A DNA stretch of 64,000 nucleotides, taken from Bradyrhizobium sp. 186. Lineage in GTDB: Bacteria > Pseudomonadota > Alphaproteobacteria > Rhizobiales > Xanthobacteraceae. The position numbers and the translations under genes are program-made. The stretch is from positions 2,480,001 through 2,544,000 of the forward strand of contig NZ_CP082164.1 of NCBI RefSeq assembly GCF_023101685.1. The letters run 5' to 3'. The notes beneath the pieces were generated by a model, which was not told where the DNA came from, searched no databases, and worked only from the letters and a program-made list of their open reading frames with translations. Of the stretch, positions 1 through 64,000 are shown in pieces. Positions within the stretch are counted from its first letter, which is position 1. The number at the start of each line of letters is the position of its first letter.

Positions 1-27
1 GTTTCCCGCCTTGTGTGATGTTGAGTC

Positions 28-384
28 ATGAATCTTCGCCGACTCATCGGTCGTCTGCTCGCGGTCTTTGTGATCGTTGGGTTGGTAGTGGCACCGCTGA
101 TAACATCGGCTGCGACAAAGCGGCTGTCTGTCGGCGAGATGAGCGATATGGCCGCCATGAGCGAGGACATGCCGTGCTGTCCGGACAGTCAGAAAAGTAA
201 GGGCTGCCAGGACTGCCCGCTTATCGCGACCTGCATGTTGGCGATCGCTCAGGTTGACCCGTTCCCGACAAACAGTATCCAGGTTTTCTTCCAGGCCCGT
301 AGGCTGTCCTTCGCCCTCATCCACTTGACCGCCGACGGCCTTACTGGCGCCCCTCCGGATCATCCTCCTCGAATCCTGACCTGA
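28..384 (+). CDS. Small Cys/Met-containing exported protein at head of efflux operon
   Basis: A 118-residue protein of no family I can name. Residues 1-29 form a basic start followed by a hydrophobic segment (LLAVFVIVGLVVAPLI), a signal peptide or single membrane anchor. The mature part has a Met-rich stretch (EMSDMAAMSEDM) and a cysteine cluster (PCCPDSQKSKGCQDCPL, then TCM), which look suited to binding soft metals such as Cu(I). It lies just upstream of the FixH-like, TolC, CusB and CusA genes on the same strand, so a periplasmic metal-binding role is a reasonable inference from context. The ATG at 28 is the only good start. The promoter would lie before the window. Confidence 0.6.
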   Translation: MNLRRLIGRLLAVFVIVGLVVAPLITSAATKRLSVGEMSDMAAMSEDMPCCPDSQKSKGCQDCPLIATCMLAIAQVDPFPTNSIQVFFQARRLSFALIHLTADGLTGAPPDHPPRILT

Positions 385-477
385 TCGGCATTATCATGCC
401 GTCGCCTGCTGCGGTCCTGGGCCGCGCAGACAAATGCATGCCGCCGTCGCGGCACGTCAGGACGTCGAGGATTGCAT

Positions 478-882
478 ATGAATAGTTACACTTATGCGCG
501 CGCCCTCCAGGTTGCGCTGATCGGCATTGCCGTGACCGGGTCGGCGACGCTCGCACGCGCTGACATCAAAGACTATGAGTTCCAGCTGGTTGATAAGTCC
601 GTCAAGAAGGGCGACGCCGTCATCTCGGTCCGTCTTGTCCACAAGCCCGACGGCAAGCCGGTCCCCGATGCGGTGATCTTCGCCAAGAGACTCGATATGG
701 CGCCGGACGGCATGGAGACGATGAAGACAACGATCGAGCCCATGCCCAGCACCGAACCTGGAATCTATAAGTTCAAGGCTGAGGTGACGATGGAGGGCGG
801 CTGGCGGTTGTCCCTGGCCGCCAAAGTCCAGGGCGAAACCGGCACGGTCGAGAATAAACTCGTTATCAAGGCGACGCCGTGA
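478..882 (+). CDS. FixH/YtkA-like periplasmic protein
   Basis: A 134-residue exported protein with an N-terminal signal peptide (cleavage likely after ATLARA) and a small beta-sandwich body of the FixH/YtkA-like type. Seen in the sequence: the pattern VRLVHKPDGKPVPDAVIF and a Met-rich middle (RLDMAPDGMETMKTT), which could bind copper. I chose the ATG at 478 over the in-frame TTG at 472 because GAGG at 467-470 is correctly spaced for it. The stop overlaps the next start (GTGA at 879-882), so it is translationally coupled to the TolC gene. Proteins of this type often accompany Cu/Ag RND efflux genes; the exact role is not known to me. Confidence 0.7.
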   Translation: MNSYTYARALQVALIGIAVTGSATLARADIKDYEFQLVDKSVKKGDAVISVRLVHKPDGKPVPDAVIFAKRLDMAPDGMETMKTTIEPMPSTEPGIYKFKAEVTMEGGWRLSLAAKVQGETGTVENKLVIKATP

Positions 883-2123
883 TCCGCTCTGTCGAAATCA
901 CCCGGCTCGCCGCAGTCGGAGCAACGATAGCCATGCTGTGGCTCTCCCTGGCGGCGGCTAGTGAGCAGACCATGCCCGGGGCGACGGTGGAAAGCGTTGT
1001 CGCAATTGCCAAGCGCCTCAATCCCACGGTGGCGGCAGCCTCGCTCGAATTCGATGCGGCGGTCCACAAGATTGGAACGGCCGGCGTGTTGGCCGATCCG
1101 ACCCTCATTCTCGAGGCGTGGGACGTCAACCGGCAAGGCGTGGGGCAGCGTCGCATCGGCCTTGAACAAGAAATCAAGCTGTGGGGCAAATACGGCCTCG
1201 AGCGCAATGTCGCGCAGGCTGAAGCCGACGCTGCAAAATTCCAGGGCCGCGCAACAGTTATCGATCTGATTGCGCAAGTCGTCGCCGCGCATGGCGAATA
1301 CAACGCTGCCTATGAAGCCGTCACAATCGCCGTTGAAATCAAGCGGCGCTATGACGAGCTACTCAGCCTGTTGCGGTCGCGATACGGCACAACGTCGGTC
1401 GATCAGCAGGACGTCATCAAGGCCGAGATCGAAGCGGCCACCGCCGAGGGCGATGTCATCCGCCGGCAAGGCGAACAGAAAGCTGCGGCGGCCCGGCTGA
1501 ATGCTCTGATCGGTCGTCCTTCCCTAGCTTCCTTGGCGGCGCCAACCGGCTTTCGGGCCGTCAAAGCAACCAGCCTCGCGCAGGTGCAGGCGCTCGCACG
1601 CTCCGCGAACCCGATGCTGGCGCTGGCCGGAGCGCAGAGCAATTCCGCGGCCCAAACCAAATCGCTAACCGATCTCAACTACTATCCCGACGTGACGCTC
1701 GGCGCCAAATACGTGCAACGGCCCGGCACGGAAGATACCGGCGAGTTCATGCTGGGCGTCAAGCTGCCGCTCCACTATGAGGTCAAGGATGCCGAGCAAC
1801 GTGCGGCAGGTGCGCGGCTTGGCGCTGCGCAAGCCCGCAACGAGGCGCTGCGGCTGCGGGTCGATGGACAGGTCGCCGACGCCTGGTTCGGCGTCGATGC
1901 GCTGCGCAAGGTCGTGCAGATCTATGCATCGCGCCAACTGCCACCGGCCCGCTCTTCGGTCGACAACGCGCGGAACGGCTTTCAGGCGGGTACGTCCGAC
2001 CTTTCTTCCGTTTTCGAATCGGAGCGAAGGCTTCGCGCCATACAACTCGATTTGCTGAAGCTCAAGGTGGAGCTGCAGACGAAATACGCGGAGATGGAAC
2101 GTTTGGCAGGGGGCGCCCTATGA
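879..2123 (+). CDS. TolC-family outer-membrane efflux protein (CusC/CzcC type)
   Basis: A 414-residue protein with a signal peptide (LAAVGATIAMLWLSLAAAS) and two repeated TolC-like halves rich in Ala, Gln and Arg coiled-coil helices. It would form the outer-membrane channel of the tripartite heavy-metal efflux pump made with the CusB and CusA products downstream. Start is GTG at 879, overlapping the previous stop by four bases. The gene ends with codons for EMERLAGGAL; a degenerate copy of this 3' end is found again just before cusB, see the direct repeat entry. Length is normal for the CusC/CzcC family. Confidence 0.85.
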   Translation: MIRSVEITRLAAVGATIAMLWLSLAAASEQTMPGATVESVVAIAKRLNPTVAAASLEFDAAVHKIGTAGVLADPTLILEAWDVNRQGVGQRRIGLEQEIKLWGKYGLERNVAQAEADAAKFQGRATVIDLIAQVVAAHGEYNAAYEAVTIAVEIKRRYDELLSLLRSRYGTTSVDQQDVIKAEIEAATAEGDVIRRQGEQKAAAARLNALIGRPSLASLAAPTGFRAVKATSLAQVQALARSANPMLALAGAQSNSAAQTKSLTDLNYYPDVTLGAKYVQRPGTEDTGEFMLGVKLPLHYEVKDAEQRAAGARLGAAQARNEALRLRVDGQVADAWFGVDALRKVVQIYASRQLPPARSSVDNARNGFQAGTSDLSSVFESERRLRAIQLDLLKLKVELQTKYAEMERLAGGAL

Positions 2124-2289
2124 AACGAACCCATGGGGCGTCTTCACGTCGGCGTGAGCGCGTAACCGGTCGCCGCTTTGTTCCGAACTCATTCAGGAAG
2201 CGCCAAATGATGCACGTCTCGTGCGCAAGCGCCTGCCAGATTCAAACGCGCTGAGATGGAACGCTTGGCGGGAGATTTGCTATGAGACG
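2091..2289 (+). repeat. Imperfect direct repeats (about 37 bp) flanking a promoter cassette
   Basis: Positions 2091-2127 (3' end of the TolC gene) and 2253-2289 (leader and start of cusB) are about 75% identical. Both contain gagatggaacg, ttggc and ctatga. The second copy reads as the last codons of a TolC-like gene running into the cusB ATG. Between the copies lies a sigma-dependent promoter. The arrangement suggests that a promoter segment was inserted with duplication of the ancestral tolC/cusB junction. Confidence 0.65.
2144..2187 (+). promoter_or_regulatory. SigF/EcfF-type ECF promoter with upstream dyad, before cusB
   Basis: GTAACC (2162-2167), 16-bp spacer, CGAA (2184-2187). This matches the promoter pattern known for Caulobacter SigF, whose homologue is encoded in this window. 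Upstream is an inverted repeat TCACG (2144-2148) and CGTGA (2153-2157), four bases from the -35. The promoter is placed to drive cusBA separately from the tolC gene. Confidence 0.8.
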
Positions 2290-3709
2290 GCTAGTAGCCG
2301 CTTTCCTGATTGTGTTCGTGATTCTGGCCGCCGGAGCGGCGGGATTGGTCGTCGGTCGCTCGAACGGTCCGCTTCCCGGCTGGCTTGATGCTGTTCTGCC
2401 GACCGCAAAACAGGGACCAGCTCAGCCGGAACCTACGGGGCCCGTCATCTACTACCGTGATCCGGATGGCCGGCCAGAGTATTCGCCGACGCCGAAGAGG
2501 ACTTCGGCGGGCAAGGACTATCTCGCAGTTCGCGCCAGCGAAGACGTGAGTTTCGAGGAAAAGACACCCGAAACGATGACCGCGAAGGGCGGGAATCCAG
2601 GCAAAATCCGCTACTACCGTAATCCGATGGGCTTGCCTGACACCTCGCCGACTCCGAAGAAGGATTCGATGGGGATGGACTATCTGCCCGTCTACGAGGG
2701 GGAGGAGGACGATTCGTCGGTCAAGGTCAGCGCCGGCAAATTGCAAAAAGCTGGTGTTCAGACCGAGATCGCCGAGCGCCGTACCCTGAATACGGTTGTT
2801 CGCGCGCCGGGCACCGTTCAGGAGGACGAGCGCCGCAAAGCGGTTGTGTCGCTGCGGTTCGAAGCTTTCATTGACCGCGTCGAAAACGTTACCACCGGCT
2901 CGCACGTCCACAAGGGCGAGCGGCTGATGCGCGTCTACGGCCCGAACCTATCGAGCGCCGCCGCCGAATATCTTTCGGCGCTCAATGCCCGCCCCGACGC
3001 GGGCATCAGCAATCAAGCATTAAAAGGGGCGCGGCGTCGTCTTGAAAACCTCGATGCGCCGGAAACGTTTATTGCCGACCTCGAGCGCACCCGCGAAATA
3101 CCGACATATGTGAACTGGCCAGCCCCTCAGGACGGCGAGATCATCGAGCGTACGGCAGTAAACGGCATGCGCGCGGCGCCCGGCGATGTTCTGTTCCGGA
3201 TCGCGGATCACCAGGTCGTATGGGTGTTGGTCGACATAGCGGAACGCGACCTCTCCCTGGTCGAGGTCGGACAAAAGGCGAGCGTCCGGCTTCGCGCCTA
3301 TCCCGACCGTGTTTTCACTGGGAAGGTCGCGTTGATTTACCCACACCTGATGGCGGAGACACGAACCGGACGCGTCAGGATCGAATTGCCTAACCCGGAC
3401 GAAGTGCTGCGGCCCGACATGTACGCCGACGTTGAGATCTCAACTGGTGCAGAGGCTCCGGTCGTGACCGTCTCCAGCAGCGCGGTCATCGACAGTGGCG
3501 AGCGGCAGATTGTCCTGATCGATAAAGGCGAAGGGCGTTTCGAGCCGCGCGCGGTGAAGCTCGGCCGGCGCGGCGCTGGTTTCGTCGAGATCAAGGAAGG
3601 GATCGCCGAGAACGACAAGGTCGTCGTCTCCGCGAACTTCCTGATTGACGCCGAAAGCAATCTCAAAGCGGCGCTCAAGGGCCTGGATTCCGGGGAGAAA
3701 CCGCAATGA
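2282..3709 (+). CDS. cusB: Heavy-metal RND efflux periplasmic adaptor (CusB family)
   Basis: A 475-residue membrane-fusion protein linking the inner-membrane pump CusA to the outer-membrane channel. An N-terminal membrane anchor (residues 4-25) is followed by two heavy-metal-binding-domain repeats at about 55-83 and 109-138. The second keeps its methionines (NPMG, SMGMDYLP) while the first has lost them (DPDG, SAGKDYL). The rest shows the barrel-sandwich, alpha-hairpin and beta-barrel arrangement of CusB (VSLRFEAFIDRVENVTTGSHV, DIAERDLSLVEVGQ, RTGRVRIELPNPDEVLRPDMYA). ATG at 2282 has GGGAG upstream. The stop overlaps the cusA ATG by four bases (ATGA), so the two are coupled. Confidence 0.9.
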   Translation: MRRLVAAFLIVFVILAAGAAGLVVGRSNGPLPGWLDAVLPTAKQGPAQPEPTGPVIYYRDPDGRPEYSPTPKRTSAGKDYLAVRASEDVSFEEKTPETMTAKGGNPGKIRYYRNPMGLPDTSPTPKKDSMGMDYLPVYEGEEDDSSVKVSAGKLQKAGVQTEIAERRTLNTVVRAPGTVQEDERRKAVVSLRFEAFIDRVENVTTGSHVHKGERLMRVYGPNLSSAAAEYLSALNARPDAGISNQALKGARRRLENLDAPETFIADLERTREIPTYVNWPAPQDGEIIERTAVNGMRAAPGDVLFRIADHQVVWVLVDIAERDLSLVEVGQKASVRLRAYPDRVFTGKVALIYPHLMAETRTGRVRIELPNPDEVLRPDMYADVEISTGAEAPVVTVSSSAVIDSGERQIVLIDKGEGRFEPRAVKLGRRGAGFVEIKEGIAENDKVVVSANFLIDAESNLKAALKGLDSGEKPQ

Positions 3710-6700
3710 TCGCGCGGCTCATCGACTGGTCGGCTCGCAACGTGATGCTGGTCCTGATCGGCGTCGTGTTCGCTGTGGCCGCCGGCGTTTACGCTCTGAA
3801 AAACTCGGCCCTAGACGCGATACCCGATCTCTCCGACACCCAGGTCATCATCTACACCGACTACAAGGGCCAGGCACCTCAGGTCATCGAGGATCAGGTG
3901 ACCTATCCGCTGACGACCGCCATGCTCACCGTGCCAAAATCGAAGGTGGTGCGCGGGTTTTCCTTCTTCGGCGTCTCATTCGTCTACATCATCTTCGAGG
4001 ATGGCACCGATATCTACTGGGCCCGCTCGCGTGTTCTCGAATATCTCAATGCGGCTGCGCGAAGACTCCCGGCGGGTGTGACGCCGACCCTGGGGCCGGA
4101 TGCCACCGGCGTCGGCTGGGTCTATCAGTATGCGCTGCAGTCCAAGGACAAATCGCTGGCCGACCTCAGGTCCCTGCAGGACTGGACCATCCGCTACGGC
4201 ATTGCCAAGGCGGAAGGCGTCGCCGAGGTGGCAAGCGTCGGCGGCTTCGTCAGGCAATACAACATCATCCTGGACCCGAACCGGTTGCGCTCGCTCGGCA
4301 TTCCGCTTGCGAAAGTGCGCGATGCCGTCCGCGGCAGCAACATGGATGTTGGCGGACGAACTGTAGAGTTGTCGGAATTTGAATTTGTCGTACGCGGCCG
4401 TGGCTACGTCAAAAGCGTTTCGGACCTATCGAATGTCGTGCTGAAAGTCGAAAAGGGCACCCCGGTGTTGCTCAAGGACGTCGCGCGCATCGAGCTCGGA
4501 CCGGACGAGCGCCGGGGCATCACCGAGCTCAACGGGGAGGGCGAGGTCGCCAGCGGCATTGCACTGCAACGTTTTGGCCAGAATGCGCTCAATGTCATCG
4601 ACAATGTGAAGGCCCGGCTCGCTGATATGGCATCGGCCCTGCCTAAGGGCGTCGAAATCATCCCGGTCTATGACCGCTCGAACCTCATCTACAACGCGAT
4701 CGAGACCCTGAAGCGGACCCTTACGGAAGAGAGCATCATCGTTGCGCTGGTCTGTATCGTGTTCCTGCTGCATGTGCGCAGTGCTCTTGTCGCGATCGTG
4801 ATGCTACCGGTTGGAATCCTGATGGCGTTCGCCGCCATGAAAGCACTCGGCATCGGTTCGAACATCATGAGCCTTGGCGGTATCGCGATTGCGATCGGCG
4901 CCATGATCGACGGCGCCATCGTCATGATCGAGAACGCGCACAAACACCTTGAACGTGCGCCGACCGACAAGCCGCGCCTCGAAGTCCTGATCGAGGCGGC
5001 GAGCGAGGTCGGTCCGGCGCTGTTTTTCAGCCTGCTGATCATCACCGTGTCGTTCCTGCCGATCTTCACCATGGAATCGCAGGAGGGACGCCTCTTCAGC
5101 CCGCTTGCCTATACAAAGACGTTCTCGATGGCAGCGGCGGCGATTCTGTCGATCACCCTGGTTCCGGTCCTGATGGTGTTGTTCATCCGCGGCAAGATCA
5201 TTCCGGAGCACAAGAACCCCATCAATCGGTTCCTGATCTGGGTGTATCGGCCGCTGATCCAGGGCGTGTTGAAAGCCAAGACGCTGACCATCTTTCTTGC
5301 GCTTGTCGCCCTGGCGGTCAGCCTCTGGCCGGCCCGGCAACTCGGGACCGAGTTCATGCCGAGCCTGAATGAAGGCACGTTGATGTACATGCCGACGACG
5401 CTCCCGGGCTTGTCAGTGACCAAGGCTGCAGAGATTCTGCAGACGCAGAACAAGATCATCAAGACCGTTCCCGAAGTCGAGTCGGTCTATGGAAAGGCCG
5501 GACGGGCCGAGACCGCGACCGATCCGGCCCCCACCGAGATGTTTGAGACCGTGGTCAATCTCAAACCGAAGCAGCAGTGGCGTCCGGGCCTGACGGTCGA
5601 CGGCCTGATCGCCGAGCTTGATAAAGCGCTACAGTTTCCCGGCGTCTCCAATGCCTGGACCATGCCGATCAAGGCGCGCACCGACATGCTCGCGACTGGA
5701 ATCCGCACCCCGGTCGGCATCAAGGTCATCGGTAAAGACCTCACGGAGATGGAGAAGCTGGCACGGCAAATCGAAAGCGCGGTCAAGGCGGTGCCGGGCA
5801 CCTCGAGCGCTTACGCGGAACGTGTCATCGGCGGCTATTATCTGGACATCACACCGGACCGGGAAGCGCTTGCACGCTACGGTCTGATGGTCAGCGACGT
5901 ACAAGACACGGTTTCGTCCGCCCTTGGTGGCGAAACGATCACGACGACTGTAGAAGGTCGAGAGCGTTATGGCGTCAATCTGCGCTATCCGCGCGATCTC
6001 CGTAGCGATCCCCAATCGATCGCCCGAGACGTGTTGGTGGCCATGCCGGGCGGCGGGACGGTGCCGCTGGGTGAGGTCGCCGCCATCAAGCTGACGCGCG
6101 GGCCAACCACGATCCGCACCGAGAACGGCCAGCTCGCAGTGTACATTTTCGTGGACATCCGCGACCGCGATCTCGGTAGCTACGTGGCCGACGCCAAGGC
6201 GGCCGTGGCCGCCAGCGTGCAGTTTCCGCCGGGAAATTATGTCGTCTGGAGCGGCCAGTTCGAGTACCTGGAGCGCGCCACCGCGCGATTGAAGATCGTA
6301 GTGCCCGTGACGCTGCTGATCATCTTCTTGTTGCTCTACCTCAATTTCCGGCGGCTGACCGAAACGCTGATCGTGATGCTCTCGCTTCCGTTCGCGCTGG
6401 TCGGCGGCCTCTGGCTGATGTGGTGGCTCAGCTTCAACATGTCGGTCGCGGTGGCCGTGGGCTTCATTGCGCTCGCAGGCGTCGCCGCGGAGACCGGCGT
6501 CGTCATGCTGATCTATCTCGATCAGGCCATGAAGGAGCTTCACGCCGAGAGGGCCGCGGAAGGTAGGCCGTTCACGCGAGCGGACTTGAACGAGGCTATC
6601 ATGCTCGGCGCGGTCGAGCGTGTCAGGCCGAAGATGATGACGGTCGTCGCCATCATGGCCGGCCTCATTCCGATCATGTGGAGCACCGGCACCGGCTCGG

Positions 6701-6903
6701 AAGTCATGCAGCGGATTGCGGTGCCGATGATCGGCGGCATGATCTCGTCGACCATTTTGACGCTGGTCGTGATCCCGGCGGTCTACGCGTTGATCAAGGG
6801 ACTTGGGTTGCCGCGCAAACCGAATGCGGCAGTTGCAGTGGAAAAGGGCAGTCAGGAACAGAGTGCATCAAGTGCCGTGCACCGTTCGCAAGCGGCGGAA
6901 TGA
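3706..6903 (+). CDS. cusA: CusA-type heavy-metal RND efflux pump
   Basis: A 1065-residue inner-membrane proton-driven pump of the HME-RND family, normal length. The N-terminus (MIARLIDWSARNVMLVL, SALDAIPDLSDTQVII) and the TM4 motif AIGAMIDGAIVMIENAHK are typical. The stretch PIKARTDMLATGIRTPVGIK matches the Cu(I)/Ag(I) CusA subgroup rather than CzcA, so copper or silver export is the likely function. It is known of CusA that methionine pairs pass the metal through the periplasmic domain; Met residues are present in the corresponding region (TMPIKARTDML). Twelve TM helices are expected in two groups, around 15-35 with 340-560, and 860-1040. Coupled to cusB; followed after 37 bp by an XRE regulator. 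Confidence 0.93.
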   Translation: MIARLIDWSARNVMLVLIGVVFAVAAGVYALKNSALDAIPDLSDTQVIIYTDYKGQAPQVIEDQVTYPLTTAMLTVPKSKVVRGFSFFGVSFVYIIFEDGTDIYWARSRVLEYLNAAARRLPAGVTPTLGPDATGVGWVYQYALQSKDKSLADLRSLQDWTIRYGIAKAEGVAEVASVGGFVRQYNIILDPNRLRSLGIPLAKVRDAVRGSNMDVGGRTVELSEFEFVVRGRGYVKSVSDLSNVVLKVEKGTPVLLKDVARIELGPDERRGITELNGEGEVASGIALQRFGQNALNVIDNVKARLADMASALPKGVEIIPVYDRSNLIYNAIETLKRTLTEESIIVALVCIVFLLHVRSALVAIVMLPVGILMAFAAMKALGIGSNIMSLGGIAIAIGAMIDGAIVMIENAHKHLERAPTDKPRLEVLIEAASEVGPALFFSLLIITVSFLPIFTMESQEGRLFSPLAYTKTFSMAAAAILSITLVPVLMVLFIRGKIIPEHKNPINRFLIWVYRPLIQGVLKAKTLTIFLALVALAVSLWPARQLGTEFMPSLNEGTLMYMPTTLPGLSVTKAAEILQTQNKIIKTVPEVESVYGKAGRAETATDPAPTEMFETVVNLKPKQQWRPGLTVDGLIAELDKALQFPGVSNAWTMPIKARTDMLATGIRTPVGIKVIGKDLTEMEKLARQIESAVKAVPGTSSAYAERVIGGYYLDITPDREALARYGLMVSDVQDTVSSALGGETITTTVEGRERYGVNLRYPRDLRSDPQSIARDVLVAMPGGGTVPLGEVAAIKLTRGPTTIRTENGQLAVYIFVDIRDRDLGSYVADAKAAVAASVQFPPGNYVVWSGQFEYLERATARLKIVVPVTLLIIFLLLYLNFRRLTETLIVMLSLPFALVGGLWLMWWLSFNMSVAVAVGFIALAGVAAETGVVMLIYLDQAMKELHAERAAEGRPFTRADLNEAIMLGAVERVRPKMMTVVAIMAGLIPIMWSTGTGSEVMQRIAVPMIGGMISSTILTLVVIPAVYALIKGLGLPRKPNAAVAVEKGSQEQSASSAVHRSQAAE

Positions 6904-6940
6904 ATGAAGGCGCAAAGATCCTCGGCACCAGGGCAATGTT

Positions 6941-7432
6941 ATGGATCAGTGGGACTTCAAGAAGTGGCGAAAAAAGCTAGGCATCAATCAAGTTGCGGCA
7001 GGAGAAATGCTCGGGCTCAGTCGCGGCGCGGTTCAAAATTGGGAGAACGAAATCCGACCGGTGCCGCGTTCCGTCGAGCTTGCCTGCCTGGAATTGTTGC
7101 GACGTTGGAAGCAGCGGCCGGAGTTTGGGCCCGTGACGCTGCTTTATGCCGATGGTCCGGTTTTGCAGGCGGATACTATTCCCCATAGCGATCTGGTCCT
7201 TCGGTGCGAACCCCATCCGGACAACGAAAGCGCAGTTAGTCGCGTCGCTCGACTGAGAGAAAGCTTGAATTTGCATATGGCATTCATCGCGGAAGACGAT
7301 GGAACGGTCATTTGGTCATGTCCCGAATTGCTGCAAGAATGCGATGCGAGGGAAAGGGGGTACAGCCGGCGAACGGAAATTGAGGCACCGATCAGCACTG
7401 GCGGACGTTCTCGGAGGGGACATCGCCCCTAA
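6941..7432 (+). CDS. XRE-type helix-turn-helix regulator
   Basis: A 163-residue protein whose N-terminal 45 residues (WRKKLGINQVAAGEMLGLS, RGAVQNWE) form a Cro/CI-type HTH. The C-terminal part (residues 60-130) is of unknown function. It has a paralogue at 9217-9684 with about 60% visible identity, whose start codon appears lost. Located between cusA and the sigma gene on the same strand, so it may regulate this cluster; no binding site is evident. The C-terminal tail (SRRTEIEAPISTGGRSRRGHRP) is basic. The ribosome-binding site is weak. Regulator assignment is firm, its target is not known. Confidence 0.75.
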   Translation: MDQWDFKKWRKKLGINQVAAGEMLGLSRGAVQNWENEIRPVPRSVELACLELLRRWKQRPEFGPVTLLYADGPVLQADTIPHSDLVLRCEPHPDNESAVSRVARLRESLNLHMAFIAEDDGTVIWSCPELLQECDARERGYSRRTEIEAPISTGGRSRRGHRP

Positions 7433-7472
7433 TAGGGACGATGAAATTTTTTTACCAATAAGAATCGCCGGT

Positions 7473-7498
7473 GTAACCGAAACCGCTTCGGCGACGAA
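7473..7498 (+). promoter_or_regulatory. SigF/EcfF-type promoter before the sigma gene (autoregulation)
   Basis: GTAACC (7473-7478), 16-bp spacer, CGAA (7495-7498), exactly the pattern of the three other copies in the window. It lies 18 bp before the GTG start of the ECF sigma gene, implying positive autoregulation and a very short leader. Unlike the other three it lacks the TCACG-N4-CGTGA dyad. Confidence 0.8.
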
Positions 7499-7516
7499 TA
7501 ATAGGAATGACGCCCG

Positions 7517-8071
7517 GTGACGACCAGCGAAGCGGAACTCAAGGCGCTGATGCTTGCCAGCCTTGATGGCGAAGCAGCGTCATACCGGTTGCTGCTCGAC
7601 CGGCTAAGCAGCCGGTTGCGAGGCTATTACAAGGGCAAACTCGCCCGCGTTGGACGCGGCGCAACGGAAGCTGAAGATCTGGTGCAGGAGGTGTTGTTGG
7701 CCATTCATCTCAAGCGTCACACCTACGATGTCAGGGAGCCATTTACGCCCTGGGTGCATACAATTGCCCGGTACAAGCTGATCGATTATCTGCGCCGGAC
7801 GCGATCGTCCGCCAGCGTCCCGCTTGATGAGGGTACGGCGGTCATGGCGCAGGACGACAATGCGGATGCCGAGAGCTCCCACGACATCAGAAAGCTTCTG
7901 GAGCGGCTACCGGAAAAGGTGCGATGCTCCATTGAGTCCGTGAAACTTGAGGGGCGCAGCGTCGCCGAGGCGGCGGTGCGGTGCGGCATCTCGGAATCGG
8001 GCGTCAAGATCAACATTCACCGCGGGTTGCGGGTGCTGGCGACCCTCATCCGCGCAGGAGAGCAAAAATGA
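7517..8071 (+). CDS. ECF-type RNA polymerase sigma factor (SigF/EcfF class)
   Basis: A 184-residue group 4 sigma factor. Region 2 (EAEDLVQEVLLAIHLKRHTYD, PWVHTIARYKLIDYLRR) would bind core polymerase and the -10. Region 4 (SVAEAAVRCGISESGVKINIHRGL) would bind the -35. It is followed, with a four-base ATGA overlap, by a gene for an NrsF/DUF1109 anti-sigma factor, the arrangement of Caulobacter sigF-nrsF and Bradyrhizobium ecfF-osrA. Known members respond to chromate/cadmium or reactive oxygen or chlorine species. Start is GTG at 7517; the promoter just upstream indicates self-activation. The GTAACC-N16-CGAA sites near cusB and the YxGGPK genes are its probable targets. Confidence 0.9.
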   Translation: MTTSEAELKALMLASLDGEAASYRLLLDRLSSRLRGYYKGKLARVGRGATEAEDLVQEVLLAIHLKRHTYDVREPFTPWVHTIARYKLIDYLRRTRSSASVPLDEGTAVMAQDDNADAESSHDIRKLLERLPEKVRCSIESVKLEGRSVAEAAVRCGISESGVKINIHRGLRVLATLIRAGEQK

Positions 8072-8709
8072 AGACGGATGATCTCGTCGCCGTGCTCAGC
8101 ACAAACGTTGAACCTGTCCGCCGCGGACTGGTCGCCCGAACGATCTCCGTCGCCGTTGCCGCCGGCGCAGTCGTCGCGCTTGGCCTCGTGTTCGCCATTC
8201 TGGGCCTTCGCGCCGACCTCACGACGACCCGCGCCACGATTTTCCTGTTGTTGAAGGTTGCGTTCGCGCTTGCGGTGATCGGCGTCGCGATGCGCTATCT
8301 CTTGAGGCTGGCGCGTCCCGGCGCCGAACGCGGGATATCGCCGCTCAGCATCGCGTTGCCGTTTGCGGCCATCGCGCTACTCGGCGCCATCAGCCTCGGT
8401 TTCGCGCCAAACTCACACTGGGACAGGATGATACTCGGCGACGAATGGCTTGAGTGCCTGCTCTCGATCCCGATCATCGCCATCGTGCCTTTTGCTGTCA
8501 TCATTTTCGCGGTGCGAAGGGCTGCGCCTACCAACCTCGTTCGGACCGGCGCGGTTGCCGGTCTCATCGCGGGCGGCGTGAGCGCGGTGGCCTACGCTCT
8601 TCATTGCACCGATGATTCCTTGCCGTTCGTTGCGGTCTGGTATGGCGCCACAATTGTGCTGTGCACCTTAGCTGGTGCAGCATTGGGACCACGGCTCTTG
8701 CGTTGGTAA
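8068..8709 (+). CDS. NrsF/OsrA-type membrane anti-sigma factor (DUF1109)
   Basis: A 213-residue integral membrane protein with six predicted TM helices (about 28-48, 56-78, 92-112, 131-149, 158-178, 186-206). It has only three cysteines, and C130 (WLEC) and C180 (ALHC) fall at almost the same positions as the two cysteines known to be needed for stress sensing in Caulobacter NrsF (131, 181) and B. japonicum OsrA. The short cytoplasmic N-terminus would hold the sigma factor at the membrane until a metal or oxidant signal releases it. ATG at 8068 overlaps the sigma stop and has AGGAG at 8056-8060. Confidence 0.9.
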   Translation: MKTDDLVAVLSTNVEPVRRGLVARTISVAVAAGAVVALGLVFAILGLRADLTTTRATIFLLLKVAFALAVIGVAMRYLLRLARPGAERGISPLSIALPFAAIALLGAISLGFAPNSHWDRMILGDEWLECLLSIPIIAIVPFAVIIFAVRRAAPTNLVRTGAVAGLIAGGVSAVAYALHCTDDSLPFVAVWYGATIVLCTLAGAALGPRLLRW

Positions 8710-8728
8710 GGGACCCATCAGGTGGTTC

Positions 8729-8772
8729 TCACGTCAGCGTGAGCTTGTAACCGCCAGACGATTTGCTCCGAA
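8729..8772 (+). promoter_or_regulatory. SigF/EcfF-type promoter with upstream dyad, before first YxGGPK gene
   Basis: GTAACC (8747-8752), N16, CGAA (8769-8772), with dyad TCACG (8729-8733) and CGTGA (8738-8742) four bases upstream of the -35. Sequence identity with the copy at 11,494-11,537 continues downstream through the leader (cgcgcttcca, atgatggagccggaccatg). Confidence 0.8.
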
Positions 8773-8826
8773 CTCATTATCAGAAGCGCACACGATGCGC
8801 GCTTCCATCAATGATGGAGCCGGACC

Positions 8827-9084
8827 ATGTCAACGAAACACCTATTCGCGATTTCACTCATGCTGCCGCTGGTGGCGATACCTGCAACGGCCTACGCGGG
8901 CTCAACGATCACGGACAAGAGCTACTGGCCGAGTGAGGCCAGGAGGAGTGCGCAATACAGAACTGTTGGTTCGCCAAGCGATATTTTCGCGTACGAGCCG
9001 GCACGGTCACGTTTGCAGCCCGCGATGACCCCGAGCGGGGCTGGATCCGCCTGGCGTTATCAGGGCGGCCCGAAATCCCGCTAA
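8827..9084 (+). CDS. Small exported protein with C-terminal YQGGPK motif
   Basis: An 85-residue protein with a clear signal peptide (KHLFAISLMLPLVAIPATAYA) and a mature part of about 60 residues ending in WRYQGGPKSR. No family is known to me. The Y-x-G-G-P-K motif also ends the frameshifted gene at 11,590 and occurs twice in the protein at 16,887-17,123, so a family of small secreted proteins is present here. The SigF-type promoter directly upstream indicates induction with the efflux genes. The ATG follows atggagccggacc, a weak but conserved leader shared with the 11,590 copy. Confidence 0.7.
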   Translation: MSTKHLFAISLMLPLVAIPATAYAGSTITDKSYWPSEARRSAQYRTVGSPSDIFAYEPARSRLQPAMTPSGAGSAWRYQGGPKSR

Positions 9085-9216
9085 CGCCCGCCGCGCGATG
9101 GGCTTGCCATCGCCATAGCGCACAGGGTTGCGGGTGAGCATCGACCTCCGCAACCCCCTCACATTGGTGCCCGCCAAGACGAGCATCTTCCGCTGCCGCG
9201 GTCGTGGGACAACGCG

Positions 9217-9684
9217 ACGGACCTTTGGGGCTTCAAGAAGTGGCGACGGAAACTAGGATACACGCAGTCTGTCGCGGGAGAAAAGCTCGGGCTCAGTCGC
9301 GGCGCGGTTCAATATTGGGAAAGCGAGATCAGACCGGTGCCGGTTGCCGTGGAGCTTGCCTGTCAGGAGTTGTTGCATATCTGGAAGCAGCGACCGGAGT
9401 TCGGGCCAGTGATATTGATCTATGCCGGCGATCCGAACGCCCTGGAAGCGTCGTCGGCCGCCGGGAGCCTCCTCATGCAGTCGGAGCGACATCCAAACAA
9501 CGAAAGTGCCTTGAGACGAGCCGCTCGAGCTAGAGAGACCGCGAACCTCGTTGTCGCATTCATCGTGGAAGAGGACGGCAATGTTGTTTGGTCCGGAGCA
9601 GAACTGCTGCGCGAGATCGATGCCCGGAAAGACGCGACCGTCGGCGGAAAACCGTCCATCGCAAAAGCTCCACCATCAGCCTAG
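9217..9684 (+). pseudogene. XRE regulator paralogue with start codon lost (ACG)
   Basis: The reading frame from 9217 to the stop at 9684 encodes a close paralogue of the XRE regulator at 6941 (WGFKKWRRKLGYTQ, LGLSRGAVQYWE, RPEFGPV). The codon aligned to the paralogue's ATG is ACG (9217-9219), and no ATG, GTG or TTG occurs in frame upstream back to the stop at 9082-9084. The first standard start is GTG 9337, which would remove the whole HTH. Either the gene is dead, or it uses ACG, an ATT (9163) or CTG (9193). The intact remainder suggests a recent loss or unusual initiation. Confidence 0.6.
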
Positions 9685-10040
9685 CGAAAAACGTCAGACA
9701 CTCTGACCCGATCCACCGGGATTCTCCTCGGCTTCCCTGCTGAGGATCTTAGCTATTTGCTCAAGCGTCTGGGCGGCTTCTCAATGCCGCAGCGTTGGAT
9801 AGGCGTGTCTCGAATGCAACAGGCTGCAAAGATCGTAATAATTCCTCTTCGCCATGTACAATAAATCTGCATTTGCTGAAAAAGTGTCGAACCTTCGCCT
9901 TGCACCCTTGATGTGCGGCGCAATAAATTTGGCGCGGGTGTGATCGTGTCTTTTTTTGCCTGCAAAAAGTTGGGGCGTTCAAACGATCAGTGACGAAGGG
10001 CTCACTCAATGGCGAGGGCTCGTTCATGGCGGGGCTCACA
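9685..10040. other. Intergenic, leader region of the porin gene
   Basis: No convincing gene on either strand. The 70-codon minus-strand frame here has no signal of coding. The stretch is less GC-rich than its neighbours and probably holds the porin promoter; I see no GTAACC-N16-CGAA match. Confidence 0.4.
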
Positions 10041-11321
10041 ATGAAGAAGATCATCATATCTGCGGCAATGGCATTCGCCACTGTGACCGCCGCCAACGCG
10101 GCGGATATGCCGTTGAAGGCTGTCAAAGCGCCGCCGCCCATGCCGTCTTGGTGGGATACATTGACCATAACCGGCCACGTGGAAGTGGGCGGTTCGCTCA
10201 ACGGGAATGATCCCGCTGGCGGGAATTTTGGCCAGCTCTTTACCGACAAATCCAATTCTTTTTTCTTGAACCAGGCCTTGCTGACGGTGCAGCGGCCTCT
10301 CGATCCGAAAGCAACCGGATATGATTTCGGCTTCAAGTTCCAGGCGATGTATGGCTCGGACGCGCGCTACACGCACTTCTTGGGTGAGTTCGACCAATCG
10401 ATCAGCGACCGCAATCAGTTCGACATCGTCGAAGCGCACGCTCTGTTCCATCTGCCATGGCTTACTTCCGGCGGCGTAGACGTAAAGGTCGGACAGTACG
10501 TGACCCTGGAAGGCGCGGAAGTCATCTACGCACCTGACAATGCGCTGTACACGCATTCCTATATTTTCAATTTCGGCATTCCGTTCAAGCACACCGGTAT
10601 ATTGACGACGACGCACGTAAATCCAATGCTCGATATTTACTTAGGCGTAGACACGGGTGTGAACACGACCTTCGGCAATCACCTTGATTGCTTCAATTGC
10701 GGCGACAACAACAGGGCCGCGGCGTTCCATGGCGGTTTTGGCCTGAATTTGTTGGATGGCAAGCTAACCGTTTCGGCAACCACTCATATCGGCCCGGAAA
10801 ATCCGAATGTGACGCCTGTTGTACTTGCGGGCGTCGATCCCAATTCCGCTCTCCGTTATCTCAATGACGTCACCGTCATCTGGAAGCCAACCGACAAGCT
10901 CACCCTGACCACCGACATGAACTACATTCGCGATGATGGATTCAACGCGACGGGCTACGGTGTGGCGCAATATGCGACCTACGCGATCAACGATTGGCTT
11001 AAGATCACCGGACGCGGAGAGATCTGGCGCGACAATAACGGGTTCTTCGTTGCTTCATTCCCCGGCAATCTGGATTTCGTGCGGATTGAACATGGCAATC
11101 CATTGGGTATAGCGATCAGCGGCGGACCGACGACCTACGGTGCGCTGACCGTCGGACTTGCCATCAAGCCTCCCGTTCCGAAACAAATCGAAGGCCTCGT
11201 TATCAGGCCGGAGATTCGCTACGACGCATCCTTGAACAACACCACGCCATTCGGTGGCGGAACGAAGAGCTCGCAATGGACCTTTGCCAGCGACCTCATC
11301 ATACCCTTCACGATCAAATAG
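10041..11321 (+). CDS. Outer-membrane beta-barrel porin-like protein
   Basis: A 426-residue protein with a signal peptide (MKKIIISAAMAFATVTAANA, mature from ADMPLKA) and many alternating aromatic/polar strands ending in the typical barrel terminus (WTFASDLIIPFTIK). Motifs such as ITGHVEVGGSLN, DIVEAHALFHLP and VKVGQYVTLEGAEVIYAP match the BBP2/OprB-like porins common in rhizobia. It would sit in the outer membrane and pass small solutes; the substrate is unknown. I chose ATG 10041 because GGCGGGG at 10029-10035 serves as its ribosome site. A start at 10026 or 9990 would put extra residues before the signal peptide. Two Cys in one loop (DCFNCGDN) are notable for a porin. Confidence 0.8.
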   Translation: MKKIIISAAMAFATVTAANAADMPLKAVKAPPPMPSWWDTLTITGHVEVGGSLNGNDPAGGNFGQLFTDKSNSFFLNQALLTVQRPLDPKATGYDFGFKFQAMYGSDARYTHFLGEFDQSISDRNQFDIVEAHALFHLPWLTSGGVDVKVGQYVTLEGAEVIYAPDNALYTHSYIFNFGIPFKHTGILTTTHVNPMLDIYLGVDTGVNTTFGNHLDCFNCGDNNRAAAFHGGFGLNLLDGKLTVSATTHIGPENPNVTPVVLAGVDPNSALRYLNDVTVIWKPTDKLTLTTDMNYIRDDGFNATGYGVAQYATYAINDWLKITGRGEIWRDNNGFFVASFPGNLDFVRIEHGNPLGIAISGGPTTYGALTVGLAIKPPVPKQIEGLVIRPEIRYDASLNNTTPFGGGTKSSQWTFASDLIIPFTIK

Positions 11322-11493
11322 TGACCTCTATGCGATCGTCGAAATTTGCATTTGTTGGCGATCTATCGAAAAAAATTTTATAGCGTTGCGGAACGCGCTC
11401 GATGGGTGCGGGAAGTGCCGGGCGTGACCGCGCGTTGTGTTGCGCCTTCGCAGATGCAGCATTTGATCCGATGGCGGCAATGGCACTGCGGCT

Positions 11494-11537
11494 TCACGTC
11501 AGTGTGAGCCTGTAACCGCCGCACGATTTGCTCCGAA
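11494..11537 (+). promoter_or_regulatory. SigF/EcfF-type promoter with upstream dyad, before second YxGGPK gene
   Basis: GTAACC (11512-11517), N16, CGAA (11534-11537). Dyad TCACG (11494-11498) and TGTGA (11503-11507, one mismatch) four bases upstream of the -35. Nearly identical to the 8729-8772 copy over about 100 bp including the leader. Confidence 0.8.
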
Positions 11538-11589
11538 CTCATCATTAGAAGCACACAGGACGCGCTTCCAACAATGATGGAGCCGGACC

Positions 11590-11845
11590 ATGTTAGCGAA
11601 ACACCTTCTCACGATTTCGACCCTTCTGCCGTTCGATGGCGATATCGAGCGCCGTCCACGCAGACCACAACTATCAACATCGGCCGAACCAGCCCGCCGG
11701 ATATGCCGCGTTTAATCAAGCCGGTCCTCCGCCGGATGCGCCCAATACGGCGTTGCAAGGACGCCCGTCGCTGCAACCGCGCAATTCGCGGAAGGCGTGC
11801 ACTTATCAAGGGGGACCGAAACCCAGCTTGTGGGCCTGTCGATAA
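11590..11845 (+). pseudogene. Frameshifted YxGGPK-family small exported protein
   Basis: From ATG 11590 the frame begins like the 8827 gene (MLAKHLLTISTLLPF versus MSTKHLFAISLMLPL) but soon leaves it. In the next frame from 11636 the sequence resumes as MAISSAVHADHNYQ, completing the signal peptide, and ends CTYQGGPKPSLWACR. One extra base near 11632-11636 explains this. The promoter and leader are intact. It is either a recent pseudogene or a sequencing error in a functional gene. Confidence 0.7.
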
Positions 11846-12006
11846 GCGACGTCCAGCGCGTTGTCACTCGGCTGAGATCAGTATGTGCAGGAATTGGATC
11901 TCAATAGTTGTGGTGATGGGGCGGCTTCGCCTGGGCTTAAAGAGTTGAGATAAGCATCGGCCTTCGCAACCCTTCACGCTTGTGTCGCCAAAACGGAGGA
12001 GCATTC

Positions 12007-12245
12007 ATGGCCTTAAGTAATCACAACACAACGACCGACAGCGATGGGAATCCCCCGCGCAACACCTTGAAAGGTTATTTGGTTCGCCACCGCTTGGCGC
12101 TGTATCTTTTTCAGGAGCCGTCGTTGTTTCAGGTGTTGCCCTGAGCTGGAATTGGCGGACGGCTGCCGGGTTGCTGCCTGTCCTGATATTTCTTCCCTGC
12201 ATGTTGATGATGTTGATGTGCATGAGGCATGGCACTCGTAGGTAG
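12007..12245 (+). pseudogene. DUF2933-like small membrane protein, frameshifted in a T-run
   Basis: ATG 12007 has a perfect ribosome site (GGAGGA, 11995-12000). The frame encodes a soluble start (MALSNHNTTTDSDGN) then VRHRLALYLF and stops early. If one T is added to the run at 12107-12111, the frame continues with GAVVVSGVALSWNW, LLPVLIFLPCMLMMLMCMRH and stops at 12245. The reconstructed 79-residue protein has two TM helices and a Met/Cys/His-rich end like DUF2933 proteins, which are often found in copper-resistance clusters. The break lies in a homopolymer, so an assembly error is possible. Confidence 0.6.
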
Positions 12246-12412
12246 GTTTGGATAAAGAAACGACGTGGCAGCATAGGGCGTTACCGCCTCGGTCCCAACA
12301 TCGTCAGATCCACGGTGGTAGCTCTCGCCGCGTCTTGATCGCTGTAGCGTAACGGGGCCTTCCGCTCCGAAAAATCATAACGTTTCCCGAAGCCAGCCAA
12401 GGGAGATATTTC

Positions 12413-12526
12413 ATGATGATGGATGGCATGACGTCTGGAATGATGTGGGGCATGGGAGTGTTCTGGCTGCTGGTCGTCATTGTCTTGATACTGACAGCCG
12501 CGGCGCTCATCAAATATCTCCGCTAA
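12413..12526 (+). CDS. Met-rich single-TM micro-protein (37 aa)
   Basis: A 37-codon frame: a methionine-rich N-terminus (MMMDGMTSGMMWGMG) followed by one TM helix (VFWLLVVIVLILTAAALI) and KYLR. GGGAGA lies seven bases before the ATG. The stop is 33 bp before the cytochrome gene on the same strand. The concentration of Met before a membrane helix suggests Cu(I) binding; I know similar short proteins from alphaproteobacterial copper loci, but no function is established. Confidence 0.6.
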   Translation: MMMDGMTSGMMWGMGVFWLLVVIVLILTAAALIKYLR

Positions 12527-12559
12527 ATATCTCCGCTCCTGAAGCGATGGAGACTGAGA

Positions 12560-13276
12560 ATGAAACGGTTCGGCCTGACTGTACTGCTGTCGATTGCACT
12601 GTTCTCCCCCGCGCTCGCCCAACATGTCGATGCTACCCGAGGTCAGCGGGACTTCAGGGCTTGCGCGCCATGTCATTCGCTCGAACCCGACCGCAACATG
12701 ACGGGGCCAAGTCTGGCTAATCTTTGGGGACGAAAGGCTGGGTCGCTGCCCAGCTTTGAACGTTACTCGGACGCGCTCAAATCGTCGGGAATTATCTGGG
12801 ACGACCGTTCGCTCGACGGTTGGCTGACCGAGCCGCAGCGCATGGTGCCGGAGAACGAAATGCCGTTCGCAGGCATCAAGGACGCAGCTGTTCGCGCGGA
12901 CCTGCTGGCTTTTCTCAAAGACGCTTCCAAACCGGGAGCAACGCAGCAGACTGCGCAACAAGGTGGTATGGGAGGCATGATGGGCGGGATGGGAGGAATG
13001 ATGGGTGGAGGCCAGGACCAAAATCTAAAAAAACTAGAACCCGGCATTCAGGTCAAGGCCATTACCTATTGCCATGATACATATCGGGTCACGACCGGCG
13101 ACGGCAGATCGCGCGCCTTTTGGGAGCGCAATCTGCGGTTCAAAACCGACTCCAGCAAGGATGGACCGGAAAAGGGTGCACCGGCAATCTTGCCGGCCGG
13201 AATGATGGGCGACAGAGCTTCGGTAATTTTCGCCGCGCCGGAGGAAATCACCAGGATCATCGTAGCTCGATGCTGA
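12560..13276 (+). CDS. Exported c-type cytochrome with Met/Gly-rich linker
   Basis: A 238-residue exported protein with signal peptide (residues 1-20, cleavage after ALA). The class I cytochrome c domain (about 25-122) has the haem motif C35-A-P-C38-H39 and a likely distal ligand in NEMPF (M101). A linker at 135-151 is almost purely Gly and Met (GGMGGMMGG repeats). The C-terminal domain (about 158-238) carries two Cys and is not recognised; it may bind metal. Electron transfer in the periplasm is expected. The Met-rich linker and the neighbours suggest a link with copper handling. Confidence 0.75.
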   Translation: MKRFGLTVLLSIALFSPALAQHVDATRGQRDFRACAPCHSLEPDRNMTGPSLANLWGRKAGSLPSFERYSDALKSSGIIWDDRSLDGWLTEPQRMVPENEMPFAGIKDAAVRADLLAFLKDASKPGATQQTAQQGGMGGMMGGMGGMMGGGQDQNLKKLEPGIQVKAITYCHDTYRVTTGDGRSRAFWERNLRFKTDSSKDGPEKGAPAILPAGMMGDRASVIFAAPEEITRIIVARC

Positions 13277-13421
13277 AGCGCGCGTTCGTTGCTGAATGTT
13301 TGGTGGGCATTGCCTAGGACGAACCCGCGGCGCCCGAGAGACCCGAACCCATCCGGCACTACGACCGCCGGGGACGTCTGCGAACTCTCACCGCAGCTAG
13401 AACGACCTTCAGGACTGCTCG

Positions 13422-14036
13422 ATGGGCTTCTATAACGACATCATTTTGCCGAGACTTTGCGATCTTGCGATGCGCAACAAACAACTCGTGCCTTTTCGCG
13501 AACGTGTGATCGGCGCCGCGGAGGGCAGGGTCCTCGAGATCGGCGTCGGCTCGGGAATGAACTTGCCGTTCTATCGCCAACCGGTGCGGGAGGTCCTGGC
13601 GCTCGAACCAGCACCACGGCTCGTGACCATGGCTAGAAGCGCCTCACGGGGCACAAGCATGCCAATCAGCTTTGTCGAAGCGTCGGCCGAAGCCATTCCG
13701 CTCGACAAACATAGCGTCGATAGCGTTGTCACGACCTGGACCTTGTGCTCTATCCCGCAGGCCGCCACGGCTCTCGCAGAGATGCGGCGCGTGCTGCGGC
13801 CGGGCGGCAAGCTCCTGTTTGTTGAGCACGGCCTCGCGCCAGACGAGGGCGTGCGTTGGTGGCAGAATCGGCTGACGCCAGCCTGGCGGTATGTCAGCGG
13901 TGGCTGTCACCTTAATCGCCCCATCCGCTCCATGATCGAAGCGGCGGGATTCCGCATCGACCGGATCGAGACGGGCTATATGCCGGGACCGAAGCCGATG
14001 ACATTCATGTACGAAGGTAGCGCACGGTCAGGTTAA
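13422..14036 (+). CDS. Class I SAM-dependent methyltransferase
   Basis: A 204-residue cytosolic enzyme of the UbiE/COQ5-like Methyltransf_11 type. Motif I is VLEIGVGSGMN (about 38-48), the acidic residue after the second strand is in LALEPAP, and post-motif signals (WTLCSIP, LRPGGKLLFVEHG) are clear. The end (GYMPGPKPMTFMYEG) is common to this subgroup. The substrate is unknown. It is preceded by a short stretch with a possible MerR remnant and followed by the SDR-SPW fusion. Confidence 0.8.
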   Translation: MGFYNDIILPRLCDLAMRNKQLVPFRERVIGAAEGRVLEIGVGSGMNLPFYRQPVREVLALEPAPRLVTMARSASRGTSMPISFVEASAEAIPLDKHSVDSVVTTWTLCSIPQAATALAEMRRVLRPGGKLLFVEHGLAPDEGVRWWQNRLTPAWRYVSGGCHLNRPIRSMIEAAGFRIDRIETGYMPGPKPMTFMYEGSARSG

Positions 14037-14142
14037 TCCAGCTCACAGTCCAAGCCGATGAGGTTTCTTCGGGGCGCGCAAATTCTAGCGACTTGAAACA
14101 AATCGGCTTTCTGGCGGTTTGGATGAGGGTAGGGGCGTACCC

Positions 14143-16677
14143 ATGGCGCAACACAAAGATGCGGTCATCGTCACCGGCAGCACCGGGTTCATCGGCTCGG
14201 CGCTCATCAATAGATTCGCTGATCAATTCCGCCTCATCGGCCTTGACCGGGCGGCGACACGTCAACCCCCGCCGGCTGCGGAGTGCGTCTGTATCGATCT
14301 GACTTCGGAAGAAGCCGTCGCAGCCGGTCTGCGGCGCGTGCGGACAGCCTACGGCTCGCGCATCGCCTCGGTCGTCCATCTTGCGGCTTATTTCGATCTG
14401 ACCGGCGAACCGAACCCGCTCTACCAACAGATTACTGTTCGCGGCACCGAGAAACTTCTGCACGCTCTTCAGTCGTTCGATGTCGAACAATTCGTGTTTG
14501 CCAGTTCAATGCTGGCGCACAAGGCAGGCAGACCGGGCGATGTGATAAATGAAGAATCGCCCCTTGAATCGAACCTGCCGTACCGCGCTTCGAAAATCGA
14601 GGCCGAGCGCCTGATACATGAACAGCACGGGCCGATCCCTGTCGTCTATCTTCGTCCGGCAGGTATCTACGACGACATCTGCCGCAACGCTTTTCTCGCC
14701 AACCAGATCGTGCGGATTTACGAAGAGGATCCGACAGCTCATGTGTATCCGGGTGACGTGCGCACCGGGCAATCCTTTCTTCATCTGGAAGACCTCGCCG
14801 ATGCCGTTCTGCATCTGATCGAGCGCCGAAAGGAACTTCCCTCTGAATTCGCCCTGCTACTGGGTGAACCTGAGGCGATCGGCTACGGCGAACTGCAAGC
14901 CGAGATCGGTCGGCTGATTCACGGCAAGAGCTGGGAGACACGGGAGATCCCCAAGGCTCTCGCCAAGGCGGGCGCCTGGGTCCAACAGGACGTCCTCGGC
15001 GAAGATTCTTTCATCCGCTCCTGGATGGTGGATATCGCGAGCGACCACTACGCGGTCGACATTACCCGCGCCCGCAAGCTTCTGCGCTGGGTGCCGAAGC
15101 ATTCGTTGCGCAAGACGTTGCCGCGGATGATCGACCAGCTCAAAGTAGATCCGGCCGGCTGGTATCGGGCAAACAAGCTGAATGCGGCCAAGGTGGTGGA
15201 CCGGGGAGTGAAGGCGCATGAGCGTGCTGAAATGGTCCGTGCGGAGCATGAAAAGACACGGCCCGTACACATGGCCGATATGGCTCAAATGGGCCAGCAA
15301 ATGCTCTGGGCCCATTTTTTGGTCATCACCCTCGGCATCTGGCTCCTGACCAGCCCCCTTCTATTCGCGCTTTTCGATCCAGCCGCGGCGGGCACGGTGC
15401 GCGACGTCACGCAGGAGCGCGGCTTATGGGAGCCTCCCTTGCGCAATGCGCTTACGGGCTGGAGTGACATCGGCTCCGGCCTGCTGCTGATGCTCTTCGG
15501 CACGCTCTCGCTCTCGCTGCGTTTCTCGTGGGCACAGTGGGGAACGACGCTTGTTGGCCTGTGGCTCCTGTTTGCTTCCTTGTTCTTCTGGACGCCGAGT
15601 GCCGCCGCCTTCACGAACGATACACTGGTCGGCGCGCTCGCGATCACGTTTTCGGTGCTTGTCCCGATGATGCCGGGCATGAGCCACGAAGGGATGATGG
15701 ACGAGAGCACCGTCCCGCCCGGCTGGACCTACTCACCGTCGTCGTGGCTGCAGCGCCTGCCGATCATTGCGCTTGGTTTCTTCGGCTTTCTCATCGCGCG
15801 CTACCTCACCGCCTACCAGCTTGGTCACGTCAGTGCCATTTGGGAGCCATTCTTCTCGGGCGGAGCGGGCAAGAACGGCACGGAGTTCATCATTACGTCC
15901 GACGTTTCCCGGGCCTGGCCGATCCCCGACGCGGGACTTGGCGCCGCCGCTTACATGATCGAAACCTTGATGGGCGCGATGGGCATAGCCTCGCGTTGGC
16001 GCACGATGCCGTGGATGGTGACGTTCTTCTTCATCCTGGTGGTGCCGCTCGGAGGGGTCTCGATCTTCTTCATCGTCATCCAGCCGATCGTGATCGGCAC
16101 CTATTTTACGCTATGCCTGATCGCGGCGGTCGCGATGTTGATCATGATCCCGCTGACGCTCGACGAGGTGGTGGCAATGGGACAGTACATGCTGCGCAGC
16201 GTCCGCGGCGGTCAGCCGTTCTGGCGCACCTTCTTTCAGGGCGGGCCCGAGCCGATCGGAGGTACCGACGACAAGGATCCTGGCTTCTCCGGTCCACTTG
16301 CCACCCAATCCGCCGCTGCCGTCCGAGGCGTGACGGTTCCGTGGACCCTGATTGCGTGCTGCGTCGTCGGCGCCTGGCTGATGTTTTCGCGGCTCATCTT
16401 CGGCACGCAAAGCGCGGTTGCAAACAGCGATCATCTTGTCGGTGCGCTGATCATTACGATTTCGGTATGTGCCATGGCCGAGGTGGCGCGGCCGTTGCGG
16501 TTCCTCAACTTGCCGTTCGGCGTGTGCCTGCTGGTCGCACCCTGGCTACTTGCCGGCGCGACAACTGGGGCCGCGCTGAACGATGCCATTGCCGGACTTG
16601 TCGTGATCGGCCTCAGCCTGCCGCGGGGACGGACAAGCAAAGAGCACTATGGTTCATGGGATCGGTATGTTGTGTGA
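14143..16677 (+). CDS. SDR epimerase/dehydratase fused to SPW-repeat membrane domain
   Basis: An 844-residue two-part protein. Residues 1 to about 320 are an NAD-dependent extended SDR with the dinucleotide motif VTGSTGFIG and the catalytic pair Y-R-A-S-K. Residues about 390 to the end form many TM helices with SPW-type repeats (LGIWLLTSPLL, GLWLLFASLFFWTP, VGAWLMFSRLIF, VAPWLLAGAT). The fusion tethers an oxidoreductase to the membrane; its substrate is unknown. I use ATG 14143 with GTAGGGG upstream rather than 14119, since the SDR starts directly after it. Confidence 0.75.
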   Translation: MAQHKDAVIVTGSTGFIGSALINRFADQFRLIGLDRAATRQPPPAAECVCIDLTSEEAVAAGLRRVRTAYGSRIASVVHLAAYFDLTGEPNPLYQQITVRGTEKLLHALQSFDVEQFVFASSMLAHKAGRPGDVINEESPLESNLPYRASKIEAERLIHEQHGPIPVVYLRPAGIYDDICRNAFLANQIVRIYEEDPTAHVYPGDVRTGQSFLHLEDLADAVLHLIERRKELPSEFALLLGEPEAIGYGELQAEIGRLIHGKSWETREIPKALAKAGAWVQQDVLGEDSFIRSWMVDIASDHYAVDITRARKLLRWVPKHSLRKTLPRMIDQLKVDPAGWYRANKLNAAKVVDRGVKAHERAEMVRAEHEKTRPVHMADMAQMGQQMLWAHFLVITLGIWLLTSPLLFALFDPAAAGTVRDVTQERGLWEPPLRNALTGWSDIGSGLLLMLFGTLSLSLRFSWAQWGTTLVGLWLLFASLFFWTPSAAAFTNDTLVGALAITFSVLVPMMPGMSHEGMMDESTVPPGWTYSPSSWLQRLPIIALGFFGFLIARYLTAYQLGHVSAIWEPFFSGGAGKNGTEFIITSDVSRAWPIPDAGLGAAAYMIETLMGAMGIASRWRTMPWMVTFFFILVVPLGGVSIFFIVIQPIVIGTYFTLCLIAAVAMLIMIPLTLDEVVAMGQYMLRSVRGGQPFWRTFFQGGPEPIGGTDDKDPGFSGPLATQSAAAVRGVTVPWTLIACCVVGAWLMFSRLIFGTQSAVANSDHLVGALIITISVCAMAEVARPLRFLNLPFGVCLLVAPWLLAGATTGAALNDAIAGLVVIGLSLPRGRTSKEHYGSWDRYVV

Positions 16678-16886
16678 GGTACGATGGACGTGCTTGAACC
16701 CGGACTCTTAACCGACATGGATGACCCCGGAACGGACATCCACAATTCCAGCCCGCGGCACGGCTGGTTCTCTCGTCGCAGCAGGCCCCTGCCAAGACGT
16801 GTGCCGCTTATCCGGTCGCTAATAGAGGTAAACCGACACGATGCTATCAGCCCGTTTCGGTCGCGAGATCCGACGCGGACGTCCTC

Positions 16887-17123
16887 TCAATAACGACGCG
16901 GGACCACAGTCTTCGGGCCACCGCGATAGGCGTGGGGTTTGTTGGTTCTAATTCCGTGGGCGTAAACATCGACTCCCTGCGCGTAGATATCGCCTTCGCT
17001 GCTGATTTGCTGCGTCGTGGGGGCAATACCCGATTTAGGGCCACCCACATACTGCTGAGCCATGCTGGACACCGTCAGGAATGGCGTGATGAGTGCGACG
17101 GCAAGGATGTATTTGATAGTCAT
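16887..17123 (-). CDS. Small exported protein with two YxGGPK motifs
   Basis: A 78-residue protein with a signal peptide (MTIKYILAVALITPFLTVSSMA). The mature part opens with QQYVGGPKSG and closes with AYRGGPKTVVPRRY, thus carrying the Y-x-G-G-P-K motif at both ends. This links it to the proteins at 8827 and 11,590. ATG 17123 is preferred over 17138 because GGAGG lies five bases upstream of it. A degenerate sigma site (GTAACG, N15, CGAG, minus strand 17166-17142) lies before it; spacing and bases deviate, so regulation by the same sigma factor is only possible. Confidence 0.65.
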   Translation of the reverse strand: MTIKYILAVALITPFLTVSSMAQQYVGGPKSGIAPTTQQISSEGDIYAQGVDVYAHGIRTNKPHAYRGGPKTVVPRRY

Positions 17124-17390
17124 GATGTCCTCCCGCATTTACTCGAAAGTGCTACTGGCACGTTACAGGTCTTGTCGCACCGATGTTCATCAAAGAGGCG
17201 TGACATTGCCGTTTTTTTAGGCGTTGGCGAGATCGTCTCACCTGCTGCACGGGCCAGAGCCCCGGAACCACGTCGTCTTCAAAGAAAACTTCCCATCAAC
17301 ACAGCCCCTTAGCTGACCGTCGTAAGGGCGTCGGCTGATGGCACGCGATTTGCGACGCTGGCGCAGGATTGATCCGATAACGCCGGGAAA

Positions 17391-17924
17391 ATGGACATGC
17401 GAGCGTGCCTGATTGCTGCCGTTGTATCGACGGCGCTAACCGTTACATCGGCTTCCGCGACCGTAATTATCAGCGACGACGTCGGCGGTAAGATGCAGGA
17501 CTACACGACGCACTTCCGACAGGTGCGCGATTCCGGCGAGCCAGTCGTCATTGCCGGGACATGCGTTTCGGCCTGCACGATGGTACTCGGATTAGTGCCG
17601 AGCGACCGAATCTGCGCCACCCAAAATGCGGTGTTTGGTTTCCATGCCGCATGGATGTTCGATAATTCCGGCAAACGCGTCGCCAGCGCATCAGGGACAC
17701 AAGATCTAATGCAGACCTATCCAGCTTCCGTGCGCGCCTGGATCGCACGGCGCGGTGGGTTGACCCCAAAGATGATGTACCTGCGAGGTCGTGATCTTGC
17801 CGCCATTGTTGCGCCCTGCAATAGCGCACGCACGGCGTCTGTTTCACGCGCGAAGCGCTTCGGTGGCGTTCGTCAAGCTGCTGATACAAAAAATACGCTT
17901 CGCGCCAGTTTTGACGCGCGCTGA
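17391..17924 (+). CDS. ClpP/crotonase-like exported protein (COG3904 type)
   Basis: A 177-residue protein with a signal peptide (cleavage near TSASA). The pattern ISDDVGGKMQDYTTHF, VIAGTCVSACTMVLGLVP and VFGFHAAW matches the predicted periplasmic ClpP-like proteins of COG3904, in which the Ser of the CVSACT-type segment is the presumed nucleophile. Many rhizobial members are short like this one and their activity is untested. The last 40 residues are basic and look divergent. Single gene, no obvious partner. Confidence 0.6.
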   Translation: MDMRACLIAAVVSTALTVTSASATVIISDDVGGKMQDYTTHFRQVRDSGEPVVIAGTCVSACTMVLGLVPSDRICATQNAVFGFHAAWMFDNSGKRVASASGTQDLMQTYPASVRAWIARRGGLTPKMMYLRGRDLAAIVAPCNSARTASVSRAKRFGGVRQAADTKNTLRASFDAR

Positions 17925-18118
17925 ACAACTGTCCATCGCACTGCTCATTCGTCCTTGCCGCCTCAGTAAGGGACCTGAGCGATAGTAGGGAATGGCCCGC
18001 CAACTGTCCCGGAACTGATAGTGGTCACGCTGCAAGCTACCAACCCCAAATGTGGATACGCATCATAAAGAGAACAATGCCGATTGATGCCTACCAGTGA
18101 GGGTCGCCGCCGATGACG

Positions 18119-18718
18119 TCAGTCGGTTTGGCCGTGATGGATCTTGTCGGCCGCATACCCCCGCAATTCCGCGTAGCGGCCGATCTGGGTGAGGCTCAGA
18201 ACCTCACGCATTGCGAGGTGAGAGCGCAGGTGTGCCGCCCGTAAGGTGCCCTGCGTAGCTCCGATCCTTGTCGTCATCGCATCCAACGATGCGCGTGTTA
18301 TCGTCTTGTTGGCGAACAAGCGGTCCAGCGTAGATTCCTCCGCGACGAGCTGCTCGCCGACCGGTATAGTCTCGGCCTTCATGGCGTCGAGCAGTGCCTT
18401 AGTCTTCGTTCGCTGCTCGTCGCTTAGCTGAAGCGAGTCGGCGAGTTCGAGTACGTGCGATGGGCCTGGATAGTCGTTGAGTTCGGCCGCAAGCGCGAGG
18501 CCCATGCCACGGCCGGTCTTGAGATCTGTGATCTGCTGCTCCGAAAGCCCCTTCACGGTCCGCCGCTCCATTCCGGCATAGGGCGATTCGACCACGGCCG
18601 CTGCGCTTTCCGGACGATCCGGTGTGGCCGGACCATGCTGCTGCTGAGCAGCGGCGGCTACAGCTCCCAACAGAAGAGCAGCCGCAGATAAGGCAATGAC
18701 GCATGGTCGCATGTTCAT
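18119..18718 (-). CDS. Spy/CpxP-like periplasmic protein
   Basis: A 199-residue exported protein with signal peptide (ALSAAALLLGAVAAAAQ) and an all-helical body with the LTxxQ-like signature (LSEQQITDL, DSLQLSDEQRTK, LTQIGRYAELRGY). Spy/CpxP proteins are periplasmic chaperones or metal-linked stress sensors. It is divergent from the Crp/Fnr gene, with about 50-65 bp between them, so the two probably share regulation. A 16-bp palindrome overlaps the Crp start. Confidence 0.7.
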   Translation of the reverse strand: MNMRPCVIALSAAALLLGAVAAAAQQQHGPATPDRPESAAAVVESPYAGMERRTVKGLSEQQITDLKTGRGMGLALAAELNDYPGPSHVLELADSLQLSDEQRTKTKALLDAMKAETIPVGEQLVAEESTLDRLFANKTITRASLDAMTTRIGATQGTLRAAHLRSHLAMREVLSLTQIGRYAELRGYAADKIHHGQTD

Positions 18719-18770
18719 CTCCCGAGAATGATCCGTTCAAGCCTTACTGGCATCGATCGCGTACCAATGA

Positions 18771-18786
18771 CATGATCACGATCATG
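18771..18786. promoter_or_regulatory. Perfect palindrome at the start of the Crp/Fnr gene
   Basis: CATGATC (18771-18777), AC, GATCATG (18780-18786): a perfect 7+2+7 inverted repeat containing both candidate ATG starts of the regulator. It lies in the divergent region with the Spy-like gene and could be an autoregulatory operator. Confidence 0.45.
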
Positions 18787-19326
18787 TCCCAATCCCTGAT
18801 CGAGCAGTTGTCGAGACTGGCGGCACGTGAACAGGAACTCGCGCCCGGCGAGGTCCTGTTCCGCCCTGGTGACGCGGTCCAATCGATGTTCTTGGTCGCC
18901 AAAGGCGTCCTGCGGCTTGTCCGATCGTTACCGCATGGGTCGCAGCTGACGCTGCAGCGGGCCAGCGCCGACGACATTCTCGCCGAGGCGTCGATATTCG
19001 CCGAGACCTATCATTGCGAGGCGGTTGCCATTGAGCGCTCGTTGCTGCGCATCGTCCCGCGGCCACAGATCGAAGCAGCACTTGCGGACAATCGAGACCT
19101 GGCCCGTGCCTGGGCGAATCATCTGGCCTTGGAGGTCCAGCGAACCCGAACAATCGCCGAGATCTTAATGCTGAAGACGGTGAAGGAGCGCGTCGATACC
19201 TGGCTCGCACTCAACGACGGTGTACTTCCACCGAAAGGTCGCTGGCGTGAGGTGGCGTCTGAGATCGGTGTAACACCCGAAGCGCTCTACAGAGAACTCG
19301 GAAAGCGAAAGCCGGCGCCAAAATGA
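18772..19326 (+). CDS. Crp/Fnr-family transcriptional regulator
   Basis: A protein of 184 residues from ATG 18772 (180 from ATG 18784). It has an N-terminal cyclic-nucleotide-binding-type beta barrel (PGEVLFRPGDAVQSMFLVAKG) and a C-terminal winged helix (LPPKGRWREVASEIGVTPEALYREL). No Cys cluster for an iron-sulfur centre is seen, so it is not of the oxygen-sensing Fnr type. The recognition helix is VTPEALYREL. A further in-frame start at 18703 would run through the Spy promoter and is unlikely. The target is probably the divergent Spy-like gene and itself. Confidence 0.8.
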   Translation: MITIMSQSLIEQLSRLAAREQELAPGEVLFRPGDAVQSMFLVAKGVLRLVRSLPHGSQLTLQRASADDILAEASIFAETYHCEAVAIERSLLRIVPRPQIEAALADNRDLARAWANHLALEVQRTRTIAEILMLKTVKERVDTWLALNDGVLPPKGRWREVASEIGVTPEALYRELGKRKPAPK

Positions 19327-19717
19327 GGTTACGTCTTGGCCCGTTTGCATCGCGTTCGCCACAGTTGTCCCTCGCGTGGGAGTTCGCTAGCGCATCAACT
19401 ATTCTCGAAAGCTTTTTCCAGACTCAATCCATCATGCGCTCAGGAGAAGCGTGATCGAATTGGCGACAGGTTTCAGAAATTCTTCATGGATTGATAGCTC
19501 CTGGCTGGCGACGGCTTGATAATGTGCGCGACTTCGAGGGTCGCAGTGGGACTGCGGGATATTGATGCCGCAACCCGCAATCCAGCGAGGTTCTCGCTGC
19601 AGATTTGCGTGTCAACCTGTCAACCGTGTCAACCCAAGAATAGCCCGAACTAGCTGGCGAAATTTCGGGGCGCGTTTGTGCCGTATGGGGGAGGGGCCAG
19701 GGAGGGACCCGCCTCAC
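19327..19717. other. Intergenic at left edge of mobile island
   Basis: No convincing gene. It contains the triple GTCAACC repeat (separate entry). Probably the left border zone of the island; no tRNA is visible. Confidence 0.4.
19611..19634. repeat. Three GTCAACC repeats (minus strand GGTTGAC)
   Basis: GTCAACC at 19611-19617, 19619-19625 and 19628-19634, spaced 8 and 9 bp. On the minus strand they read as tandem GGTTGAC(A), so they could be a regulator site or contain a -35-like TTGACA for the minus-strand gene 19718-19972, though they lie downstream of it. Confidence 0.5.
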
Positions 19718-19972
19718 CTACAGCGCACCTCGCTTGATTTGCCGCGAGATTGCGCGGCCGGCATCCGTTGCGCCCCATGACAGCCGCCCGTCGACGCCTG
19801 GCTGCACGGTATATTGAGCAAGTTGATGGCGGACGAGTTCTCTCAATTCTTCGTCAGCGATCTCACTGGCGCTCATGTAACAGTCGAACATGACGAGAGA
19901 AGCCAGCACTCCTCGCTGTTTGATCGTCATAACCTTGGCAAAGTCGATCTGAGTTCTAGTCGGTCGTGTCAT
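19718..19972 (-). CDS. Hypothetical small protein of the island
   Basis: An 84-residue protein that I do not recognise (MTRPTRTQIDFAKVMTIKQR, MSASEIADEELRELVRHQLA). It is probably a small cytosolic helical protein, with a possible winged-helix-like end (WGATDAGRAISRQI). ATG 19972 has GGAAGGA five bases upstream, better than the longer frame from 20,020. It lies between the GTCAACC repeats and the GTCTAGG array, reading the same way as the primase gene. Confidence 0.5.
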   Translation of the reverse strand: MTRPTRTQIDFAKVMTIKQRGVLASLVMFDCYMSASEIADEELRELVRHQLAQYTVQPGVDGRLSWGATDAGRAISRQIKRGAL

Positions 19973-20060
19973 GTTGGTCCTTCCAAAAGAAACAGCCCTG
20001 TTCGCGCGAAGCGTCGTCATGACGCATCGGCGGACACAGCCCGTTGGTTTTCGAGTTGAT

Positions 20061-20312
20061 GTCTAGGATGTCTAGGCGCCGGCACGGTGCCCGGACGCGA
20101 GATGCCGCTAAAAGTGCGGGGTTTGTCTAGGATGTCTAGGCAGTCTAGGAAAAAAAGAAGGTCAAAAACAAAACAGCCGGCTCAATCCCAGACCGGCGTC
20201 TGAATTTGCCTACACGCGCGCGACCTAGACTGCCTAGACATCCTAGACCGGCGTTTGATTTCATTGAGAAGTAGGCGTCTAGGCATGCTCGCCTAGCCTG
20301 GACAGCCTAGAC
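20061..20312. repeat. GTCTAGG iteron array in inverted arrangement, candidate replication origin
   Basis: Direct GTCTAGG copies at 20061 and 20070, and at 20125, 20134 and 20143, all with 9-bp period. Inverted copies CCTAGAC at 20224, 20233 and 20242. A single GTCTAGG at 20277, and inverted copies near 20297 (one mismatch) and 20306. The 25-bp blocks 20125-20149 and 20224-20248 are exact reverse complements and enclose 74 bp that begin with an A-rich run. The last copy overlaps the stop codon of the primase/helicase gene. Iterons beside a replication gene suggest an origin or an operator region. Confidence 0.7.
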
Positions 20313-21611
20313 CGGAACGTCGTCCGGCATGGCGCAATGCCCTCGCTCGCTCTCCCCCAACAGGAGCGCGGGCCAATCGATTGGTTGACCGACGTATCTA
20401 TCGAATGCTGCGCGGCATTCGTCAAGAGATGGCATCACGTGAGCATAAGCTCGTCCCGCAACACCGTGCTCCTTCTCAATTGTAACCTTGGTCTCTCCGA
20501 TCCCGGAGATAAGTTTGTTGAGTCGTTTTCCAAAGTCGGCTTTGCTACGCTTGCGTCCGATTCCCATACGACTGGCTTCTTTCAAATACTCCTCATACAG
20601 ATCATCCCTGACGACGACGCTGCGCCATACATCATCGCCGCTGAGCAACGCCCCCGCCCAAAGCCGATTGAAGATAAAATCATCGATCGGATCCAGCGAT
20701 CTCAACTTTTGATCGAGCAGCGCCTTCGTCTGCGGAATGCGCCAGATGTTGAATTGGCTGAGATCGAACGACAGAAGCTCGTGCAAGAGGCGCTCTCGTC
20801 CCCCCCGATCCAATTCTTCGAAAAGTTCTGCGAAATATTCGTTGTTCTGCTGAGCGTATGAGCCAACGTCGAGCACGAAAAACCGACGCTCGTCGCCCGT
20901 AGCAGGAACGACCCAATCCTCATTGGAAGTCATGATAACCCGGACACGGTTTTCCATTCGGATCGGATCAACACCCTTGGATTCGATCATCTGGATCCGC
21001 GAAGTGAGCAATCCCTTAAGCCGGCCTTCGGCAGCCTTGTCACCGGCCCACATCGCTTCGTCGGCCTGCAGCAGCAAACAAGTCGCCATGTGGGCATTGA
21101 ATTGTCCTGTGAGATACCTCGCATCGTCCACCGGAAAATAATGCGGCGCGAATAGGGAACCCAAGACTTCGCCAACAACGGTTTTGCCGGTGCCCTTCTG
21201 ACCACGCATCACCAACGCGATACCTGGCCGCTCCCGCGGCTTTTGCACGAGGTGGGCCATCCAGCCAAACAGATAGGAGTAATATTCTTCATTCTCCCGG
21301 CAGACGTTCACACGCAGATGGTCCTTGAACCGGGCGCAACTCCCGACCGACGACGGCGTGACGCTAAAGCCGCGCCAGAGGTTGAGATAGTTCGGTGTAC
21401 TGGGGACGCCGTCCGGGTTCGGGAAAAACTCGACTCCGTCATATTGCCGGCGATCCGGATGCTGGTGCCAAGCCTTCGCCCAGGTTACCGACTTGATTTT
21501 GCCATCGGTTCCCACCACTTCAGTCGGCCGATTTGCAAACCACGAATTCATGGATTCAAAGGTCATCAGTCGCACTCGGTCGTTAACCGGCCCGTGCGGC
21601 TGCTCATTCAC
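20307..21611 (-). CDS. Primase-helicase of phage/satellite type (DUF5906-like), N-terminus broken
   Basis: A 434-residue superfamily 3-like helicase with Walker A GQKGTGKT (about 134-141), a Walker B-like segment (LLLQADEAMW), and sensor-type residues in VIMTSNEDWVVPATGDERRFFVLD. It would unwind DNA at an element's own origin. The GTG start at 21611 is probably not the original one: the same frame stays open upstream (encoding WGFDVEEVNRSYALAIWGG, typical of the family) to a stop near 21,808, and a Toprim-like tail is found in the next frame. The gene ends inside the GTCTAGG repeat array. Confidence 0.75.
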   Translation of the reverse strand: MNEQPHGPVNDRVRLMTFESMNSWFANRPTEVVGTDGKIKSVTWAKAWHQHPDRRQYDGVEFFPNPDGVPSTPNYLNLWRGFSVTPSSVGSCARFKDHLRVNVCRENEEYYSYLFGWMAHLVQKPRERPGIALVMRGQKGTGKTVVGEVLGSLFAPHYFPVDDARYLTGQFNAHMATCLLLQADEAMWAGDKAAEGRLKGLLTSRIQMIESKGVDPIRMENRVRVIMTSNEDWVVPATGDERRFFVLDVGSYAQQNNEYFAELFEELDRGGRERLLHELLSFDLSQFNIWRIPQTKALLDQKLRSLDPIDDFIFNRLWAGALLSGDDVWRSVVVRDDLYEEYLKEASRMGIGRKRSKADFGKRLNKLISGIGETKVTIEKEHGVAGRAYAHVMPSLDECRAAFDRYVGQPIDWPALLLGESERGHCAMPDDVPV

Positions 21612-21613
21612 TA

Positions 21614-21940
21614 CTAGCGCCTTACCACCCCAAATCGCCAGCGCGTAGCTACGGTTGACTTCCTCGACATCGAACCCCCAGGAGCGTGGCGAGGTGTTGG
21701 GAGTATGGACGGCGCCCCTAGCGCTTTGCTCCCCCTCCCCGGAGGGAGCTGGCTCGTCATCGTCAGATTCGACGATCGCGAGGATTCGCTCATGGGCGGC
21801 ATGTCCCTAGACTCAATCCAATCGGCGATCACCTCGGCCGGCGTCCTGGCCAGCGCGTCGTTAAAGTCCTGTCCGCGACCTTCAGCGCGAACGGGTTTGG
21901 CGGCGGCCTCAGGGAGGCCACCGTTCTCTGTCCTGTCCAT
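21614..21940 (-). pseudogene. N-terminal remnant of the primase (Toprim tail), out of frame
   Basis: The frame from ATG 21940 begins MDRTENGGLP and contains GQDFNDALARTPAEVIADWI, which looks like the end of a Toprim/primase domain. After about residue 48 (near 21,800) the homologous reading moves to the frame of the helicase gene. A single-base frameshift around 21,800-21,810 explains this. The upstream part of the primase domain is missing, apparently lost next to the recombinase gene. Confidence 0.5.
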
Positions 21941-22061
21941 CTTTGCTGCTCTTGTTCTTGGCGAAAAGAAAAGGCGGCCCGGAAGGGGCCGCCTTTGAAC
22001 GTGTCGGGCTGTAACAGCAGCCCCTTGGATCTAATCGTGTGTACGGCCCTCTCAGTGCGCC

Positions 22062-23783
22062 CTATGCGCTATTCTGAGAGGAGGCCCCGTAAGATTTCTT
22101 TGCCGCGAACACCGAAAATGGGAGGGATTTGCCGGGGGGGCTTTGGTGGAAACGGTCTCCCGCTACCAACGTTCCCCCCGACATAGCCATGTTCGGAAAC
22201 AGGGCCGGATTGCCGCACAACGCGGCGAGGCGGCCCTTGATGTCGATCCGAACGCTCCGGTCATCTTCGGCGTTGGCTTTGGTCCCGATGCCGCCCGGCC
22301 GGCTCGGGCTGGCATGCACGATAATCGCCGTCACCAGCTCGCGGATGGTCGCAAACTCGGTCGGCGTGCCGCGCTTGAACTCGTCGGCTAGTTCCACAAC
22401 AGCGCGCTTGTAGCGGTCGAGCGCCTTGGGGTGCAGGGCGATGACGTTGTCGCTTTCCTTGGCGGCATCGAGCCCCGCGATGACCTTGGCCTTCTCGGCC
22501 TCAAGCTCCTGCATCCGGGCGACGAACTGTTCTGGCGGCATGCCCGTGATCACGATGGAGTCAACGATACGCTTCATCTCGCGCCCGATCTCCCCGAGCC
22601 GCCGTTCCAGCCGGGAGCGTTCGGTGCTCGCCTCTTTCTTGAGCCGCTTGCGCTCGGCGTTATAGGCATCGACAAATTCGGTGATCACCTCGGGATGCGC
22701 GAGGTGCTGGCGGAGCCCCTTGATCGCGAGCGCCTCGATGTCGTCGAGATAAACGCGGCGGCCATTTCCGCACGATCCGCTTTCCCTATGCGTCGAGCAT
22801 TGCAAGCGAAGACCTTTCGCGTCGCTGCCGATTGACGCCATGCCGCCGCCGCACGAACCGCACCTGATCAACCCGGAAAAGACCCGCTTCGGCGCGCGGG
22901 CCTTTTGCGCGGTCGCCGGCGTGGCGTCACGGCGGCGCTCGGCCTTGACAGCTTGCGCACCCCTGAATGTCGCATCATCAACGATGCGCAGATGCGGCGC
23001 CTCGACGATCTTGTATTGATCCTTTGGATTGGGACGCGAGAGACGCTTGCGCGTCACCGGGTCTTTGATCATGCGGACCTTGTTCCAGATGATCCGGCCG
23101 GCATACAGACCGTTCAGGACCAGCCCGCCGCCGCGCGACACGTTGCCGTTAATCGTTGATGCGTTCCATTGGCGCCCACGCGGCGGCCGCACACCGCGCT
23201 TGTTGAGATCGTTCGCGATCATGCGCGGCGTCTTGCCCGAGATGTAATCGGCGAAAATCTCGCGCACGATCTCGGCCTCGGCTTCGACGATCTCCAACTC
23301 GCCCGGCTTGCCCCGCACCGCGCGATAGCCATAGGCTCGGCCGCCGGCGTGCCGGCCATCGCGGATCACCCCCTCAAGTCCGCGCCGCGTGTGGATCACG
23401 AGATTTTCGATGAACATCTCGCTCATCAGCGCACGCAACGCGCCGTCGAGCTTGCCGACCTTGCCGGACACGGTGTGCAGTGACACGCCAAGGTGATCGA
23501 GATGCTTGCGGGCAGTGTGATAGTCGGCCTGATCGCGAAAAACGCGATCCAAATCCTCGGCGACAATGACGTCGAATAGCCGTGCCTCGGCGGCGCGCAT
23601 CAGGGCTTGGAAGCCGGGACGGTTGATCGCGCCGGTGCCTGAGATGGCCCTATCCTCAAACGTCGAGATCACCGCCATGCCCTCGCGACTGCAAAGGTCG
23701 CGGCACGATGCAACTTGATCGTCGATCGACTTGTCGCTTTGCAGGTCGGAGGAGAAGCGGGCGTAAATGGCGGCGCGGATCAT
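22062..23783 (-). CDS. Large serine recombinase (site-specific integrase)
   Basis: A 573-residue recombinase. The N-terminal resolvase domain has the motif YARFS with nucleophile S11, then DRAISGTGAINRPGF and DLDRVFRDQADYH. The Recombinase domain covers about 165-290 (RMIANDLNKRGVRPPRGRQW). A zinc ribbon at about 312-350 has CGSCGG followed by C-x-THRESGSC. A coiled-coil region (about 390-440) follows. Such enzymes integrate and excise phages and islands without needing a large partner. A 70-residue gene lies 12 bp upstream on the same strand. The last 40 residues (PNMAMSGGTLVAGDRFHQ onward) look like an added tail. Confidence 0.9.
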   Translation of the reverse strand: MIRAAIYARFSSDLQSDKSIDDQVASCRDLCSREGMAVISTFEDRAISGTGAINRPGFQALMRAAEARLFDVIVAEDLDRVFRDQADYHTARKHLDHLGVSLHTVSGKVGKLDGALRALMSEMFIENLVIHTRRGLEGVIRDGRHAGGRAYGYRAVRGKPGELEIVEAEAEIVREIFADYISGKTPRMIANDLNKRGVRPPRGRQWNASTINGNVSRGGGLVLNGLYAGRIIWNKVRMIKDPVTRKRLSRPNPKDQYKIVEAPHLRIVDDATFRGAQAVKAERRRDATPATAQKARAPKRVFSGLIRCGSCGGGMASIGSDAKGLRLQCSTHRESGSCGNGRRVYLDDIEALAIKGLRQHLAHPEVITEFVDAYNAERKRLKKEASTERSRLERRLGEIGREMKRIVDSIVITGMPPEQFVARMQELEAEKAKVIAGLDAAKESDNVIALHPKALDRYKRAVVELADEFKRGTPTEFATIRELVTAIIVHASPSRPGGIGTKANAEDDRSVRIDIKGRLAALCGNPALFPNMAMSGGTLVAGDRFHQSPPGKSLPFSVFAAKKSYGASSQNSA

Positions 23784-23795
23784 CGTCTTCGCTCG

Positions 23796-24008
23796 TCACA
23801 GGTTGGATGCTTGGCGGGTCGCGATCTCGACCTGATGATCCTCTCGTGCCAGCCGTTTGGCAAGCTCCCGCACATAGCGGAGAATAGCCTCGTCTGGCCG
23901 ATCCAGCGGTATCATAGGAGCCATGCTGCCGTCAGACGCAATCGCGGCCGGCGCCCGCAACGGGCGGTCCAGCGTCAACGACTCATCATCCTGATGATTG
24001 CGCTCCAC
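23796..24008 (-). CDS. Small protein upstream of the recombinase
   Basis: A 70-residue protein (MERNHQDDESLTLDRPLRAP, then LRYVRELAKRLAREDHQVEI) ending 12 bp before the recombinase start. I do not know the family. The close spacing and same strand suggest an operon and an accessory role, for example as a directionality or regulatory factor, but nothing in the sequence proves it. Confidence 0.5.
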   Translation of the reverse strand: MERNHQDDESLTLDRPLRAPAAIASDGSMAPMIPLDRPDEAILRYVRELAKRLAREDHQVEIATRQASNL

Positions 24009-24142
24009 CAGGAAGCATCAAGCAAAGTGCACTGCTTCGCACAATCCACTTATGAACGAGAACCTGCTGCTCGCCGCTGCTGCCTGTTCAAAACACACCT
24101 TTCGGGCCGACGCGATGATCCTGCCGTTCAGCCGAAGATGAC

Positions 24143-24186
24143 TTATGAACAAGCACGTCGCCTCATGACGACGTGCTTGTTCATAA
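24143..24186. repeat. Perfect 18-bp inverted repeat with 8-nt loop
   Basis: Left arm 24143-24160 (starts TTATGAACAAG), loop 24161-24168, right arm 24169-24186. No T-run follows, so it is not a classical terminator. ACTTATGAAC also occurs once more at 24048-24057. It lies between the recombinase operon and the AlpA gene and may be a recombination or regulatory site. Confidence 0.6.
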
Positions 24187-24292
24187 CTCACTTCTCAAAT
24201 CGCGAATTAGGCCTAGTTAGGATGCGTCCTGACGTAACAGGGCGCACGTCCAAATGAATTGGCGTGCTTACTCTAGAAACAGGAGCACGACC

Positions 24293-24523
24293 ATGTCAGT
24301 TCGCAAGCTGTTGTTATTTCCTGAACTGAGCGACCACGGCGTTCCCTTCGGTCGCCGGTACATCGATCGTCTCGAAGCTGAGGGAAAATTTCCGAGGCGC
24401 GTTCCGATCGGCGCCAAGCGCGTGGGTTGGATTGCCACAGAGATTGAGGGTTGGGTCAGTGCCGCGATTGCACGGCGCTCGCGCAACGTTGCCGCGCAGG
24501 CCCTAGCTGAGCGCGTCGACTAA
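24293..24523 (+). CDS. AlpA-like excisionase/regulator
   Basis: A 76-residue MerR-like winged-helix protein of the AlpA family: LLLFPELSDHGVPFGRRYIDRLEAEGKFPRR is the recognition region and WIATEIEGWVSAAIARR the usual end. AlpA proteins activate excision or element genes. ATG 24293 has AGGAG at 24281-24285; the longer frame from 24254 has no such site. It opens the plus-strand gene group leading to the DUF3987 replication gene. Confidence 0.8.
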   Translation: MSVRKLLLFPELSDHGVPFGRRYIDRLEAEGKFPRRVPIGAKRVGWIATEIEGWVSAAIARRSRNVAAQALAERVD

Positions 24524-24585
24524 GTCGCGGAAAAGGCGGCCCGCCACAGGCCGCCTAATCATCACCACGGATCAGGAATATTCAG

Positions 24586-24975
24586 ATGTACGATGACGAT
24601 AACCGCGCGGATAGCGATACGCAAGTCGATACCAACGACCCGTCTCTCGCCTTCGCGATCGAATTCGGTTTCAATCCGCGCAAGCCGCTCAAGAAGAGCG
24701 AGCGCCACATCGCTGCCGGTCTGCGTGTGTTGGCGCGATTGCGCGCGAACGGTCACAAGCTGATCAACAGCCCGAATGGCGCGTGGCTCTTTGGCGATGG
24801 CGGTTGGCGCCAGCTCGACAAGAACTGGCTCGCCATGCAGATCGAGCTCACTTGCGTCACTCTCGGCTTCAATAGTAACACCAAGCTGATCACCGAAACC
24901 CGCTGTTGGCTCTTGCGTCAGCCGGAGCTGTGGCGGGATAGCGGGCCGCAGCAGCAGTCGGAGGCGCGGCCATGA
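24586..24975 (+). CDS. Hypothetical island protein upstream of replication gene
   Basis: A 129-residue protein of unknown family. The first 20 residues are acidic (MYDDDNRADSDTQVDTNDP); the rest is a compact alpha/beta fold with many Trp (WLFGDGGWRQLDKNWLAMQ). Its stop overlaps the next gene's ATG by four bases, and the following gene overlaps the DUF3987 gene likewise, so the three form one operon. A role in replication of the element is inferred only from this. Confidence 0.6.
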   Translation: MYDDDNRADSDTQVDTNDPSLAFAIEFGFNPRKPLKKSERHIAAGLRVLARLRANGHKLINSPNGAWLFGDGGWRQLDKNWLAMQIELTCVTLGFNSNTKLITETRCWLLRQPELWRDSGPQQQSEARP

Positions 24976-25205
24976 ACATGCTCGCCCAAATCCTGAAGCA
25001 GCAGCGTCAGGCGGCCGCCTACGTCGCGTTGGCGCAGAAAGTCATTCCGCTCGCCAAGAGCGTGGACGATCTCCGGGCTTGGCGGAACGAGGAGCAGCGG
25101 CGCAGGAGCGAATATGGTCTCACCGAGGCTCAAGCTAACATCCTGATCGGAGCCTGTAGGGAGCACATCCGGAGCCTCAGCGAAACGCGTGGGGTGCGCC
25201 CGTGA
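24972..25205 (+). CDS. Hypothetical small helical protein
   Basis: A 77-residue, mostly helical, basic protein (LAQILKQQRQAAAYVALAQK, LTEAQANILIGACREHIRSL). No family recognised. Overlaps both neighbours by four bases (ATGA at 24972, GTGA at 25202), indicating translational coupling within the replication operon. Confidence 0.6.
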   Translation: MNMLAQILKQQRQAAAYVALAQKVIPLAKSVDDLRAWRNEEQRRRSEYGLTEAQANILIGACREHIRSLSETRGVRP

Positions 25206-27640
25206 ACGCGCACGATCCCAATTCGCCGGGCGGCGAGCCGATGGCTATCGATGATGGTGTCGCCAGTGCCAAGGTGCACATCAGCTTCTTCAAGGACCTT
25301 GCAGCCAATACCTGCACCACCGACAACCTGACCTTGATGGAATTGCGCGAGCGTGTCTTGAACGCTGCCGCGCGAGAGAAGGGCAAGCTGCCGTTGTTGA
25401 AGCTGGCGGTGTTCGGCACGAAGCGTAGCGCCAATGGCAGTCTGCGCCATGACGCCAACCTGACGCACATCACCGGCATCGAGTTGGAACATGACGACCA
25501 GAACATCGCCTTTGATGACGCCTTGAAGGCCGTTAGCGAACTGGGCATCTCCGCGCTCGTCTACACGTCGCCTTCGCACAGCCCTGGCGCAGAGCGCTGG
25601 CGCATCCTCGCTCCGACCTCGCAGCCGCTCCCGCCTGAGACGCGCGCCAAGCTGGTGGCTCGCCTCAATGGCGCCATGAAAACCAAGCTCGGCGCGCAGA
25701 AGATTGCTGCCAACGAGAGCTTCGCGCTGAGTCAGGCGTTCTTTTACGGCTGGGTGATGAACAAGCCGGGCCTTGACCATCGCGCCGAAGTGATCGACGG
25801 GGACTTCATTGATCTGCGCGACGACCTTGCTCAATCCGAGGTCACTGGCGCAAAGGCGGCTGACCAGACATCTGCCGAACCGGGTGATCCGTTTTCTGAT
25901 TACTCCGACCGTTACGGCGCGAAGCGCGGCAAAAGCGAAGAAGAGTTGCTGGCGCTGCTCAAGCAGAGCCGCGCCACGCCCGGCAAGGGCTGGCGCGAGC
26001 CCATGTTGTTGTTCGTTGGCAGCACCGTCGGCAAAGGTTGGTCCGACCTCCAGATCAAGTTGGCGTGTGCGCCATACAGTGACGGCGGCATCGATGACCG
26101 CGATATTCAGGAGCTGATCGATTACACGCGCAAGAAGTTCGGAAAGCCAGAGCCGGATGAAGCCGAGGGCGGCGACGCAACCAACGCTGGTCCGAAGGCT
26201 GCGGTTGATCCGGTCGATCTGTGGGGCAAGTTCGAGCCGCCGTCGTTGCTGCGCGGGTTGCTGCCGGATGTCATCGAACGCTTTGCGCACGACCAAGGAA
26301 TGGACATGGGTGCCGATATGTCGGCTATCGCCGTGTCGGCGCTGGCCGTCTGCGCGGGAGCCATTCCCGACAGCGTTCGTCTTCAGGTCAAGCGCCACAA
26401 CACCGGTTGGTTTGAAGCTGCTCGGCTGTGGGTAGCGCTCGTCGGCCCGCCCAGCTCGAAGAAGAGCCCGATCATGATCGCAGCAGCCCGCCCGCTGCGC
26501 AAGATCGACGCCGATCAGGCGCGCGACTATGCCGACCAGCGCGCCGTCTATGACAAGCTGCCGAAGGAGGAAAAGCTCAAGACCAATCCGCCGAAGCAAG
26601 TGCGCAGCATTCTTCAGGATACCACGATTGAGGCTGCGCAGGATGTCGCCAAGGACAGCCCAGATGGCCTGCTTTGCTATCAGGACGAATTGTCTGGCTG
26701 GTTCGGTTCCATGGACAAATATTCCGCCGGTCGGGGCTCGGCCAAAGATCGTTCGTTCTGGCTGGAAGCATTTAACGGTAGCACCTATTCGGTGCAGCGG
26801 GTCGGACGTGGCCTGGTCTACATCGACAATCTGTCAATCTCGCTCATTGGCGGCATCCAGCCGGAGCCCATCCGCCAGATTGCAGACGAAGCAGTGGACG
26901 ACGGTTTGTTGCAGCGCCTGTTGCCGATCATGGTGTCACCCGCCAAGGCTGGCCGGGATGAAGCTGCGTCTCCGGTCGTGGCGGAGTACACCGCTCTGAT
27001 CCGCCATCTGCACTGCCTCGGCAACGCGACACTCCGCTTTGATGATGGCGCGCAGGCTTATCGACAGGAGTTGGAACTCAAGCACCTGAACTTGCAGTCT
27101 CTTGAGTTCGTCCACCGCAAACTTGCTGCGCATATCGGCAAGTACGACGGCATCTTTGCGCGGCTGTGCGTCATCTGGCACTGCGCCGAGAATATGGTGG
27201 GCTTCGGCGATATTCCCGCCGTGATCAGCGAGGCAGCGGCCCGGCGGGTTGGTGCCTTTCTGCACGGTTTCCTGCTGCCGCACGCCATGGCGTTCTATAC
27301 GACCGTGCTCGGGCTATCAAACGACCACGATTGCGTCACAGCAGTCGCGGGATACATCCTGTCTCACGGCCTGAAGAAGATCACCAATCGCGACCTCAAG
27401 CGGGGTGACCGTGTCATGCGTCGCCTCTCGCCAGAGGCTGGACTGGCGGTGTTCGAGCAACTGGAGGCGTTTGGCTGGCTTGAGCGCACCCCCTCGCGAT
27501 TGCGCGGCGCTCCCACGCATTGGTTGGTCAATCCGGCGGTGCATCAAAAATTTGCCGAGAGGGCGAAGGTCGAAGCCGCTCGCCGTGCAGAAGTTCGCCA
27601 GACGATTGCCGACGCTGTCGGTGGGGGAGTGGAGCCGTGA
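25202..27640 (+). CDS. DUF3987 primase/helicase-like replication protein
   Basis: An 812-residue protein. Residues about 25-230 resemble the primase-like or VirE N-terminal domain that precedes such ATPases (ITGIELEHDDQNIAFDDALK, ISALVYTSPSHSPGAERWR). Residues about 330-720 match DUF3987, with a Walker A-like GPPSSKKSP (about 417-425), a Walker B-like LLCYQDELSGW and a sensor-like ISLIGGIQPEPIRQI. The C-terminus looks like a winged helix (ITNRDLKRGDRVMRRLSPEA). It likely initiates replication of the island. GTG start overlaps the previous stop. A repeat cluster follows its 3' end. Confidence 0.75.
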   Translation: MNAHDPNSPGGEPMAIDDGVASAKVHISFFKDLAANTCTTDNLTLMELRERVLNAAAREKGKLPLLKLAVFGTKRSANGSLRHDANLTHITGIELEHDDQNIAFDDALKAVSELGISALVYTSPSHSPGAERWRILAPTSQPLPPETRAKLVARLNGAMKTKLGAQKIAANESFALSQAFFYGWVMNKPGLDHRAEVIDGDFIDLRDDLAQSEVTGAKAADQTSAEPGDPFSDYSDRYGAKRGKSEEELLALLKQSRATPGKGWREPMLLFVGSTVGKGWSDLQIKLACAPYSDGGIDDRDIQELIDYTRKKFGKPEPDEAEGGDATNAGPKAAVDPVDLWGKFEPPSLLRGLLPDVIERFAHDQGMDMGADMSAIAVSALAVCAGAIPDSVRLQVKRHNTGWFEAARLWVALVGPPSSKKSPIMIAAARPLRKIDADQARDYADQRAVYDKLPKEEKLKTNPPKQVRSILQDTTIEAAQDVAKDSPDGLLCYQDELSGWFGSMDKYSAGRGSAKDRSFWLEAFNGSTYSVQRVGRGLVYIDNLSISLIGGIQPEPIRQIADEAVDDGLLQRLLPIMVSPAKAGRDEAASPVVAEYTALIRHLHCLGNATLRFDDGAQAYRQELELKHLNLQSLEFVHRKLAAHIGKYDGIFARLCVIWHCAENMVGFGDIPAVISEAAARRVGAFLHGFLLPHAMAFYTTVLGLSNDHDCVTAVAGYILSHGLKKITNRDLKRGDRVMRRLSPEAGLAVFEQLEAFGWLERTPSRLRGAPTHWLVNPAVHQKFAERAKVEAARRAEVRQTIADAVGGGVEP

Positions 27641-27706
27641 GCGGACGGGAGCCGCGCGCGGCTGGGCAATCGAGGGAGCGAAGTGTGTCGCGCCCGTGCG
27701 CGCACA

Positions 27707-27880
27707 CAAGGGACAATGGCGACAACTGTTCAGGCGGTGACGCGCCGACCGACCGCAACGCGCCCGAGTTGTCACCAATGTCCCTTGCGGGCGTGAGATA
27801 TAAATACAAAGTTCGACCCTTCTTATTTCTCTCGTCCATTCTCCCTTTTGCGCCGCGCGCGCAAGGGACATTGGCGACAG
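27707..27880. repeat. CAAGGGACA repeats in inverted arrangement around an A/T-rich stretch, candidate origin
   Basis: Consensus CAAGGGACAWTGGYGACA. Direct copies at about 27707-27726 and 27862-27879, and an inverted copy at about 27767-27786. Between the inverted and last direct copies lies an A/T-rich stretch (27794-27850, agatataaatacaaag and ttcttatttctctcg). The cluster starts 67 bp after the DUF3987 stop. The layout copies that of the GTCTAGG array at the 3' end of the other primase gene. The rest of 27,641-28,157 has no gene I can support. Confidence 0.6.
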
Positions 27881-28157
27881 ATCGTCGTGTCGAAAACACT
27901 GTAGACGCCGCGCGCTCGGGACGTCGGCACGGGGCAATCATGATTCTGCGCGCCCGGCACGATGATCTATCAGAACACCACGGGAGCCCGCGCGCGAGGG
28001 CGTGGTCGAGGGATTGAAAAGCCGGTGACACCGGGGGGAGGTTTAGAAATGGCCCAGCAAAGCCCCGAGAACCGCACCGGCTGGTCCTTATGCGATGGGA
28101 TCAAATTCCTAGAAGGGGGTTGCCCATTTTGACGGCATTTAGCCCGGGAGGTCCACC

Positions 28158-28394
28158 GTGAAAACCAAGGCGAAGGCGCACCTTGCACCGATGGCCGCCG
28201 CCCAGCGCATGCGGGAACACCGCGCGCGCCAAGCGATCGGCGCTACGCGAATTGCCATTGATCTCGACGGGGACGACAAGGACTGGCTTCGCGGCCAGGG
28301 CACATTGACGGAATGGGATGAGCAAGATGGACGAGCGCTCGCGCAAGCTTTGAAGCTGGCACTGCAGAAACTGCGTCGGAAGGTTACAGCGTAA
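28158..28394 (+). CDS. Hypothetical small island protein
   Basis: A 78-residue protein (MAAAQRMREHRARQAIGATR, IAIDLDGDDKDWLRGQG). The pattern of a basic N-terminal helix and a short strand suggests a ribbon-helix-helix-like DNA-binding protein, but I cannot confirm a family. GGGAGG lies before the ATG (28146-28151). Confidence 0.5.
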   Translation: MKTKAKAHLAPMAAAQRMREHRARQAIGATRIAIDLDGDDKDWLRGQGTLTEWDEQDGRALAQALKLALQKLRRKVTA

Positions 28395-28457
28395 CAGAAT
28401 CCGGATCGCGATTTGCTATTGAGGAGATCAACTTCAAACCAGGTTGAGGGCAGACAC

Positions 28458-28727
28458 ATGGTCGTCCGGTTGACAGCGAGCGAACTGGAATATGGGCGGC
28501 GGTCGGCCGCAGCAAAAGCAGCGCGCCTTGTTGTTCGGCTTCCGCCCGAAATTGACGATCTAATTCCCATCGCTCGGCTGGAAAAACGCATCCGCGAACT
28601 GCTGTGGCATCGCGACAACCCCGATAACGTTTCGGCTGCGCGCATACTGGTTCGAGAACAGTCGCGGTTGCAGCTTGCCTACGAAAGGCGGCATGGCAAG
28701 CCAGCGAACACGAAGCACATGCCATGA
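28458..28727 (+). CDS. Hypothetical small island protein
   Basis: An 89-residue basic protein (MVVRLTASELEYGRRSAAAK, ARLVVRLPPEIDDLIP). Family unknown. I prefer ATG 28458 over 28413 because gaggg lies upstream of it and the conserved-looking part starts there. Its stop overlaps the next ATG by four bases, so it is coupled to the phage-like gene that follows. Confidence 0.5.
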   Translation: MVVRLTASELEYGRRSAAAKAARLVVRLPPEIDDLIPIARLEKRIRELLWHRDNPDNVSAARILVREQSRLQLAYERRHGKPANTKHMP

Positions 28728-29059
28728 ACGGTCCAACTCCCGAAGAACGTCGCGCAGTGGAAGCCAAAGTGTCGCCCCAGCGGCGAGCCGAGATCGAAGG
28801 CCTCGTCAAATCGCTCGCCCCAGTGATCGGCGATTTCGTGCTGAAAGCAACCGCGCCGTTGAAAGAGCGGCTCAAGGAACTCGAGTCGCGCCCGACACTG
28901 CGTTACTTGGGCATTTGGGATGCATCGCGGACGTATCCGCCGGGGTCCTTCGTCACCCATGCGGGTTCGATTTGGCATACCGACGCGGAAAACACCGGCG
29001 TTCGGCCGGGTGAAGGCGGAAATTTTTGGCGACTGGCTGTGAAGCGTGGCACAAAATGA
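28724..29059 (+). CDS. Phage-type protein with C-terminal carbohydrate-binding-like module
   Basis: A 111-residue protein. The N-terminal half is a charged helix. The C-terminal half (YLGIWDASRTYPPGSFVTHA, SIWHTDAENTGVRPGEG, FWRLAVKRG) is the short Trp-rich module often found at the end of phage structural or host-recognition proteins and resembling carbohydrate-binding modules. Here it stands on a small protein in an island without visible virion genes. Overlaps its neighbours on both sides (ATGA). Confidence 0.65.
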   Translation: MNGPTPEERRAVEAKVSPQRRAEIEGLVKSLAPVIGDFVLKATAPLKERLKELESRPTLRYLGIWDASRTYPPGSFVTHAGSIWHTDAENTGVRPGEGGNFWRLAVKRGTK

Positions 29060-29286
29060 AAATATTAGACGAAGCAAACGCCGAGTTGTGCCGCCATCGC
29101 GATCTTGCGCTCACGGCCTATGCGCGCCGTCTGCTTGCTCGCGGTGCCGACATTGACGGAGAAGAGTTTCGTGCGGACTTGTCGAAATACGCCGGCGAGC
29201 TGGAGGCGTGGCGCAGCAAAGCTATGGATGGCTTGCGGCAATTTGTCGAGGCGATGACGGAGCGGCCGTCCGCGACGCTGCACTAA
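29056..29286 (+). CDS. Hypothetical small island protein
   Basis: A 76-residue helical protein (MKILDEANAELCRHRDLALT, SKYAGELEAWRSKAMDGLRQ). Start ATG 29056 overlaps the previous stop, which is why I prefer it to 29,026. Last gene of the plus-strand island operon; what follows is an insertion-sequence remnant. Confidence 0.55.
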   Translation: MKILDEANAELCRHRDLALTAYARRLLARGADIDGEEFRADLSKYAGELEAWRSKAMDGLRQFVEAMTERPSATLH

Positions 29287-29400
29287 CTGGCCGATCATGT
29301 GCAATGGCTCTAAGTGCATCAAGGAGTTCGTAGCGCCGTTAGTCTGCTGTTGTGGGAAAAGCGGAAGTCGCGATTGCGTAGTTCGAGTTCCGAGTCTGAC

Positions 29401-29523
29401 CCCACGCGACCACTTTTGCCGCAGCACGATGGCGCCGCGCGCATCGTGGCCCACGACGTGGAACGAGTTCTTGCCGATATCGATGCCGATCACGGCGATC
29501 GCAGTATTGGGTGTCTGAGACAT
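29401..29523 (-). pseudogene. IS110-family transposase N-terminal remnant
   Basis: From ATG 29523 the minus strand encodes MSQTPNTAIAVIGIDIGKNS and FHVVG, ARGAIVLRQKWSRG, the start of the DEDD-type catalytic domain of IS110 transposases (first Asp in GIDIGK). Homology ends near 29,401 and unrelated sequence follows, so about 40 codons of roughly 340 remain. It marks an insertion or recombination breakpoint at the right edge of the island. Confidence 0.75.
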
Positions 29524-29669
29524 GGCGTGCTCCTTGTCTTTGGCGCCCCTTGCCAGCTTCGCTTGCTGGCGGGGCAGGAGCACGGCCGGACCATCTGGTT
29601 TTGAAAACGGCGTCATCTCGCCAATTGAGAGGTGCTGCGCCGTTCACTTAGAACGACGCAGCATTGATC

Positions 29670-31556
29670 TTATGCCCAGCCTCGATCGTTCAACTCATTC
29701 GGCTTTACGTCCGGCAAGTCGATGGTGTCGTTGCCGACTTGCAGCAGTGTTCCGCCGTGGTGGTCGGAGGATATTTTGACGTATTGGTCGTTTAAAAGCT
29801 GCAGCTTGTCCACCTTCGGATCGAAGTCGGTGATGGTGGCAGTATTGTGCTGACCGTTGATGAGATTAAAGTCGAACACAAAGGTATCGGCACCTTCACC
29901 ACCGGTCATCGTCATATGACCGCTCGCCGCGACAAGCGTGTCGTTTAGATCGCCACCGGTTAGGGTATCTTGACCATCTGATCCGATTACCAGTTGAGCC
30001 ATACCGTCTGCTGCGTCATCACCGTTTGGATCGACACCAGCCAATGTGCCGCTGTGACGCTCAGTCGCTATAAAGGCGTCATCCTGCATTGCCGTCGTAT
30101 CGGTATTCCGCAAGATCAAGTCAGAGAGGGTGGTTGCCTTGATCTCACTCAACGTCTTTTGATCAAAGCCTTGGTTTTCGAAATAGTAACGATCACCGTC
30201 ACGTAATGCTGTGAACTGATCAGCAATGATCTTGCCGAAGGTTTCACCAATGACTGACCCGGCCAAGTGGTCCTCCGCCAGACCTCCTGCCCAAAGATCA
30301 ACAGCGTTGATGTCGCCTTGATAAGCCTGCGCAAAGGCAGCTGCTGTCTCCGGGTCAGACGTCAGTTGATCAAAGCTGGTATAAGCTTCCAGCCCTAATG
30401 CTTCTCTGGTTTGGTTCAACGTGCCCAAGCCTAAGTCATGAGCGCGCTGAATATTGATCGCAGCTAGATCAATCCCGGCAGGTGGATCGAACAACAAATT
30501 GCGAAGGCCATCGACGATATGGCTATCGAGCGGGTTGGCAAGATCACCAGTGAGATGGCGTAATAATCCATCAGCCCCGGTCTCAGCGAACACTCCAGTC
30601 GGCTCAAAGAATGATTCTGCCAGAGTTTGTTCCGAGGTGAACGCACCATAATTATCGATGGCACTGATCTCGTCAGAGACAATTGAGTGACCAAAACGGT
30701 AAGCAGCACCTTCGAACTCTTCACTGATTCTGGCGTCAACATTAGGATCATAGCCTTGGTAGGCCGCTATGGCATTGTCACCCAGGAGGTGCGGAAGAAA
30801 TTCGTTATATGTTATGTTGACCATCTCGGCTGTCGTGATGGCTTTCGCGGTCTCGTATAATCTGTCACCAGACCAGTTTGGGTGCTCCGCGTGCAGCTTG
30901 TCCACTTGATAATTATGCTCGCGAACAAACAAAGTTTGCAACGCAGTCAAGTCTGGATTCTCCGATGCCCGCACATCTCCTGCCAAAAAGCTGCCATCAA
31001 CAATCGGTAGATTATTTCCCTCCGATACTTTCATATGACCATCAGCAGTGCGGAGGCTGGCTGCTGTAACGGCATCCGATCCATAGATTTGTGATCCATC
31101 CAGCCAACCGGTAACCGTATTAATCGCAGTAGCTGGACTTCCCTCCACGCCAGTAGCCGGATCAATTGCCACTCGCGTAAAGGGAATTAAACTGCCGGGC
31201 TCAAGAAATTGATCGTTGGCAGGGACCACTATTGAAGCATCCGTCGTCGTGCCTTGTCGTTCCAGGTCAAGGTCATGATCGATGAACTGTCCCCACGCAT
31301 ACATCATGCCTGATAGCGCGACGCCGTTGTCGTCCATCAAATGCGGGCCGTCCCCTCCGGTGTCCTCCTGCGCCACAACGATGTTACTTATCTCGCGGGG
31401 ATTCGGCCCTGGTGTCATTTCATTGAACCCATCGGCGAAATTCGCCGCACCCACTCGGCCAAAGTCGGTGTTGGCCTGGTTCAAGGTGGGATCGGCAAGA
31501 TTGTTGTTGGAGCCGTCGATGGTTCGGAAGTCGAGGGTATGGAATCGAACTGCCAT
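29670..31556 (-). CDS. Animal-type haem peroxidase with C-terminal RTX repeats
   Basis: A 628-residue secreted enzyme. Residues 1 to about 500 are a peroxidase of the animal (cyclooxygenase/peroxinectin) superfamily, with distal WGQFIDHDL (H94), a conserved FVREHN and a proximal RFGHS (about residue 285) and NIQRAHDLGLG. The C-terminus has RTX-type calcium-binding repeats (IGSDGQDTLTGGDLNDTL, GGEGADTFVFDF). No signal peptide is seen, in keeping with type I secretion. It would oxidise substrates with H2O2 outside the cell. GGAGGG precedes ATG 31556. Base composition looks lower in GC than neighbours, suggesting transfer. Confidence 0.88.
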   Translation of the reverse strand: MAVRFHTLDFRTIDGSNNNLADPTLNQANTDFGRVGAANFADGFNEMTPGPNPREISNIVVAQEDTGGDGPHLMDDNGVALSGMMYAWGQFIDHDLDLERQGTTTDASIVVPANDQFLEPGSLIPFTRVAIDPATGVEGSPATAINTVTGWLDGSQIYGSDAVTAASLRTADGHMKVSEGNNLPIVDGSFLAGDVRASENPDLTALQTLFVREHNYQVDKLHAEHPNWSGDRLYETAKAITTAEMVNITYNEFLPHLLGDNAIAAYQGYDPNVDARISEEFEGAAYRFGHSIVSDEISAIDNYGAFTSEQTLAESFFEPTGVFAETGADGLLRHLTGDLANPLDSHIVDGLRNLLFDPPAGIDLAAINIQRAHDLGLGTLNQTREALGLEAYTSFDQLTSDPETAAAFAQAYQGDINAVDLWAGGLAEDHLAGSVIGETFGKIIADQFTALRDGDRYYFENQGFDQKTLSEIKATTLSDLILRNTDTTAMQDDAFIATERHSGTLAGVDPNGDDAADGMAQLVIGSDGQDTLTGGDLNDTLVAASGHMTMTGGEGADTFVFDFNLINGQHNTATITDFDPKVDKLQLLNDQYVKISSDHHGGTLLQVGNDTIDLPDVKPNELNDRGWA

Positions 31557-31817
31557 GGCTCACCCTCCCTTTAGGTGTATGGCCCCAGCTCCCGCTCATT
31601 GCCCGCCCTGAGAATGACGCTTTGATGATCTATTGTGACGTTCAGGTGGTGGTTGCATGACGATATCGCTTCTTAATCATAGTATCGCGCCACTCAAAGC
31701 TCGCCACGAGCAGGTCATTGCGCGCCCGCGCAGCGGGTCGTGTCGAACTCGTCCGTTTGCTCGAGCCGGCCGCCCGCACTGTTGCAGGGAGCCACGCTTT
31801 CGTACCGAATTGTTCCA

Positions 31818-32305
31818 ATGAAGAAACCCTGGCCCATCTCTGACCTTCGCGCCGTCCCCGCGTTGGGCTGCTCTCGGCCGCATACCGGACATACGGCTAA
31901 GGGGATAAGAAGCACCAAGCAGCTCACCGCAGCGGTCCTGCTTGACGGCGAACCTGTGCCTTCCGTCAGTGACATCGAACATACGATCAAGTACGCGCCG
32001 ATGATTTGTCGGTCGGCAGAAGCGGTCGAGCGGTTTATCCGTCTCTGCGAGACCATGGCCGATGATCTGTTGCGGCCTCACAGGGATGTTCTCGGTGCAC
32101 TTGCGGCCGCATTCGTCGTACGCTGGACGGCGCCGAGATCGACAAGATCATCATCGATGTTGAGACGCGTAAGGCGTTGGCGGTTGAGCACCGGCGGCGC
32201 GCAGACTGGCGCAAGGCCGAGGTGGAGGCCGAGCGCTTTCGGGCGCAATGTGTTCATATCGGTGCCGCAACGGTGCCACGTTCTGCACCAGATCGCGTGC
32301 GGTAA
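31818..32305 (+). pseudogene. Frameshifted FtsH/M41-like C-terminal fragment
   Basis: One frame gives AVERFIRLCETMADDLLRPH and RDVLGALAAAFV; at about 32,115-32,125 the reading moves to another frame and continues RTLDGAEIDKII, EHRRRADWRKAEVEAERF, ending at 32305. The phrase around TLDGAEID is typical of the C-terminal part of M41 (FtsH-like) peptidases found in rhizobial phages and islands. No AAA or HExxH part is present, so it is a broken fragment. Confidence 0.45.
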
Positions 32306-32491
32306 TCGACGAGATCAAGGATCGTAAGGCACGGCGGATGTAACCGGCCGGATGATCTTGAATGGCCCCGGCGTGGAATACGTCGGGGCCATTGACGTGC
32401 CCGGGGCCATCAAGCTCCAACTGAGACTTGCAGCGCGACGACTGATCGCTGGCCTACTTGCCATCCTTGGGGCTTTGATCAGACGACCAAC

Positions 32492-32926
32492 TCAATTGAA
32501 GGTATGAAACCTCAGCTTTAACGAACCATCCGCTTGGCGTTCGAAGACGTGCATGGCAAGTCCACTAAAGGGAGCCGGTTTGCCGTCCTTGTCCTTGCCC
32601 GTAGCGCTCCACTTGGCTGTGCCGACGACGACCTTGTCGTCTCCGCCCGCGTCGATAACCTCCAGCTTGTGGCCGGTCACACCATTCGCGAAAAACCCGG
32701 CAAAGAACTTTTCGATCTCCGCTGGGCCTGACGCGACTTCGTGCGTCGGCGGCAGCACCTTGGCGGTCGGGACATAGTTGGCAGCGACGGCCTTCGCGTC
32801 CTGTTTGTTGAATGCGGCATCAAAGGTGGCGTAGGCTTTCTCGACGTCGGTCTTGGCGTCTGCGGCGAACGATACCGAGGGAGTAGCGGTGAGTAGACAA
32901 AAAAGTAATGCTGGAGCTATGCGCAT
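32492..32926 (-). CDS. Exported NTF2/SnoaL-like protein (DUF4440 type)
   Basis: A 144-residue protein with signal peptide (MRIAPALLFCLLTATPSVSFA) and a cone-shaped NTF2-like fold (VEKAYATFDAAFNKQDAKAV, YVPTAKVLPP, GPAEIEKFFAGFF, HVFERQADGSLKLRFHTFN). Such proteins act as small binding or enzyme modules; the function here is unknown. ATG 32926 has AGGAGG close upstream, which decides against the longer frame to 32,998. Single gene. Confidence 0.75.
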   Translation of the reverse strand: MRIAPALLFCLLTATPSVSFAADAKTDVEKAYATFDAAFNKQDAKAVAANYVPTAKVLPPTHEVASGPAEIEKFFAGFFANGVTGHKLEVIDAGGDDKVVVGTAKWSATGKDKDGKPAPFSGLAMHVFERQADGSLKLRFHTFN

Positions 32927-33282
32927 GATGTCCTCCTCTCTAAGTTGGCGCATCTCGACAAAGCAGTTTTCGGGCACGCCCCGGAAAAACCGAAGCATTT
33001 TTGGCGCGGGCGCTCTTCGCCAGCCCTCGGGCCAGCCGGTCCTCCGGCGGTTCGAGAGGGTGAGACCGGCTGTCCGATGGACGAGGCGCAGGGGACACGC
33101 CCCGCACCCCGAAACTAACGCGGATCAGGCGACGCCATGTATTCATTTCTGGCCACGTCCGGTCACGTAGATGTATTTGTAATGTTCCTGAAACGGAACA
33201 GCGATAAGGTAGCCATGAGGGGCATGCAGGCCCAATTGGAAAAGCCGCCCTAATCCGTGATCTCGCGACCGATCCAAATCTC

Positions 33283-33870
33283 TTATAGCTCGCGCTCCAT
33301 CGCTGGATGCTTGCGGTTTTTCACTTTGATCCAGTAGCGACAACGCCCACCCTGATAGGGCCGGTCGCGCCGCTTGGACACTAACCCTTCTAGCCCCAAT
33401 TTGCAGGCAGCTCCAAACAGATCAGGCCCAATCTCGCCGCGCTCAAACGGATTGACGAACACACCTTCAGGACGCCGCGCCAACAAGCGCTCCAAGTTCG
33501 CCTTCCGCAGCGATAAGGGGAGCGTGCGGAGGTCATCACCGCCTTCGGCGAGAATATCGAAGGCGCAAAACTGCACTTCGTGATCGTGCTTGCGCGAGTG
33601 AAGCGCGTTAAAATCTGAGATGCCATCGACGCCGAGCACAACCGCTTCGCCATCGAGCACGAATTGTCTCTGCTTGATCTTGCGCGCGGCCTCGATGATC
33701 CATGGATAGTGGCTGGCCCAATCGTAACCGCCGCGCGTGATCAGGCGCACGCGGTCGCCGTCGCGCTCCAAGCGGAGGCGATACCCGTCGTATTTTACTT
33801 CGTGAAGCCAATCGGGGCCGTCCGGGACTGTTGTGCCCTTGGTCGGCAGGCAAAACTCAAATGAACGCAT
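33283..33870 (-). CDS. Short ATP-dependent DNA ligase (adenylation domain only)
   Basis: A 195-residue protein with the nucleotidyltransferase motifs of LigD/LigC-type ligases: motif I EVKYDGYR (K26 would be adenylated), motif III-like QFVLDGEAVVLG, motif IV-like EGLVSKRRD and motif V WIKVKN. It stops right after motif V, so the OB-fold domain with motif VI is missing; full bacterial enzymes of this kind have about 300 or more residues. Adenylation domains without OB-fold occur as separate short genes in rhizobia. Whether it ligates alone is doubtful. Confidence 0.8.
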   Translation of the reverse strand: MRSFEFCLPTKGTTVPDGPDWLHEVKYDGYRLRLERDGDRVRLITRGGYDWASHYPWIIEAARKIKQRQFVLDGEAVVLGVDGISDFNALHSRKHDHEVQFCAFDILAEGGDDLRTLPLSLRKANLERLLARRPEGVFVNPFERGEIGPDLFGAACKLGLEGLVSKRRDRPYQGGRCRYWIKVKNRKHPAMEREL

Positions 33871-34432
33871 GCGGGAAAAATAGGCATTCGCGGCTGGTTT
33901 GGGAGTGGAACCTGCCGGTACGCCGCCTTAACCTTCGTTCATGTCGCGGAGCGTGAGCGGCAGCTCGTGGGCTGGTCCGGCGCTGGACCGCGAAGTAGTT
34001 TGTTAGCTTGTGCGTGTGAAACTTGGGGCGTGCCGATTACCGCCGATTGCGGCACATGGAATGGGAATGCCGGCCCCGGCTGTCCTCCCAACCTGCGGCT
34101 GGGGCCGTTTTCTTGAACTTGCGCAGCATCGTTCCCGGTCCACAACCATGAGTAGATGAATTGCTATCGCGCTATTTGGGATGAGCATTCTCTCCCCAGT
34201 TCGATCAGGCGTTCTTCTAGCCGAAATACTGACGCGGCGCTCAGGCTTGTGCGCGAGATCAGCTTGCGGGTTCGGCCTGTAGGGCACATCACGTCAGTAG
34301 TGCGTTGCGGCGAGATGTCCGGAGTCGGCTGTAGAGCGGAAGTTACGACTCCAAGAGGCGAGCCGACGCGAATGACCCCGAAGGACATTGATTTAGGCGT
34401 GGCCTACTTTGCCTGTTGGATCGAGGCCCAAC
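33871..34432. other. Intergenic region, no supported gene
   Basis: A plus-strand frame (34,156-34,647) runs through it but overlaps a clear minus-strand gene and its terminator and shows no family features. A GC-rich hairpin (cggcccc / ggggccg, 34,071-34,107) followed by TTTT at 34,108 could be a plus-strand terminator, but I see no plus-strand gene before it. Confidence 0.4.
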
Positions 34433-34478
34433 AAAAATGGCCCCAGCTCCGGGGCAATGGGGTGGTGGAGCTGGGGCC
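34433..34478 (-). terminator. Intrinsic terminator for the small Tat-like gene
   Basis: On the minus strand a perfect 12-bp stem (GGCCCCAGCTCC, arms at 34467-34478 and 34439-34450) is followed by ATTTTTG (34438-34432). It lies about 90 bp after the stop of the gene at 34,567. Confidence 0.7.
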
Positions 34479-34566
34479 GACGGGGTCGCCCTTGGAGAAG
34501 GGCATTGAGAAAACTTGGCAATCGGCAATGCGTTCCCCGCGCCTGCCGTCTCGCGCCCTAGGACTA

Positions 34567-34782
34567 TCAGCGATCCTTGTCAGGTTTGCCGTTGGGGCTG
34601 CCGTCACCGCCGCCATTACCCCAGCCGTTATTGCCATGATGCACTAACCCACCGCCGGAATGCGCAATTGCCGTGCTGGTAAGAGAGGTCGAGAGTAGCG
34701 CCGTAATGGCGGGCGGCGTCACGACCGCGAATCTCCCACAGTTTTTTAGAAATTCACGGCGATCATCTTGGTCCGAGGGCAT
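34567..34782 (-). CDS. Small Gly/Asn-rich protein with hydrophobic exported-type N-terminus
   Basis: A 71-residue protein: DDRREFLKNCGRFAVVTPPA, then ITALLSTSLTSTAIAHS and a tail rich in Gly, Asn and His (GNNGWGNGGGDGSPNGK). I recognise this pattern from small proteins common in Bradyrhizobium, of unknown function. The REFLKNCGRFAVVTPPA start resembles a Tat signal that has only weak twin arginines. GGGAGGAAC lies just before the ATG. Followed by a strong terminator, so it is a monocistronic unit. Confidence 0.7.
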   Translation of the reverse strand: MPSDQDDRREFLKNCGRFAVVTPPAITALLSTSLTSTAIAHSGGGLVHHGNNGWGNGGGDGSPNGKPDKDR

Positions 34783-35149
34783 CGTTGTTCCTCCCGCTGC
34801 GGCCGGAATATTAAATAGCCGCCGCAGGAATTAAATCAAATTAAATAACTCATGTTCCTTCACGAATTTGGGAGGCCGCCTCAGTTGGCGGTCTCTTTAC
34901 TCCGACTTCTGCTCGTTGGCCCTTCGTGGACATGCCCCGTTCCCGGCTTAGGTCTGCAATGGGGTTGAGCGGACACCCTCATACTCCAGCGCGTCTTCCA
35001 GGCGACATCTTCTCCGGTGGCGGCACGACATCGAACTGGAGCACCGGTCGGAGCAGCATCCCCGGGCATGATCCGTACAATTATAGATTGTGAGCTAAGC
35101 CGACGTGAAGGGGAAGTATGTCTTTGCTGGGAATGGCGAGGGCGTCTGG
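34783..35149. other. Intergenic, nothing supported
   Basis: Contains the promoter side of the minus-strand gene at 34,567 and an A/T-rich patch (34,805-34,860). A hairpin near 34,871-34,895 (gaggccgcc / ggcggtctc, then TTT) is a weak terminator candidate. No gene seen. Confidence 0.4.
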
Positions 35150-35239
35150 ATGGATTTCATTGAGCGTTGTTTTTTGTGCGCTGCGATGACGGGGTTCATC
35201 GTTCTCGTCACCAACGTCGGATTGCTGTGCCTCCGTTGA
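35150..35239 (+). CDS. Possible 29-aa single-TM membrane peptide
   Basis: ATG 35150 opens a frame for MDFIERCFLCAAMTGFIVLV and TNVGLLCLR, one TM helix with three Cys. gaggg precedes it by about seven bases, and a perfect intrinsic terminator follows about 100 bp downstream, which supports a short plus-strand transcript. An in-frame GTG at 35105 could give a longer form. Coding status is uncertain. Confidence 0.35.
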   Translation: MDFIERCFLCAAMTGFIVLVTNVGLLCLR

Positions 35240-35336
35240 GCGCGATGGTCTGTCGCCCTCCCGGAACAAGTGGCGATCTGAAACGTTTCAACAACCGCTC
35301 TGACGGCCCCCCGTCGGAGCTTGTTAGACCCCATCA

Positions 35337-35371
35337 CGGCCTCAGCATTACCCTCGCTGAGGCCGTTTTTT
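35337..35371 (+). terminator. Intrinsic terminator
   Basis: Perfect 10-bp stem CGGCCTCAGC (35337-35346) / GCTGAGGCCG (35356-35365), 9-nt loop, followed by six T (35366-35371). It ends a short plus-strand transcript, possibly the small membrane peptide at 35,150. Confidence 0.8.
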
Positions 35372-35495
35372 GTGCCGCGTTGGATCGCCCGTCGAAATAA
35401 GAGAAGGCCGCCAGCGTGACTGCTAGCATGAGCAATCCCAAGCCGCCCGTGATCGCCACCATCATTGCCACGGCGACGAACATGCGACCTAACTT

Positions 35496-35672
35496 TCAGC
35501 GGATGGCGATTTGGTTTGGCGGGAGGGATCGCTTGGTCTTCGCCACTTCGGCCTTCTCGAAAAACTCCAGAGCCAAGATATGCATGGCCTGTGCTTTTTC
35601 TGGATCAGACTCGGCGAGAGCGAACCGGGAGGCAACCTCGGCCTGCCTCAAATAGTAATCGACAGATTGCAC
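35496..35672 (-). CDS. Small helical protein (58 aa), GTG start
   Basis: Minus-strand frame from GTG 35672: VQSVDYYLRQAEVASRFALA, ESDPEKAQAMHILALEFFEK. This amphipathic helical pattern with Y-x-x-x-AE-x-A-x-R and a second A-x-x-F helix is typical of a very common family of small Bradyrhizobium proteins of unknown function. No ATG is in frame nearby. A single gene. Confidence 0.55.
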   Translation of the reverse strand: MQSVDYYLRQAEVASRFALAESDPEKAQAMHILALEFFEKAEVAKTKRSLPPNQIAIR

Positions 35673-36163
35673 CCGCCATTCTCCCGCGTGAAGGTGGCGG
35701 CTAACGCAACTTCAGAGCATTTCTTCCCGGCCGGAAGCGACTGCTCGGTGCGCGGCGGATAAGGAAGAAGCGAGCGGCGCGACTGCATGGCAGGTCAGTT
35801 GCGATGGGGCGGCCAAATGAGGCAACCATAGCGCAGACTGGGGTGGTTCCTTCGCGTCACATCGTGCAGAGCTAAACTCCTCCGTAGATCATCTATGCCT
35901 GGCCTGCGTCCGGTGCATTGAGATCGTGTTCCGTCGAACCATCGGGACGCGACCGCGCGGTGATAACTGATGCCCCCAATGCGTCATCGTCATCTCGGTC
36001 CCGGGCCGGTGTTACGGATCACGGGCGCAGGTAGTCTAGAAAGACGCCGGCATTGGCGGCAGCTTGCCGACCCAGCGATTGACCACGCGGAAGAGCGCGA
36101 GGATAGCGGCTTGGCTTCTAGCGATGCTGTAGAGATTGCAAATGGAGAACACCGGCCGACGAC
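35673..36163. other. Intergenic, nothing supported
   Basis: No frame with convincing features on either strand. The plus-strand frame 35,970-36,215 is Arg/His-rich without family likeness and overlaps the end of the minus-strand gene. Confidence 0.4.
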
Positions 36164-36505
36164 CTACTCGACCTCGATCATTCGCTCCCTGTTGGCCCGC
36201 AGGCTGCGGAGATAATAGCCTTGTGCCTGGACGGCTGACTTGATTTCATCGCTGACCTTGAGAACTCTTTTTCTGCTCTTGCGCCACTTATGTGCAGAGT
36301 AAAGCACGGGTACGGCAGAGCCTGTACTTAGAACGAGGAAGTCGCGCTTGTCATTGCGATAGACATCAAACATCTTTCGCCCCCGCTGATCATGTTTAAG
36401 TAAATATGAAGTATGTTTCGCCGTCTCAATCGACCAGCTTAGTGTCTCGGATGTCTTCGCGGGTTGTAAATCGGCAACGCCCCCGACTTTTCGCATTAGC
36501 GTCAT
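36164..36505 (-). CDS. Hypothetical protein
   Basis: A 113-residue basic protein ([40 protein letters not shown]). Mixed alpha/beta composition and lower GC than the following genes suggest a transferred gene. Family not recognised. A shorter start at ATG 36493 is possible. It is divergent from the terminase-like gene 35 bp away. Confidence 0.5.
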
Positions 36506-36539
36506 CGCGCAGCTTCGGCTTGCGGATCAAGGGAGCTGG

Positions 36540-36905
36540 ATGCCGGGGCATGGGTTGCAGGTTGCCGAATTCGTCGCGGTCGTGCTGGGCTCGCCGCCGA
36601 ATCACTTCCTCCCCGCCGACATCGCGACCCTTGCCGCCTATGCGAGGGCCGTGGTCGCCGAACGACGCGCGGCCGGTGAGCTGGACGCCGCGCCTGTCGT
36701 CAGCACTCCGACCGGCGACAAGCCGAGCCCATGGCTTCCGATCTGGCTGGGGCAGCTCCGGGCCTGCACAACATTGGCGCGACGGTTGAATATCAATCCC
36801 GCCGGCCGCGTCGCCACCAAGCCGAGCGAGCCGGATGCGCCGGTCTCGTACTACACGCGCCAGCGTTTGTTGGAGGGCCGCTCCGATGACGAGCCGACTA
36901 ACTGA
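36540..36905 (+). CDS. Phage terminase small-subunit-like protein, N-terminus short
   Basis: A 121-residue protein in which HFLPADIATLAAYARAVVAE and RACTTLARRLNINPAGR followed by SYYTRQRLLEGR match the C-terminal two thirds of small proteins I associate with P27-type terminase small subunits in rhizobial genomes. The usual first 30-40 residues are missing; upstream sequence does not supply them. No large terminase follows, so it is likely a phage remnant. Confidence 0.5.
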   Translation: MPGHGLQVAEFVAVVLGSPPNHFLPADIATLAAYARAVVAERRAAGELDAAPVVSTPTGDKPSPWLPIWLGQLRACTTLARRLNINPAGRVATKPSEPDAPVSYYTRQRLLEGRSDDEPTN

Positions 36906-37263
36906 CGCTGACCCGCTCAGCGACGCCGACATCGACGCGCTCAGCCGCGAGATCGCGATCACGCGCGCCGAGAGCAAGGGCCGCGCCCGACAAATCTTCG
37001 ACATGCTGAGCGAGCGGCCATGGGCGCGCGTCGGCCGCTTCGCCGCGTACAATTGTCAGGTCACGTCGCTGCGTCTGCAGCCGTTCGAATTGGCGCCGCT
37101 CAACATCCGCGACATCGAGGCCGCGCTGCAGGCACCCGACGACGCCCGCCGCACCCGAGACGCGGCACGGCTGCTGCAGCGGATGCTGGCACTTGGTTTG
37201 TCGCGGTACGAGCCGACGCCGTTGGAGGCGATTGCCGGGGCGTTTCAGCGGTCATCTCGCTGA
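36886..37263 (+). CDS. Hypothetical phage-remnant protein
   Basis: A 125-residue protein from ATG 36886, overlapping the previous gene by 20 bp (MTSRLTDADPLSDADIDALS, YNCQVTSLRLQPFELAPLNI, ARLLQRMLALGLSRYEP). Conserved-looking, acidic-to-basic, helical; probably co-expressed with the terminase-like gene. Family name not known to me. The frame extends upstream to 36,835 but the overlap-coupled start is more natural. Confidence 0.55.
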   Translation: MTSRLTDADPLSDADIDALSREIAITRAESKGRARQIFDMLSERPWARVGRFAAYNCQVTSLRLQPFELAPLNIRDIEAALQAPDDARRTRDAARLLQRMLALGLSRYEPTPLEAIAGAFQRSSR

Positions 37264-37700
37264 ATAATGTGCAGCCTTTCCGATACGGGTCCGAGAAAAG
37301 AGCACGCGGCGTGGATCAGGGCGCGCAGCTCTACGACTGTCAGAGGGTCTTGCTCAGTTTGCACCAGCAGAAGGGTTTCTGCTTCGACAATCGGTTGCGA
37401 CGGGATGGAGAATAACTCTTCGTCTGTTCTGGCGGCGAGAGTGTAAAAATCATAAGACGAGCGGAGAATAGAAAGCGTATGGGAATGGATGATCCGGCTG
37501 CAAGGCGGTGCAGGACATGCGGCAATTGAGGGTTTCCACCTGCAAACTGTTGGCCCCCCCACAGCCGCCCTACTTTGTGGAATCCGGCGAGACACATTCA
37601 TTACATCAGCTCCTTTGAAATAAGAGGCGATGTCGTGCTGTCGATCTCCGCGAAGCAGCATTCCCTTTGCGGTCGCTATCTCTCCTTCACTCAGTGCCAT
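37245..37700 (-). CDS. Small HTH-like protein (partial family match)
   Basis: From ATG 37700 the protein (151 residues) starts ALSEGEIATAKGMLLRGDRQ and HDIASYF, a pattern I know from a widespread rhizobial family with a homeodomain-like HTH (GDRQHDIAAYFGVN). After residue 30 it diverges from that family; the C-terminal half (EELFSIPSQPIVEAETLLLV) is unfamiliar. It may be a recombined or partly degraded member. Its last 19 bases overlap the end of the gene at 36,886. Confidence 0.4.
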   Translation of the reverse strand: MALSEGEIATAKGMLLRGDRQHDIASYFKGADVMNVSRRIPQSRAAVGGPTVCRWKPSIAACPAPPCSRIIHSHTLSILRSSYDFYTLAARTDEELFSIPSQPIVEAETLLLVQTEQDPLTVVELRALIHAACSFLGPVSERLHIIQRDDR

Positions 37701-37793
37701 GGCTCTCAGCGACACGTTGATTGCCTTGCGCGATCTCATCGAGGAAGCAATCGGCGATATAGACCTTTACGAAAAGCCGAACGATTGACGACG

Positions 37794-38000
37794 ATGAACG
37801 ATGTCATCTTCCTGTATGACCAAGCAATCGAACATATCGTCCGACTGCATGGATTTCGCTCCAGCCAGAGACGCGACTTTAGCAGGGCGCGGGACGATTG
37901 GCGTGCCCGCATCTTCGGGGTCGAGGCCTGTGAATTGCTGGGACAATGGGCTCAATCCTCGCATTGCTACCCAGCATTGTGCCATCGTTGCACTCCGTGA
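37794..38000 (+). CDS. Possible 68-aa hypothetical protein
   Basis: ATG 37794 opens MNDVIFLYDQAIEHIVRLHG and RARDDWRARIFGVEACELLG, which reads like a real helical protein, while the last 15 residues (SSHCYPALCHRCTP) do not. The frame may be shifted near its end. It is the only supportable gene in 37,701-38,065. Confidence 0.3.
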   Translation: MNDVIFLYDQAIEHIVRLHGFRSSQRRDFSRARDDWRARIFGVEACELLGQWAQSSHCYPALCHRCTP

Positions 38001-38065
38001 TTCGCGAGGAATTCCGCCCAGTCCGAGTCACTCACCTCATTCTTGCAAGCGAAGGCCATCGGGGT

Positions 38066-38458
38066 ATGACAAAAGCCAAGGACGCTGTCGTTTGGACCAA
38101 TAGTTCGACGCATGAAGTGCGTGTCGCAGCGAAGGGAGAACATCGGCCGGACACCAGAGGTGGCGCTTGGGGCGACCCTATCGGCGCGTCGTACCTACAG
38201 TGGCAGGAAATGAACGACAGCCAGCGCGTCCACCTGATGCTTGAGACCGCCATCGATCTGGCGACGCAGGGCGTTGATCTGAGCGCGGTGCTTCGGGAAT
38301 TCTCAGAGGTAGAAGAATTCAGGGCGCTTGGTTCAAACAGTTACCCCATGTGCCGTGCGTTAACGAAGGCGCTGATCGGACGATCTCTAGAACCGAACGA
38401 CATGACGTTCGAGGAGCTGCTAGAAGCGTACCGTCCGAAGTTAGGACAAGGCCAATGA
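38066..38458 (+). CDS. Hypothetical protein
   Basis: A 130-residue protein from ATG 38066 (MTKAKDAVVWTNSSTHEVRV, MLETAIDLATQGVDLSAVLR, TFEELLEAYRPKLGQGQ). Family not recognised; the C-terminal half is helical and acidic. The ATGA overlap with the next gene at 38455 indicates an operon. Confidence 0.5.
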   Translation: MTKAKDAVVWTNSSTHEVRVAAKGEHRPDTRGGAWGDPIGASYLQWQEMNDSQRVHLMLETAIDLATQGVDLSAVLREFSEVEEFRALGSNSYPMCRALTKALIGRSLEPNDMTFEELLEAYRPKLGQGQ

Positions 38459-38964
38459 TTTCGCTTGATGAGGGACAACAGGTGCTGCACTGGCGCGACG
38501 GCGCGTGGCATCGCATCGCTTGGCAAGACTGGATGAGCTTTCGCGCGCTGAACGCTGATTTTGCGTCGCTGCCCTACGTGACCGCTGGCGAACATCGCTT
38601 CGTGGTTTGCATCGTCGAAGACGGTCGCCTCTTCAACATCCTTCCGCACCGATAGCTGATCGATAAGGGCGGACGCATCGCCGATGATCGCTATTTCGGC
38701 GTGCTTTCCGATGCCGAGATCGAAAGCTATCAGGCACTGAACAAGCGGCACTATGAATACCCGCAAGCTAGTCCGCTGAATAAGGAAGAGCAGACCAAAT
38801 TCGATGCGATCAGAGATCGCCTGTGGCACTCATGGTTGCCGCCTGTCGAGGCCGTCCGCGAATTGACCCGCGCGGCCGTCGCGCTGCCGGACGAAAATGA
38901 CGCGGCTTGGAACGTGCTGGAGGCCTGCGGAATCTCGCGTGGCGTGTCCGGGCTGCGATCTTAA
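38455..38964 (+). pseudogene. Hypothetical gene split by an in-frame TAG
   Basis: ATG 38455 starts a 66-codon frame (MISLDEGQQVLHWRDGAWHR ... FNILPHR) ending in TAG at 38653-38655. The same frame then stays open to 38964 (LIDKGGRIADDRYFGVLSDA, EAVRELTRAAVALPDENDAA). The text reads naturally across the TAG, as if a Tyr or other codon had mutated to amber. The whole would be 169 residues. A second start inside (GTG 38701) could give a separate protein. Confidence 0.5.
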
Positions 38965-39007
38965 CGCAGCATCATCGAATGACGCGCTGAGCCTTGGCCC
39001 CGACATC

Positions 39008-39907
39008 ATGACCGAAGCAAAAGGACCATTCCCCGCTGTCGAGCGGGCGACCGTAGACCCGGTCGCAATTGCCGCCTTCACACGCGAATGGGACTTCATG
39101 GTCCTCGCCTCGGAGCTGTTGCGAGAGGTGACATCCTACGTCAGCGTGGCGGCATGTGTTCTCGGACCGGCACCGGCATGGACACGCGATCAGGCTGCGG
39201 TCGGCGGCAACATGGTGCGGCTTTCCAAGTTGCTCTCTGCGTTCCTCGACCAGACCGTACAGAAAAGGATGGAGACCAGCACGATCCTGAGCCGACTGGC
39301 GTTCGAGACCATCGTCAATGTCCGCTATCTGATCGCGGACTTCTCCCCAGAACTGGTTAGCTCCTTCGTCCGTCATTCGCTGAAGCACGAGCGCAGGCTG
39401 CACGACACAATCCAAGCCAACATCCGAGAGCGCGGCGGAGAAGTCCTTCACATCGAGCAGCGCATGCTCAATTCTATTGATCGGGCCGCGCGGATGGCCG
39501 GTGTCATGCTCGACAGCGTTGATCTTAAGGACCGAGCACCTTGGGGCGGCAAAGACCTGCGTCAGAAGGCGGCGGCTGTCGGGCTGCAGCAGCCGTATCT
39601 GGCCGTCTTCGGAGGCATGTCCCACAACGTGCACGGCTCTTGGCACGACCTGTATCAATTCCACTTGGTATCGGATGAAGCCGGTGCGTTTACTCCGAAT
39701 TTCGAGTGGGGTCGGCCGCGCCCGCAGCCGCTCTTCGCGCTCGGACATCTCGCGCTTTCCGCAGTGGCAGAGTTTCTGATCTTTATTGGAGGTGAGGCCG
39801 CGTTCGATCAGTTGCGCCAACAATTGGGCGACCTCGGCGCACGCATCGAGTCGGTGGACCAAGCGCACGAGAGCTACCTGTCGGGCAAGACTTGGCCCGC
39901 GATCTAA
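39008..39907 (+). CDS. DUF5677-like protein
   Basis: A 299-residue helical protein with the features of the DUF5677 family: LSRLAFETIVNVRYLIADFS, SLKHERRLHDTIQANIRERG and a histidine-rich segment FGGMSHNVHGSWHDLYQFHL. Some members are thought to be HEPN-like and act in defence or toxin systems, but function is unproven. ATG 39008 starts the conserved part; the longer frame from 38,897 overlaps the preceding gene. Follows 44 bp after the split gene on the same strand. Confidence 0.65.
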   Translation: MTEAKGPFPAVERATVDPVAIAAFTREWDFMVLASELLREVTSYVSVAACVLGPAPAWTRDQAAVGGNMVRLSKLLSAFLDQTVQKRMETSTILSRLAFETIVNVRYLIADFSPELVSSFVRHSLKHERRLHDTIQANIRERGGEVLHIEQRMLNSIDRAARMAGVMLDSVDLKDRAPWGGKDLRQKAAAVGLQQPYLAVFGGMSHNVHGSWHDLYQFHLVSDEAGAFTPNFEWGRPRPQPLFALGHLALSAVAEFLIFIGGEAAFDQLRQQLGDLGARIESVDQAHESYLSGKTWPAI

Positions 39908-40163
39908 CGCGCTTTTGCAAAAGAATCTGTTTTTTACACCCGCTTGACACCAATACGCCGACGCATTGATATTGTTGTGTTATTAAGGCTCGCAACCAAC
40001 TCTCCCACAAGGGGAGAAGGAAGGGCATACCAGCTACCAACAACCGTTAGGCCACAGAGACCAAAAACTCGGCCGAAAACGGTCGGGGGTAACGTAGGTA
40101 GCGCTCTCCTGACTCGAACCCCCGACGGCTCCAGTCTTAACTGCATTCGCTCCTGAGAATACA

Positions 40164-41564
40164 TCAGGGGTAGACCTTGCCTGGGTTCATGATCCCGTGC
40201 GGATCGAGCGCCTGCTTCACAGCCTTCATCAGTGCAATACCTTCACCGTGCTCGGTCTCCATATGCACGATCTTGTGCAGCCCGACGCCGTGCTCGCCCG
40301 AGCAGGTGCCGCCCATGGCAATGGCCCGGCGCGCGGTGCGGAAAGCGAGCGCCTCCGCGCGCTCGGTCTCCTCGGCGTCATTCGGATCGAACAGGATCCC
40401 GAGATGGAAATTTCCGTCCCCGACATGGCCGACGATGGGAGCGGTCAAGCCGGATGCGACGATATCCGCCTTGGTGTCCAGCAGGCAGACGGGCAACGCC
40501 GAAATCGGCACGCAGGCATCGGTCCCCATATTGTTCTTGCCGGGACTCAGTGCCATCACCGCCTGATAGGAATTGTACCGCGCCTTCCACAATCGGCTTC
40601 GGTCTTCTGGGCGCTCCGCGAACTGAAATTCGCGACCGCCGTAATCTGCGGTTATCGCCTGCATCAGCTCGACCTCCTCGCGCGTTCCATTCGTCGTGCC
40701 GTGGAATTCGAGGAACAGCGTCGGCGTCTCCACGTAGTCGAGCTTCGAGTAGCGGATCGCGGCGCGCATCTGCACCTCGTCGAGCAGCTCGATGCGCGCC
40801 ATCTTCAGGTTGGACTGGAGCGCGGTCACGACCGCCGCGACGGCTCCCTCGAGCGAGGCAAACTGGCAGACGGCGGCGACGATCGTCTCCGGCAGGCCGT
40901 AGAGCTTGAGCTGTATCTCCGTGATGACGCCGAGCGTGCCTTCGCTGCCGACATAGAGATGAGTGAGATCGAGACCGGCTGAGGACTTCCGCGCACGGCT
41001 ACCGGTACGCACGATGCGGCCGTCGGGCGTGACGACGGTAAGGCCGAGAATGTTCTCGCGCATCGTCCCGTAGCGCACCGCATTGGTGCCGGAGGCACGC
41101 GTCGAGGCCATGCCGCCGATCGAGGCGTTGGCGCCGGGATCGACCGGGAAGAACAGTCCGGTATCGCGGATCTCGGCGTTCAAGGCCTCGCGCGTGACGC
41201 CGGCCTGAACGCGGCAGTCGAGGGAGTCGGGCGAGACGTCCAGGATTTTGCCGAAGCGGTTCATGTCCAGCGACACGCCGCCGGCAAGCGCGGCAAGCTG
41301 GCCCTCGAGCGAGGACCCCGCACCGAAGGGCGTCACCGGCACCCGATGTTCGTTGCACAGGGCGAGGACGAACGCGACCTCTTCATTGGTCTCGGGAAAG
41401 ACCACGAGATCGGGCACGCCGACCGCCGGCAGACCCTCGCCGTGACTGTGCTGCTTGAGCACCGCCTGCGCGGCCGTCACCCGATCCCCCAGGCGCTCGG
41501 CGAGCCGCGTGCGGACATCGGCGATGATTTCAGGCGCCGGGCGCGGCAGGGCATCGGCGTTCAT
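40164..41564 (-). CDS. FAD-binding 2-hydroxyacid/D-lactate dehydrogenase (GlcD/DLD type)
   Basis: A 466-residue flavoenzyme. The FAD-binding PCMH domain is seen as VTPFGAGSSLEGQLAALAGG, DPGANASIGGMASTRASGTN and LTHLYVGSEGTLGVITEIQL. The C-terminal FAD-oxidase domain has VGHVGDGNFHLGILFDP and CSGEHGVGLHK, with catalytic and metal-binding His residues, then MNPGKVYP at the end. It oxidises a D-2-hydroxyacid and passes electrons to the respiratory chain. ATG 41564 follows AGGAGG. It lies 148 bp downstream of the ABC importer on the same strand, so it probably acts on the imported compound or its product. Confidence 0.88.
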   Translation of the reverse strand: MNADALPRPAPEIIADVRTRLAERLGDRVTAAQAVLKQHSHGEGLPAVGVPDLVVFPETNEEVAFVLALCNEHRVPVTPFGAGSSLEGQLAALAGGVSLDMNRFGKILDVSPDSLDCRVQAGVTREALNAEIRDTGLFFPVDPGANASIGGMASTRASGTNAVRYGTMRENILGLTVVTPDGRIVRTGSRARKSSAGLDLTHLYVGSEGTLGVITEIQLKLYGLPETIVAAVCQFASLEGAVAAVVTALQSNLKMARIELLDEVQMRAAIRYSKLDYVETPTLFLEFHGTTNGTREEVELMQAITADYGGREFQFAERPEDRSRLWKARYNSYQAVMALSPGKNNMGTDACVPISALPVCLLDTKADIVASGLTAPIVGHVGDGNFHLGILFDPNDAEETERAEALAFRTARRAIAMGGTCSGEHGVGLHKIVHMETEHGEGIALMKAVKQALDPHGIMNPGKVYP

Positions 41565-41712
41565 GTCGGCCTCCTTTGTCTTCCCGGCCTCCACCTGCAC
41601 GACGGCCAAGCGCCTTTCAAGCCGCGACGGCCACAAGCAGGCGCGAAAAGGCCAGCATGCCGGGATCGTCGAACCCGATGGTGCGCTCCCGTGAGCACTG
41701 ATTTCAACCCGC

Positions 41713-42237
41713 CTATTCCGCGGCCTCGCCGTGGCCGAGATAGGCGCCCATCAGGCGGGGATCGCGCGCGACCTCGGCAGCGCTTCCCTCCGCGACGATG
41801 CGGCCGGAGCTCAGCACGTAGCCGCGATGCGCGACCGACAGCGCCATGCGCGCGTTCTGCTCCACCAGCAGGATGGCCGTCCCCTGCCGGTTGACCTCCA
41901 CGAGCTTGCCGAAGACCTGTTCGACCAGCAGCGGAGCCAGTCCCAGCGACGGCTCGTCGAGAAGCAACAGGCGGGGGCGGCTCATCAGCGCCCGCGCGAT
42001 CGCCAGCATCTGCTGCTCGCCGCCGGAGAGCGAGAAGGCGAGTGATGCCGACAGCCGCCTGAGGTTGGGGAACAGTTCGAGCATTTCCTCGATCAGCCGG
42101 GCGAGCTCGGCATGCGGCCGGCCATAGGCGCCGATCTTGAGATTTTCGATCACGGTCAGACCGCCGAATAGACGACGTCGTTCGGGCACGAGCGCCAGGC
42201 CCATACCGACGAGACGCTCGGTCGGCTCCCGCGTCAA
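41713..42237 (-). pseudogene. LivF-type ATPase, C-terminal part after a frameshift
   Basis: A 174-codon frame from TTG 42237 with the second half of a LivF ATPase: LVPERRRLFGGLTVIENLKI, signature LSGGEQQMLAIARAL, Walker B LLLLDEPSLGLAP and the H-loop region. Its Walker A half lies in the preceding frame (42,234-43,208). One missing base near 42,247-42,256 separates them: the frame ending GSVRSPATN would read GSVRFAGHELTREP if a base were added. As it stands it cannot bind ATP by itself. Confidence 0.75.
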
Positions 42238-43208
42238 TTCGTGGCCGGCGAACGCACCGAGCCGGACGCCTGCGCCAGACGCGCGATCGCCTTCAATGTC
42301 GAGGATTTTCCGGCGCCGTTGTTGCCGAGCAGCGCCACGAACTCACCCGTGCCGACGTTGAGCGAAACCTTCCGCACGGCCTCGATGTCGCCGTAGCGGA
42401 CGGTGAGATCGGCGATTTCGAGCAGCGGCGCGCCGGTGCCCTCGGCGGCGCGACCAACTTGTGTATGAAGCTCCGCCTCACTGTCGGCGCGGCCGAGATA
42501 GGCCTCGATGACGGCCTCGTTGCGTTGAATCTCCGCCGGCGATCCTTCGGCCAGAACCTCGCCGAAATTGAGCACGGTGATGCGATCGGCGAGCGTCATC
42601 ACCACTTCCATCTCGTGCTCGATCAAGAGGATCGTCATTCCCCGCGCGTGCATCTGGCGGATCACCTCGATCAGGCGCGCGGTCTCGGCGTGGTTGAGGC
42701 CGCCATGCGGCTCGTCGAGCAGCACGAGGCGCGGCTCCAGTGCCAGCGCCTTGGCGATTTCGAGCAGGCGCCGCTGTCCCTGCGGGAGCGACGCCGCATT
42801 GGTATCTGCAACATCGCCCAAGCCGACGAACTGAATGATCTCCTCGACCCGGCGCGCATTCTCCTGGTCGAAGCGCCACGGATGCGCCCGCCCGTGCCGC
42901 GCAGCGAGCACGTTCTGGCGGACGGTCATCGAGGCGAACAGGCGGGTGTTCTGGAACGTGCGTGCGAGCCCCATCGCCGCGAACTGATGCAATGGCATTG
43001 ACGTCACCGCCGCGCCGGCGAAGCGCACCTCGCCTTCGGTCGGGGTGTAGATGCCGCTGATGATGTTGAACAGCGTGGTCTTGCCGGAGCCGTTCGGCCC
43101 GATGACGGCATGGATCATGCCTTGCGCGACCGAGAGCGAGACGCCCTCGAGCGCAGTCAGGCCACCGAAGCGTTTTGTGACGCCTGTGAGTTCAAGCAGC
43201 GCGTTCAT
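42234..43208 (-). CDS. LivG-type ABC ATPase fused to N-terminal half of LivF
   Basis: A 324-residue frame. Residues 1-246 are a complete LivG ATPase (Walker A GPNGSGKTT, signature LPQGQRRLLEIAKALA, Walker B LVLLDEPHGGLN). A short linker (SEAELHTQVGRAAEGTGA) leads into the start of LivF (LLEIADLTVRYGDIEAVRKV, Walker A GNNGAGKSS), and the frame stops after ASGSVRSPATN. So LivG and LivF were one polypeptide of about 500 residues before the frameshift. It powers the importer formed with the two permeases downstream in the map (upstream in transcription). It overlaps the LivM gene by 17 bp. Confidence 0.85.
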   Translation of the reverse strand: MNALLELTGVTKRFGGLTALEGVSLSVAQGMIHAVIGPNGSGKTTLFNIISGIYTPTEGEVRFAGAAVTSMPLHQFAAMGLARTFQNTRLFASMTVRQNVLAARHGRAHPWRFDQENARRVEEIIQFVGLGDVADTNAASLPQGQRRLLEIAKALALEPRLVLLDEPHGGLNHAETARLIEVIRQMHARGMTILLIEHEMEVVMTLADRITVLNFGEVLAEGSPAEIQRNEAVIEAYLGRADSEAELHTQVGRAAEGTGAPLLEIADLTVRYGDIEAVRKVSLNVGTGEFVALLGNNGAGKSSTLKAIARLAQASGSVRSPATN

Positions 43209-44190
43209 GATGCGTCACGTCCGATCGAGCAAAGGGATTCTCGCGCCGGCGCAGGCTGCGGATGACAGAGAGGACCATCCCGGAGAGGCCTGCGGGGAAG
43301 AAGGTGATGACGAGGATCACCATCACGCCGAACACGGCGAAGTAATATTCCTGCATGAAGCGCAGGAGCTCCGGCACGAAGGTGTAGAGGATCGCACCGA
43401 GCACGGCACCGAGCGGGCTGCCGAGGCCGCCGACCACGGCCATGGCGAGGTAGGAGAAGGTCGACTGCCAGGAGAAGACGTCGGGGCTGATATAGCCGCG
43501 CAGCAGCACATAGCAGATGCCGGCGAGCCCGCCATAGGCCGCCGAGATCACGAACAGCATGATCTTCAGCCGCGAGACGTCGACGCCGACGGCTTGTGCG
43601 GCGAGCGGATCGTCGCGCAGCGCGCGGATGCGCAGGCCCAGCGGACCGTTGGCGATCCAGACCTGGAGCAGATAGGCGCAGGCGACGACCGCCAGCAGCA
43701 CCCACAGCATCTTGTCGTTCTCGCCGGCAAGCCCGATGCCCGGGATCGCGGTGATGCCGTTGGCGCCGTTGGTGAGGCCTTCCCAGTTCACCAGCAACCG
43801 TTCGACGATCAGCGCGAAGGCGAGCGTGCACAGCGCGAGATAGTGGCCCTTCAGGCGCAAGGTCGGCCAACCCAGCGCCATCCCCACCGCGGCGGAGAGC
43901 GCGATCGCGCCGATCGCCGCAATCGGCACCGGCATTCCGGCGGCCTGGAACAACGTGAAGGCGTAAGCGCCGATGCCGAAGAACGCGCATTGCGCCAGCG
44001 ACATCTGTCCGCCGAAGCCGAGAATGAAGTTGAGCCCGAGCACCAGCAGGATGTTGATCAGGGTCACGTCGGCGATCTGGAGATAGTACACCGACAGGAA
44101 GCGCGGCAGCAGCAAGCCGCAGAGGATAGCGGTTGCGATCACCAGGACGGCGAGCGTGCGCATCGTCAATGTGCTGGCGTCGGACGACAT
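43192..44190 (-). CDS. LivM-type ABC importer permease
   Basis: A 332-residue inner-membrane permease of the branched-chain-amino-acid (HAAT) class, with about eight to nine TM helices. The LivM signature region NFILGFGGQMSLAQCAFFGI and the ATPase-contact segment RALRDDPLAAQAVGVDVSRL are clear. It pairs with the LivH permease encoded just before it (one-base overlap of stop and start) and the LivGF ATPase after it. HAAT importers carry amino acids, amides, urea or aromatic acids, so the substrate cannot be told from this. Confidence 0.88.
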   Translation of the reverse strand: MSSDASTLTMRTLAVLVIATAILCGLLLPRFLSVYYLQIADVTLINILLVLGLNFILGFGGQMSLAQCAFFGIGAYAFTLFQAAGMPVPIAAIGAIALSAAVGMALGWPTLRLKGHYLALCTLAFALIVERLLVNWEGLTNGANGITAIPGIGLAGENDKMLWVLLAVVACAYLLQVWIANGPLGLRIRALRDDPLAAQAVGVDVSRLKIMLFVISAAYGGLAGICYVLLRGYISPDVFSWQSTFSYLAMAVVGGLGSPLGAVLGAILYTFVPELLRFMQEYYFAVFGVMVILVITFFPAGLSGMVLSVIRSLRRRENPFARSDVTHHERAA

Positions 44191-45071
44191 CAGGGACGCT
44201 CCAGTTCGAGTTCGCCAAAGATGCCCTGCGGGCGGAACATCAGCACCGCGATCAGCACGCCGAACGCGATGACGTCGATATATTCCGAGGAGATGTAGAA
44301 TGATCCGGCCGACTCGATCACGCCGAAAGCCAGTCCGCCGACGAGCGCGCCGGGGATCGAGCCGAAGCCGCCGAGAATGGTCGCGGCGAAGGCGCGGAGC
44401 GAGAGGTTGACGCCCATGTCGGACGAGACATAGGAGAGCGGCGCGATCAGCCAGCCCGCCAGCGCCGCGAGCATCGTGGCATAGGCGAAGATGAAGGCGA
44501 TGATGCGCGCGGTCGGAATACCCATCAGCCGCGCGGCTTCAGCGTCCTGCGCGGTAGCGCGCATCGCGCGGCCGAGCGCGGTGTACTGGAACAGCCCATG
44601 CTGGATTGCCATCATCGCCGCAAGCGCCGCCAGGATGACGAGATATTGCGCGTAGATCGTCGAGCCGAACAAATGCACCGAGGTCGTGCCGAGGGGCCCT
44701 GCGAAATTGAGCGGCTGCGGCCCCCAGATGATCACGGCGATGTTCTGCAATGCCATCGACAGGCCGAGCGTTGCGACGATCGCCGACAATTGCGGTGCGT
44801 TGCGCAAGGGATGATAGATGCCCCAGGCCAGCCCGGTGCCGAAGAGGCCGAGGATCACCAGCATGGTCACGAGGTTGAGCCACAGCGGCATGCCGAGCCG
44901 GTTGGCAAGCCAGCCGACCGAGACGAAGGCGCCGAGCATCACGAGATCGCCCTGGGCGAAATTGACCAGGGAGACCGCGTTCCAGATCAGCGTGTAGCCG
45001 AGCGCCACCAGCGCATAGGCCGCGCCGACCGCCAAACCCACCAGCACGATTTGAATGAAAGTCTGCAACAT
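44190..45071 (-). CDS. LivH-type ABC importer permease
   Basis: A 293-residue permease with about eight TM helices and the LivH motifs AAYALVALGYTLIWNAVSLV, NFAQGDLVMLGAF and RAMRATAQDAEAARLMGI (ATPase contact). I use ATG 45071 (MLQTFIQIVLVGLAV), where the first TM helix begins; a longer frame to 45,122 adds a basic non-homologous extension. Located 56 bp after the substrate-binding protein gene in the same operon. Confidence 0.88.
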   Translation of the reverse strand: MLQTFIQIVLVGLAVGAAYALVALGYTLIWNAVSLVNFAQGDLVMLGAFVSVGWLANRLGMPLWLNLVTMLVILGLFGTGLAWGIYHPLRNAPQLSAIVATLGLSMALQNIAVIIWGPQPLNFAGPLGTTSVHLFGSTIYAQYLVILAALAAMMAIQHGLFQYTALGRAMRATAQDAEAARLMGIPTARIIAFIFAYATMLAALAGWLIAPLSYVSSDMGVNLSLRAFAATILGGFGSIPGALVGGLAFGVIESAGSFYISSEYIDVIAFGVLIAVLMFRPQGIFGELELERP

Positions 45072-45127
45072 TGCATGATCCCATCGCGGGCGTCGGCCGC
45101 CGGATATCCGGCGGCCCGGCACGCGCG

Positions 45128-46285
45128 TCAGCTGGTGATGACCTTGACGATCTCCGGCTTGCCGCCGGCGACCCTGGTGATGATGCCGGAATGGGTCATG
45201 TCGCCGTTGTCGGTCCAGCCGTAGCGGGTGACGATGCCCTGGAAGTCACGGACTCCCGTGAGCGCCTGCTGGATCGCTTCACCCGAGATGGTCTCGGCGC
45301 GCTCCATCGCCGCGATGATCAGCTTTGCCGCATCGTGGTAGACGGTGGCGTAGAGCTCCGGCTCGTCGCCCGGATAGGCGGCGGCATAGAGCTTTTTCCA
45401 GTTCTGCACGCGCTCGTCGGGATTGTCCTTGACGAACTCGCCGATCGCCATGCAGCCGTCGGCGCCTTTACCGGCGAGACCGAGGAAGATCGGCTGCGAG
45501 AATGCGGTGTTGCCGGCGATGCCGAATTTGACGCCGAGCGTCTTGCTCTGCTTGGCGATCAGCCCGGCCGGCTGGTCGTCGGTCCAGACGATGATGCCGT
45601 CGACATTGGCTTGCTGGAAGGCGAGGATCTGCGACGTGAAATCCTTGGTCGCATCGGTATGAGCCTGCACCAGCACCGGCTCGACATTGCGCTTGGCGAG
45701 CGACGCCTTCACCACGGCGATGCCGGACTGACCGAACGCGGTATTGACGTAGCCGAGCCCGATCTTCTTCCATTGCAGATCTTCGGTGACGTATTTGACC
45801 AGCAGATCGGCGCCGATCGCATCGTTGAGGCGCACGCGAAACACCCAGGGGCTGCCCTGCTGGGTGACGACCGGACCGGTCGCGCCAGTCAGGGCCGGGA
45901 TCTTGTATTTTCCCAGTAGTGGCACATTCGGCAGAATGCCGGGCGTGTAGTGCGGCCCGACCAGCGCCACCACCTCGTCCTGCGTCGCGAGCTTGGTGAC
46001 GGCATTCGCCGCTGCGGTCGGGTTCGGGCCGAGGTCGTCGGCGATCCGCAGCTCGATCAAGCGGCCCTTGATGCCGCCCTTGTCGTTGACCTGCTTCACC
46101 GCGATGGCGACACCGTTCTTCATCCATTGGCCGTTCTGGGCGAACTGGCCCGTCATCGGGCCGGAGATGCCGATCCGGATGGGCTCGGCGGCATACGCGC
46201 GGCCGAGAATGGCTGGCGTAGCAAGCGGCGCAAGCGCGATCGCCTTGATCAAACTGCGTCGAGAGACGTGCACGGGAGAGACCAT
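45128..46285 (-). CDS. ABC importer substrate-binding protein (LivK family)
   Basis: A 385-residue periplasmic binding protein of the type I fold (Peripla_BP_6). The N-terminus has a twin-arginine signal (SRRSLIKAIALAPLATPAIL, cleavage near AYA), then IRIGISGPMTGQFAQNGQWM, KGRLIELRIADDLGPNPTA and the hinge region GITGPVVTQ-like segment. GGAGG lies before ATG 46285. It delivers the ligand to the LivHM permeases. The ligand is unknown; the neighbouring DapA-family lyase and hydroxyacid dehydrogenase suggest a hydroxy- or keto-acid. Confidence 0.88.
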   Translation of the reverse strand: MVSPVHVSRRSLIKAIALAPLATPAILGRAYAAEPIRIGISGPMTGQFAQNGQWMKNGVAIAVKQVNDKGGIKGRLIELRIADDLGPNPTAAANAVTKLATQDEVVALVGPHYTPGILPNVPLLGKYKIPALTGATGPVVTQQGSPWVFRVRLNDAIGADLLVKYVTEDLQWKKIGLGYVNTAFGQSGIAVVKASLAKRNVEPVLVQAHTDATKDFTSQILAFQQANVDGIIVWTDDQPAGLIAKQSKTLGVKFGIAGNTAFSQPIFLGLAGKGADGCMAIGEFVKDNPDERVQNWKKLYAAAYPGDEPELYATVYHDAAKLIIAAMERAETISGEAIQQALTGVRDFQGIVTRYGWTDNGDMTHSGIITRVAGGKPEIVKVITS

Positions 46286-46353
46286 GGAATTTCCTCCGAT
46301 ATTGTCGCGGCCCCGCCTCGATCGGGCGGGTGATTTCGAACGCGGGATCGGTG

Positions 46354-47691
46354 TCAGCCGCCCGCGCGAAGCGGGCGGAGACCGAAGGTGCAGCCGGCCG
46401 AGAACAACGCCATCGCGGCCATGTAGCCGGCGACCCAGGAGGGCGAGCCGTATGCGGCAAGGAGCGCGGTCGCGATCAGCGGCGACAGACCGCCGCCCAG
46501 AATCGGACCGAGCTGCTGCACCAGCGACAGGCCGCTGTAGCGGATGCGTGCCGGGAACAGCTCCGAGAAATAGGCTCCTTGCGCGCCGTAGACCGAGCCA
46601 TGGCCGAGCGCGAGACCAAACGCGATCGCGAGCCAGATCATTCCGGTGTGCCCGGTGTTCAACATCTGGAAGAACACGAGCGCGAGCGCGACCTGGAACA
46701 GCATGCCGCCGACATAGACCGCGCGCCGTCCGATCCGGTCCGACAGCGCGCCGAAGAAGGGCAACGTCAGGCATTCGAGCGCACAGCCGACGAGAACACC
46801 GTTGAGGATGGTCTGGCTGGGGAGACCGAGCTTGGTCTTGCAATAGGTGATCGCGAACACGGCGTAGATGTTGAACAGCCCGCTCTCGGCGATCTTGGCG
46901 CCGATGCCGAACAGGATGTTGCCCGTATGGTTGCGCACCGCCTCGACCACCGGCACGCTGGCGGCGCCCTCCTCGTTCAGCACGCGCTTGAACGCGGGCG
47001 TCTCGGAGATGCGGAAGCGGATGAAGATTCCGATGCCAACGAGCACGATCGAGAACAGGAACGGAATCCGCCAGCCCCAGGCCAGGAAGTCGGTTTCGCT
47101 CATCGAGGTCGACAGGAGTCCGAGCAGCGCGATCGGAATCAGGAAGCCGGCGGGCACGCCGACATGGACGAGCGAGGAGAAGAAGCCGCGGCGGTCGGCG
47201 GGCGCGTGCTCGACGGTCATCGTCATGCCGCCACCGTACTCGCCGCCGATGCCGATGCCCTGAAGCAGGCGCAGTCCGATCAGGCAGATCGGAGCGAGGA
47301 CGCCGACCTGCTCATAGGTCGGCATGAAGCCGATCAGGAACGTGCCCAAACCCATGATCAGGATGGTGAGAAGCAGCGCGGTCTTGCGACCGACGCGATC
47401 GCCGAAATGTCCGAACAGCACGCCGCCGAGCGGGCGCGCGCAATAGCCGACGAAGAAGGTGGCGAAAGCGAGCAGCGAGCCGACCAGGGGATCGGTGCTC
47501 GGGAAGAAGATCTTGTTGAATACGAGCGCGGTCGCGGTCGCGTAGAGCGTGAAGTCGTAATACTCGATCATGTTGCCGATGGCGCTCGCCACCGCAACCT
47601 TGCGGATGTCGCTCGACTCCCGTTCCTTGATCGAGACGGCTGCCTGATCCGCAACCCTGCCGGACCTGATCGACCCAACCATTTCGCTCAT
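46354..47691 (-). CDS. MFS transporter, metabolite:H+ symporter type
   Basis: A 445-residue 12-TM transporter of the MHS family (like ShiA, KgtP or ProP). The signature GHFGDRVGRKTALLLTI after TM2, IGNMIEYYDFTLYATATALV at TM1 and GEYGGGMTMTVEHAPADRRG at TM4-5 are typical. It imports an organic acid with protons. It is the first gene of the minus-strand operon, 68 bp before the binding-protein gene, and faces the DapA-family gene across a 230-bp promoter region with palindromes. Confidence 0.88.
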   Translation of the reverse strand: MSEMVGSIRSGRVADQAAVSIKERESSDIRKVAVASAIGNMIEYYDFTLYATATALVFNKIFFPSTDPLVGSLLAFATFFVGYCARPLGGVLFGHFGDRVGRKTALLLTILIMGLGTFLIGFMPTYEQVGVLAPICLIGLRLLQGIGIGGEYGGGMTMTVEHAPADRRGFFSSLVHVGVPAGFLIPIALLGLLSTSMSETDFLAWGWRIPFLFSIVLVGIGIFIRFRISETPAFKRVLNEEGAASVPVVEAVRNHTGNILFGIGAKIAESGLFNIYAVFAITYCKTKLGLPSQTILNGVLVGCALECLTLPFFGALSDRIGRRAVYVGGMLFQVALALVFFQMLNTGHTGMIWLAIAFGLALGHGSVYGAQGAYFSELFPARIRYSGLSLVQQLGPILGGGLSPLIATALLAAYGSPSWVAGYMAAMALFSAGCTFGLRPLRAGG

Positions 47692-47737
47692 GACGTCACC
47701 TCCGGCTTCGGCAGGGAAATGCCCCCGCTCGGACTTT

Positions 47738-47754
47738 TGTCCGTATTACGGACA
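47738..47754. promoter_or_regulatory. 17-bp perfect palindrome in divergent promoter, candidate IclR operator
   Basis: TGTCCGTA (47738-47745), T, TACGGACA (47747-47754). It lies 47 bp before the MFS start, in the region shared with the DapA-family gene. IclR-family regulators bind palindromes of this size, and such a gene lies at 48,944. Confidence 0.65.
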
Positions 47755-47885
47755 TCATGAGCAGCGACTTAACTCACGTGTCAAGTGGATTTTCGACTGG
47801 AGTGCCGTTTTCACTCTGGTTAGAGCGCTATAAATCCACTGCATAGCTGGCAATGCTTGACGTGATACGCTCGTTTGTCGTATCC

Positions 47886-47899
47886 GATTGTTCACAATC
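47886..47899. promoter_or_regulatory. Second inverted repeat before the DapA-family gene
   Basis: GATTGT (47886-47891), TC, ACAATC (47894-47899), flanked by CC and CGG. It lies 22 bp before ATG 47922 and could be a second operator for the lyase gene. It differs in sequence from the 47,738 palindrome. Confidence 0.4.
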
Positions 47900-47921
47900 C
47901 GGACAATCAAAGGAGGATAAC

Positions 47922-48836
47922 ATGTCAGCAAAAATCACCGGGATCATTCCGCCCCTCACCACACCGTTCGACCAGAACGGCGACATCGACGAGAAGGCTT
48001 TCCGACGCCAGGTGAAATTCCTGCTCGAGAAGGGCGTGCATGGCGTCTGCGTCGGCGGCAGCACCGGCGAGGGCCATACGCTCACGACCGACGAGTTTCG
48101 ACGTTTGATCGAGGCCTGCGCGGAGGAGCTGAACGGCAAGGTGCCGCTTGTTGCGGGCATCATCGCCAACTCGACCCGCGAAGCGATTGCCCGCGCCCGC
48201 GCCATCGAGTCGGTCGATGTCGCCGCGCTGCAGATCACGCCGGTGCACTATCTCTTCAAGCCGGACGAGGAGGCGACATTGGGCCACTTCAAGACGCTGT
48301 CCGAGTCGGTCAAGCAGCCGGTCATCATTTACAACGTCGTGCCCTGGAACTACCTCAGTCCTGCACTGCTCGTGCGCATCATGAACGAGCAGCCGGGTGT
48401 GATCGGAGTCAAGCAGAGTGCCGGCGACCTCAAGCTGATGGCCGATTTGTTGCTCGACGTGCCGGCAGGCAAGGTCGTCCTGACCGCGGTCGATGCGCTG
48501 CTGTATCCGTCCTTCGCGCTTGGCGCGCACGGGACGATCGCGGCGAACCCGGCCGCAGTCCCCGGCGCCTGCGTGGCACTGTGGAATGCGGTGCAGCGCG
48601 GCGACCACGCCACGGCGCTGGAAATCCACAAGCGCCTGTTGCGGTTCTGGAACACGATCGTCGGCGACAATCTCCCGGCCTGCGTGAAGCATGCGCTCAC
48701 CTTGCAGGGATGCGCGAGCGGCCTTCCGCGCCAGCCGATGCCGGTTCCCACCAGCCGCCAGAAAGAGGCGATTGCCACGGCTCTCCGTCACCTCCTCGAG
48801 GTCGAGGGTGGCGAGAGGCTGGTCGCGGCTGAGTAA
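47922..48836 (+). CDS. Dihydrodipicolinate synthase-family lyase/aldolase
   Basis: A 304-residue (beta/alpha)8 enzyme of the DapA/NAL family. Seen: GGSTGEGH (45-52), the proton-relay Tyr in YNVVPWN (Y137) and the Schiff-base Lys in IGVKQSAGD (K164). These enzymes cleave or form bonds of pyruvate-type keto acids. True DapA would not usually sit with a transporter and an IclR gene, so a catabolic aldolase or dehydratase is more likely. ATG 47922 follows AGGAGG (47911-47916); the frame extends further upstream but without a ribosome site. Confidence 0.88.
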   Translation: MSAKITGIIPPLTTPFDQNGDIDEKAFRRQVKFLLEKGVHGVCVGGSTGEGHTLTTDEFRRLIEACAEELNGKVPLVAGIIANSTREAIARARAIESVDVAALQITPVHYLFKPDEEATLGHFKTLSESVKQPVIIYNVVPWNYLSPALLVRIMNEQPGVIGVKQSAGDLKLMADLLLDVPAGKVVLTAVDALLYPSFALGAHGTIAANPAAVPGACVALWNAVQRGDHATALEIHKRLLRFWNTIVGDNLPACVKHALTLQGCASGLPRQPMPVPTSRQKEAIATALRHLLEVEGGERLVAAE

Positions 48837-48943
48837 CGTCAGGCTACGGGCGCCGCTGCATTGCCGCCGCGCCCGATTCCGTCTAAGTCGGATATGGTTC
48901 GCCTCCTGGGTACTGCATCGCGGCGCCACCCGAAAGGTCCGAC

Positions 48944-49915
48944 ATGACTAGCGTCGACAGCAGTCGACAGAGCGTTAAGTCGCTCTTCAAGATGCTCGAG
49001 GTTCTGGAGGCATTTTCCTCGACGGACCCCGAGCTGAGCGTGGTTGAGATCGCGCGGCGCACCGGCCTGCCGCGCACCACCGTGCATCGTATCGTCGACA
49101 GCCTGCGCAGCGTCGGCTTCCTGGAGCAGGAGGCGAGCCGCGATCGCTACCGTCTCGGATTGAAGCTGTTCGAGCTCGGCGGGAGCGCGCTGATGAATTT
49201 GCCCCTCTATCGGGAGGCGCCGCCCTTCGTCGATACGCTCGCCAAGCTTAGTGGCGAGGACGTCCATCTCTGCATCTTCGACGGTGCGCAGATGGTCTTC
49301 GTCAATCGCCGCAGTCACATCTCGGGGCGCCCGCATAATACCGTGATCACTATGGAAGCTTCGCCCTGTCACTCAACCGGAGTGGGAAAGGCTGCTCTTG
49401 CCTTCCAGAGCGAGGCCGTGATCGACCGTGTTATACGCAGCGGCCTGCCGCGCTTCACGCCTAACACGATTGTCGAGCCGAAGCGGCTGAAGGCTGAACT
49501 CGCTGCGATCAGGGCCCGCGGTTACTCGGTGGACGATTGCGAGCACGAGCCGGAGCTGCGCTGCGTCGGCGCTCCGATCCGCAACGGCGCAGGCCGCGTC
49601 TTCGCGGCGATCAGCGCGAGCGGCCCGAGCCGGCGCGTTACGCTCGAGCGGGTGCCGGAGCTCGCCCGGGCGGTGATGACCCACGCCGAGCTCCTGTCGA
49701 TCCGCTTGGGCTATCCGCCTGACGAACAGACCCGATCCGCGGATCCGATGCCTGAGAGCGGGGCGGCCGGCAGCTCCGGTCGTCGAGAGTCCGATCGCGC
49801 ACGAACGCCGTTCTCCAGGAAAACACCGCAACGAAATCGCAACGAATTGGGTGAAACGACCGTGAACAAAACGGGGCGGAAACACGTGCCACAGCCAGAA
49901 AAATCAACAACTTAG
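48944..49915 (+). CDS. IclR-family transcriptional regulator with C-terminal extension
   Basis: A 323-residue regulator. The winged HTH is at about 12-70 (LSVVEIARRTGLPRTTVHRI), followed by the IclR effector-binding domain to about residue 260 (MEASPCHSTGVGKAAL, GYSVDDCEHEPELRCVGAPI). A basic, low-complexity tail of about 60 residues (SGRRESDRARTPFSRKTPQ) is unusual; most IclR proteins end near 260. It probably controls the divergent transporter and lyase genes through the palindromes at 47,738-47,899 in response to a pathway metabolite. Confidence 0.85.
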   Translation: MTSVDSSRQSVKSLFKMLEVLEAFSSTDPELSVVEIARRTGLPRTTVHRIVDSLRSVGFLEQEASRDRYRLGLKLFELGGSALMNLPLYREAPPFVDTLAKLSGEDVHLCIFDGAQMVFVNRRSHISGRPHNTVITMEASPCHSTGVGKAALAFQSEAVIDRVIRSGLPRFTPNTIVEPKRLKAELAAIRARGYSVDDCEHEPELRCVGAPIRNGAGRVFAAISASGPSRRVTLERVPELARAVMTHAELLSIRLGYPPDEQTRSADPMPESGAAGSSGRRESDRARTPFSRKTPQRNRNELGETTVNKTGRKHVPQPEKSTT

Positions 49916-50018
49916 AGGATATGCACTGCGTTCGGGACGATGGGGCGCTCTGGGGGTCGAGGACGGCTATCAGCGCGTAGGCGAGGGCCGGTAGCGCTCC
50001 AGCGCCGTGCCCGCGTGA

Positions 50019-50225
50019 CTAGGCCGCGAGGAGCCAACTTGGGTTTTGCTCCTCGGTGCGTCGGCGACCTCGCATGATCCGCGCAATTGTCAGAGTAATC
50101 GCAAGGTAGAGAACAGTTTGCACGGAGCCCATAATGAAAAACATCGGATTGGCAAAGTCTGGATAGTTACGAACTGACCAAAGTATTGCCGCGGGCTGAA
50201 AAACAGACAGGAACGTGAAGACCAT
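50019..50225 (-). pseudogene. C-terminal membrane segment of the M48 protease gene, out of frame
   Basis: A 68-codon frame with two TM helices (TFLSVFQPAAILWSV, SVQTVLYLAITLTIARIM) and an ending EEQNPSWLLAA. The same frame upstream reads RARRPIKAWQWGTLMVFTFL, which continues naturally from the protease text GFVLRG. So it is either the original C-terminus of the protease cut off by a frameshift near 50,255-50,275, or a small overlapping membrane-protein gene starting at ATG 50225. Confidence 0.5.
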
Positions 50226-51795
50226 CAGAGTACCCCATTGCCAGGCTTTGATGGGCCTTCGAGCGCGAACCTCTCAGAACGAAGCCTGCCTCCAACCAGA
50301 ATAGTGTCGCAGTTCCAAAAAGTATACCGCACATCTGAGCCTGATTCAGGATGTCTTGCACATTGATGGGATTGAAGAACAGTTTGCCGACAGATTGGCC
50401 GAGCATAACGTTGCTTGCCAATTGCAACTGGGCCGTCTGGCCGTACGGATGGAACGCGTCGCCCGCAACGTTGCCCACCGCTACAAGAGAAATTTGAATA
50501 ACGGTGGTCAGGAACCATTTCCAATGGGGGCGGCCCGCAATCTTCTGGGTCAGACCTGACCTCAGCAGGGTCGCAACGATAATCATGTAGCTCGTCGAAA
50601 AAGCGAAAATCACGACCAGATAGATGATCGATGCAATCGGCTGCTCGAACAATAGGACCGACAGCGCCGCGCGCATGCCATCGCCCTGCTTTACCAGATC
50701 TCTATAGACAGGACTTAGAATCGCCATGACGTCGGCGACGTTTGAGATCAGGTAGTTAGCCAGGCAGAAGACATATCCGAGAAACAGAAAGCGCAGAAAG
50801 CTCGGGTCAAGCACCTCCTCAGGGCGTAGCGTCGCGTTCATGCGTCGTGACACCAATGGATGAGCGCTGAGCATCTCGTATAAGCGATCCCGTAATGAAG
50901 GTGCTGGCGGCGGTTTTCCGCCGCTGAGGGCTTCCATCAAGGCATCCTCACCCACCCATCGCGCAGCTCGCGCGTCCGCCAGGATTTCGCGGGTACGAAG
51001 AAGCGACCGATACTCCAAAAACAACAAGAGAGTCCAAAAAGCAAAGACTGGGAGGGTTATGACGAGCGCACCGATCGTCTGATCACTCCAGTAACGAGCC
51101 CACCTCAGGCCGTGCATGCTAAGGAACAGCTTGAGTGTCGCCCCCGGCACGCCCATTGGCGACGTGAACAGGTCGTATTGCATCAACACGACTCGGGCGG
51201 GGCGGATCAAAAGCCAAAGGATGACGATCCCCATCAGCACAAGATTGGCTTGAAGCAAGGAGCGTGAAATAAAGGCGTACTTGACGTCCCCGTTCTTGAA
51301 GTGCGCAAGCTCGTGAGCAATCCGCGCCATAAAGTTGGATGGCCGTCGCAGACCTAATAGCAGCACGCCCTGTCCCATCAGGATAGTTCGCGATCCGCGA
51401 AAGCCAAATGCGACCGCGTCAGTATTGTGAATGTCTCTGTCGTGAAGTAGGAGATCGATCTTTACGTCGGCTCGGTCGGACAAGTCCTGGATGGCATCGC
51501 GAGCTCGACTGTGCATGCCAAGTTCTTGGTAAGCTCCGAAGACAATTCGTTGTCTGCGCGAATGGTAGATGAAGAAAACGGTCGTAAGAGCGCTCAGAAT
51601 AGCGAGGCCGTAAACGCCGTTACCTACGGAATATAGACCAGGCTGAAATTGAGCGACAAAAGGGGTCGTGAAGTAATCGAGGCCCGGCAAGAACTGGCCG
51701 GTCCAGAAAGCGATCATCATTGAGGTTATGAGCAGGATTAGGAAGTAGACGTTTGTTCCACTTGGCAGATTATTTGGGTTGACTCTGCACGACAT
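50167..51795 (-). CDS. M48-family membrane metalloprotease
   Basis: A 542-residue membrane protease. Two N-terminal TM helices (about 15-35, 60-78) precede the M48 domain with zinc motif H161-E-L-A-H165 and the third ligand in the EILADARAARW region. Several more TM helices follow (190-210, 265-285, 345-365, 405-430, 450-475). HtpX/Ste24-type proteases degrade misfolded membrane proteins. The last 25 residues (HQSLAMGYSDGLHVPVCFSA onward) look out of frame; see the entry at 50,019. It starts 9 bp after the reconstructed end of the gene at 51,837, so both form an operon. Confidence 0.8.
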   Translation of the reverse strand: MSCRVNPNNLPSGTNVYFLILLITSMMIAFWTGQFLPGLDYFTTPFVAQFQPGLYSVGNGVYGLAILSALTTVFFIYHSRRQRIVFGAYQELGMHSRARDAIQDLSDRADVKIDLLLHDRDIHNTDAVAFGFRGSRTILMGQGVLLLGLRRPSNFMARIAHELAHFKNGDVKYAFISRSLLQANLVLMGIVILWLLIRPARVVLMQYDLFTSPMGVPGATLKLFLSMHGLRWARYWSDQTIGALVITLPVFAFWTLLLFLEYRSLLRTREILADARAARWVGEDALMEALSGGKPPPAPSLRDRLYEMLSAHPLVSRRMNATLRPEEVLDPSFLRFLFLGYVFCLANYLISNVADVMAILSPVYRDLVKQGDGMRAALSVLLFEQPIASIIYLVVIFAFSTSYMIIVATLLRSGLTQKIAGRPHWKWFLTTVIQISLVAVGNVAGDAFHPYGQTAQLQLASNVMLGQSVGKLFFNPINVQDILNQAQMCGILFGTATLFWLEAGFVLRGSRSKAHQSLAMGYSDGLHVPVCFSARGNTLVSS

Positions 51796-51836
51796 AGCGG
51801 CCGGCTACGGTTGAAGACCATCACGCAATGTATTTG

Positions 51837-52283
51837 TCAGACGTGAGAGTGCAGCCTCGTCCAAGTTAAGTGAGGCGGCATCGTTCCGGAGTTTAGCAAC
51901 GAGTTCGTCGACCTTATCCGACGAAATTGTAACGGGTCGGGCTTCTTGAAGCGGCGCACAAACCACTCGCCCAAATGCTTTTCCAGTGCCAGCCGAGCTT
52001 GTTCACTCAGATCCTTGATAAGTAGCCCAGAAGCGTCCTTCGCATTTTCCCAGAGGAAGGTAAGAAGCGGCTTGCAAAGGACCAAGAGTGCAGCCGAGAT
52101 TGATCCCAGATCCTCGCCGGTTGGTACCCCGAAGCCCAGAGCATGATCGCGCTTCTTTCCCGATGGCTTCGGTGCGGCGGCAATAGCGTCAAAAAATTCC
52201 ATCTCCTCGGGCGCTACCGCCTCGACAAGTGCTTGACCTAGTTGAAGCTCCAGAACTGAATAATCCGCGCTCGAATTTGCCAT
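51837..52283 (-). CDS. Hypothetical partner of the M48 protease, frameshifted at its end
   Basis: A 148-residue frame of unknown family (MANSSADYSVLELQLGQALV, FVRRFKKPD). After FKK the text becomes non-coding in character (LQFRRIRSTNSLLNSG), while another frame continues with VTISSDKVDELVAKLRNDAA, LDEAALSRLTNTLRDGLQP and stops at 51805-51807, just 9 bp before the protease start. A single-base frameshift near 51,940-51,950 therefore hides the true C-terminus. The mature form would be about 155 residues, soluble with one hydrophobic segment (GSISAALLVLCKPLLTFLW). Confidence 0.55.
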   Translation of the reverse strand: MANSSADYSVLELQLGQALVEAVAPEEMEFFDAIAAAPKPSGKKRDHALGFGVPTGEDLGSISAALLVLCKPLLTFLWENAKDASGLLIKDLSEQARLALEKHLGEWFVRRFKKPDPLQFRRIRSTNSLLNSGTMPPHLTWTRLHSHV

Positions 52284-52607
52284 TATGTAAATCCACCAAG
52301 GCCGAGGCCGAAAAGACGATCAGGTCAATTATGCACGAAAGGAGGACGACCGGAAGTTGAAACTACAAGAAAAGCCCGGGGGTGCCGCAGGCCATGTACA
52401 TCAAGGCGAGCGACGCCTTGGTCTCGGGGATGTGGTCCTCCACCGGACCGGGCAGGACGACCATCATGCCCACTGAAACGTGGGAGCGCGCTCGTCGAGA
52501 TCCGCAAAAAATCGATCCGCTTCCAGCACGAGATGCACAAGCGTCGACGACTATCACATGAGCTTGCTACGGATTGAATTGGGCAACCTTAACCAGCCTG
52601 ATGATAG
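52284..52607. other. Intergenic / remnant sequence
   Basis: A minus-strand frame (52,363-52,557: VVLPGPVEDHIPETKASLAL, MYMACGTPGLFL) might be the remnant of a gene, but I recognise no family. No complete gene seen. Confidence 0.3.
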
Positions 52608-53123
52608 GTGACTCAGCCCTGCGCGCCTCCCTTGATCGGCATCACCTTCTTGGGGGCGAGCCAGTGGTCGATCCGGTTATCGGGACTGACTGCGGCGATC
52701 GATCGCCGGCTCAGGACCGAACTTTCGCTCGATTGTGTGCCGATCGATCTGACGACCGATGATCAATCCCAACCTATCGCCCATCTGCTGGCAGGCTTCC
52801 TCGACGTCTCGGCGGTAGAGATCGGAACGGTTGCCGATTTTGCCGGGCATCCGAGACTCATCGACCGGGTACTGATCGTCGACGGCCTCGAACGTACCCA
52901 ACTGCGCCGCTGGAGCTTGTTCCTGCGCCAGCTGATGGCCGAGCCGGCGGAGGAGACGGTCGTCGGGCCAGTCCTCCTCGTCCTGCTGCCGACGGGGCTC
53001 GGTCGAGACGATCGGTCGGCGCTCTGTGGCCCGCAACCCTCATTTCGACCCAGGGCATGTGCGACCGCTACGACAGCGCGAGTTATGCGGCCGCGATCGG
53101 CGCCCGTCCAGCGCAGGGACTGA
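52608..53123 (+). pseudogene. N-terminal part of a P-loop/HEPN-like protein, out of frame with its continuation
   Basis: A frame containing VSAVEIGTVADFAGHPRLID, RVLIVDGLERTQLRRWSLFL and VVGPVLLVLLPTGLGRDDRS, which resembles part of an ATPase (Walker B-like VLIVDGL). Near 53,020-53,035 coding character moves to the frame of the next entry (LWPATLISTQGMCDRYD). The upstream Walker A is not seen, so the N-terminus is also missing. Probably one original gene with the 53,057 frame. Confidence 0.45.
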
Positions 53124-54208
53124 CGTCTCGCGTCGGGCACGCGGCGGCGATCGAAGTGGCGGCGTGGTCGCGTGAACTCCTGGAGGAAATGGTAGGTTGG
53201 GATGCGGCGGATCAGATCGCACCCTTTCCCTTGCTCGACCGCCTCGCGGCGCAAGGGCAGTATCAGTTTCCCTGCTGGGAGAACGGCCTGGTCGACTATT
53301 GGGACGACGAGCCGGCCGCGCACGCCGTGGCTGCGCTGAAACACGGATACGTCGACCACATCCGGCGGCGGGTCTGGAGCGCGCAGGCGAGCATTCTGTT
53401 GCCGTTCACCCATCGCGTCCTGAGATCGCTCATCGCCAGATATCAGCACTTCCTGGCCAAACAGGTGTCTCCGGAGCAACCGTACATCCGAACCTTCAAC
53501 GGGCGCTCGAAGACGACGACGAATTTCTGGAAGCTCGAGTTCTACGACTTCCGGGAGTTCACGAAAGATCTTCTGTCGCCGAACGAGGCCAGTCTGTTGA
53601 GCCTGGCGGGCTGGACGCGCAACCAGGTAGCGCACTTCGATCTGATCGAACCCGACGACATCGCGCGCTTCTCCGACTACTACGAAGCAACGATCGGCGA
53701 CGTGGACTTCGACATTCCGGGCTGGAACTGGCCGCGCTGCGGGCAGAACATGACCCTCACGGTCGGTCCTTCCGGAGCCGGGAAATCCACCTGGTCGGCC
53801 GCGCAGGGCATCGACGTCGTCTCGTCGGACGAGATCAGAAGGGAACGAAGTCCGAACGGCGAGATACGAGGCACGCAGTCCGAGATCTTCCACGAAGTGC
53901 GCATGCGAAGCGCGAAAGTCCTGGGCAACGGGCGCTCGGTTATCGTCGACGCGATGCACATCGAACCGGACGATCGCCTGCGGCAGTTGGCGATAGCCCC
54001 GGCCGACGTGCAGAAGAAGTACGCACTCATCGATCGGCCTCTCGCAGACAAGCAGCGTGATGGAGGTTGGAGAGGGCAGAAAGGTCTTGTCGACAAGTAT
54101 CATCGACTGTTTGCCGATCACGCGGGTGCTGCGCTTGCGGGGGACGGCAGAGCCGATATCGAAGTGGTTGACCTTCGGACACAAAACGGCGAAGGACGGA
54201 CCAGATGA
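53057..54208 (+). CDS. HEPN-like plus polynucleotide-kinase-like P-loop protein
   Basis: A 383-residue frame in two parts. Residues 1 to about 215 are helical and end with a segment LAGWTRNQVAHFDLIEPDD, in which R188-x4-H193 fits the HEPN RNase motif. Residues about 230-380 are a T4-Pnkp-type kinase: Walker A GPSGAGKS (237-244), SSDEIRRERSPNG, and NGRSVIVDAMHIEPDDR. Such kinases phosphorylate 5' ends of RNA or DNA in repair. The combination suggests an RNA-damage/repair or defence role (inference). The real start is probably upstream, in the frame of the 52,608 entry. Confidence 0.6.
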   Translation: MCDRYDSASYAAAIGARPAQGLTSRVGHAAAIEVAAWSRELLEEMVGWDAADQIAPFPLLDRLAAQGQYQFPCWENGLVDYWDDEPAAHAVAALKHGYVDHIRRRVWSAQASILLPFTHRVLRSLIARYQHFLAKQVSPEQPYIRTFNGRSKTTTNFWKLEFYDFREFTKDLLSPNEASLLSLAGWTRNQVAHFDLIEPDDIARFSDYYEATIGDVDFDIPGWNWPRCGQNMTLTVGPSGAGKSTWSAAQGIDVVSSDEIRRERSPNGEIRGTQSEIFHEVRMRSAKVLGNGRSVIVDAMHIEPDDRLRQLAIAPADVQKKYALIDRPLADKQRDGGWRGQKGLVDKYHRLFADHAGAALAGDGRADIEVVDLRTQNGEGRTR

Positions 54209-54272
54209 CGTCTGAGCGAAGCGGATCGAAGCTCAACCCCAAGTCTACATTATTCGGTGAATGTATTCGAAG

Positions 54273-54304
54273 ACTGATAAGCTTTGGTCGCAAAGCTTAT
54301 CAGT
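54273..54304. repeat. Perfect 14-bp stem hairpin between convergent genes
   Basis: ACTGATAAGCTTTG (54273-54286), loop GTCG, CAAAGCTTATCAGT (54291-54304). It lies between the kinase-like gene (plus) and the giant RTX gene (minus), which converge here. No T-run follows on either strand, so it may be a factor-dependent terminator or a mobile-element remnant. Confidence 0.5.
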
Positions 54305-54499
54305 GAACAGAATTCCATAACGCTCGAACAGCGAATGGCCTCGGCGGTGACGACGTTACTGCCGACGTCTGAAATGGGAGGAACTAACATCTCCCCCACA
54401 ATGGCTTGTTCAACGAACCGGCGGCGTTAGTGACGCGTGACATGACACGGAGCGCGCGGGCCGAGTATCTGGGCGGAAGAGAGCGAAGGATTCGCGTTG

Positions 54500-57400
54500 C
54501 TAGACGTGAAAGAAGTCCAGATTGGTCAAATTACCTGCTGTTACCGCTGTCAAGACGACTTCCATATCCGCCGAACCCTGGTTCTGAGCTACGGCTGAGC
54601 TATTAACGTAGACAAATGTGTCCGCGCCGCTCTGAATCCACGCGATACTATGCGCAGCGACCTGCGTGCTTCCGGCTATCAAGCCCTGGACTGTCGTGGC
54701 TCCAGCGATACCCGAAATGTCGATGAGGTCTGTCCCATGAACGAAATCACTGATGGTGTCATGGCTTACGACGGTCGACTCGGAAACGGCAGCGAAGACA
54801 AAGTGGTCGGCTCCAGCCCCTCCGATCAACGTGTCGGCGCCTCCTCGCCCCTGGATCACGTCATTTCCTGCTTGACCATCCAATGTGTTGTTGCCGGCAT
54901 CGCCGGAAATGACGTCGGCAAAAGCTGAGCCGCGGATAGCATTCACACCCGTAAAGGCATCAGTGCCGACGCCCGCGATATCGCCAGACGCGGTCCCGTG
55001 GGAGTTGTTAGCGGCGAGATCGACGGTCACCCCATCCAGAGCATTGTAGAAAGCGATGCGGGTGTTGCCGTTGCCGGTAATCGTGTCATTGCCGCCCATT
55101 CCCTCAAACTCGTTGAAGGTGGTGAAATCGCCGACGTTCGGCCCGGAGACGCCGAAATTGGTCGTGACATAGGTGTCTGCAAAGTTGGTCCCGCGGATGG
55201 CTTCAACCGATCGGAGGGTGTCTGTCCCGATGGCAGCGTCGCCGCTCACCACGCCCGAGGCCATATCGACTTGAATACCTGAAGCCGAGCCATCGTTATT
55301 GTAGAAAGCCCTGTCGAAGCCGCCTTTACCGTCGATGGAGTCGTTGCCGGCACGGCCGGCAAAATCTTCCGCCGTACCGTTAGGATTGGCGGAGCCGGTG
55401 ATGGTGTCGGCGAATGCCGAGCCCGACACCGATTCAACACCCGAGAAGGTGTCGGTGCCCACGGAGGTATCCCCGGTCACGGTGCCTGACCCGCCGCTGG
55501 TGGTGGAGGTCCAGCCACTGAAGGTGATCGTCACGGGGCCTGTTGCGTTGGTGTACATCAGACGCGTGTTGCCGTTGCCGGTGATGGTGTCGTCACCGCC
55601 AAGGCCCTCGAACTGGTTGAAGGTGCCGTTGTTGCCGACGTTGAGAGCGCCTGCGAGGCCGTATCCCGTCGCCACATAGGTGTCGGCAAGGATGGTCCCC
55701 TGGACAGCTTCGATCGAACGCAGCGTATCAGTGCCGATAGAGGAGTCACCGGTGGCTGTGCCGCTCGCCATGTCAATGGTGACGCTGCCGGTCGAAAGAT
55801 AGATGTTGTTGTAGCTTGCGGTATCAAAGCCGCCGCGACCGTCGATGGTGTCGTTGCCACCAAGCCCCGTAAATGTCTCGTTGATTCCGCTTCCTGACAG
55901 GGAATCGGTGAACATCGAGCCCATGATGGCATTGATACCCGTGATCGTATCGCTTCCGACCGAGGAATCTCCTGTGGCAGTGCCGGCGGCCAGGTCAACC
56001 ACGACGCCGGCGGTCGCATTGTTGAATCCGATGCGCGTGTTGCCGTTGCCGACGATGGTGTCGTTGCCGCCTTCGCCTGTGAACTCGTTGAAGGTTCCAA
56101 GCGAACCGGCGTTCGTGCTGCTGTCGCTGAACCCAACTGCATTGTAGGTATCGGCAAAATTGGTGCCCCGGACAGCTTCGACCGACACAAATGTATCGGT
56201 ACCGACCGTGGCGTCGCCCGTCACGCTGCCCGCCGCCAGATTGACGATAGTGCCCGATGTGGTGGTCGGATCGTTGTTGTAGTCGACGCGGTCGAAGCCG
56301 CCGCGACCATCGATCAGGTCATTGCCGGCAAATCCGGCAAATACCTCGACCGTGCCGAATGCATTGTTGCTTCCGGAAAGAGTATCCGCGAAGGAGGAGC
56401 CCCAGGCTGAAAGGATCCCCGGGCCAACAAAAGTGTCCTGACCGACTGATGCGTTGCCATTCGCGGTTCCCGCCGCGATGTCAACGATAACTCCTGCGGT
56501 CGCGCTCACATAGGAAACGCGCGTCAAGGCTGCGCCCAATGCGTTCACGGCACCTGTGATCGTGTCGTTGCCGCCCCTGCCTTCGAATTCGTTGAAACCA
56601 ACGGGGGTACCCGGCGTGCCGGTGGCGCCCGTAAAGCCGGCTGCATTGAATGTGTCCGCAAAATCGCTGCCAACTGCGCCTTCGATGCCAACGAGTGTAT
56701 CGGTGCCGACGCCGGGACCGGATGCCGTGCCGGCCGCGAGGTTGACGGTGATCCCACCCGTTGCATCGGTATAAACCGCGCGATCGAAATTGGTCCCACC
56801 ATCGAGCAGATCGTTGCCGCCGAATCCCTGAAGCCGATCATTTCCGGCAAGTCCGGAAATGGCATCCGCTTGGCTCGTTCCGAGCAGAACATCCGAACCC
56901 GAGGTGCCGTTTGTGGCGGTGGGCAGGACGAAGTCGCTCTGCTGGAGGCTCGTCACACCAATCAGCGTCAGGGTATTGCCGCTGCCGAAATCAATGATGG
57001 TATTGCCGCCGCTCACCGTTGCTTTCGATTGAACATCTGCAAACGTGAAGATGTTCGACATGCCTGTTAGATCGATCGTGTCGCCCTGGGTGCGGTCGAA
57101 GTCCGTGATGGTGTCCGCTCCGTCGCCGTTGGCGTAGACGAACGTGTCCGCACCGTTGCCCCCGGTCAGGGTATCGGCACCGGCGCGGCCGTCGAGCCGA
57201 TCGTTTCCGTCCCGCCCCTCAAGGGTGTTGGCATTGGCGTCGCCGAGAATGAGGTCGGCGAAAGATGAACCGCGGACGGCATTCACGCCGGTGAACGTAT
57301 CCGTGCCGACACTTGCGACGTCGCCAGCGGCCGTGCCGTGGGACGTGCCGGCGGCGAGATCGACCGTTATTCCATCCAGAGCATTGTAGAAAGCGATGCG

Positions 57401-60400
57401 GGTGTTACCGTTGCCAGTGATGGCGTCATCGCCCGCCATGCCCTCGAACTCGTTGAAGGTACCGAAATCGCCGGCATTTGCGCCGGAGACGCCGAAATTG
57501 GTCGCCACGTAAGCGTCGGCAAAGCTGGTCCCGCGGATCGCTTCAACCGATCGGAGGGTGTCTGTCCCGATGGCAGCATCGCCGGTCACCACACCCGAGG
57601 CCATATCGACTTGAATACCTGAGGCCGAGCCATCGTTATTGTAGAAAGCTCTGTCGAAACCAGTTTTACCGTCGATAAAGTCATTGCCGGCGCGGCCGGC
57701 AAAATCTTCCGCTGTACCATTAGGATTATTCGAGCCGGTGATGGTGTCGGCAAATGACGACCCCGACACCGAGCCGACATCCGAGAAGGTATCGGTGCCC
57801 ACCGACCCATCACCGGTTACGGTGCCAGACGCGCCGCTTGTGGTGCTGGTCCAGCTATTGAGACTGAAAGTGATCGTCACGGGACCGGTTGCATTGACGT
57901 AGGTCAGACGGGTGTTGCCATTGCCGACGATGACGTCGTTACCGCCCATTCCCTCAAATTGATTGAAGGTGCCGTTGTTGCCCACGTTGGCATAAGGAAC
58001 GCCGGTAGCAGGATCGATAGCCCCGGTGACGCCGAAATTAGTCGCATCATAGGTGTCGCTAAAATTAGTACCTTGAATGGCTTCGATTGAGCGCAAGGTG
58101 TCGGTGCCGCTTGAGACATCGCCGGTCACCGTTCCAGCTGCAAGATGAACACTGATCCCACCCGTCGTGAACGTTAGATTGGCATACTGCGCCGTGTCGA
58201 AGCCACCTTTTCCATCGATAAGATCATCGCCGGCAAGGCCCATGAAGTTTTCGTTGGCGCCGCTTCCCGAAAAGGTATCGGCAAACATCGACCCCATGAC
58301 GGCGTTGACGCCGCTGAATGTATCGGTGCCCACCGAGGCATCGCCAATCGCCGTGCCCGCGAGGAAATCGACCGTTACGCCGGCGCTCGATTGCGTATAT
58401 TGGAGTCGGGTGTTCCCGTTGCCGATAATAGTATCGTTGCCGCCCATGCCTTCAAAATTGTTGAAGATGCCGCTCGATCCCGCATTGGTGCTGGTGCCGC
58501 TGAAACCGGTGGAATCGAAAATATCAGCAAAGTTGGTGCCGCGGACGGCTTCCACTGAGCGCAGCGTGTCAGTGCCGATCGTAGCATCGCCAGTTACGGT
58601 TCCCGCTGCAAGATTGACGGCTATGCCCGTGGTTGTGGTGACATCGTTGTTATAGACAGCGAAATCGTAGCCGCCGCGGCCATCGATCAGATCGTTGCCG
58701 GCACGACCGTCATATTGCTCGAAAGTACCGTTGGGATTGTCGCTGCCCCGCAGCGCGTCGGCAAATGCTGACCCAATGACAGAATTGACGTTTGTGAAGG
58801 TGTCGTTGCCGACCGACGCATCGCCGCTCGCCGTACCCGCCAAATCAACGGTGACTGCCGCTGTCGCACTGGCATAGGAAATACGGGTCAGGATCTGTCC
58901 GGAAGGATTGACCGTGCCGACGATGATATCGTCTCCCCCCATGCCTTCGAAGCTGTTGAAGCCAATTGGCGTGCCGGGTATCCCGGAATTGCCGGTGAAG
59001 CCGACCGCCGAGTAGCGGTCGGCAAAGTTGCTGCCCTGAATGGCTTCGATACCGATCAGAGTGTCGGTGCCGACACCTGGACCCGTCACGGTCCCGGCCG
59101 CCAGATCGGCGGTGATGCCCCCGGTTGCGTCGACATAGACCGCTCGATCAACACCCGACAAGCCGTTGAATATGTCATTACCGCCGAAGCCCTCGAATGC
59201 ATCGTTCCCAGCGGTCCCTGTCAGGGCATTGTCGCCAGCGTCGCCGAAAATGGCGCCGGGCACGCCCACCAGATAGACCACTGCGCCGCTGGTGGCGGTG
59301 TTGCCGGCCGCATCGCTCACCCGTGCCGTCAGGGAGTTGCTGCCCTGGTTGAGCGTGACCGTGGTGGTCCAAGTCCCGTTGCCCTGCACGACCGCACTGC
59401 CGATCGCGGTGGTGCCGTCGAGAATGGTGACGGTGGCGCCGGCATCGGCCACGTCGACCGTGCCGGTGATGGTCTGGCTCGCCTGGTTGGTCGACCCGCC
59501 CGCGCTGGTGATCGCAACCGTCGGCGCCGCCGTGTCCAGCGTAAAGATCAGCGATGCGCTGCCGGTGTTGCCAAAGCTGTCCGTCTGGCTCGCCACGATG
59601 GTGTGCGACCCGTCGGCCAGCCCGCCCGGCGTGAACGACCACGCCCCTTGCGCATCGGTGGTGGCGGTCGCGGCCACCGCACTGCCGTCGATCGTGAAGT
59701 GCACCACCGTGTTGGCAAGCCCGGTGCCGTTCACGGCCGGGTTGGAGGTAACGTGGTCGGTGGCCGAACTGCCGGTGTCGGAGACCAGGCCTTCGGTCAC
59801 GGTCGGACCGGTGGTGCTGAGCGTATAGACCACTGCGCCGCTGGTGGCGGTGTTGCCGGCCGCATCGCTCACCCGTGCCGTCAGGGAGTTGCTGCCCTGG
59901 TTGAGCGTGACCGTGGTGGTCCAAGTCCCGTTGCCCTGCACGACCGCACTGCCGATCGCGGTGGTGCCGTCGAGAATGGTGACGGTGGCGCCGGCATCGG
60001 CCACGTCGACCGTGCCGGTGATGGTCTGGCTCGCCTGGTTGGTCGACCCGCCCGCGCTGGTGATCGCAACCGTCGGCGCCGCCGTGTCCAGCGTAAAGAT
60101 CAGCGATGCGCTGCCGGTGTTGCCAAAGCTGTCCGTCTGGCTCGCCACGATGGTGTGCGACCCGTCGGCCAGCCCGCCCGGCGTGAACGACCACGCCCCT
60201 TGCGCATCGGTGGTGGCGGTCGCGGCCACCGCACTGCCGTCGATCGTGAAGTGCACCACCGTGTTGGCAAGCCCGGTGCCGTTCACGGCCGGGTTGGAGG
60301 TAACGTGGTCGGTGGCCGAACTGCCGGTGTCGGAGACCAGGCCTTCGGTCACGGTCGGACCGGTGGTGCTGAGCGTATAGACCACTGCGCCGCTGGTGGC

Positions 60401-63400
60401 GGTGTTGCCGGCCGCATCGCTCACCCGTGCCGTCAGGGAGTTGCTGCCCTGGTTGAGCGTGACCGTGGTGGTCCAAGTCCCGTTGCCCTGCACGATGGCG
60501 GTGCCGATCGCGGTGGTACCGTCGAGAATGGTGACGGTGGCGCCGGCATCGGCCACGTCGACCGTGCCGGTGATGGTCTGGCTCGCCTGGTTGGTCGACC
60601 CGCCCGCGCTGGTGATCGCAACCGTCGGCGCGCTCGTGTCCAGCGTAAAGATCAGCGATGCGCTGCCGGTGTTGCCAAAGCTGTCCGTCTGGCTCGCCAC
60701 GATGGTGTGCGACCCGTCGGCCAGCCCGCCCGGCGTGAACGACCACGCCCCTTGCGCATCGGTGGTGGCGGTCGCGGCCACCGCACTGCCGTCGATCGTG
60801 AAGTGCACCACCGTGTTGGCAAGCCCGGTGCCGTTCACGGCCGGGTTGGAGGTAACGTGGTCGGTGGCCGAACTGCCGGTGTCGGAGACCAGGCCTTCGG
60901 TCACGGTCGGACCGGTGGTGCTGAGCGTATAGACCACTGCGCCGCTGGTGGCGGTGTTGCCGGCCGCATCGCTCACCCGTGCCGTCAGGGAGTTGCTGCC
61001 CTGGTTGAGCGTGACCGTGGTGGTCCAAGTCCCGTTGCCCTGCACGACCGCACTGCCGATCGCGGTGGTGCCGTCGAGAATGGTGACGGTGGCGCCGGCA
61101 TCGGCCACGTCGACCGTGCCGGTGATGGTCTGGCTCGCCTGGTTGGTCGACCCGCCCGCGCTGGTGATCGCAACCGTCGGCGCCGCCGTGTCCAGCGTAA
61201 AGATCAGCGATGCGCTGCCGGTGTTGCCAAAGCTGTCCGTCTGGCTCGCCACGATGGTGTGCGACCCGTCGGCCAGCCCGCCCGGCGTGAACGACCACGC
61301 CCCTTGCGCATCGGTGGTGGCGGTCGCGGCCACCGCACTGCCGTCGATCGTGAAGTGCACCACCGTGTTGGCAAGCCCGGTGCCGTTCACGGCCGGGTTG
61401 GAGGTAACGTGGTCGGTGGCCGAACTGCCGGTGTCGGAGACCAGGCCTTCGGTCACGGTCGGACCGGTGGTGCTGAGCGTATAGACCACTGCGCCGCTGG
61501 TGGCGGTGTTGCCGGCCGCATCGCTCACCCGTGCCGTCAGGGAGTTGCTGCCCTGGTTGAGCGTGACCGTGGTGGTCCAAGTCCCGTTGCCCTGCACGAT
61601 GGCGGTGCCGATCGCGGTGGTACCGTCGAGAATGGTGACGGTGGCGCCGGCATCGGCCATGTCGACCGTGCCGGTGATGGTCTGGCTCGCCTGGTTGGTC
61701 GACCCGCCCGCGCTGGTGATCGCAACCGTCGGCGCCGCCGTGTCCAGCGTAAAGATCAGCGATGCGCTGCCGGTGTTGCCAAAGCTGTCCGTCTGGCTCG
61801 CCACGATGGTGTGCGACCCGTCGGCCAGCCCGCCCGGCGTGAACGACCACGCCCCTTGCGCATCGGTGGTGGCGGTCGCGGCCACCGCACTGCCGTCGAT
61901 CGTGAAGTGCACCACCGTGTTGGCAAGCCCGGTGCCGTTCACGGCCGGGTTGGAGGTAACGTGGTCGGTGGCCGAACTGCCGGTGTCGGAGACCAGGCCT
62001 TCGGTCACGGTCGGACCGGTGGTGCTGAGCGTATAGACCACTGCGCCGCTGGTGGCGGTGTTGCCGGCCGCATCGCTCACCCGTGCCGTCAGGGAGTTGC
62101 TGCCCTGGTTGAGCGTGACCGTGGTGGTCCAAGTCCCGTTGCCCTGCACGATGGCGGTGCCGATCGCGGTGGTACCGTCGAGAATGGTGACGGTGGCGCC
62201 GGCATCGGCCACGTCGACCGTGCCGGTGATGGTCTGGCTCGCCTGGTTGGTCGACCCGCCCGCGCTGGTGATCGCAACCGTCGGCGCGCTCGTGTCCAGC
62301 GTAAAGATCAGCGATGCGCTGCCGGTGTTGCCAAAGCTGTCCGTCTGGCTCGCCACGATGGTGTGCGACCCGTCGGCCAGCCCGCCCGGCGTGAACGACC
62401 ACGCCCCTTGCGCATCGGTGGTGGCGGTCGCGGCCACCGCACTGCCGTCGATCGTGAAGTGCACCACCGTGTTGGCAAGCCCGGTGCCGTTCACGGCCGG
62501 GTTGGAGGTAACGTGGTCGGTGGCCGAACTGCCGGTGTCGGAGACCAGGCCTTCGGTCACGGTCGGACCGGTGGTGCTGAGCGTATAGACCACTGCGCCG
62601 CTGGTGGCGGTGTTGCCGGCCGCATCGCTCACCCGTGCCGTCAGGGAGTTGCTGCCCTGGTTGAGCGTGACCGTGGTGGTCCAAGTCCCGTTGCCCTGCA
62701 CGATGGCGGTGCCGATCGCGGTGGTACCGTCGAGAATGGTGACGGTGGCGCCGGCATCGGCCATGTCGACCGTGCCGGTGATGGTCTGGCTCGCCTGGTT
62801 GGTCGACCCGCCCGCGCTGGTGATCGCAACCGTCGGCGCGCTCGTGTCCAGCGTAAAGATCAGCGATGCGCTGCCGGTGTTGCCAAAGCTGTCCGTCTGG
62901 CTCGCCACGATGGTGTGCGACCCGTCGGCCAGCCCGCCCGGCGTGAACGACCACGCCCCTTGCGCATCGGTGGTGGCGGTCGCGGCCACCGCACTGCCGT
63001 CGATCGTGAAGTGCACCACCGTGTTGGCAAGCCCGGTGCCGTTCACGGCCGGGTTGGAGGTAACGTGGTCGGTGGCCGAACTGCCGGTGTCGGAGACCAG
63101 GCCTTCGGTCACGGTCGGACCGGTGGTGCTGAGCGTATAGACCACTGCGCCGCTGGTGGCGGTGTTGCCGGCCGCATCGCTCACCCGTGCCGTCAGGGAG
63201 TTGCTGCCCTGGTTGAGCGTGACCGTGGTGGTCCAAGTCCCGTTGCCCTGCACGATGGCGGTGCCGATCGCGGTGGTACCGTCGAGAATGGTGACGGTGG
63301 CGCCGGCATCGGCCACGTCGACCGTGCCGGTGATGGTCTGGCTCGCCTGGTTGGTCGACCCGCCCGCGCTGGTGATCGCAACCGTCGGCGCCGCCGTGTC

Positions 63401-64000
63401 CAGCGTAAAGATCAGCGATGCGCTGCCGGTGTTGCCAAAGCTGTCCGTCTGGCTCGCCACGATGGTGTGCGACCCGTCGGCCAGCCCGCCCGGCGTGAAC
63501 GACCACGCCCCTTGCGCATCGGTGGTGGCGGTCGCGGCCACCGCACTGCCGTCGATCGTGAAGTGCACCACCGTGTTGGCAAGCCCGGTGCCGTTCACGG
63601 CCGGGTTGGAGGTAACGTGGTCGGTGGCCGAACTGCCGGTGTCGGAGACCAGGCCTTCGGTCACGGTCGGACCGGTGGTGCTGAGCGTATAGACCACTGC
63701 GCCGCTGGTGGCGGTGTTGCCGGCCGCATCGCTCACCCGTGCCGTCAGGGAGTTGCTGCCCTGGTTGAGCGTGACCGTGGTGGTCCAAGTCCCGTTGCCC
63801 TGCACGATGGCGGTGCCGATCGCGGTGGTACCGTCGAGAATGGTGACGGTGGCGCCGGCATCGGCCACGTCGACCGTGCCGGTGATGGTCTGGCTCGCCT
63901 GGTTGGTCGACCCGCCCGCGCTGGTGATCGCAACCGTCGGCGCGCTCGTGTCCAGCGTAAAGATCAGCGATGCGCTGCCGGTGTTGCCAAAGCTGTCCGT
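54500..64000 (-). CDS. Giant type-I-secreted RTX adhesin with Ig-like repeats (partial)
   Basis: The frame is open from the window edge to the stop at 54500, so at least 3166 residues; the N-terminus lies beyond 64,000. From N to C: near-identical 184-residue Ig-like repeats (about 8.5 copies; LDTAAPTVAITSAGGSTNQA, ILDGTTAIGTAIVQGNGTW, DGSHTIVASQTDSFGNTGSA), then from about 59,275 down RTX-type calcium-binding blocks (GGNDIFNGLSG, GGADTLIGGAGADHF) in two large duplicated units, then a C-terminal export signal (ISDFVHGTDLIDISGIAGAT, ending LTNLDFFHV). I see no cysteine. Export through a type I system and a role in surface attachment or biofilm are typical of the family. No transporter genes are in view. 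Confidence 0.88.
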   Translation of the reverse strand, partial: TDSFGNTGSASLIFTLDTSAPTVAITSAGGSTNQASQTITGTVDVADAGATVTILDGTTAIGTAIVQGNGTWTTTVTLNQGSNSLTARVSDAAGNTATSGAVVYTLSTTGPTVTEGLVSDTGSSATDHVTSNPAVNGTGLANTVVHFTIDGSAVAATATTDAQGAWSFTPGGLADGSHTIVASQTDSFGNTGSASLIFTLDTAAPTVAITSAGGSTNQASQTITGTVDVADAGATVTILDGTTAIGTAIVQGNGTWTTTVTLNQGSNSLTARVSDAAGNTATSGAVVYTLSTTGPTVTEGLVSDTGSSATDHVTSNPAVNGTGLANTVVHFTIDGSAVAATATTDAQGAWSFTPGGLADGSHTIVASQTDSFGNTGSASLIFTLDTSAPTVAITSAGGSTNQASQTITGTVDMADAGATVTILDGTTAIGTAIVQGNGTWTTTVTLNQGSNSLTARVSDAAGNTATSGAVVYTLSTTGPTVTEGLVSDTGSSATDHVTSNPAVNGTGLANTVVHFTIDGSAVAATATTDAQGAWSFTPGGLADGSHTIVASQTDSFGNTGSASLIFTLDTSAPTVAITSAGGSTNQASQTITGTVDVADAGATVTILDGTTAIGTAIVQGNGTWTTTVTLNQGSNSLTARVSDAAGNTATSGAVVYTLSTTGPTVTEGLVSDTGSSATDHVTSNPAVNGTGLANTVVHFTIDGSAVAATATTDAQGAWSFTPGGLADGSHTIVASQTDSFGNTGSASLIFTLDTAAPTVAITSAGGSTNQASQTITGTVDMADAGATVTILDGTTAIGTAIVQGNGTWTTTVTLNQGSNSLTARVSDAAGNTATSGAVVYTLSTTGPTVTEGLVSDTGSSATDHVTSNPAVNGTGLANTVVHFTIDGSAVAATATTDAQGAWSFTPGGLADGSHTIVASQTDSFGNTGSASLIFTLDTAAPTVAITSAGGSTNQASQTITGTVDVADAGATVTILDGTTAIGSAVVQGNGTWTTTVTLNQGSNSLTARVSDAAGNTATSGAVVYTLSTTGPTVTEGLVSDTGSSATDHVTSNPAVNGTGLANTVVHFTIDGSAVAATATTDAQGAWSFTPGGLADGSHTIVASQTDSFGNTGSASLIFTLDTSAPTVAITSAGGSTNQASQTITGTVDVADAGATVTILDGTTAIGTAIVQGNGTWTTTVTLNQGSNSLTARVSDAAGNTATSGAVVYTLSTTGPTVTEGLVSDTGSSATDHVTSNPAVNGTGLANTVVHFTIDGSAVAATATTDAQGAWSFTPGGLADGSHTIVASQTDSFGNTGSASLIFTLDTAAPTVAITSAGGSTNQASQTITGTVDVADAGATVTILDGTTAIGSAVVQGNGTWTTTVTLNQGSNSLTARVSDAAGNTATSGAVVYTLSTTGPTVTEGLVSDTGSSATDHVTSNPAVNGTGLANTVVHFTIDGSAVAATATTDAQGAWSFTPGGLADGSHTIVASQTDSFGNTGSASLIFTLDTAAPTVAITSAGGSTNQASQTITGTVDVADAGATVTILDGTTAIGSAVVQGNGTWTTTVTLNQGSNSLTARVSDAAGNTATSGAVVYLVGVPGAIFGDAGDNALTGTAGNDAFEGFGGNDIFNGLSGVDRAVYVDATGGITADLAAGTVTGPGVGTDTLIGIEAIQGSNFADRYSAVGFTGNSGIPGTPIGFNSFEGMGGDDIIVGTVNPSGQILTRISYASATAAVTVDLAGTASGDASVGNDTFTNVNSVIGSAFADALRGSDNPNGTFEQYDGRAGNDLIDGRGGYDFAVYNNDVTTTTGIAVNLAAGTVTGDATIGTDTLRSVEAVRGTNFADIFDSTGFSGTSTNAGSSGIFNNFEGMGGNDTIIGNGNTRLQYTQSSAGVTVDFLAGTAIGDASVGTDTFSGVNAVMGSMFADTFSGSGANENFMGLAGDDLIDGKGGFDTAQYANLTFTTGGISVHLAAGTVTGDVSSGTDTLRSIEAIQGTNFSDTYDATNFGVTGAIDPATGVPYANVGNNGTFNQFEGMGGNDVIVGNGNTRLTYVNATGPVTITFSLNSWTSTTSGASGTVTGDGSVGTDTFSDVGSVSGSSFADTITGSNNPNGTAEDFAGRAGNDFIDGKTGFDRAFYNNDGSASGIQVDMASGVVTGDAAIGTDTLRSVEAIRGTSFADAYVATNFGVSGANAGDFGTFNEFEGMAGDDAITGNGNTRIAFYNALDGITVDLAAGTSHGTAAGDVASVGTDTFTGVNAVRGSSFADLILGDANANTLEGRDGNDRLDGRAGADTLTGGNGADTFVYANGDGADTITDFDRTQGDTIDLTGMSNIFTFADVQSKATVSGGNTIIDFGSGNTLTLIGVTSLQQSDFVLPTATNGTSGSDVLLGTSQADAISGLAGNDRLQGFGGNDLLDGGTNFDRAVYTDATGGITVNLAAGTASGPGVGTDTLVGIEGAVGSDFADTFNAAGFTGATGTPGTPVGFNEFEGRGGNDTITGAVNALGAALTRVSYVSATAGVIVDIAAGTANGNASVGQDTFVGPGILSAWGSSFADTLSGSNNAFGTVEVFAGFAGNDLIDGRGGFDRVDYNNDPTTTSGTIVNLAAGSVTGDATVGTDTFVSVEAVRGTNFADTYNAVGFSDSSTNAGSLGTFNEFTGEGGNDTIVGNGNTRIGFNNATAGVVVDLAAGTATGDSSVGSDTITGINAIMGSMFTDSLSGSGINETFTGLGGNDTIDGRGGFDTASYNNIYLSTGSVTIDMASGTATGDSSIGTDTLRSIEAVQGTILADTYVATGYGLAGALNVGNNGTFNQFEGLGGDDTITGNGNTRLMYTNATGPVTITFSGWTSTTSGGSGTVTGDTSVGTDTFSGVESVSGSAFADTITGSANPNGTAEDFAGRAGNDSIDGKGGFDRAFYNNDGSASGIQVDMASGVVSGDAAIGTDTLRSVEAIRGTNFADTYVTTNFGVSGPNVGDFTTFNEFEGMGGNDTITGNGNTRIAFYNALDGVTVDLAANNSHGTASGDIAGVGTDAFTGVNAIRGSAFADVISGDAGNNTLDGQAGNDVIQGRGGADTLIGGAGADHFVFAAVSESTVVSHDTISDFVHGTDLIDISGIAGATTVQGLIAGSTQVAAHSIAWIQSGADTFVYVNSSAVAQNQGSADMEVVLTAVTAGNLTNLDFFHV
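59278..64000 (-). repeat. 552-bp near-identical tandem repeats
   Basis: At least eight full units with exact 552-bp period and only a few differences, continuing past the window end. Three sites vary between units: TAAPT or TSAPT, VDVADAG or VDMADAG, and GTAIVQ or GSAVVQ. The variants occur in different combinations in different units, as expected from gene conversion or unequal crossing-over. Confidence 0.95.

Follow-up and report, generated by a model that had tools for sequence, protein, structure and literature searches.

A dyad beside SigF-type promoters suggests a partner protein in the copper response of Bradyrhizobium sp. 186

Genes of the cus and sigF-nrsF region

The window analysed here is a stretch of 64,000 nucleotides from Bradyrhizobium sp. 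186 (contig NZ_CP082164.1, positions 2,480,001 to 2,544,000), and all features of it described below lie on its + strand. An outer-membrane factor of the CusC type (879..2123, PF02321 6.9e-30), the membrane-fusion protein CusB (2282..3709, PF16576 1.5e-69) and the heavy-metal RND pump CusA (3706..6903, TIGR00914 1223.5 bits for a cut-off of 701) are encoded in a row, which identifies a CusCBA system. A gene for an XRE-type HTH protein (6941..7432, PF01381 5.1e-07) is located between cusA and the sigma factor gene.

The latter encodes an ECF sigma factor of the SigF type (7517..8071; Sigma70_r2 and r4_2; NF009191 288.8 bits, cut-off 171) and is directly followed by the gene for the anti-sigma factor NrsF (8068..8709; DUF1109, PF06532 219.4 bits, cut-off 26.8), which scored 101.7 bits with the stricter NCBIfam NrsF equivalog, below its cut-off of 300 bits. 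Both identities had been proposed in a first, sequence-only reading of this DNA and are supported. NrsF displays two conserved cysteines (Cys130 and Cys180) and a third one at position 199, and its hydropathy profile revealed seven candidate membrane windows, two of them overlapping, where six helices are expected for an ECF16 anti-sigma factor. Regions 2 and 4 of the sigma factor, a DUF1109/NrsF protein encoded right behind it, the two cysteines and a GTAACC-N16-CGAA autopromoter assign the pair to ECF16.

Downstream, a small protein of secreted type with a YxGGPK motif is encoded (8827..9084, 85 aa), for which 758 relatives but no Pfam family were found. It was considered as a bufferin (DUF2282) precursor and rejected, having no Pfam family and no cysteine in its sequence. 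While this gene is intact, the second YxGGPK gene of the earlier reading is not: its frame is broken in the signal-peptide part, leaving an open frame at 11636..11845, and its closest intact relatives have about 84 aa.

SigF-type promoters in the window and the genome

Four exact matches to GTAACC-N16-CGAA had been reported, and all were found again on the + strand of the window: before cusBA (2162..2187), the sigma gene (7473..7498), the first YxGGPK gene (8747..8772) and the second copy (11512..11537). Shuffled sequences yield 0.04 matches on expectation, and none of 100 reached four. Their placement before genes was also verified, with CGAA lying 94 nt from the start of cusB, 18 nt from the GTG start of the sigma gene, 54 nt from the YxGGPK gene at 8827 and 98 nt from the surviving frame at 11636. 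The local regulon of four sites proposed earlier thus rests on real sites and was incomplete, since two further ones, preceding genes for CusF and for a methyltransferase-like protein, are found shortly before the window begins, and since a conserved second promoter element had been missed. The local cluster consists of six sites in 14 kb; together with four at two paralogous sigF-nrsF loci, ten linked sites are obtained. This clustering over three sigF-nrsF loci argues for a SigF regulon.

A position weight matrix, trained partly on the ten linked sites that it scores, gave 28.3 bits for the cusBA promoter, 32.9 bits for each of the two YxGGPK promoters and 14.9 bits, the lowest value of the ten, for the sigma autopromoter; the best of six shuffled windows reached 12.7 bits. 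No additional site above 8 bits was detected in the window. A genome-wide motif scan proved unspecific, the bare pattern occurring 19 times against 15 for the reversed control, so that the motif letters by themselves define no regulon. This weak enrichment counts against a SigF copper regulon with two-input promoters. It also feeds a different explanation, namely that the four matches in the window arose by chance or duplication and have no function, cusBA being transcribed from some other promoter. Two of the nine background sites in the genome indeed outscore the sigma autopromoter (22.4 and 18.3 bits), and three of the four window sites lie in related DNA. Such an explanation is nevertheless highly improbable in view of the 0.04 matches expected, the clustering at three paralogous sigma loci, and the base after CGAA, which is C or T in all ten sites of the NrsF-linked clusters and G or A in the other nine. 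In other genomes, moreover, cusB and cusF are also preceded by promoters combined with the dyad described below.

The relatedness of the window sites was seen in their promoter-leader stretches. Those of the two YxGGPK copies are near copies of each other (z 13.2), and that of cusB looks related to both (z 4.0 and 2.9 with the motif masked), so these three sites cannot be counted as independent. The CusF and methyltransferase promoters showed no similarity to these stretches. In the five leaders analysed downstream of YxGGPK and cusB promoters, hairpins were not clearly above shuffles (z -0.5 to -1.6). The cusB promoter stretch is flanked by two copies of the cusC-cusB junction (2087..2127 and 2249..2289, 31 of 41 letters alike), and may represent a YxGGPK-type promoter cassette inserted into this junction.

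In relatives, SigF-type promoters were found before cusB or cusBA-containing units, at differing points of the cus clusters, and also before cusF and YxGGPK genes. Comparison with these genomes supports the predicted regulon well.

The TCACG-N4-CGTGA dyad

In six of the ten linked promoters, the inverted repeat TCACG-N4-CGTGA is located exactly 4 nt before GTAACC. In the window it is exact at the cusB promoter (TCACGTCGGCGTGA, 2144..2157) and at the first YxGGPK promoter (TCACGTCAGCGTGA, 8729..8742), and has one mismatch at the second (11494..11507). It is present in six of seven target promoters, the methyltransferase promoter having none, versus none of three sigma autopromoters. The composite of dyad and promoter occurs six times in this genome with up to three mismatches, against zero in the control. 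Exact dyads number 15 (4 in the control): five are part of composites, one precedes a fourth sigma gene and one a bufferin-like gene. For the other eight, no GTAAC-type motif was found in the flanking context, nor, by eye, any regulator in the largest surrounding frames.

Across the genus, composites with up to two mismatches were found in 34 of 146 genomes, with zero in the control for all 146. A scan of GTDB genomes allowing 0-12 nt between dyad and promoter gave a spacing of 4 nt in 82 of 104 unique matches, 5 nt in 14 and another value in 8; spacings of 12 and 16-17 nt were also met. Among promoters of NrsF loci picked regardless of the dyad, 6 of 41 carry it (0.13 expected), and before DUF2282-like (bufferin) genes it is present in 6 of 13 SigF-type promoters examined. 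The dyad also precedes DUF1223 and Met-rich genes, and probably EcfF-type ones. Dyads are present before GTAACG/A promoters too. Small membrane proteins encoded behind some composites, which may resemble DUF2933, gave no family in Pfam (L064, L066, L070, L083) or NCBIfam (L064, L066, L128).

YxGGPK promoters make up 44 of the 96 N4/N5 sites by seed comparison, a further 37 having no seed assignment (family scans covered some of their downstream frames), and many composites are homologous copies, so that the counts are not independent. This dominance of YxGGPK promoters would suit a plain SigF regulon, in which no second regulator exists and the dyad is either contacted by RNA polymerase (through its alpha subunit or sigma region 4) or left over from promoter duplication. 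The dyad of composites also always adjoins a SigF-type -35 element, and some bufferin promoters do without it. This account is still considered unlikely. The two arms are conserved around a centre seen in 39 different versions, a pattern in keeping with a protein dimer; the longer spacings occur too; the dyad is common to unrelated promoters; and at one locus (L086) a single dyad is shared by two divergent promoters with equal spacing on both sides.

The dyad may also be the operator of a repressor that blocks sigma-dependent transcription at low copper, rather than an activator site. Its position beside the -35 element would permit steric blocking, and the sigma autopromoters here have no dyad. 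A spacing fixed at 4-5 nt is nonetheless more typical of polymerase contact than of a block, and no repressor gene was found regularly adjoining composite promoters, which makes an operator rather doubtful. The HTH gene at 6941..7432 was rejected as a general dyad binder, since no more than 6 of the 22 genomes with composites, its own among them, have a homologue. Binders of the CRP/FNR, MerR and LysR types were discarded on the basis of site architecture.

Proposed regulation and comparison with known systems

The dyad beside the promoter suggests that a partner protein helps control the copper response. The preferred reading, which is probably correct, is an ECF16 (SigF/NrsF) envelope-stress regulon, mainly for copper, with two-input promoters and the dyad serving a putative dimeric regulator. 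As in relatives where this was demonstrated, the membrane-bound NrsF would hold the sigma factor via its two conserved cysteines until copper or an oxidant acts. The freed sigma factor would read GTAACC-N16-CGAAY, as motif and placement indicate, and its predicted targets are its own operon, cusBA, the CusF-type copper chaperone, the methyltransferase-like membrane protein and the YxGGPK small secreted proteins. Co-induction of cusBA and the YxGGPK genes is predicted from the sequence. Most likely, a putative dimeric DNA-binding protein would occupy the dyad beside sigma region 4 and make promoter output depend on a second input.

The two-input reading is drawn from composites before unrelated genes with a near-fixed spacing of 4-5 nt, from the dyads in unselected NrsF-locus promoters and in the genus against a zero control, and from the shared L086 dyad together with SigF-type promoters at varied points of the relatives' cus clusters. 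The promoters without dyad (7 of 13 DUF2282-like ones, autopromoters, methyltransferase) count against it. A broader version has about even chances of holding: in many alphaproteobacterial ECF16 target promoters, a putative dimeric regulator on TCACG-N4-CGTGA would act with the sigma factor, separating targets (with dyad) from autoregulation (mostly without) in the copper, hypochlorite and peroxide branches.

The common picture of an ECF sigma factor is a switch with a single signal, controlled by its anti-sigma factor. With a conserved second site locked in distance, this family would, if the two-input reading is true, combine two inputs at its target promoters. The dyad could then serve as bait for the missing regulator, dyad and promoter together would predict regulons more sharply than the bare GTAACC-N16-CGAA, and SigF/NrsF would be connected by regulation to Cus efflux and the unstudied YxGGPK proteins. 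The dyad appears to be a new, undescribed promoter element: no description was found in searchable literature text, nor among the matches listed, as judged by title and opening of the abstract, a search with figures and most subscription papers outside its scope and thus weak evidence of absence.

According to the available parts of the respective accounts, SigF-NrsF of Caulobacter crescentus is one of the closest known systems, with adjoining ECF sigma and NrsF genes, two NrsF cysteines and, in agreement with the earlier reading, GTAACC-N16-CGAA (PMC3511200, PMC8224329). The copper response is common ground: SigF and its regulon are induced by copper and the sigF::Tn5 mutant is copper-sensitive (PMC8224329), which, like the SigF-type promoters before cusB/cusBA in relatives, speaks for a copper regulon. 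The Caulobacter targets are different (DUF2282/DUF692 bufferin operons, sulfoxide reductase), and no Cus efflux, YxGGPK protein or dyad was found in those texts (PMC3511200, PMC8224329). For the ECF16 member of S. meliloti, the accessible text gives no response to chromate, Cd or H2O2 (PMC6180224), which counts against the preferred reading. In the same genus, EcfF-OsrA of Bradyrhizobium japonicum likewise combines an ECF16 sigma factor, a DUF1109 anti-sigma factor with cysteines 129 and 179, and autoregulation; its motif GTAAC(g,a)-N14-15-(c,t)CG(t,a), its response to H2O2 and its targets (methionine sulfoxide reductases, a cytochrome c biogenesis protein) are different, and no dyad was found in the part of the account at hand (PMC3420878). 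BcrS-AbcS of Brucella melitensis, also an ECF16 sigma and anti-sigma pair, with TGTAAC/GCGAA promoter boxes, responds to HOCl and controls bcrXQP, with no copper efflux found in the available text (PMC8315932). Bufferin gene clusters differ in their small proteins, the YxGGPK protein at 8827 belonging to another family, with neither DUF2282 domain nor cysteine; as here, sigma and NrsF genes stand beside genes for secreted small proteins, copper-protective ones according to the part of the source available (PMC12452194).

Promoters of the SigF type around the cus genes

As had been read from the sequence alone, exact matches to the SigF-type motif GTAACC-N16-CGAA are present at 2162, 7473, 8747 and 11512, all on the plus strand; they are the only four in the window, where shuffles gave an expectation of 0.04. 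The bare motif is weak by itself, since 19 matches in the genome (10.77 Mb) stand against 15 in the reversed control. Their spread is nevertheless non-random: six lie within 14 kb, namely the four window sites, C1:2477702 (minus strand of contig C1 of this genome), which precedes a CusF-family gene (PF11604, 1.5e-26) by 47 nt, and C1:2478382, which precedes a methyltransferase-like gene (PF04191, 1.4e-06) by 229 nt. Two further pairs, at 5.80 and 7.48 Mb, fall in two paralogous sigma-nrsF operons, each with a YxGGPK gene behind it; in both, the sigma gene and the YxGGPK gene have one site apiece upstream. CGAA is followed by C or T in all ten clustered sites and by G or A in all nine others. 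A PWM trained on these ten sites and on the dyad-promoter composites described below detected no additional site within the window. It gave the sigma autopromoter at 7473 only 14.9 bits, and two of the nine background sites scored higher (22.4 and 18.3).

The sigma gene (7517..8071) and NrsF (8068..8709) are clear by Pfam; the NCBIfam NrsF equivalog scored 101.7 bits, short of its cut-off of 300. The genome has six NrsF genes. CusA, CusB and the outer-membrane factor (879-6903) were all clearly identified. More copper-type genes lie between about 10 kb upstream of the window and the cus genes, with CusF, DUF411 and YtkA assigned by Pfam, and multicopper oxidase-like and CopC-like genes by resemblance only. 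Two related XRE-type HTH genes (6941-7432 and 9220-9633), 63% alike, stand on either side of the sigma-nrsF-YxGGPK unit.

The YxGGPK family counts 758 relatives at E <=0.001, and no Pfam domain was found among the 120 matches listed. The protein encoded at 8827..9084 has no Cys and its sole His lies within the signal peptide, which makes direct copper binding doubtful. The gene behind 11512 (11512-11845) is of a second YxGGPK subfamily, in which His residues directly follow the signal peptide. Its frame is broken in the signal-peptide region, leaving 69 aa open where the closest intact relatives have about 84 aa; a near-perfect promoter is retained despite the broken frame.

With the motif masked, the promoter-leaders of both YxGGPK genes are near copies (z 13.2), and that of cusB seems to be related to both (z 4.0 and 2.9); no such likeness was seen for the CusF and methyltransferase promoters. 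The four window matches therefore cannot be taken as independent of one another. Two copies of the cusC-cusB junction, alike in 31 of 41 letters, flank the cusB promoter, as though a promoter cassette had been inserted into the cus operon there. The regulon proposed in the sequence-only reading, with cusB and the YxGGPK genes under this sigma factor, is well supported as a prediction.

Elsewhere in the window, a 3122-aa open frame (54500-63868, minus strand) contains at least 8 direct repeats, 97-100% alike and set at intervals of exactly 552 bp. Its inner frame of 1536 aa gave a single Pfam match, just below cut-off. The product looks like a giant repeat protein, and the repeat run may extend beyond the window.

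A dyad at fixed distance from the promoter

In six of the ten promoters of the sigF-nrsF loci, an inverted repeat, TCACG-N4-CGTGA, lies exactly 4 nt upstream of GTAACC: those of CusF, cusB, both window YxGGPK genes (the second with one mismatch) and two paralogous YxGGPK genes. Allowing up to 3 mismatches, the composite of dyad and promoter was found at these six places only in the genome, and nowhere in the control. The dyad is absent from the three sigma autopromoters and the methyltransferase promoter. Looser arrangements also occur in this genome: 12 nt separate the dyad from the following GTAACG-N16-CGAA at a bufferin-like gene (C1:8263700-8266200; BufA2 match below cut-off), and a fourth sigma-NrsF pair (C1:7120000-7127000) has it 16 nt before GTAACA of the sigma gene, a spacing shared by another genome of the genus.

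GTDB species genomes were scanned for the exact dyad followed after 0-12 nt by GTAACC-N16-CGAA, yielding 96 stretches with 109 matches in 104 unique contexts. The spacing was 4 nt in 82 contexts and 5 nt in 14, the eleven other spacings sharing 8. The resulting 96 N4/N5 sites show 39 different dyad centres, and C or T follows CGAA in 90. The composites come from Bradyrhizobium, Afipia, Nitrobacter, Tardiphaga, Microvirga, Devosia, Rhizobium, Paracoccus and Chelatococcus, among other genera, and the titles of two source records mark them as plasmids. Within the genus, the composite (with 2 mismatches at most) occurs in 34 of 146 genomes, our own counted; the control gave none in any of the 146. 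In one Nitrobacter stretch a single dyad is common to two divergent promoters. An N5 composite with a YxGGPK-like small protein was also met in a record titled Candidatus Obscuribacterales MAG, assigned far from Alphaproteobacteria, by gene transfer or mis-binning.

Genes behind the composite and promoters sampled without the dyad

Since many sites are homologous promoters, composite counts do not represent independent events; the stronger case for the dyad comes from the unrelated genes that follow it. Downstream of the 96 sites were found YxGGPK (44), sigF (6), cusB (3), cusF (3), YtkA (2) and a small protein like that at 28-384 (1). The other 37, which lack a seed-gene assignment, include DUF1223 proteins (two stretches, L049 and L122) and Met-rich proteins in Devosia, Rhizobium and Paracoccus; all four of the latter tested matched the MXKDX-repeat model TIGR02953, two above cut-off. 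The 93 composite loci contain sigF-like genes in 73 cases, nrsF in 71 and cusA in 37.

Promoter placement was compared in stretches of five relatives (L244-L248). Composites precede cusF-DUF411, small28-YtkA-cusB-cusA and a YxGGPK gene in L245, cusF (one mismatch) and a YxGGPK gene in L246, and a YxGGPK gene in L247 and in L248. L244 has one upstream of cusB, 376 nt before the aligned start, and another before sigF (one mismatch); in the four other relatives the sigF promoter is without a dyad. L246 also has a composite 5' of an XRE-type HTH gene like those at 6941-7432 and 9220-9633. The HTH gene next to sigma (6941-7432) was rejected as the general dyad partner, since only 6 of 22 composite-bearing genomes, our own counted, have a homologue.

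NrsF was detected in 80 of 385 genomes of the class, and 29 NrsF loci outside our own genome were sampled blind to the dyad. Among their 41 GTAAC-type promoters, six had the dyad within 25 nt, allowing 1 mismatch at most, where 0.13 were expected; of 20,000 random anchors, 69 had it. DUF2282 (bufferin) genes follow four of the six, at a spacing of 4-5 nt. A DUF2282-like gene is present in 14 of the 29 loci, once without a detected promoter; at 4-5 nt and allowing up to 2 mismatches, six of the 13 promoters have the dyad, and the seven that lack it count against its generality. In other genomes of the genus, the dyad also stands 5 nt before GTAACG/A promoters of DsbD-TM-like and alpha/beta-hydrolase genes, one of each confirmed by Pfam. 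Such promoters are probably of the EcfF type, as the EcfF target bll1027 is named a cytochrome c biogenesis protein (PMC3420878).

Proposed mechanism and comparison with known systems

Copper would release the sigma factor, thereby switching on Cus efflux, a CusF-type chaperone and YxGGPK proteins, and the dyad may recruit a putative dimeric partner beside sigma region 4. The literature text searched contained no description of the dyad; a published figure may include it in an alignment without comment.

Caulobacter SigF and its regulon are induced by copper and needed for growth in copper (PMC8224329). NrsF and OsrA hold back their sigma factors and require two cysteines, C131/C181 in Caulobacter NrsF (PMC3511200) and C129/C179 in OsrA (PMC3420878); Cys130 and Cys180 of the window NrsF sit at the same places. 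The regulon is a member of the known ECF16/SigF kind. What is new is the distance-locked dyad, which by its conservation is predicted to add a second element to a large share of the promoters targeted by ECF16 factors.
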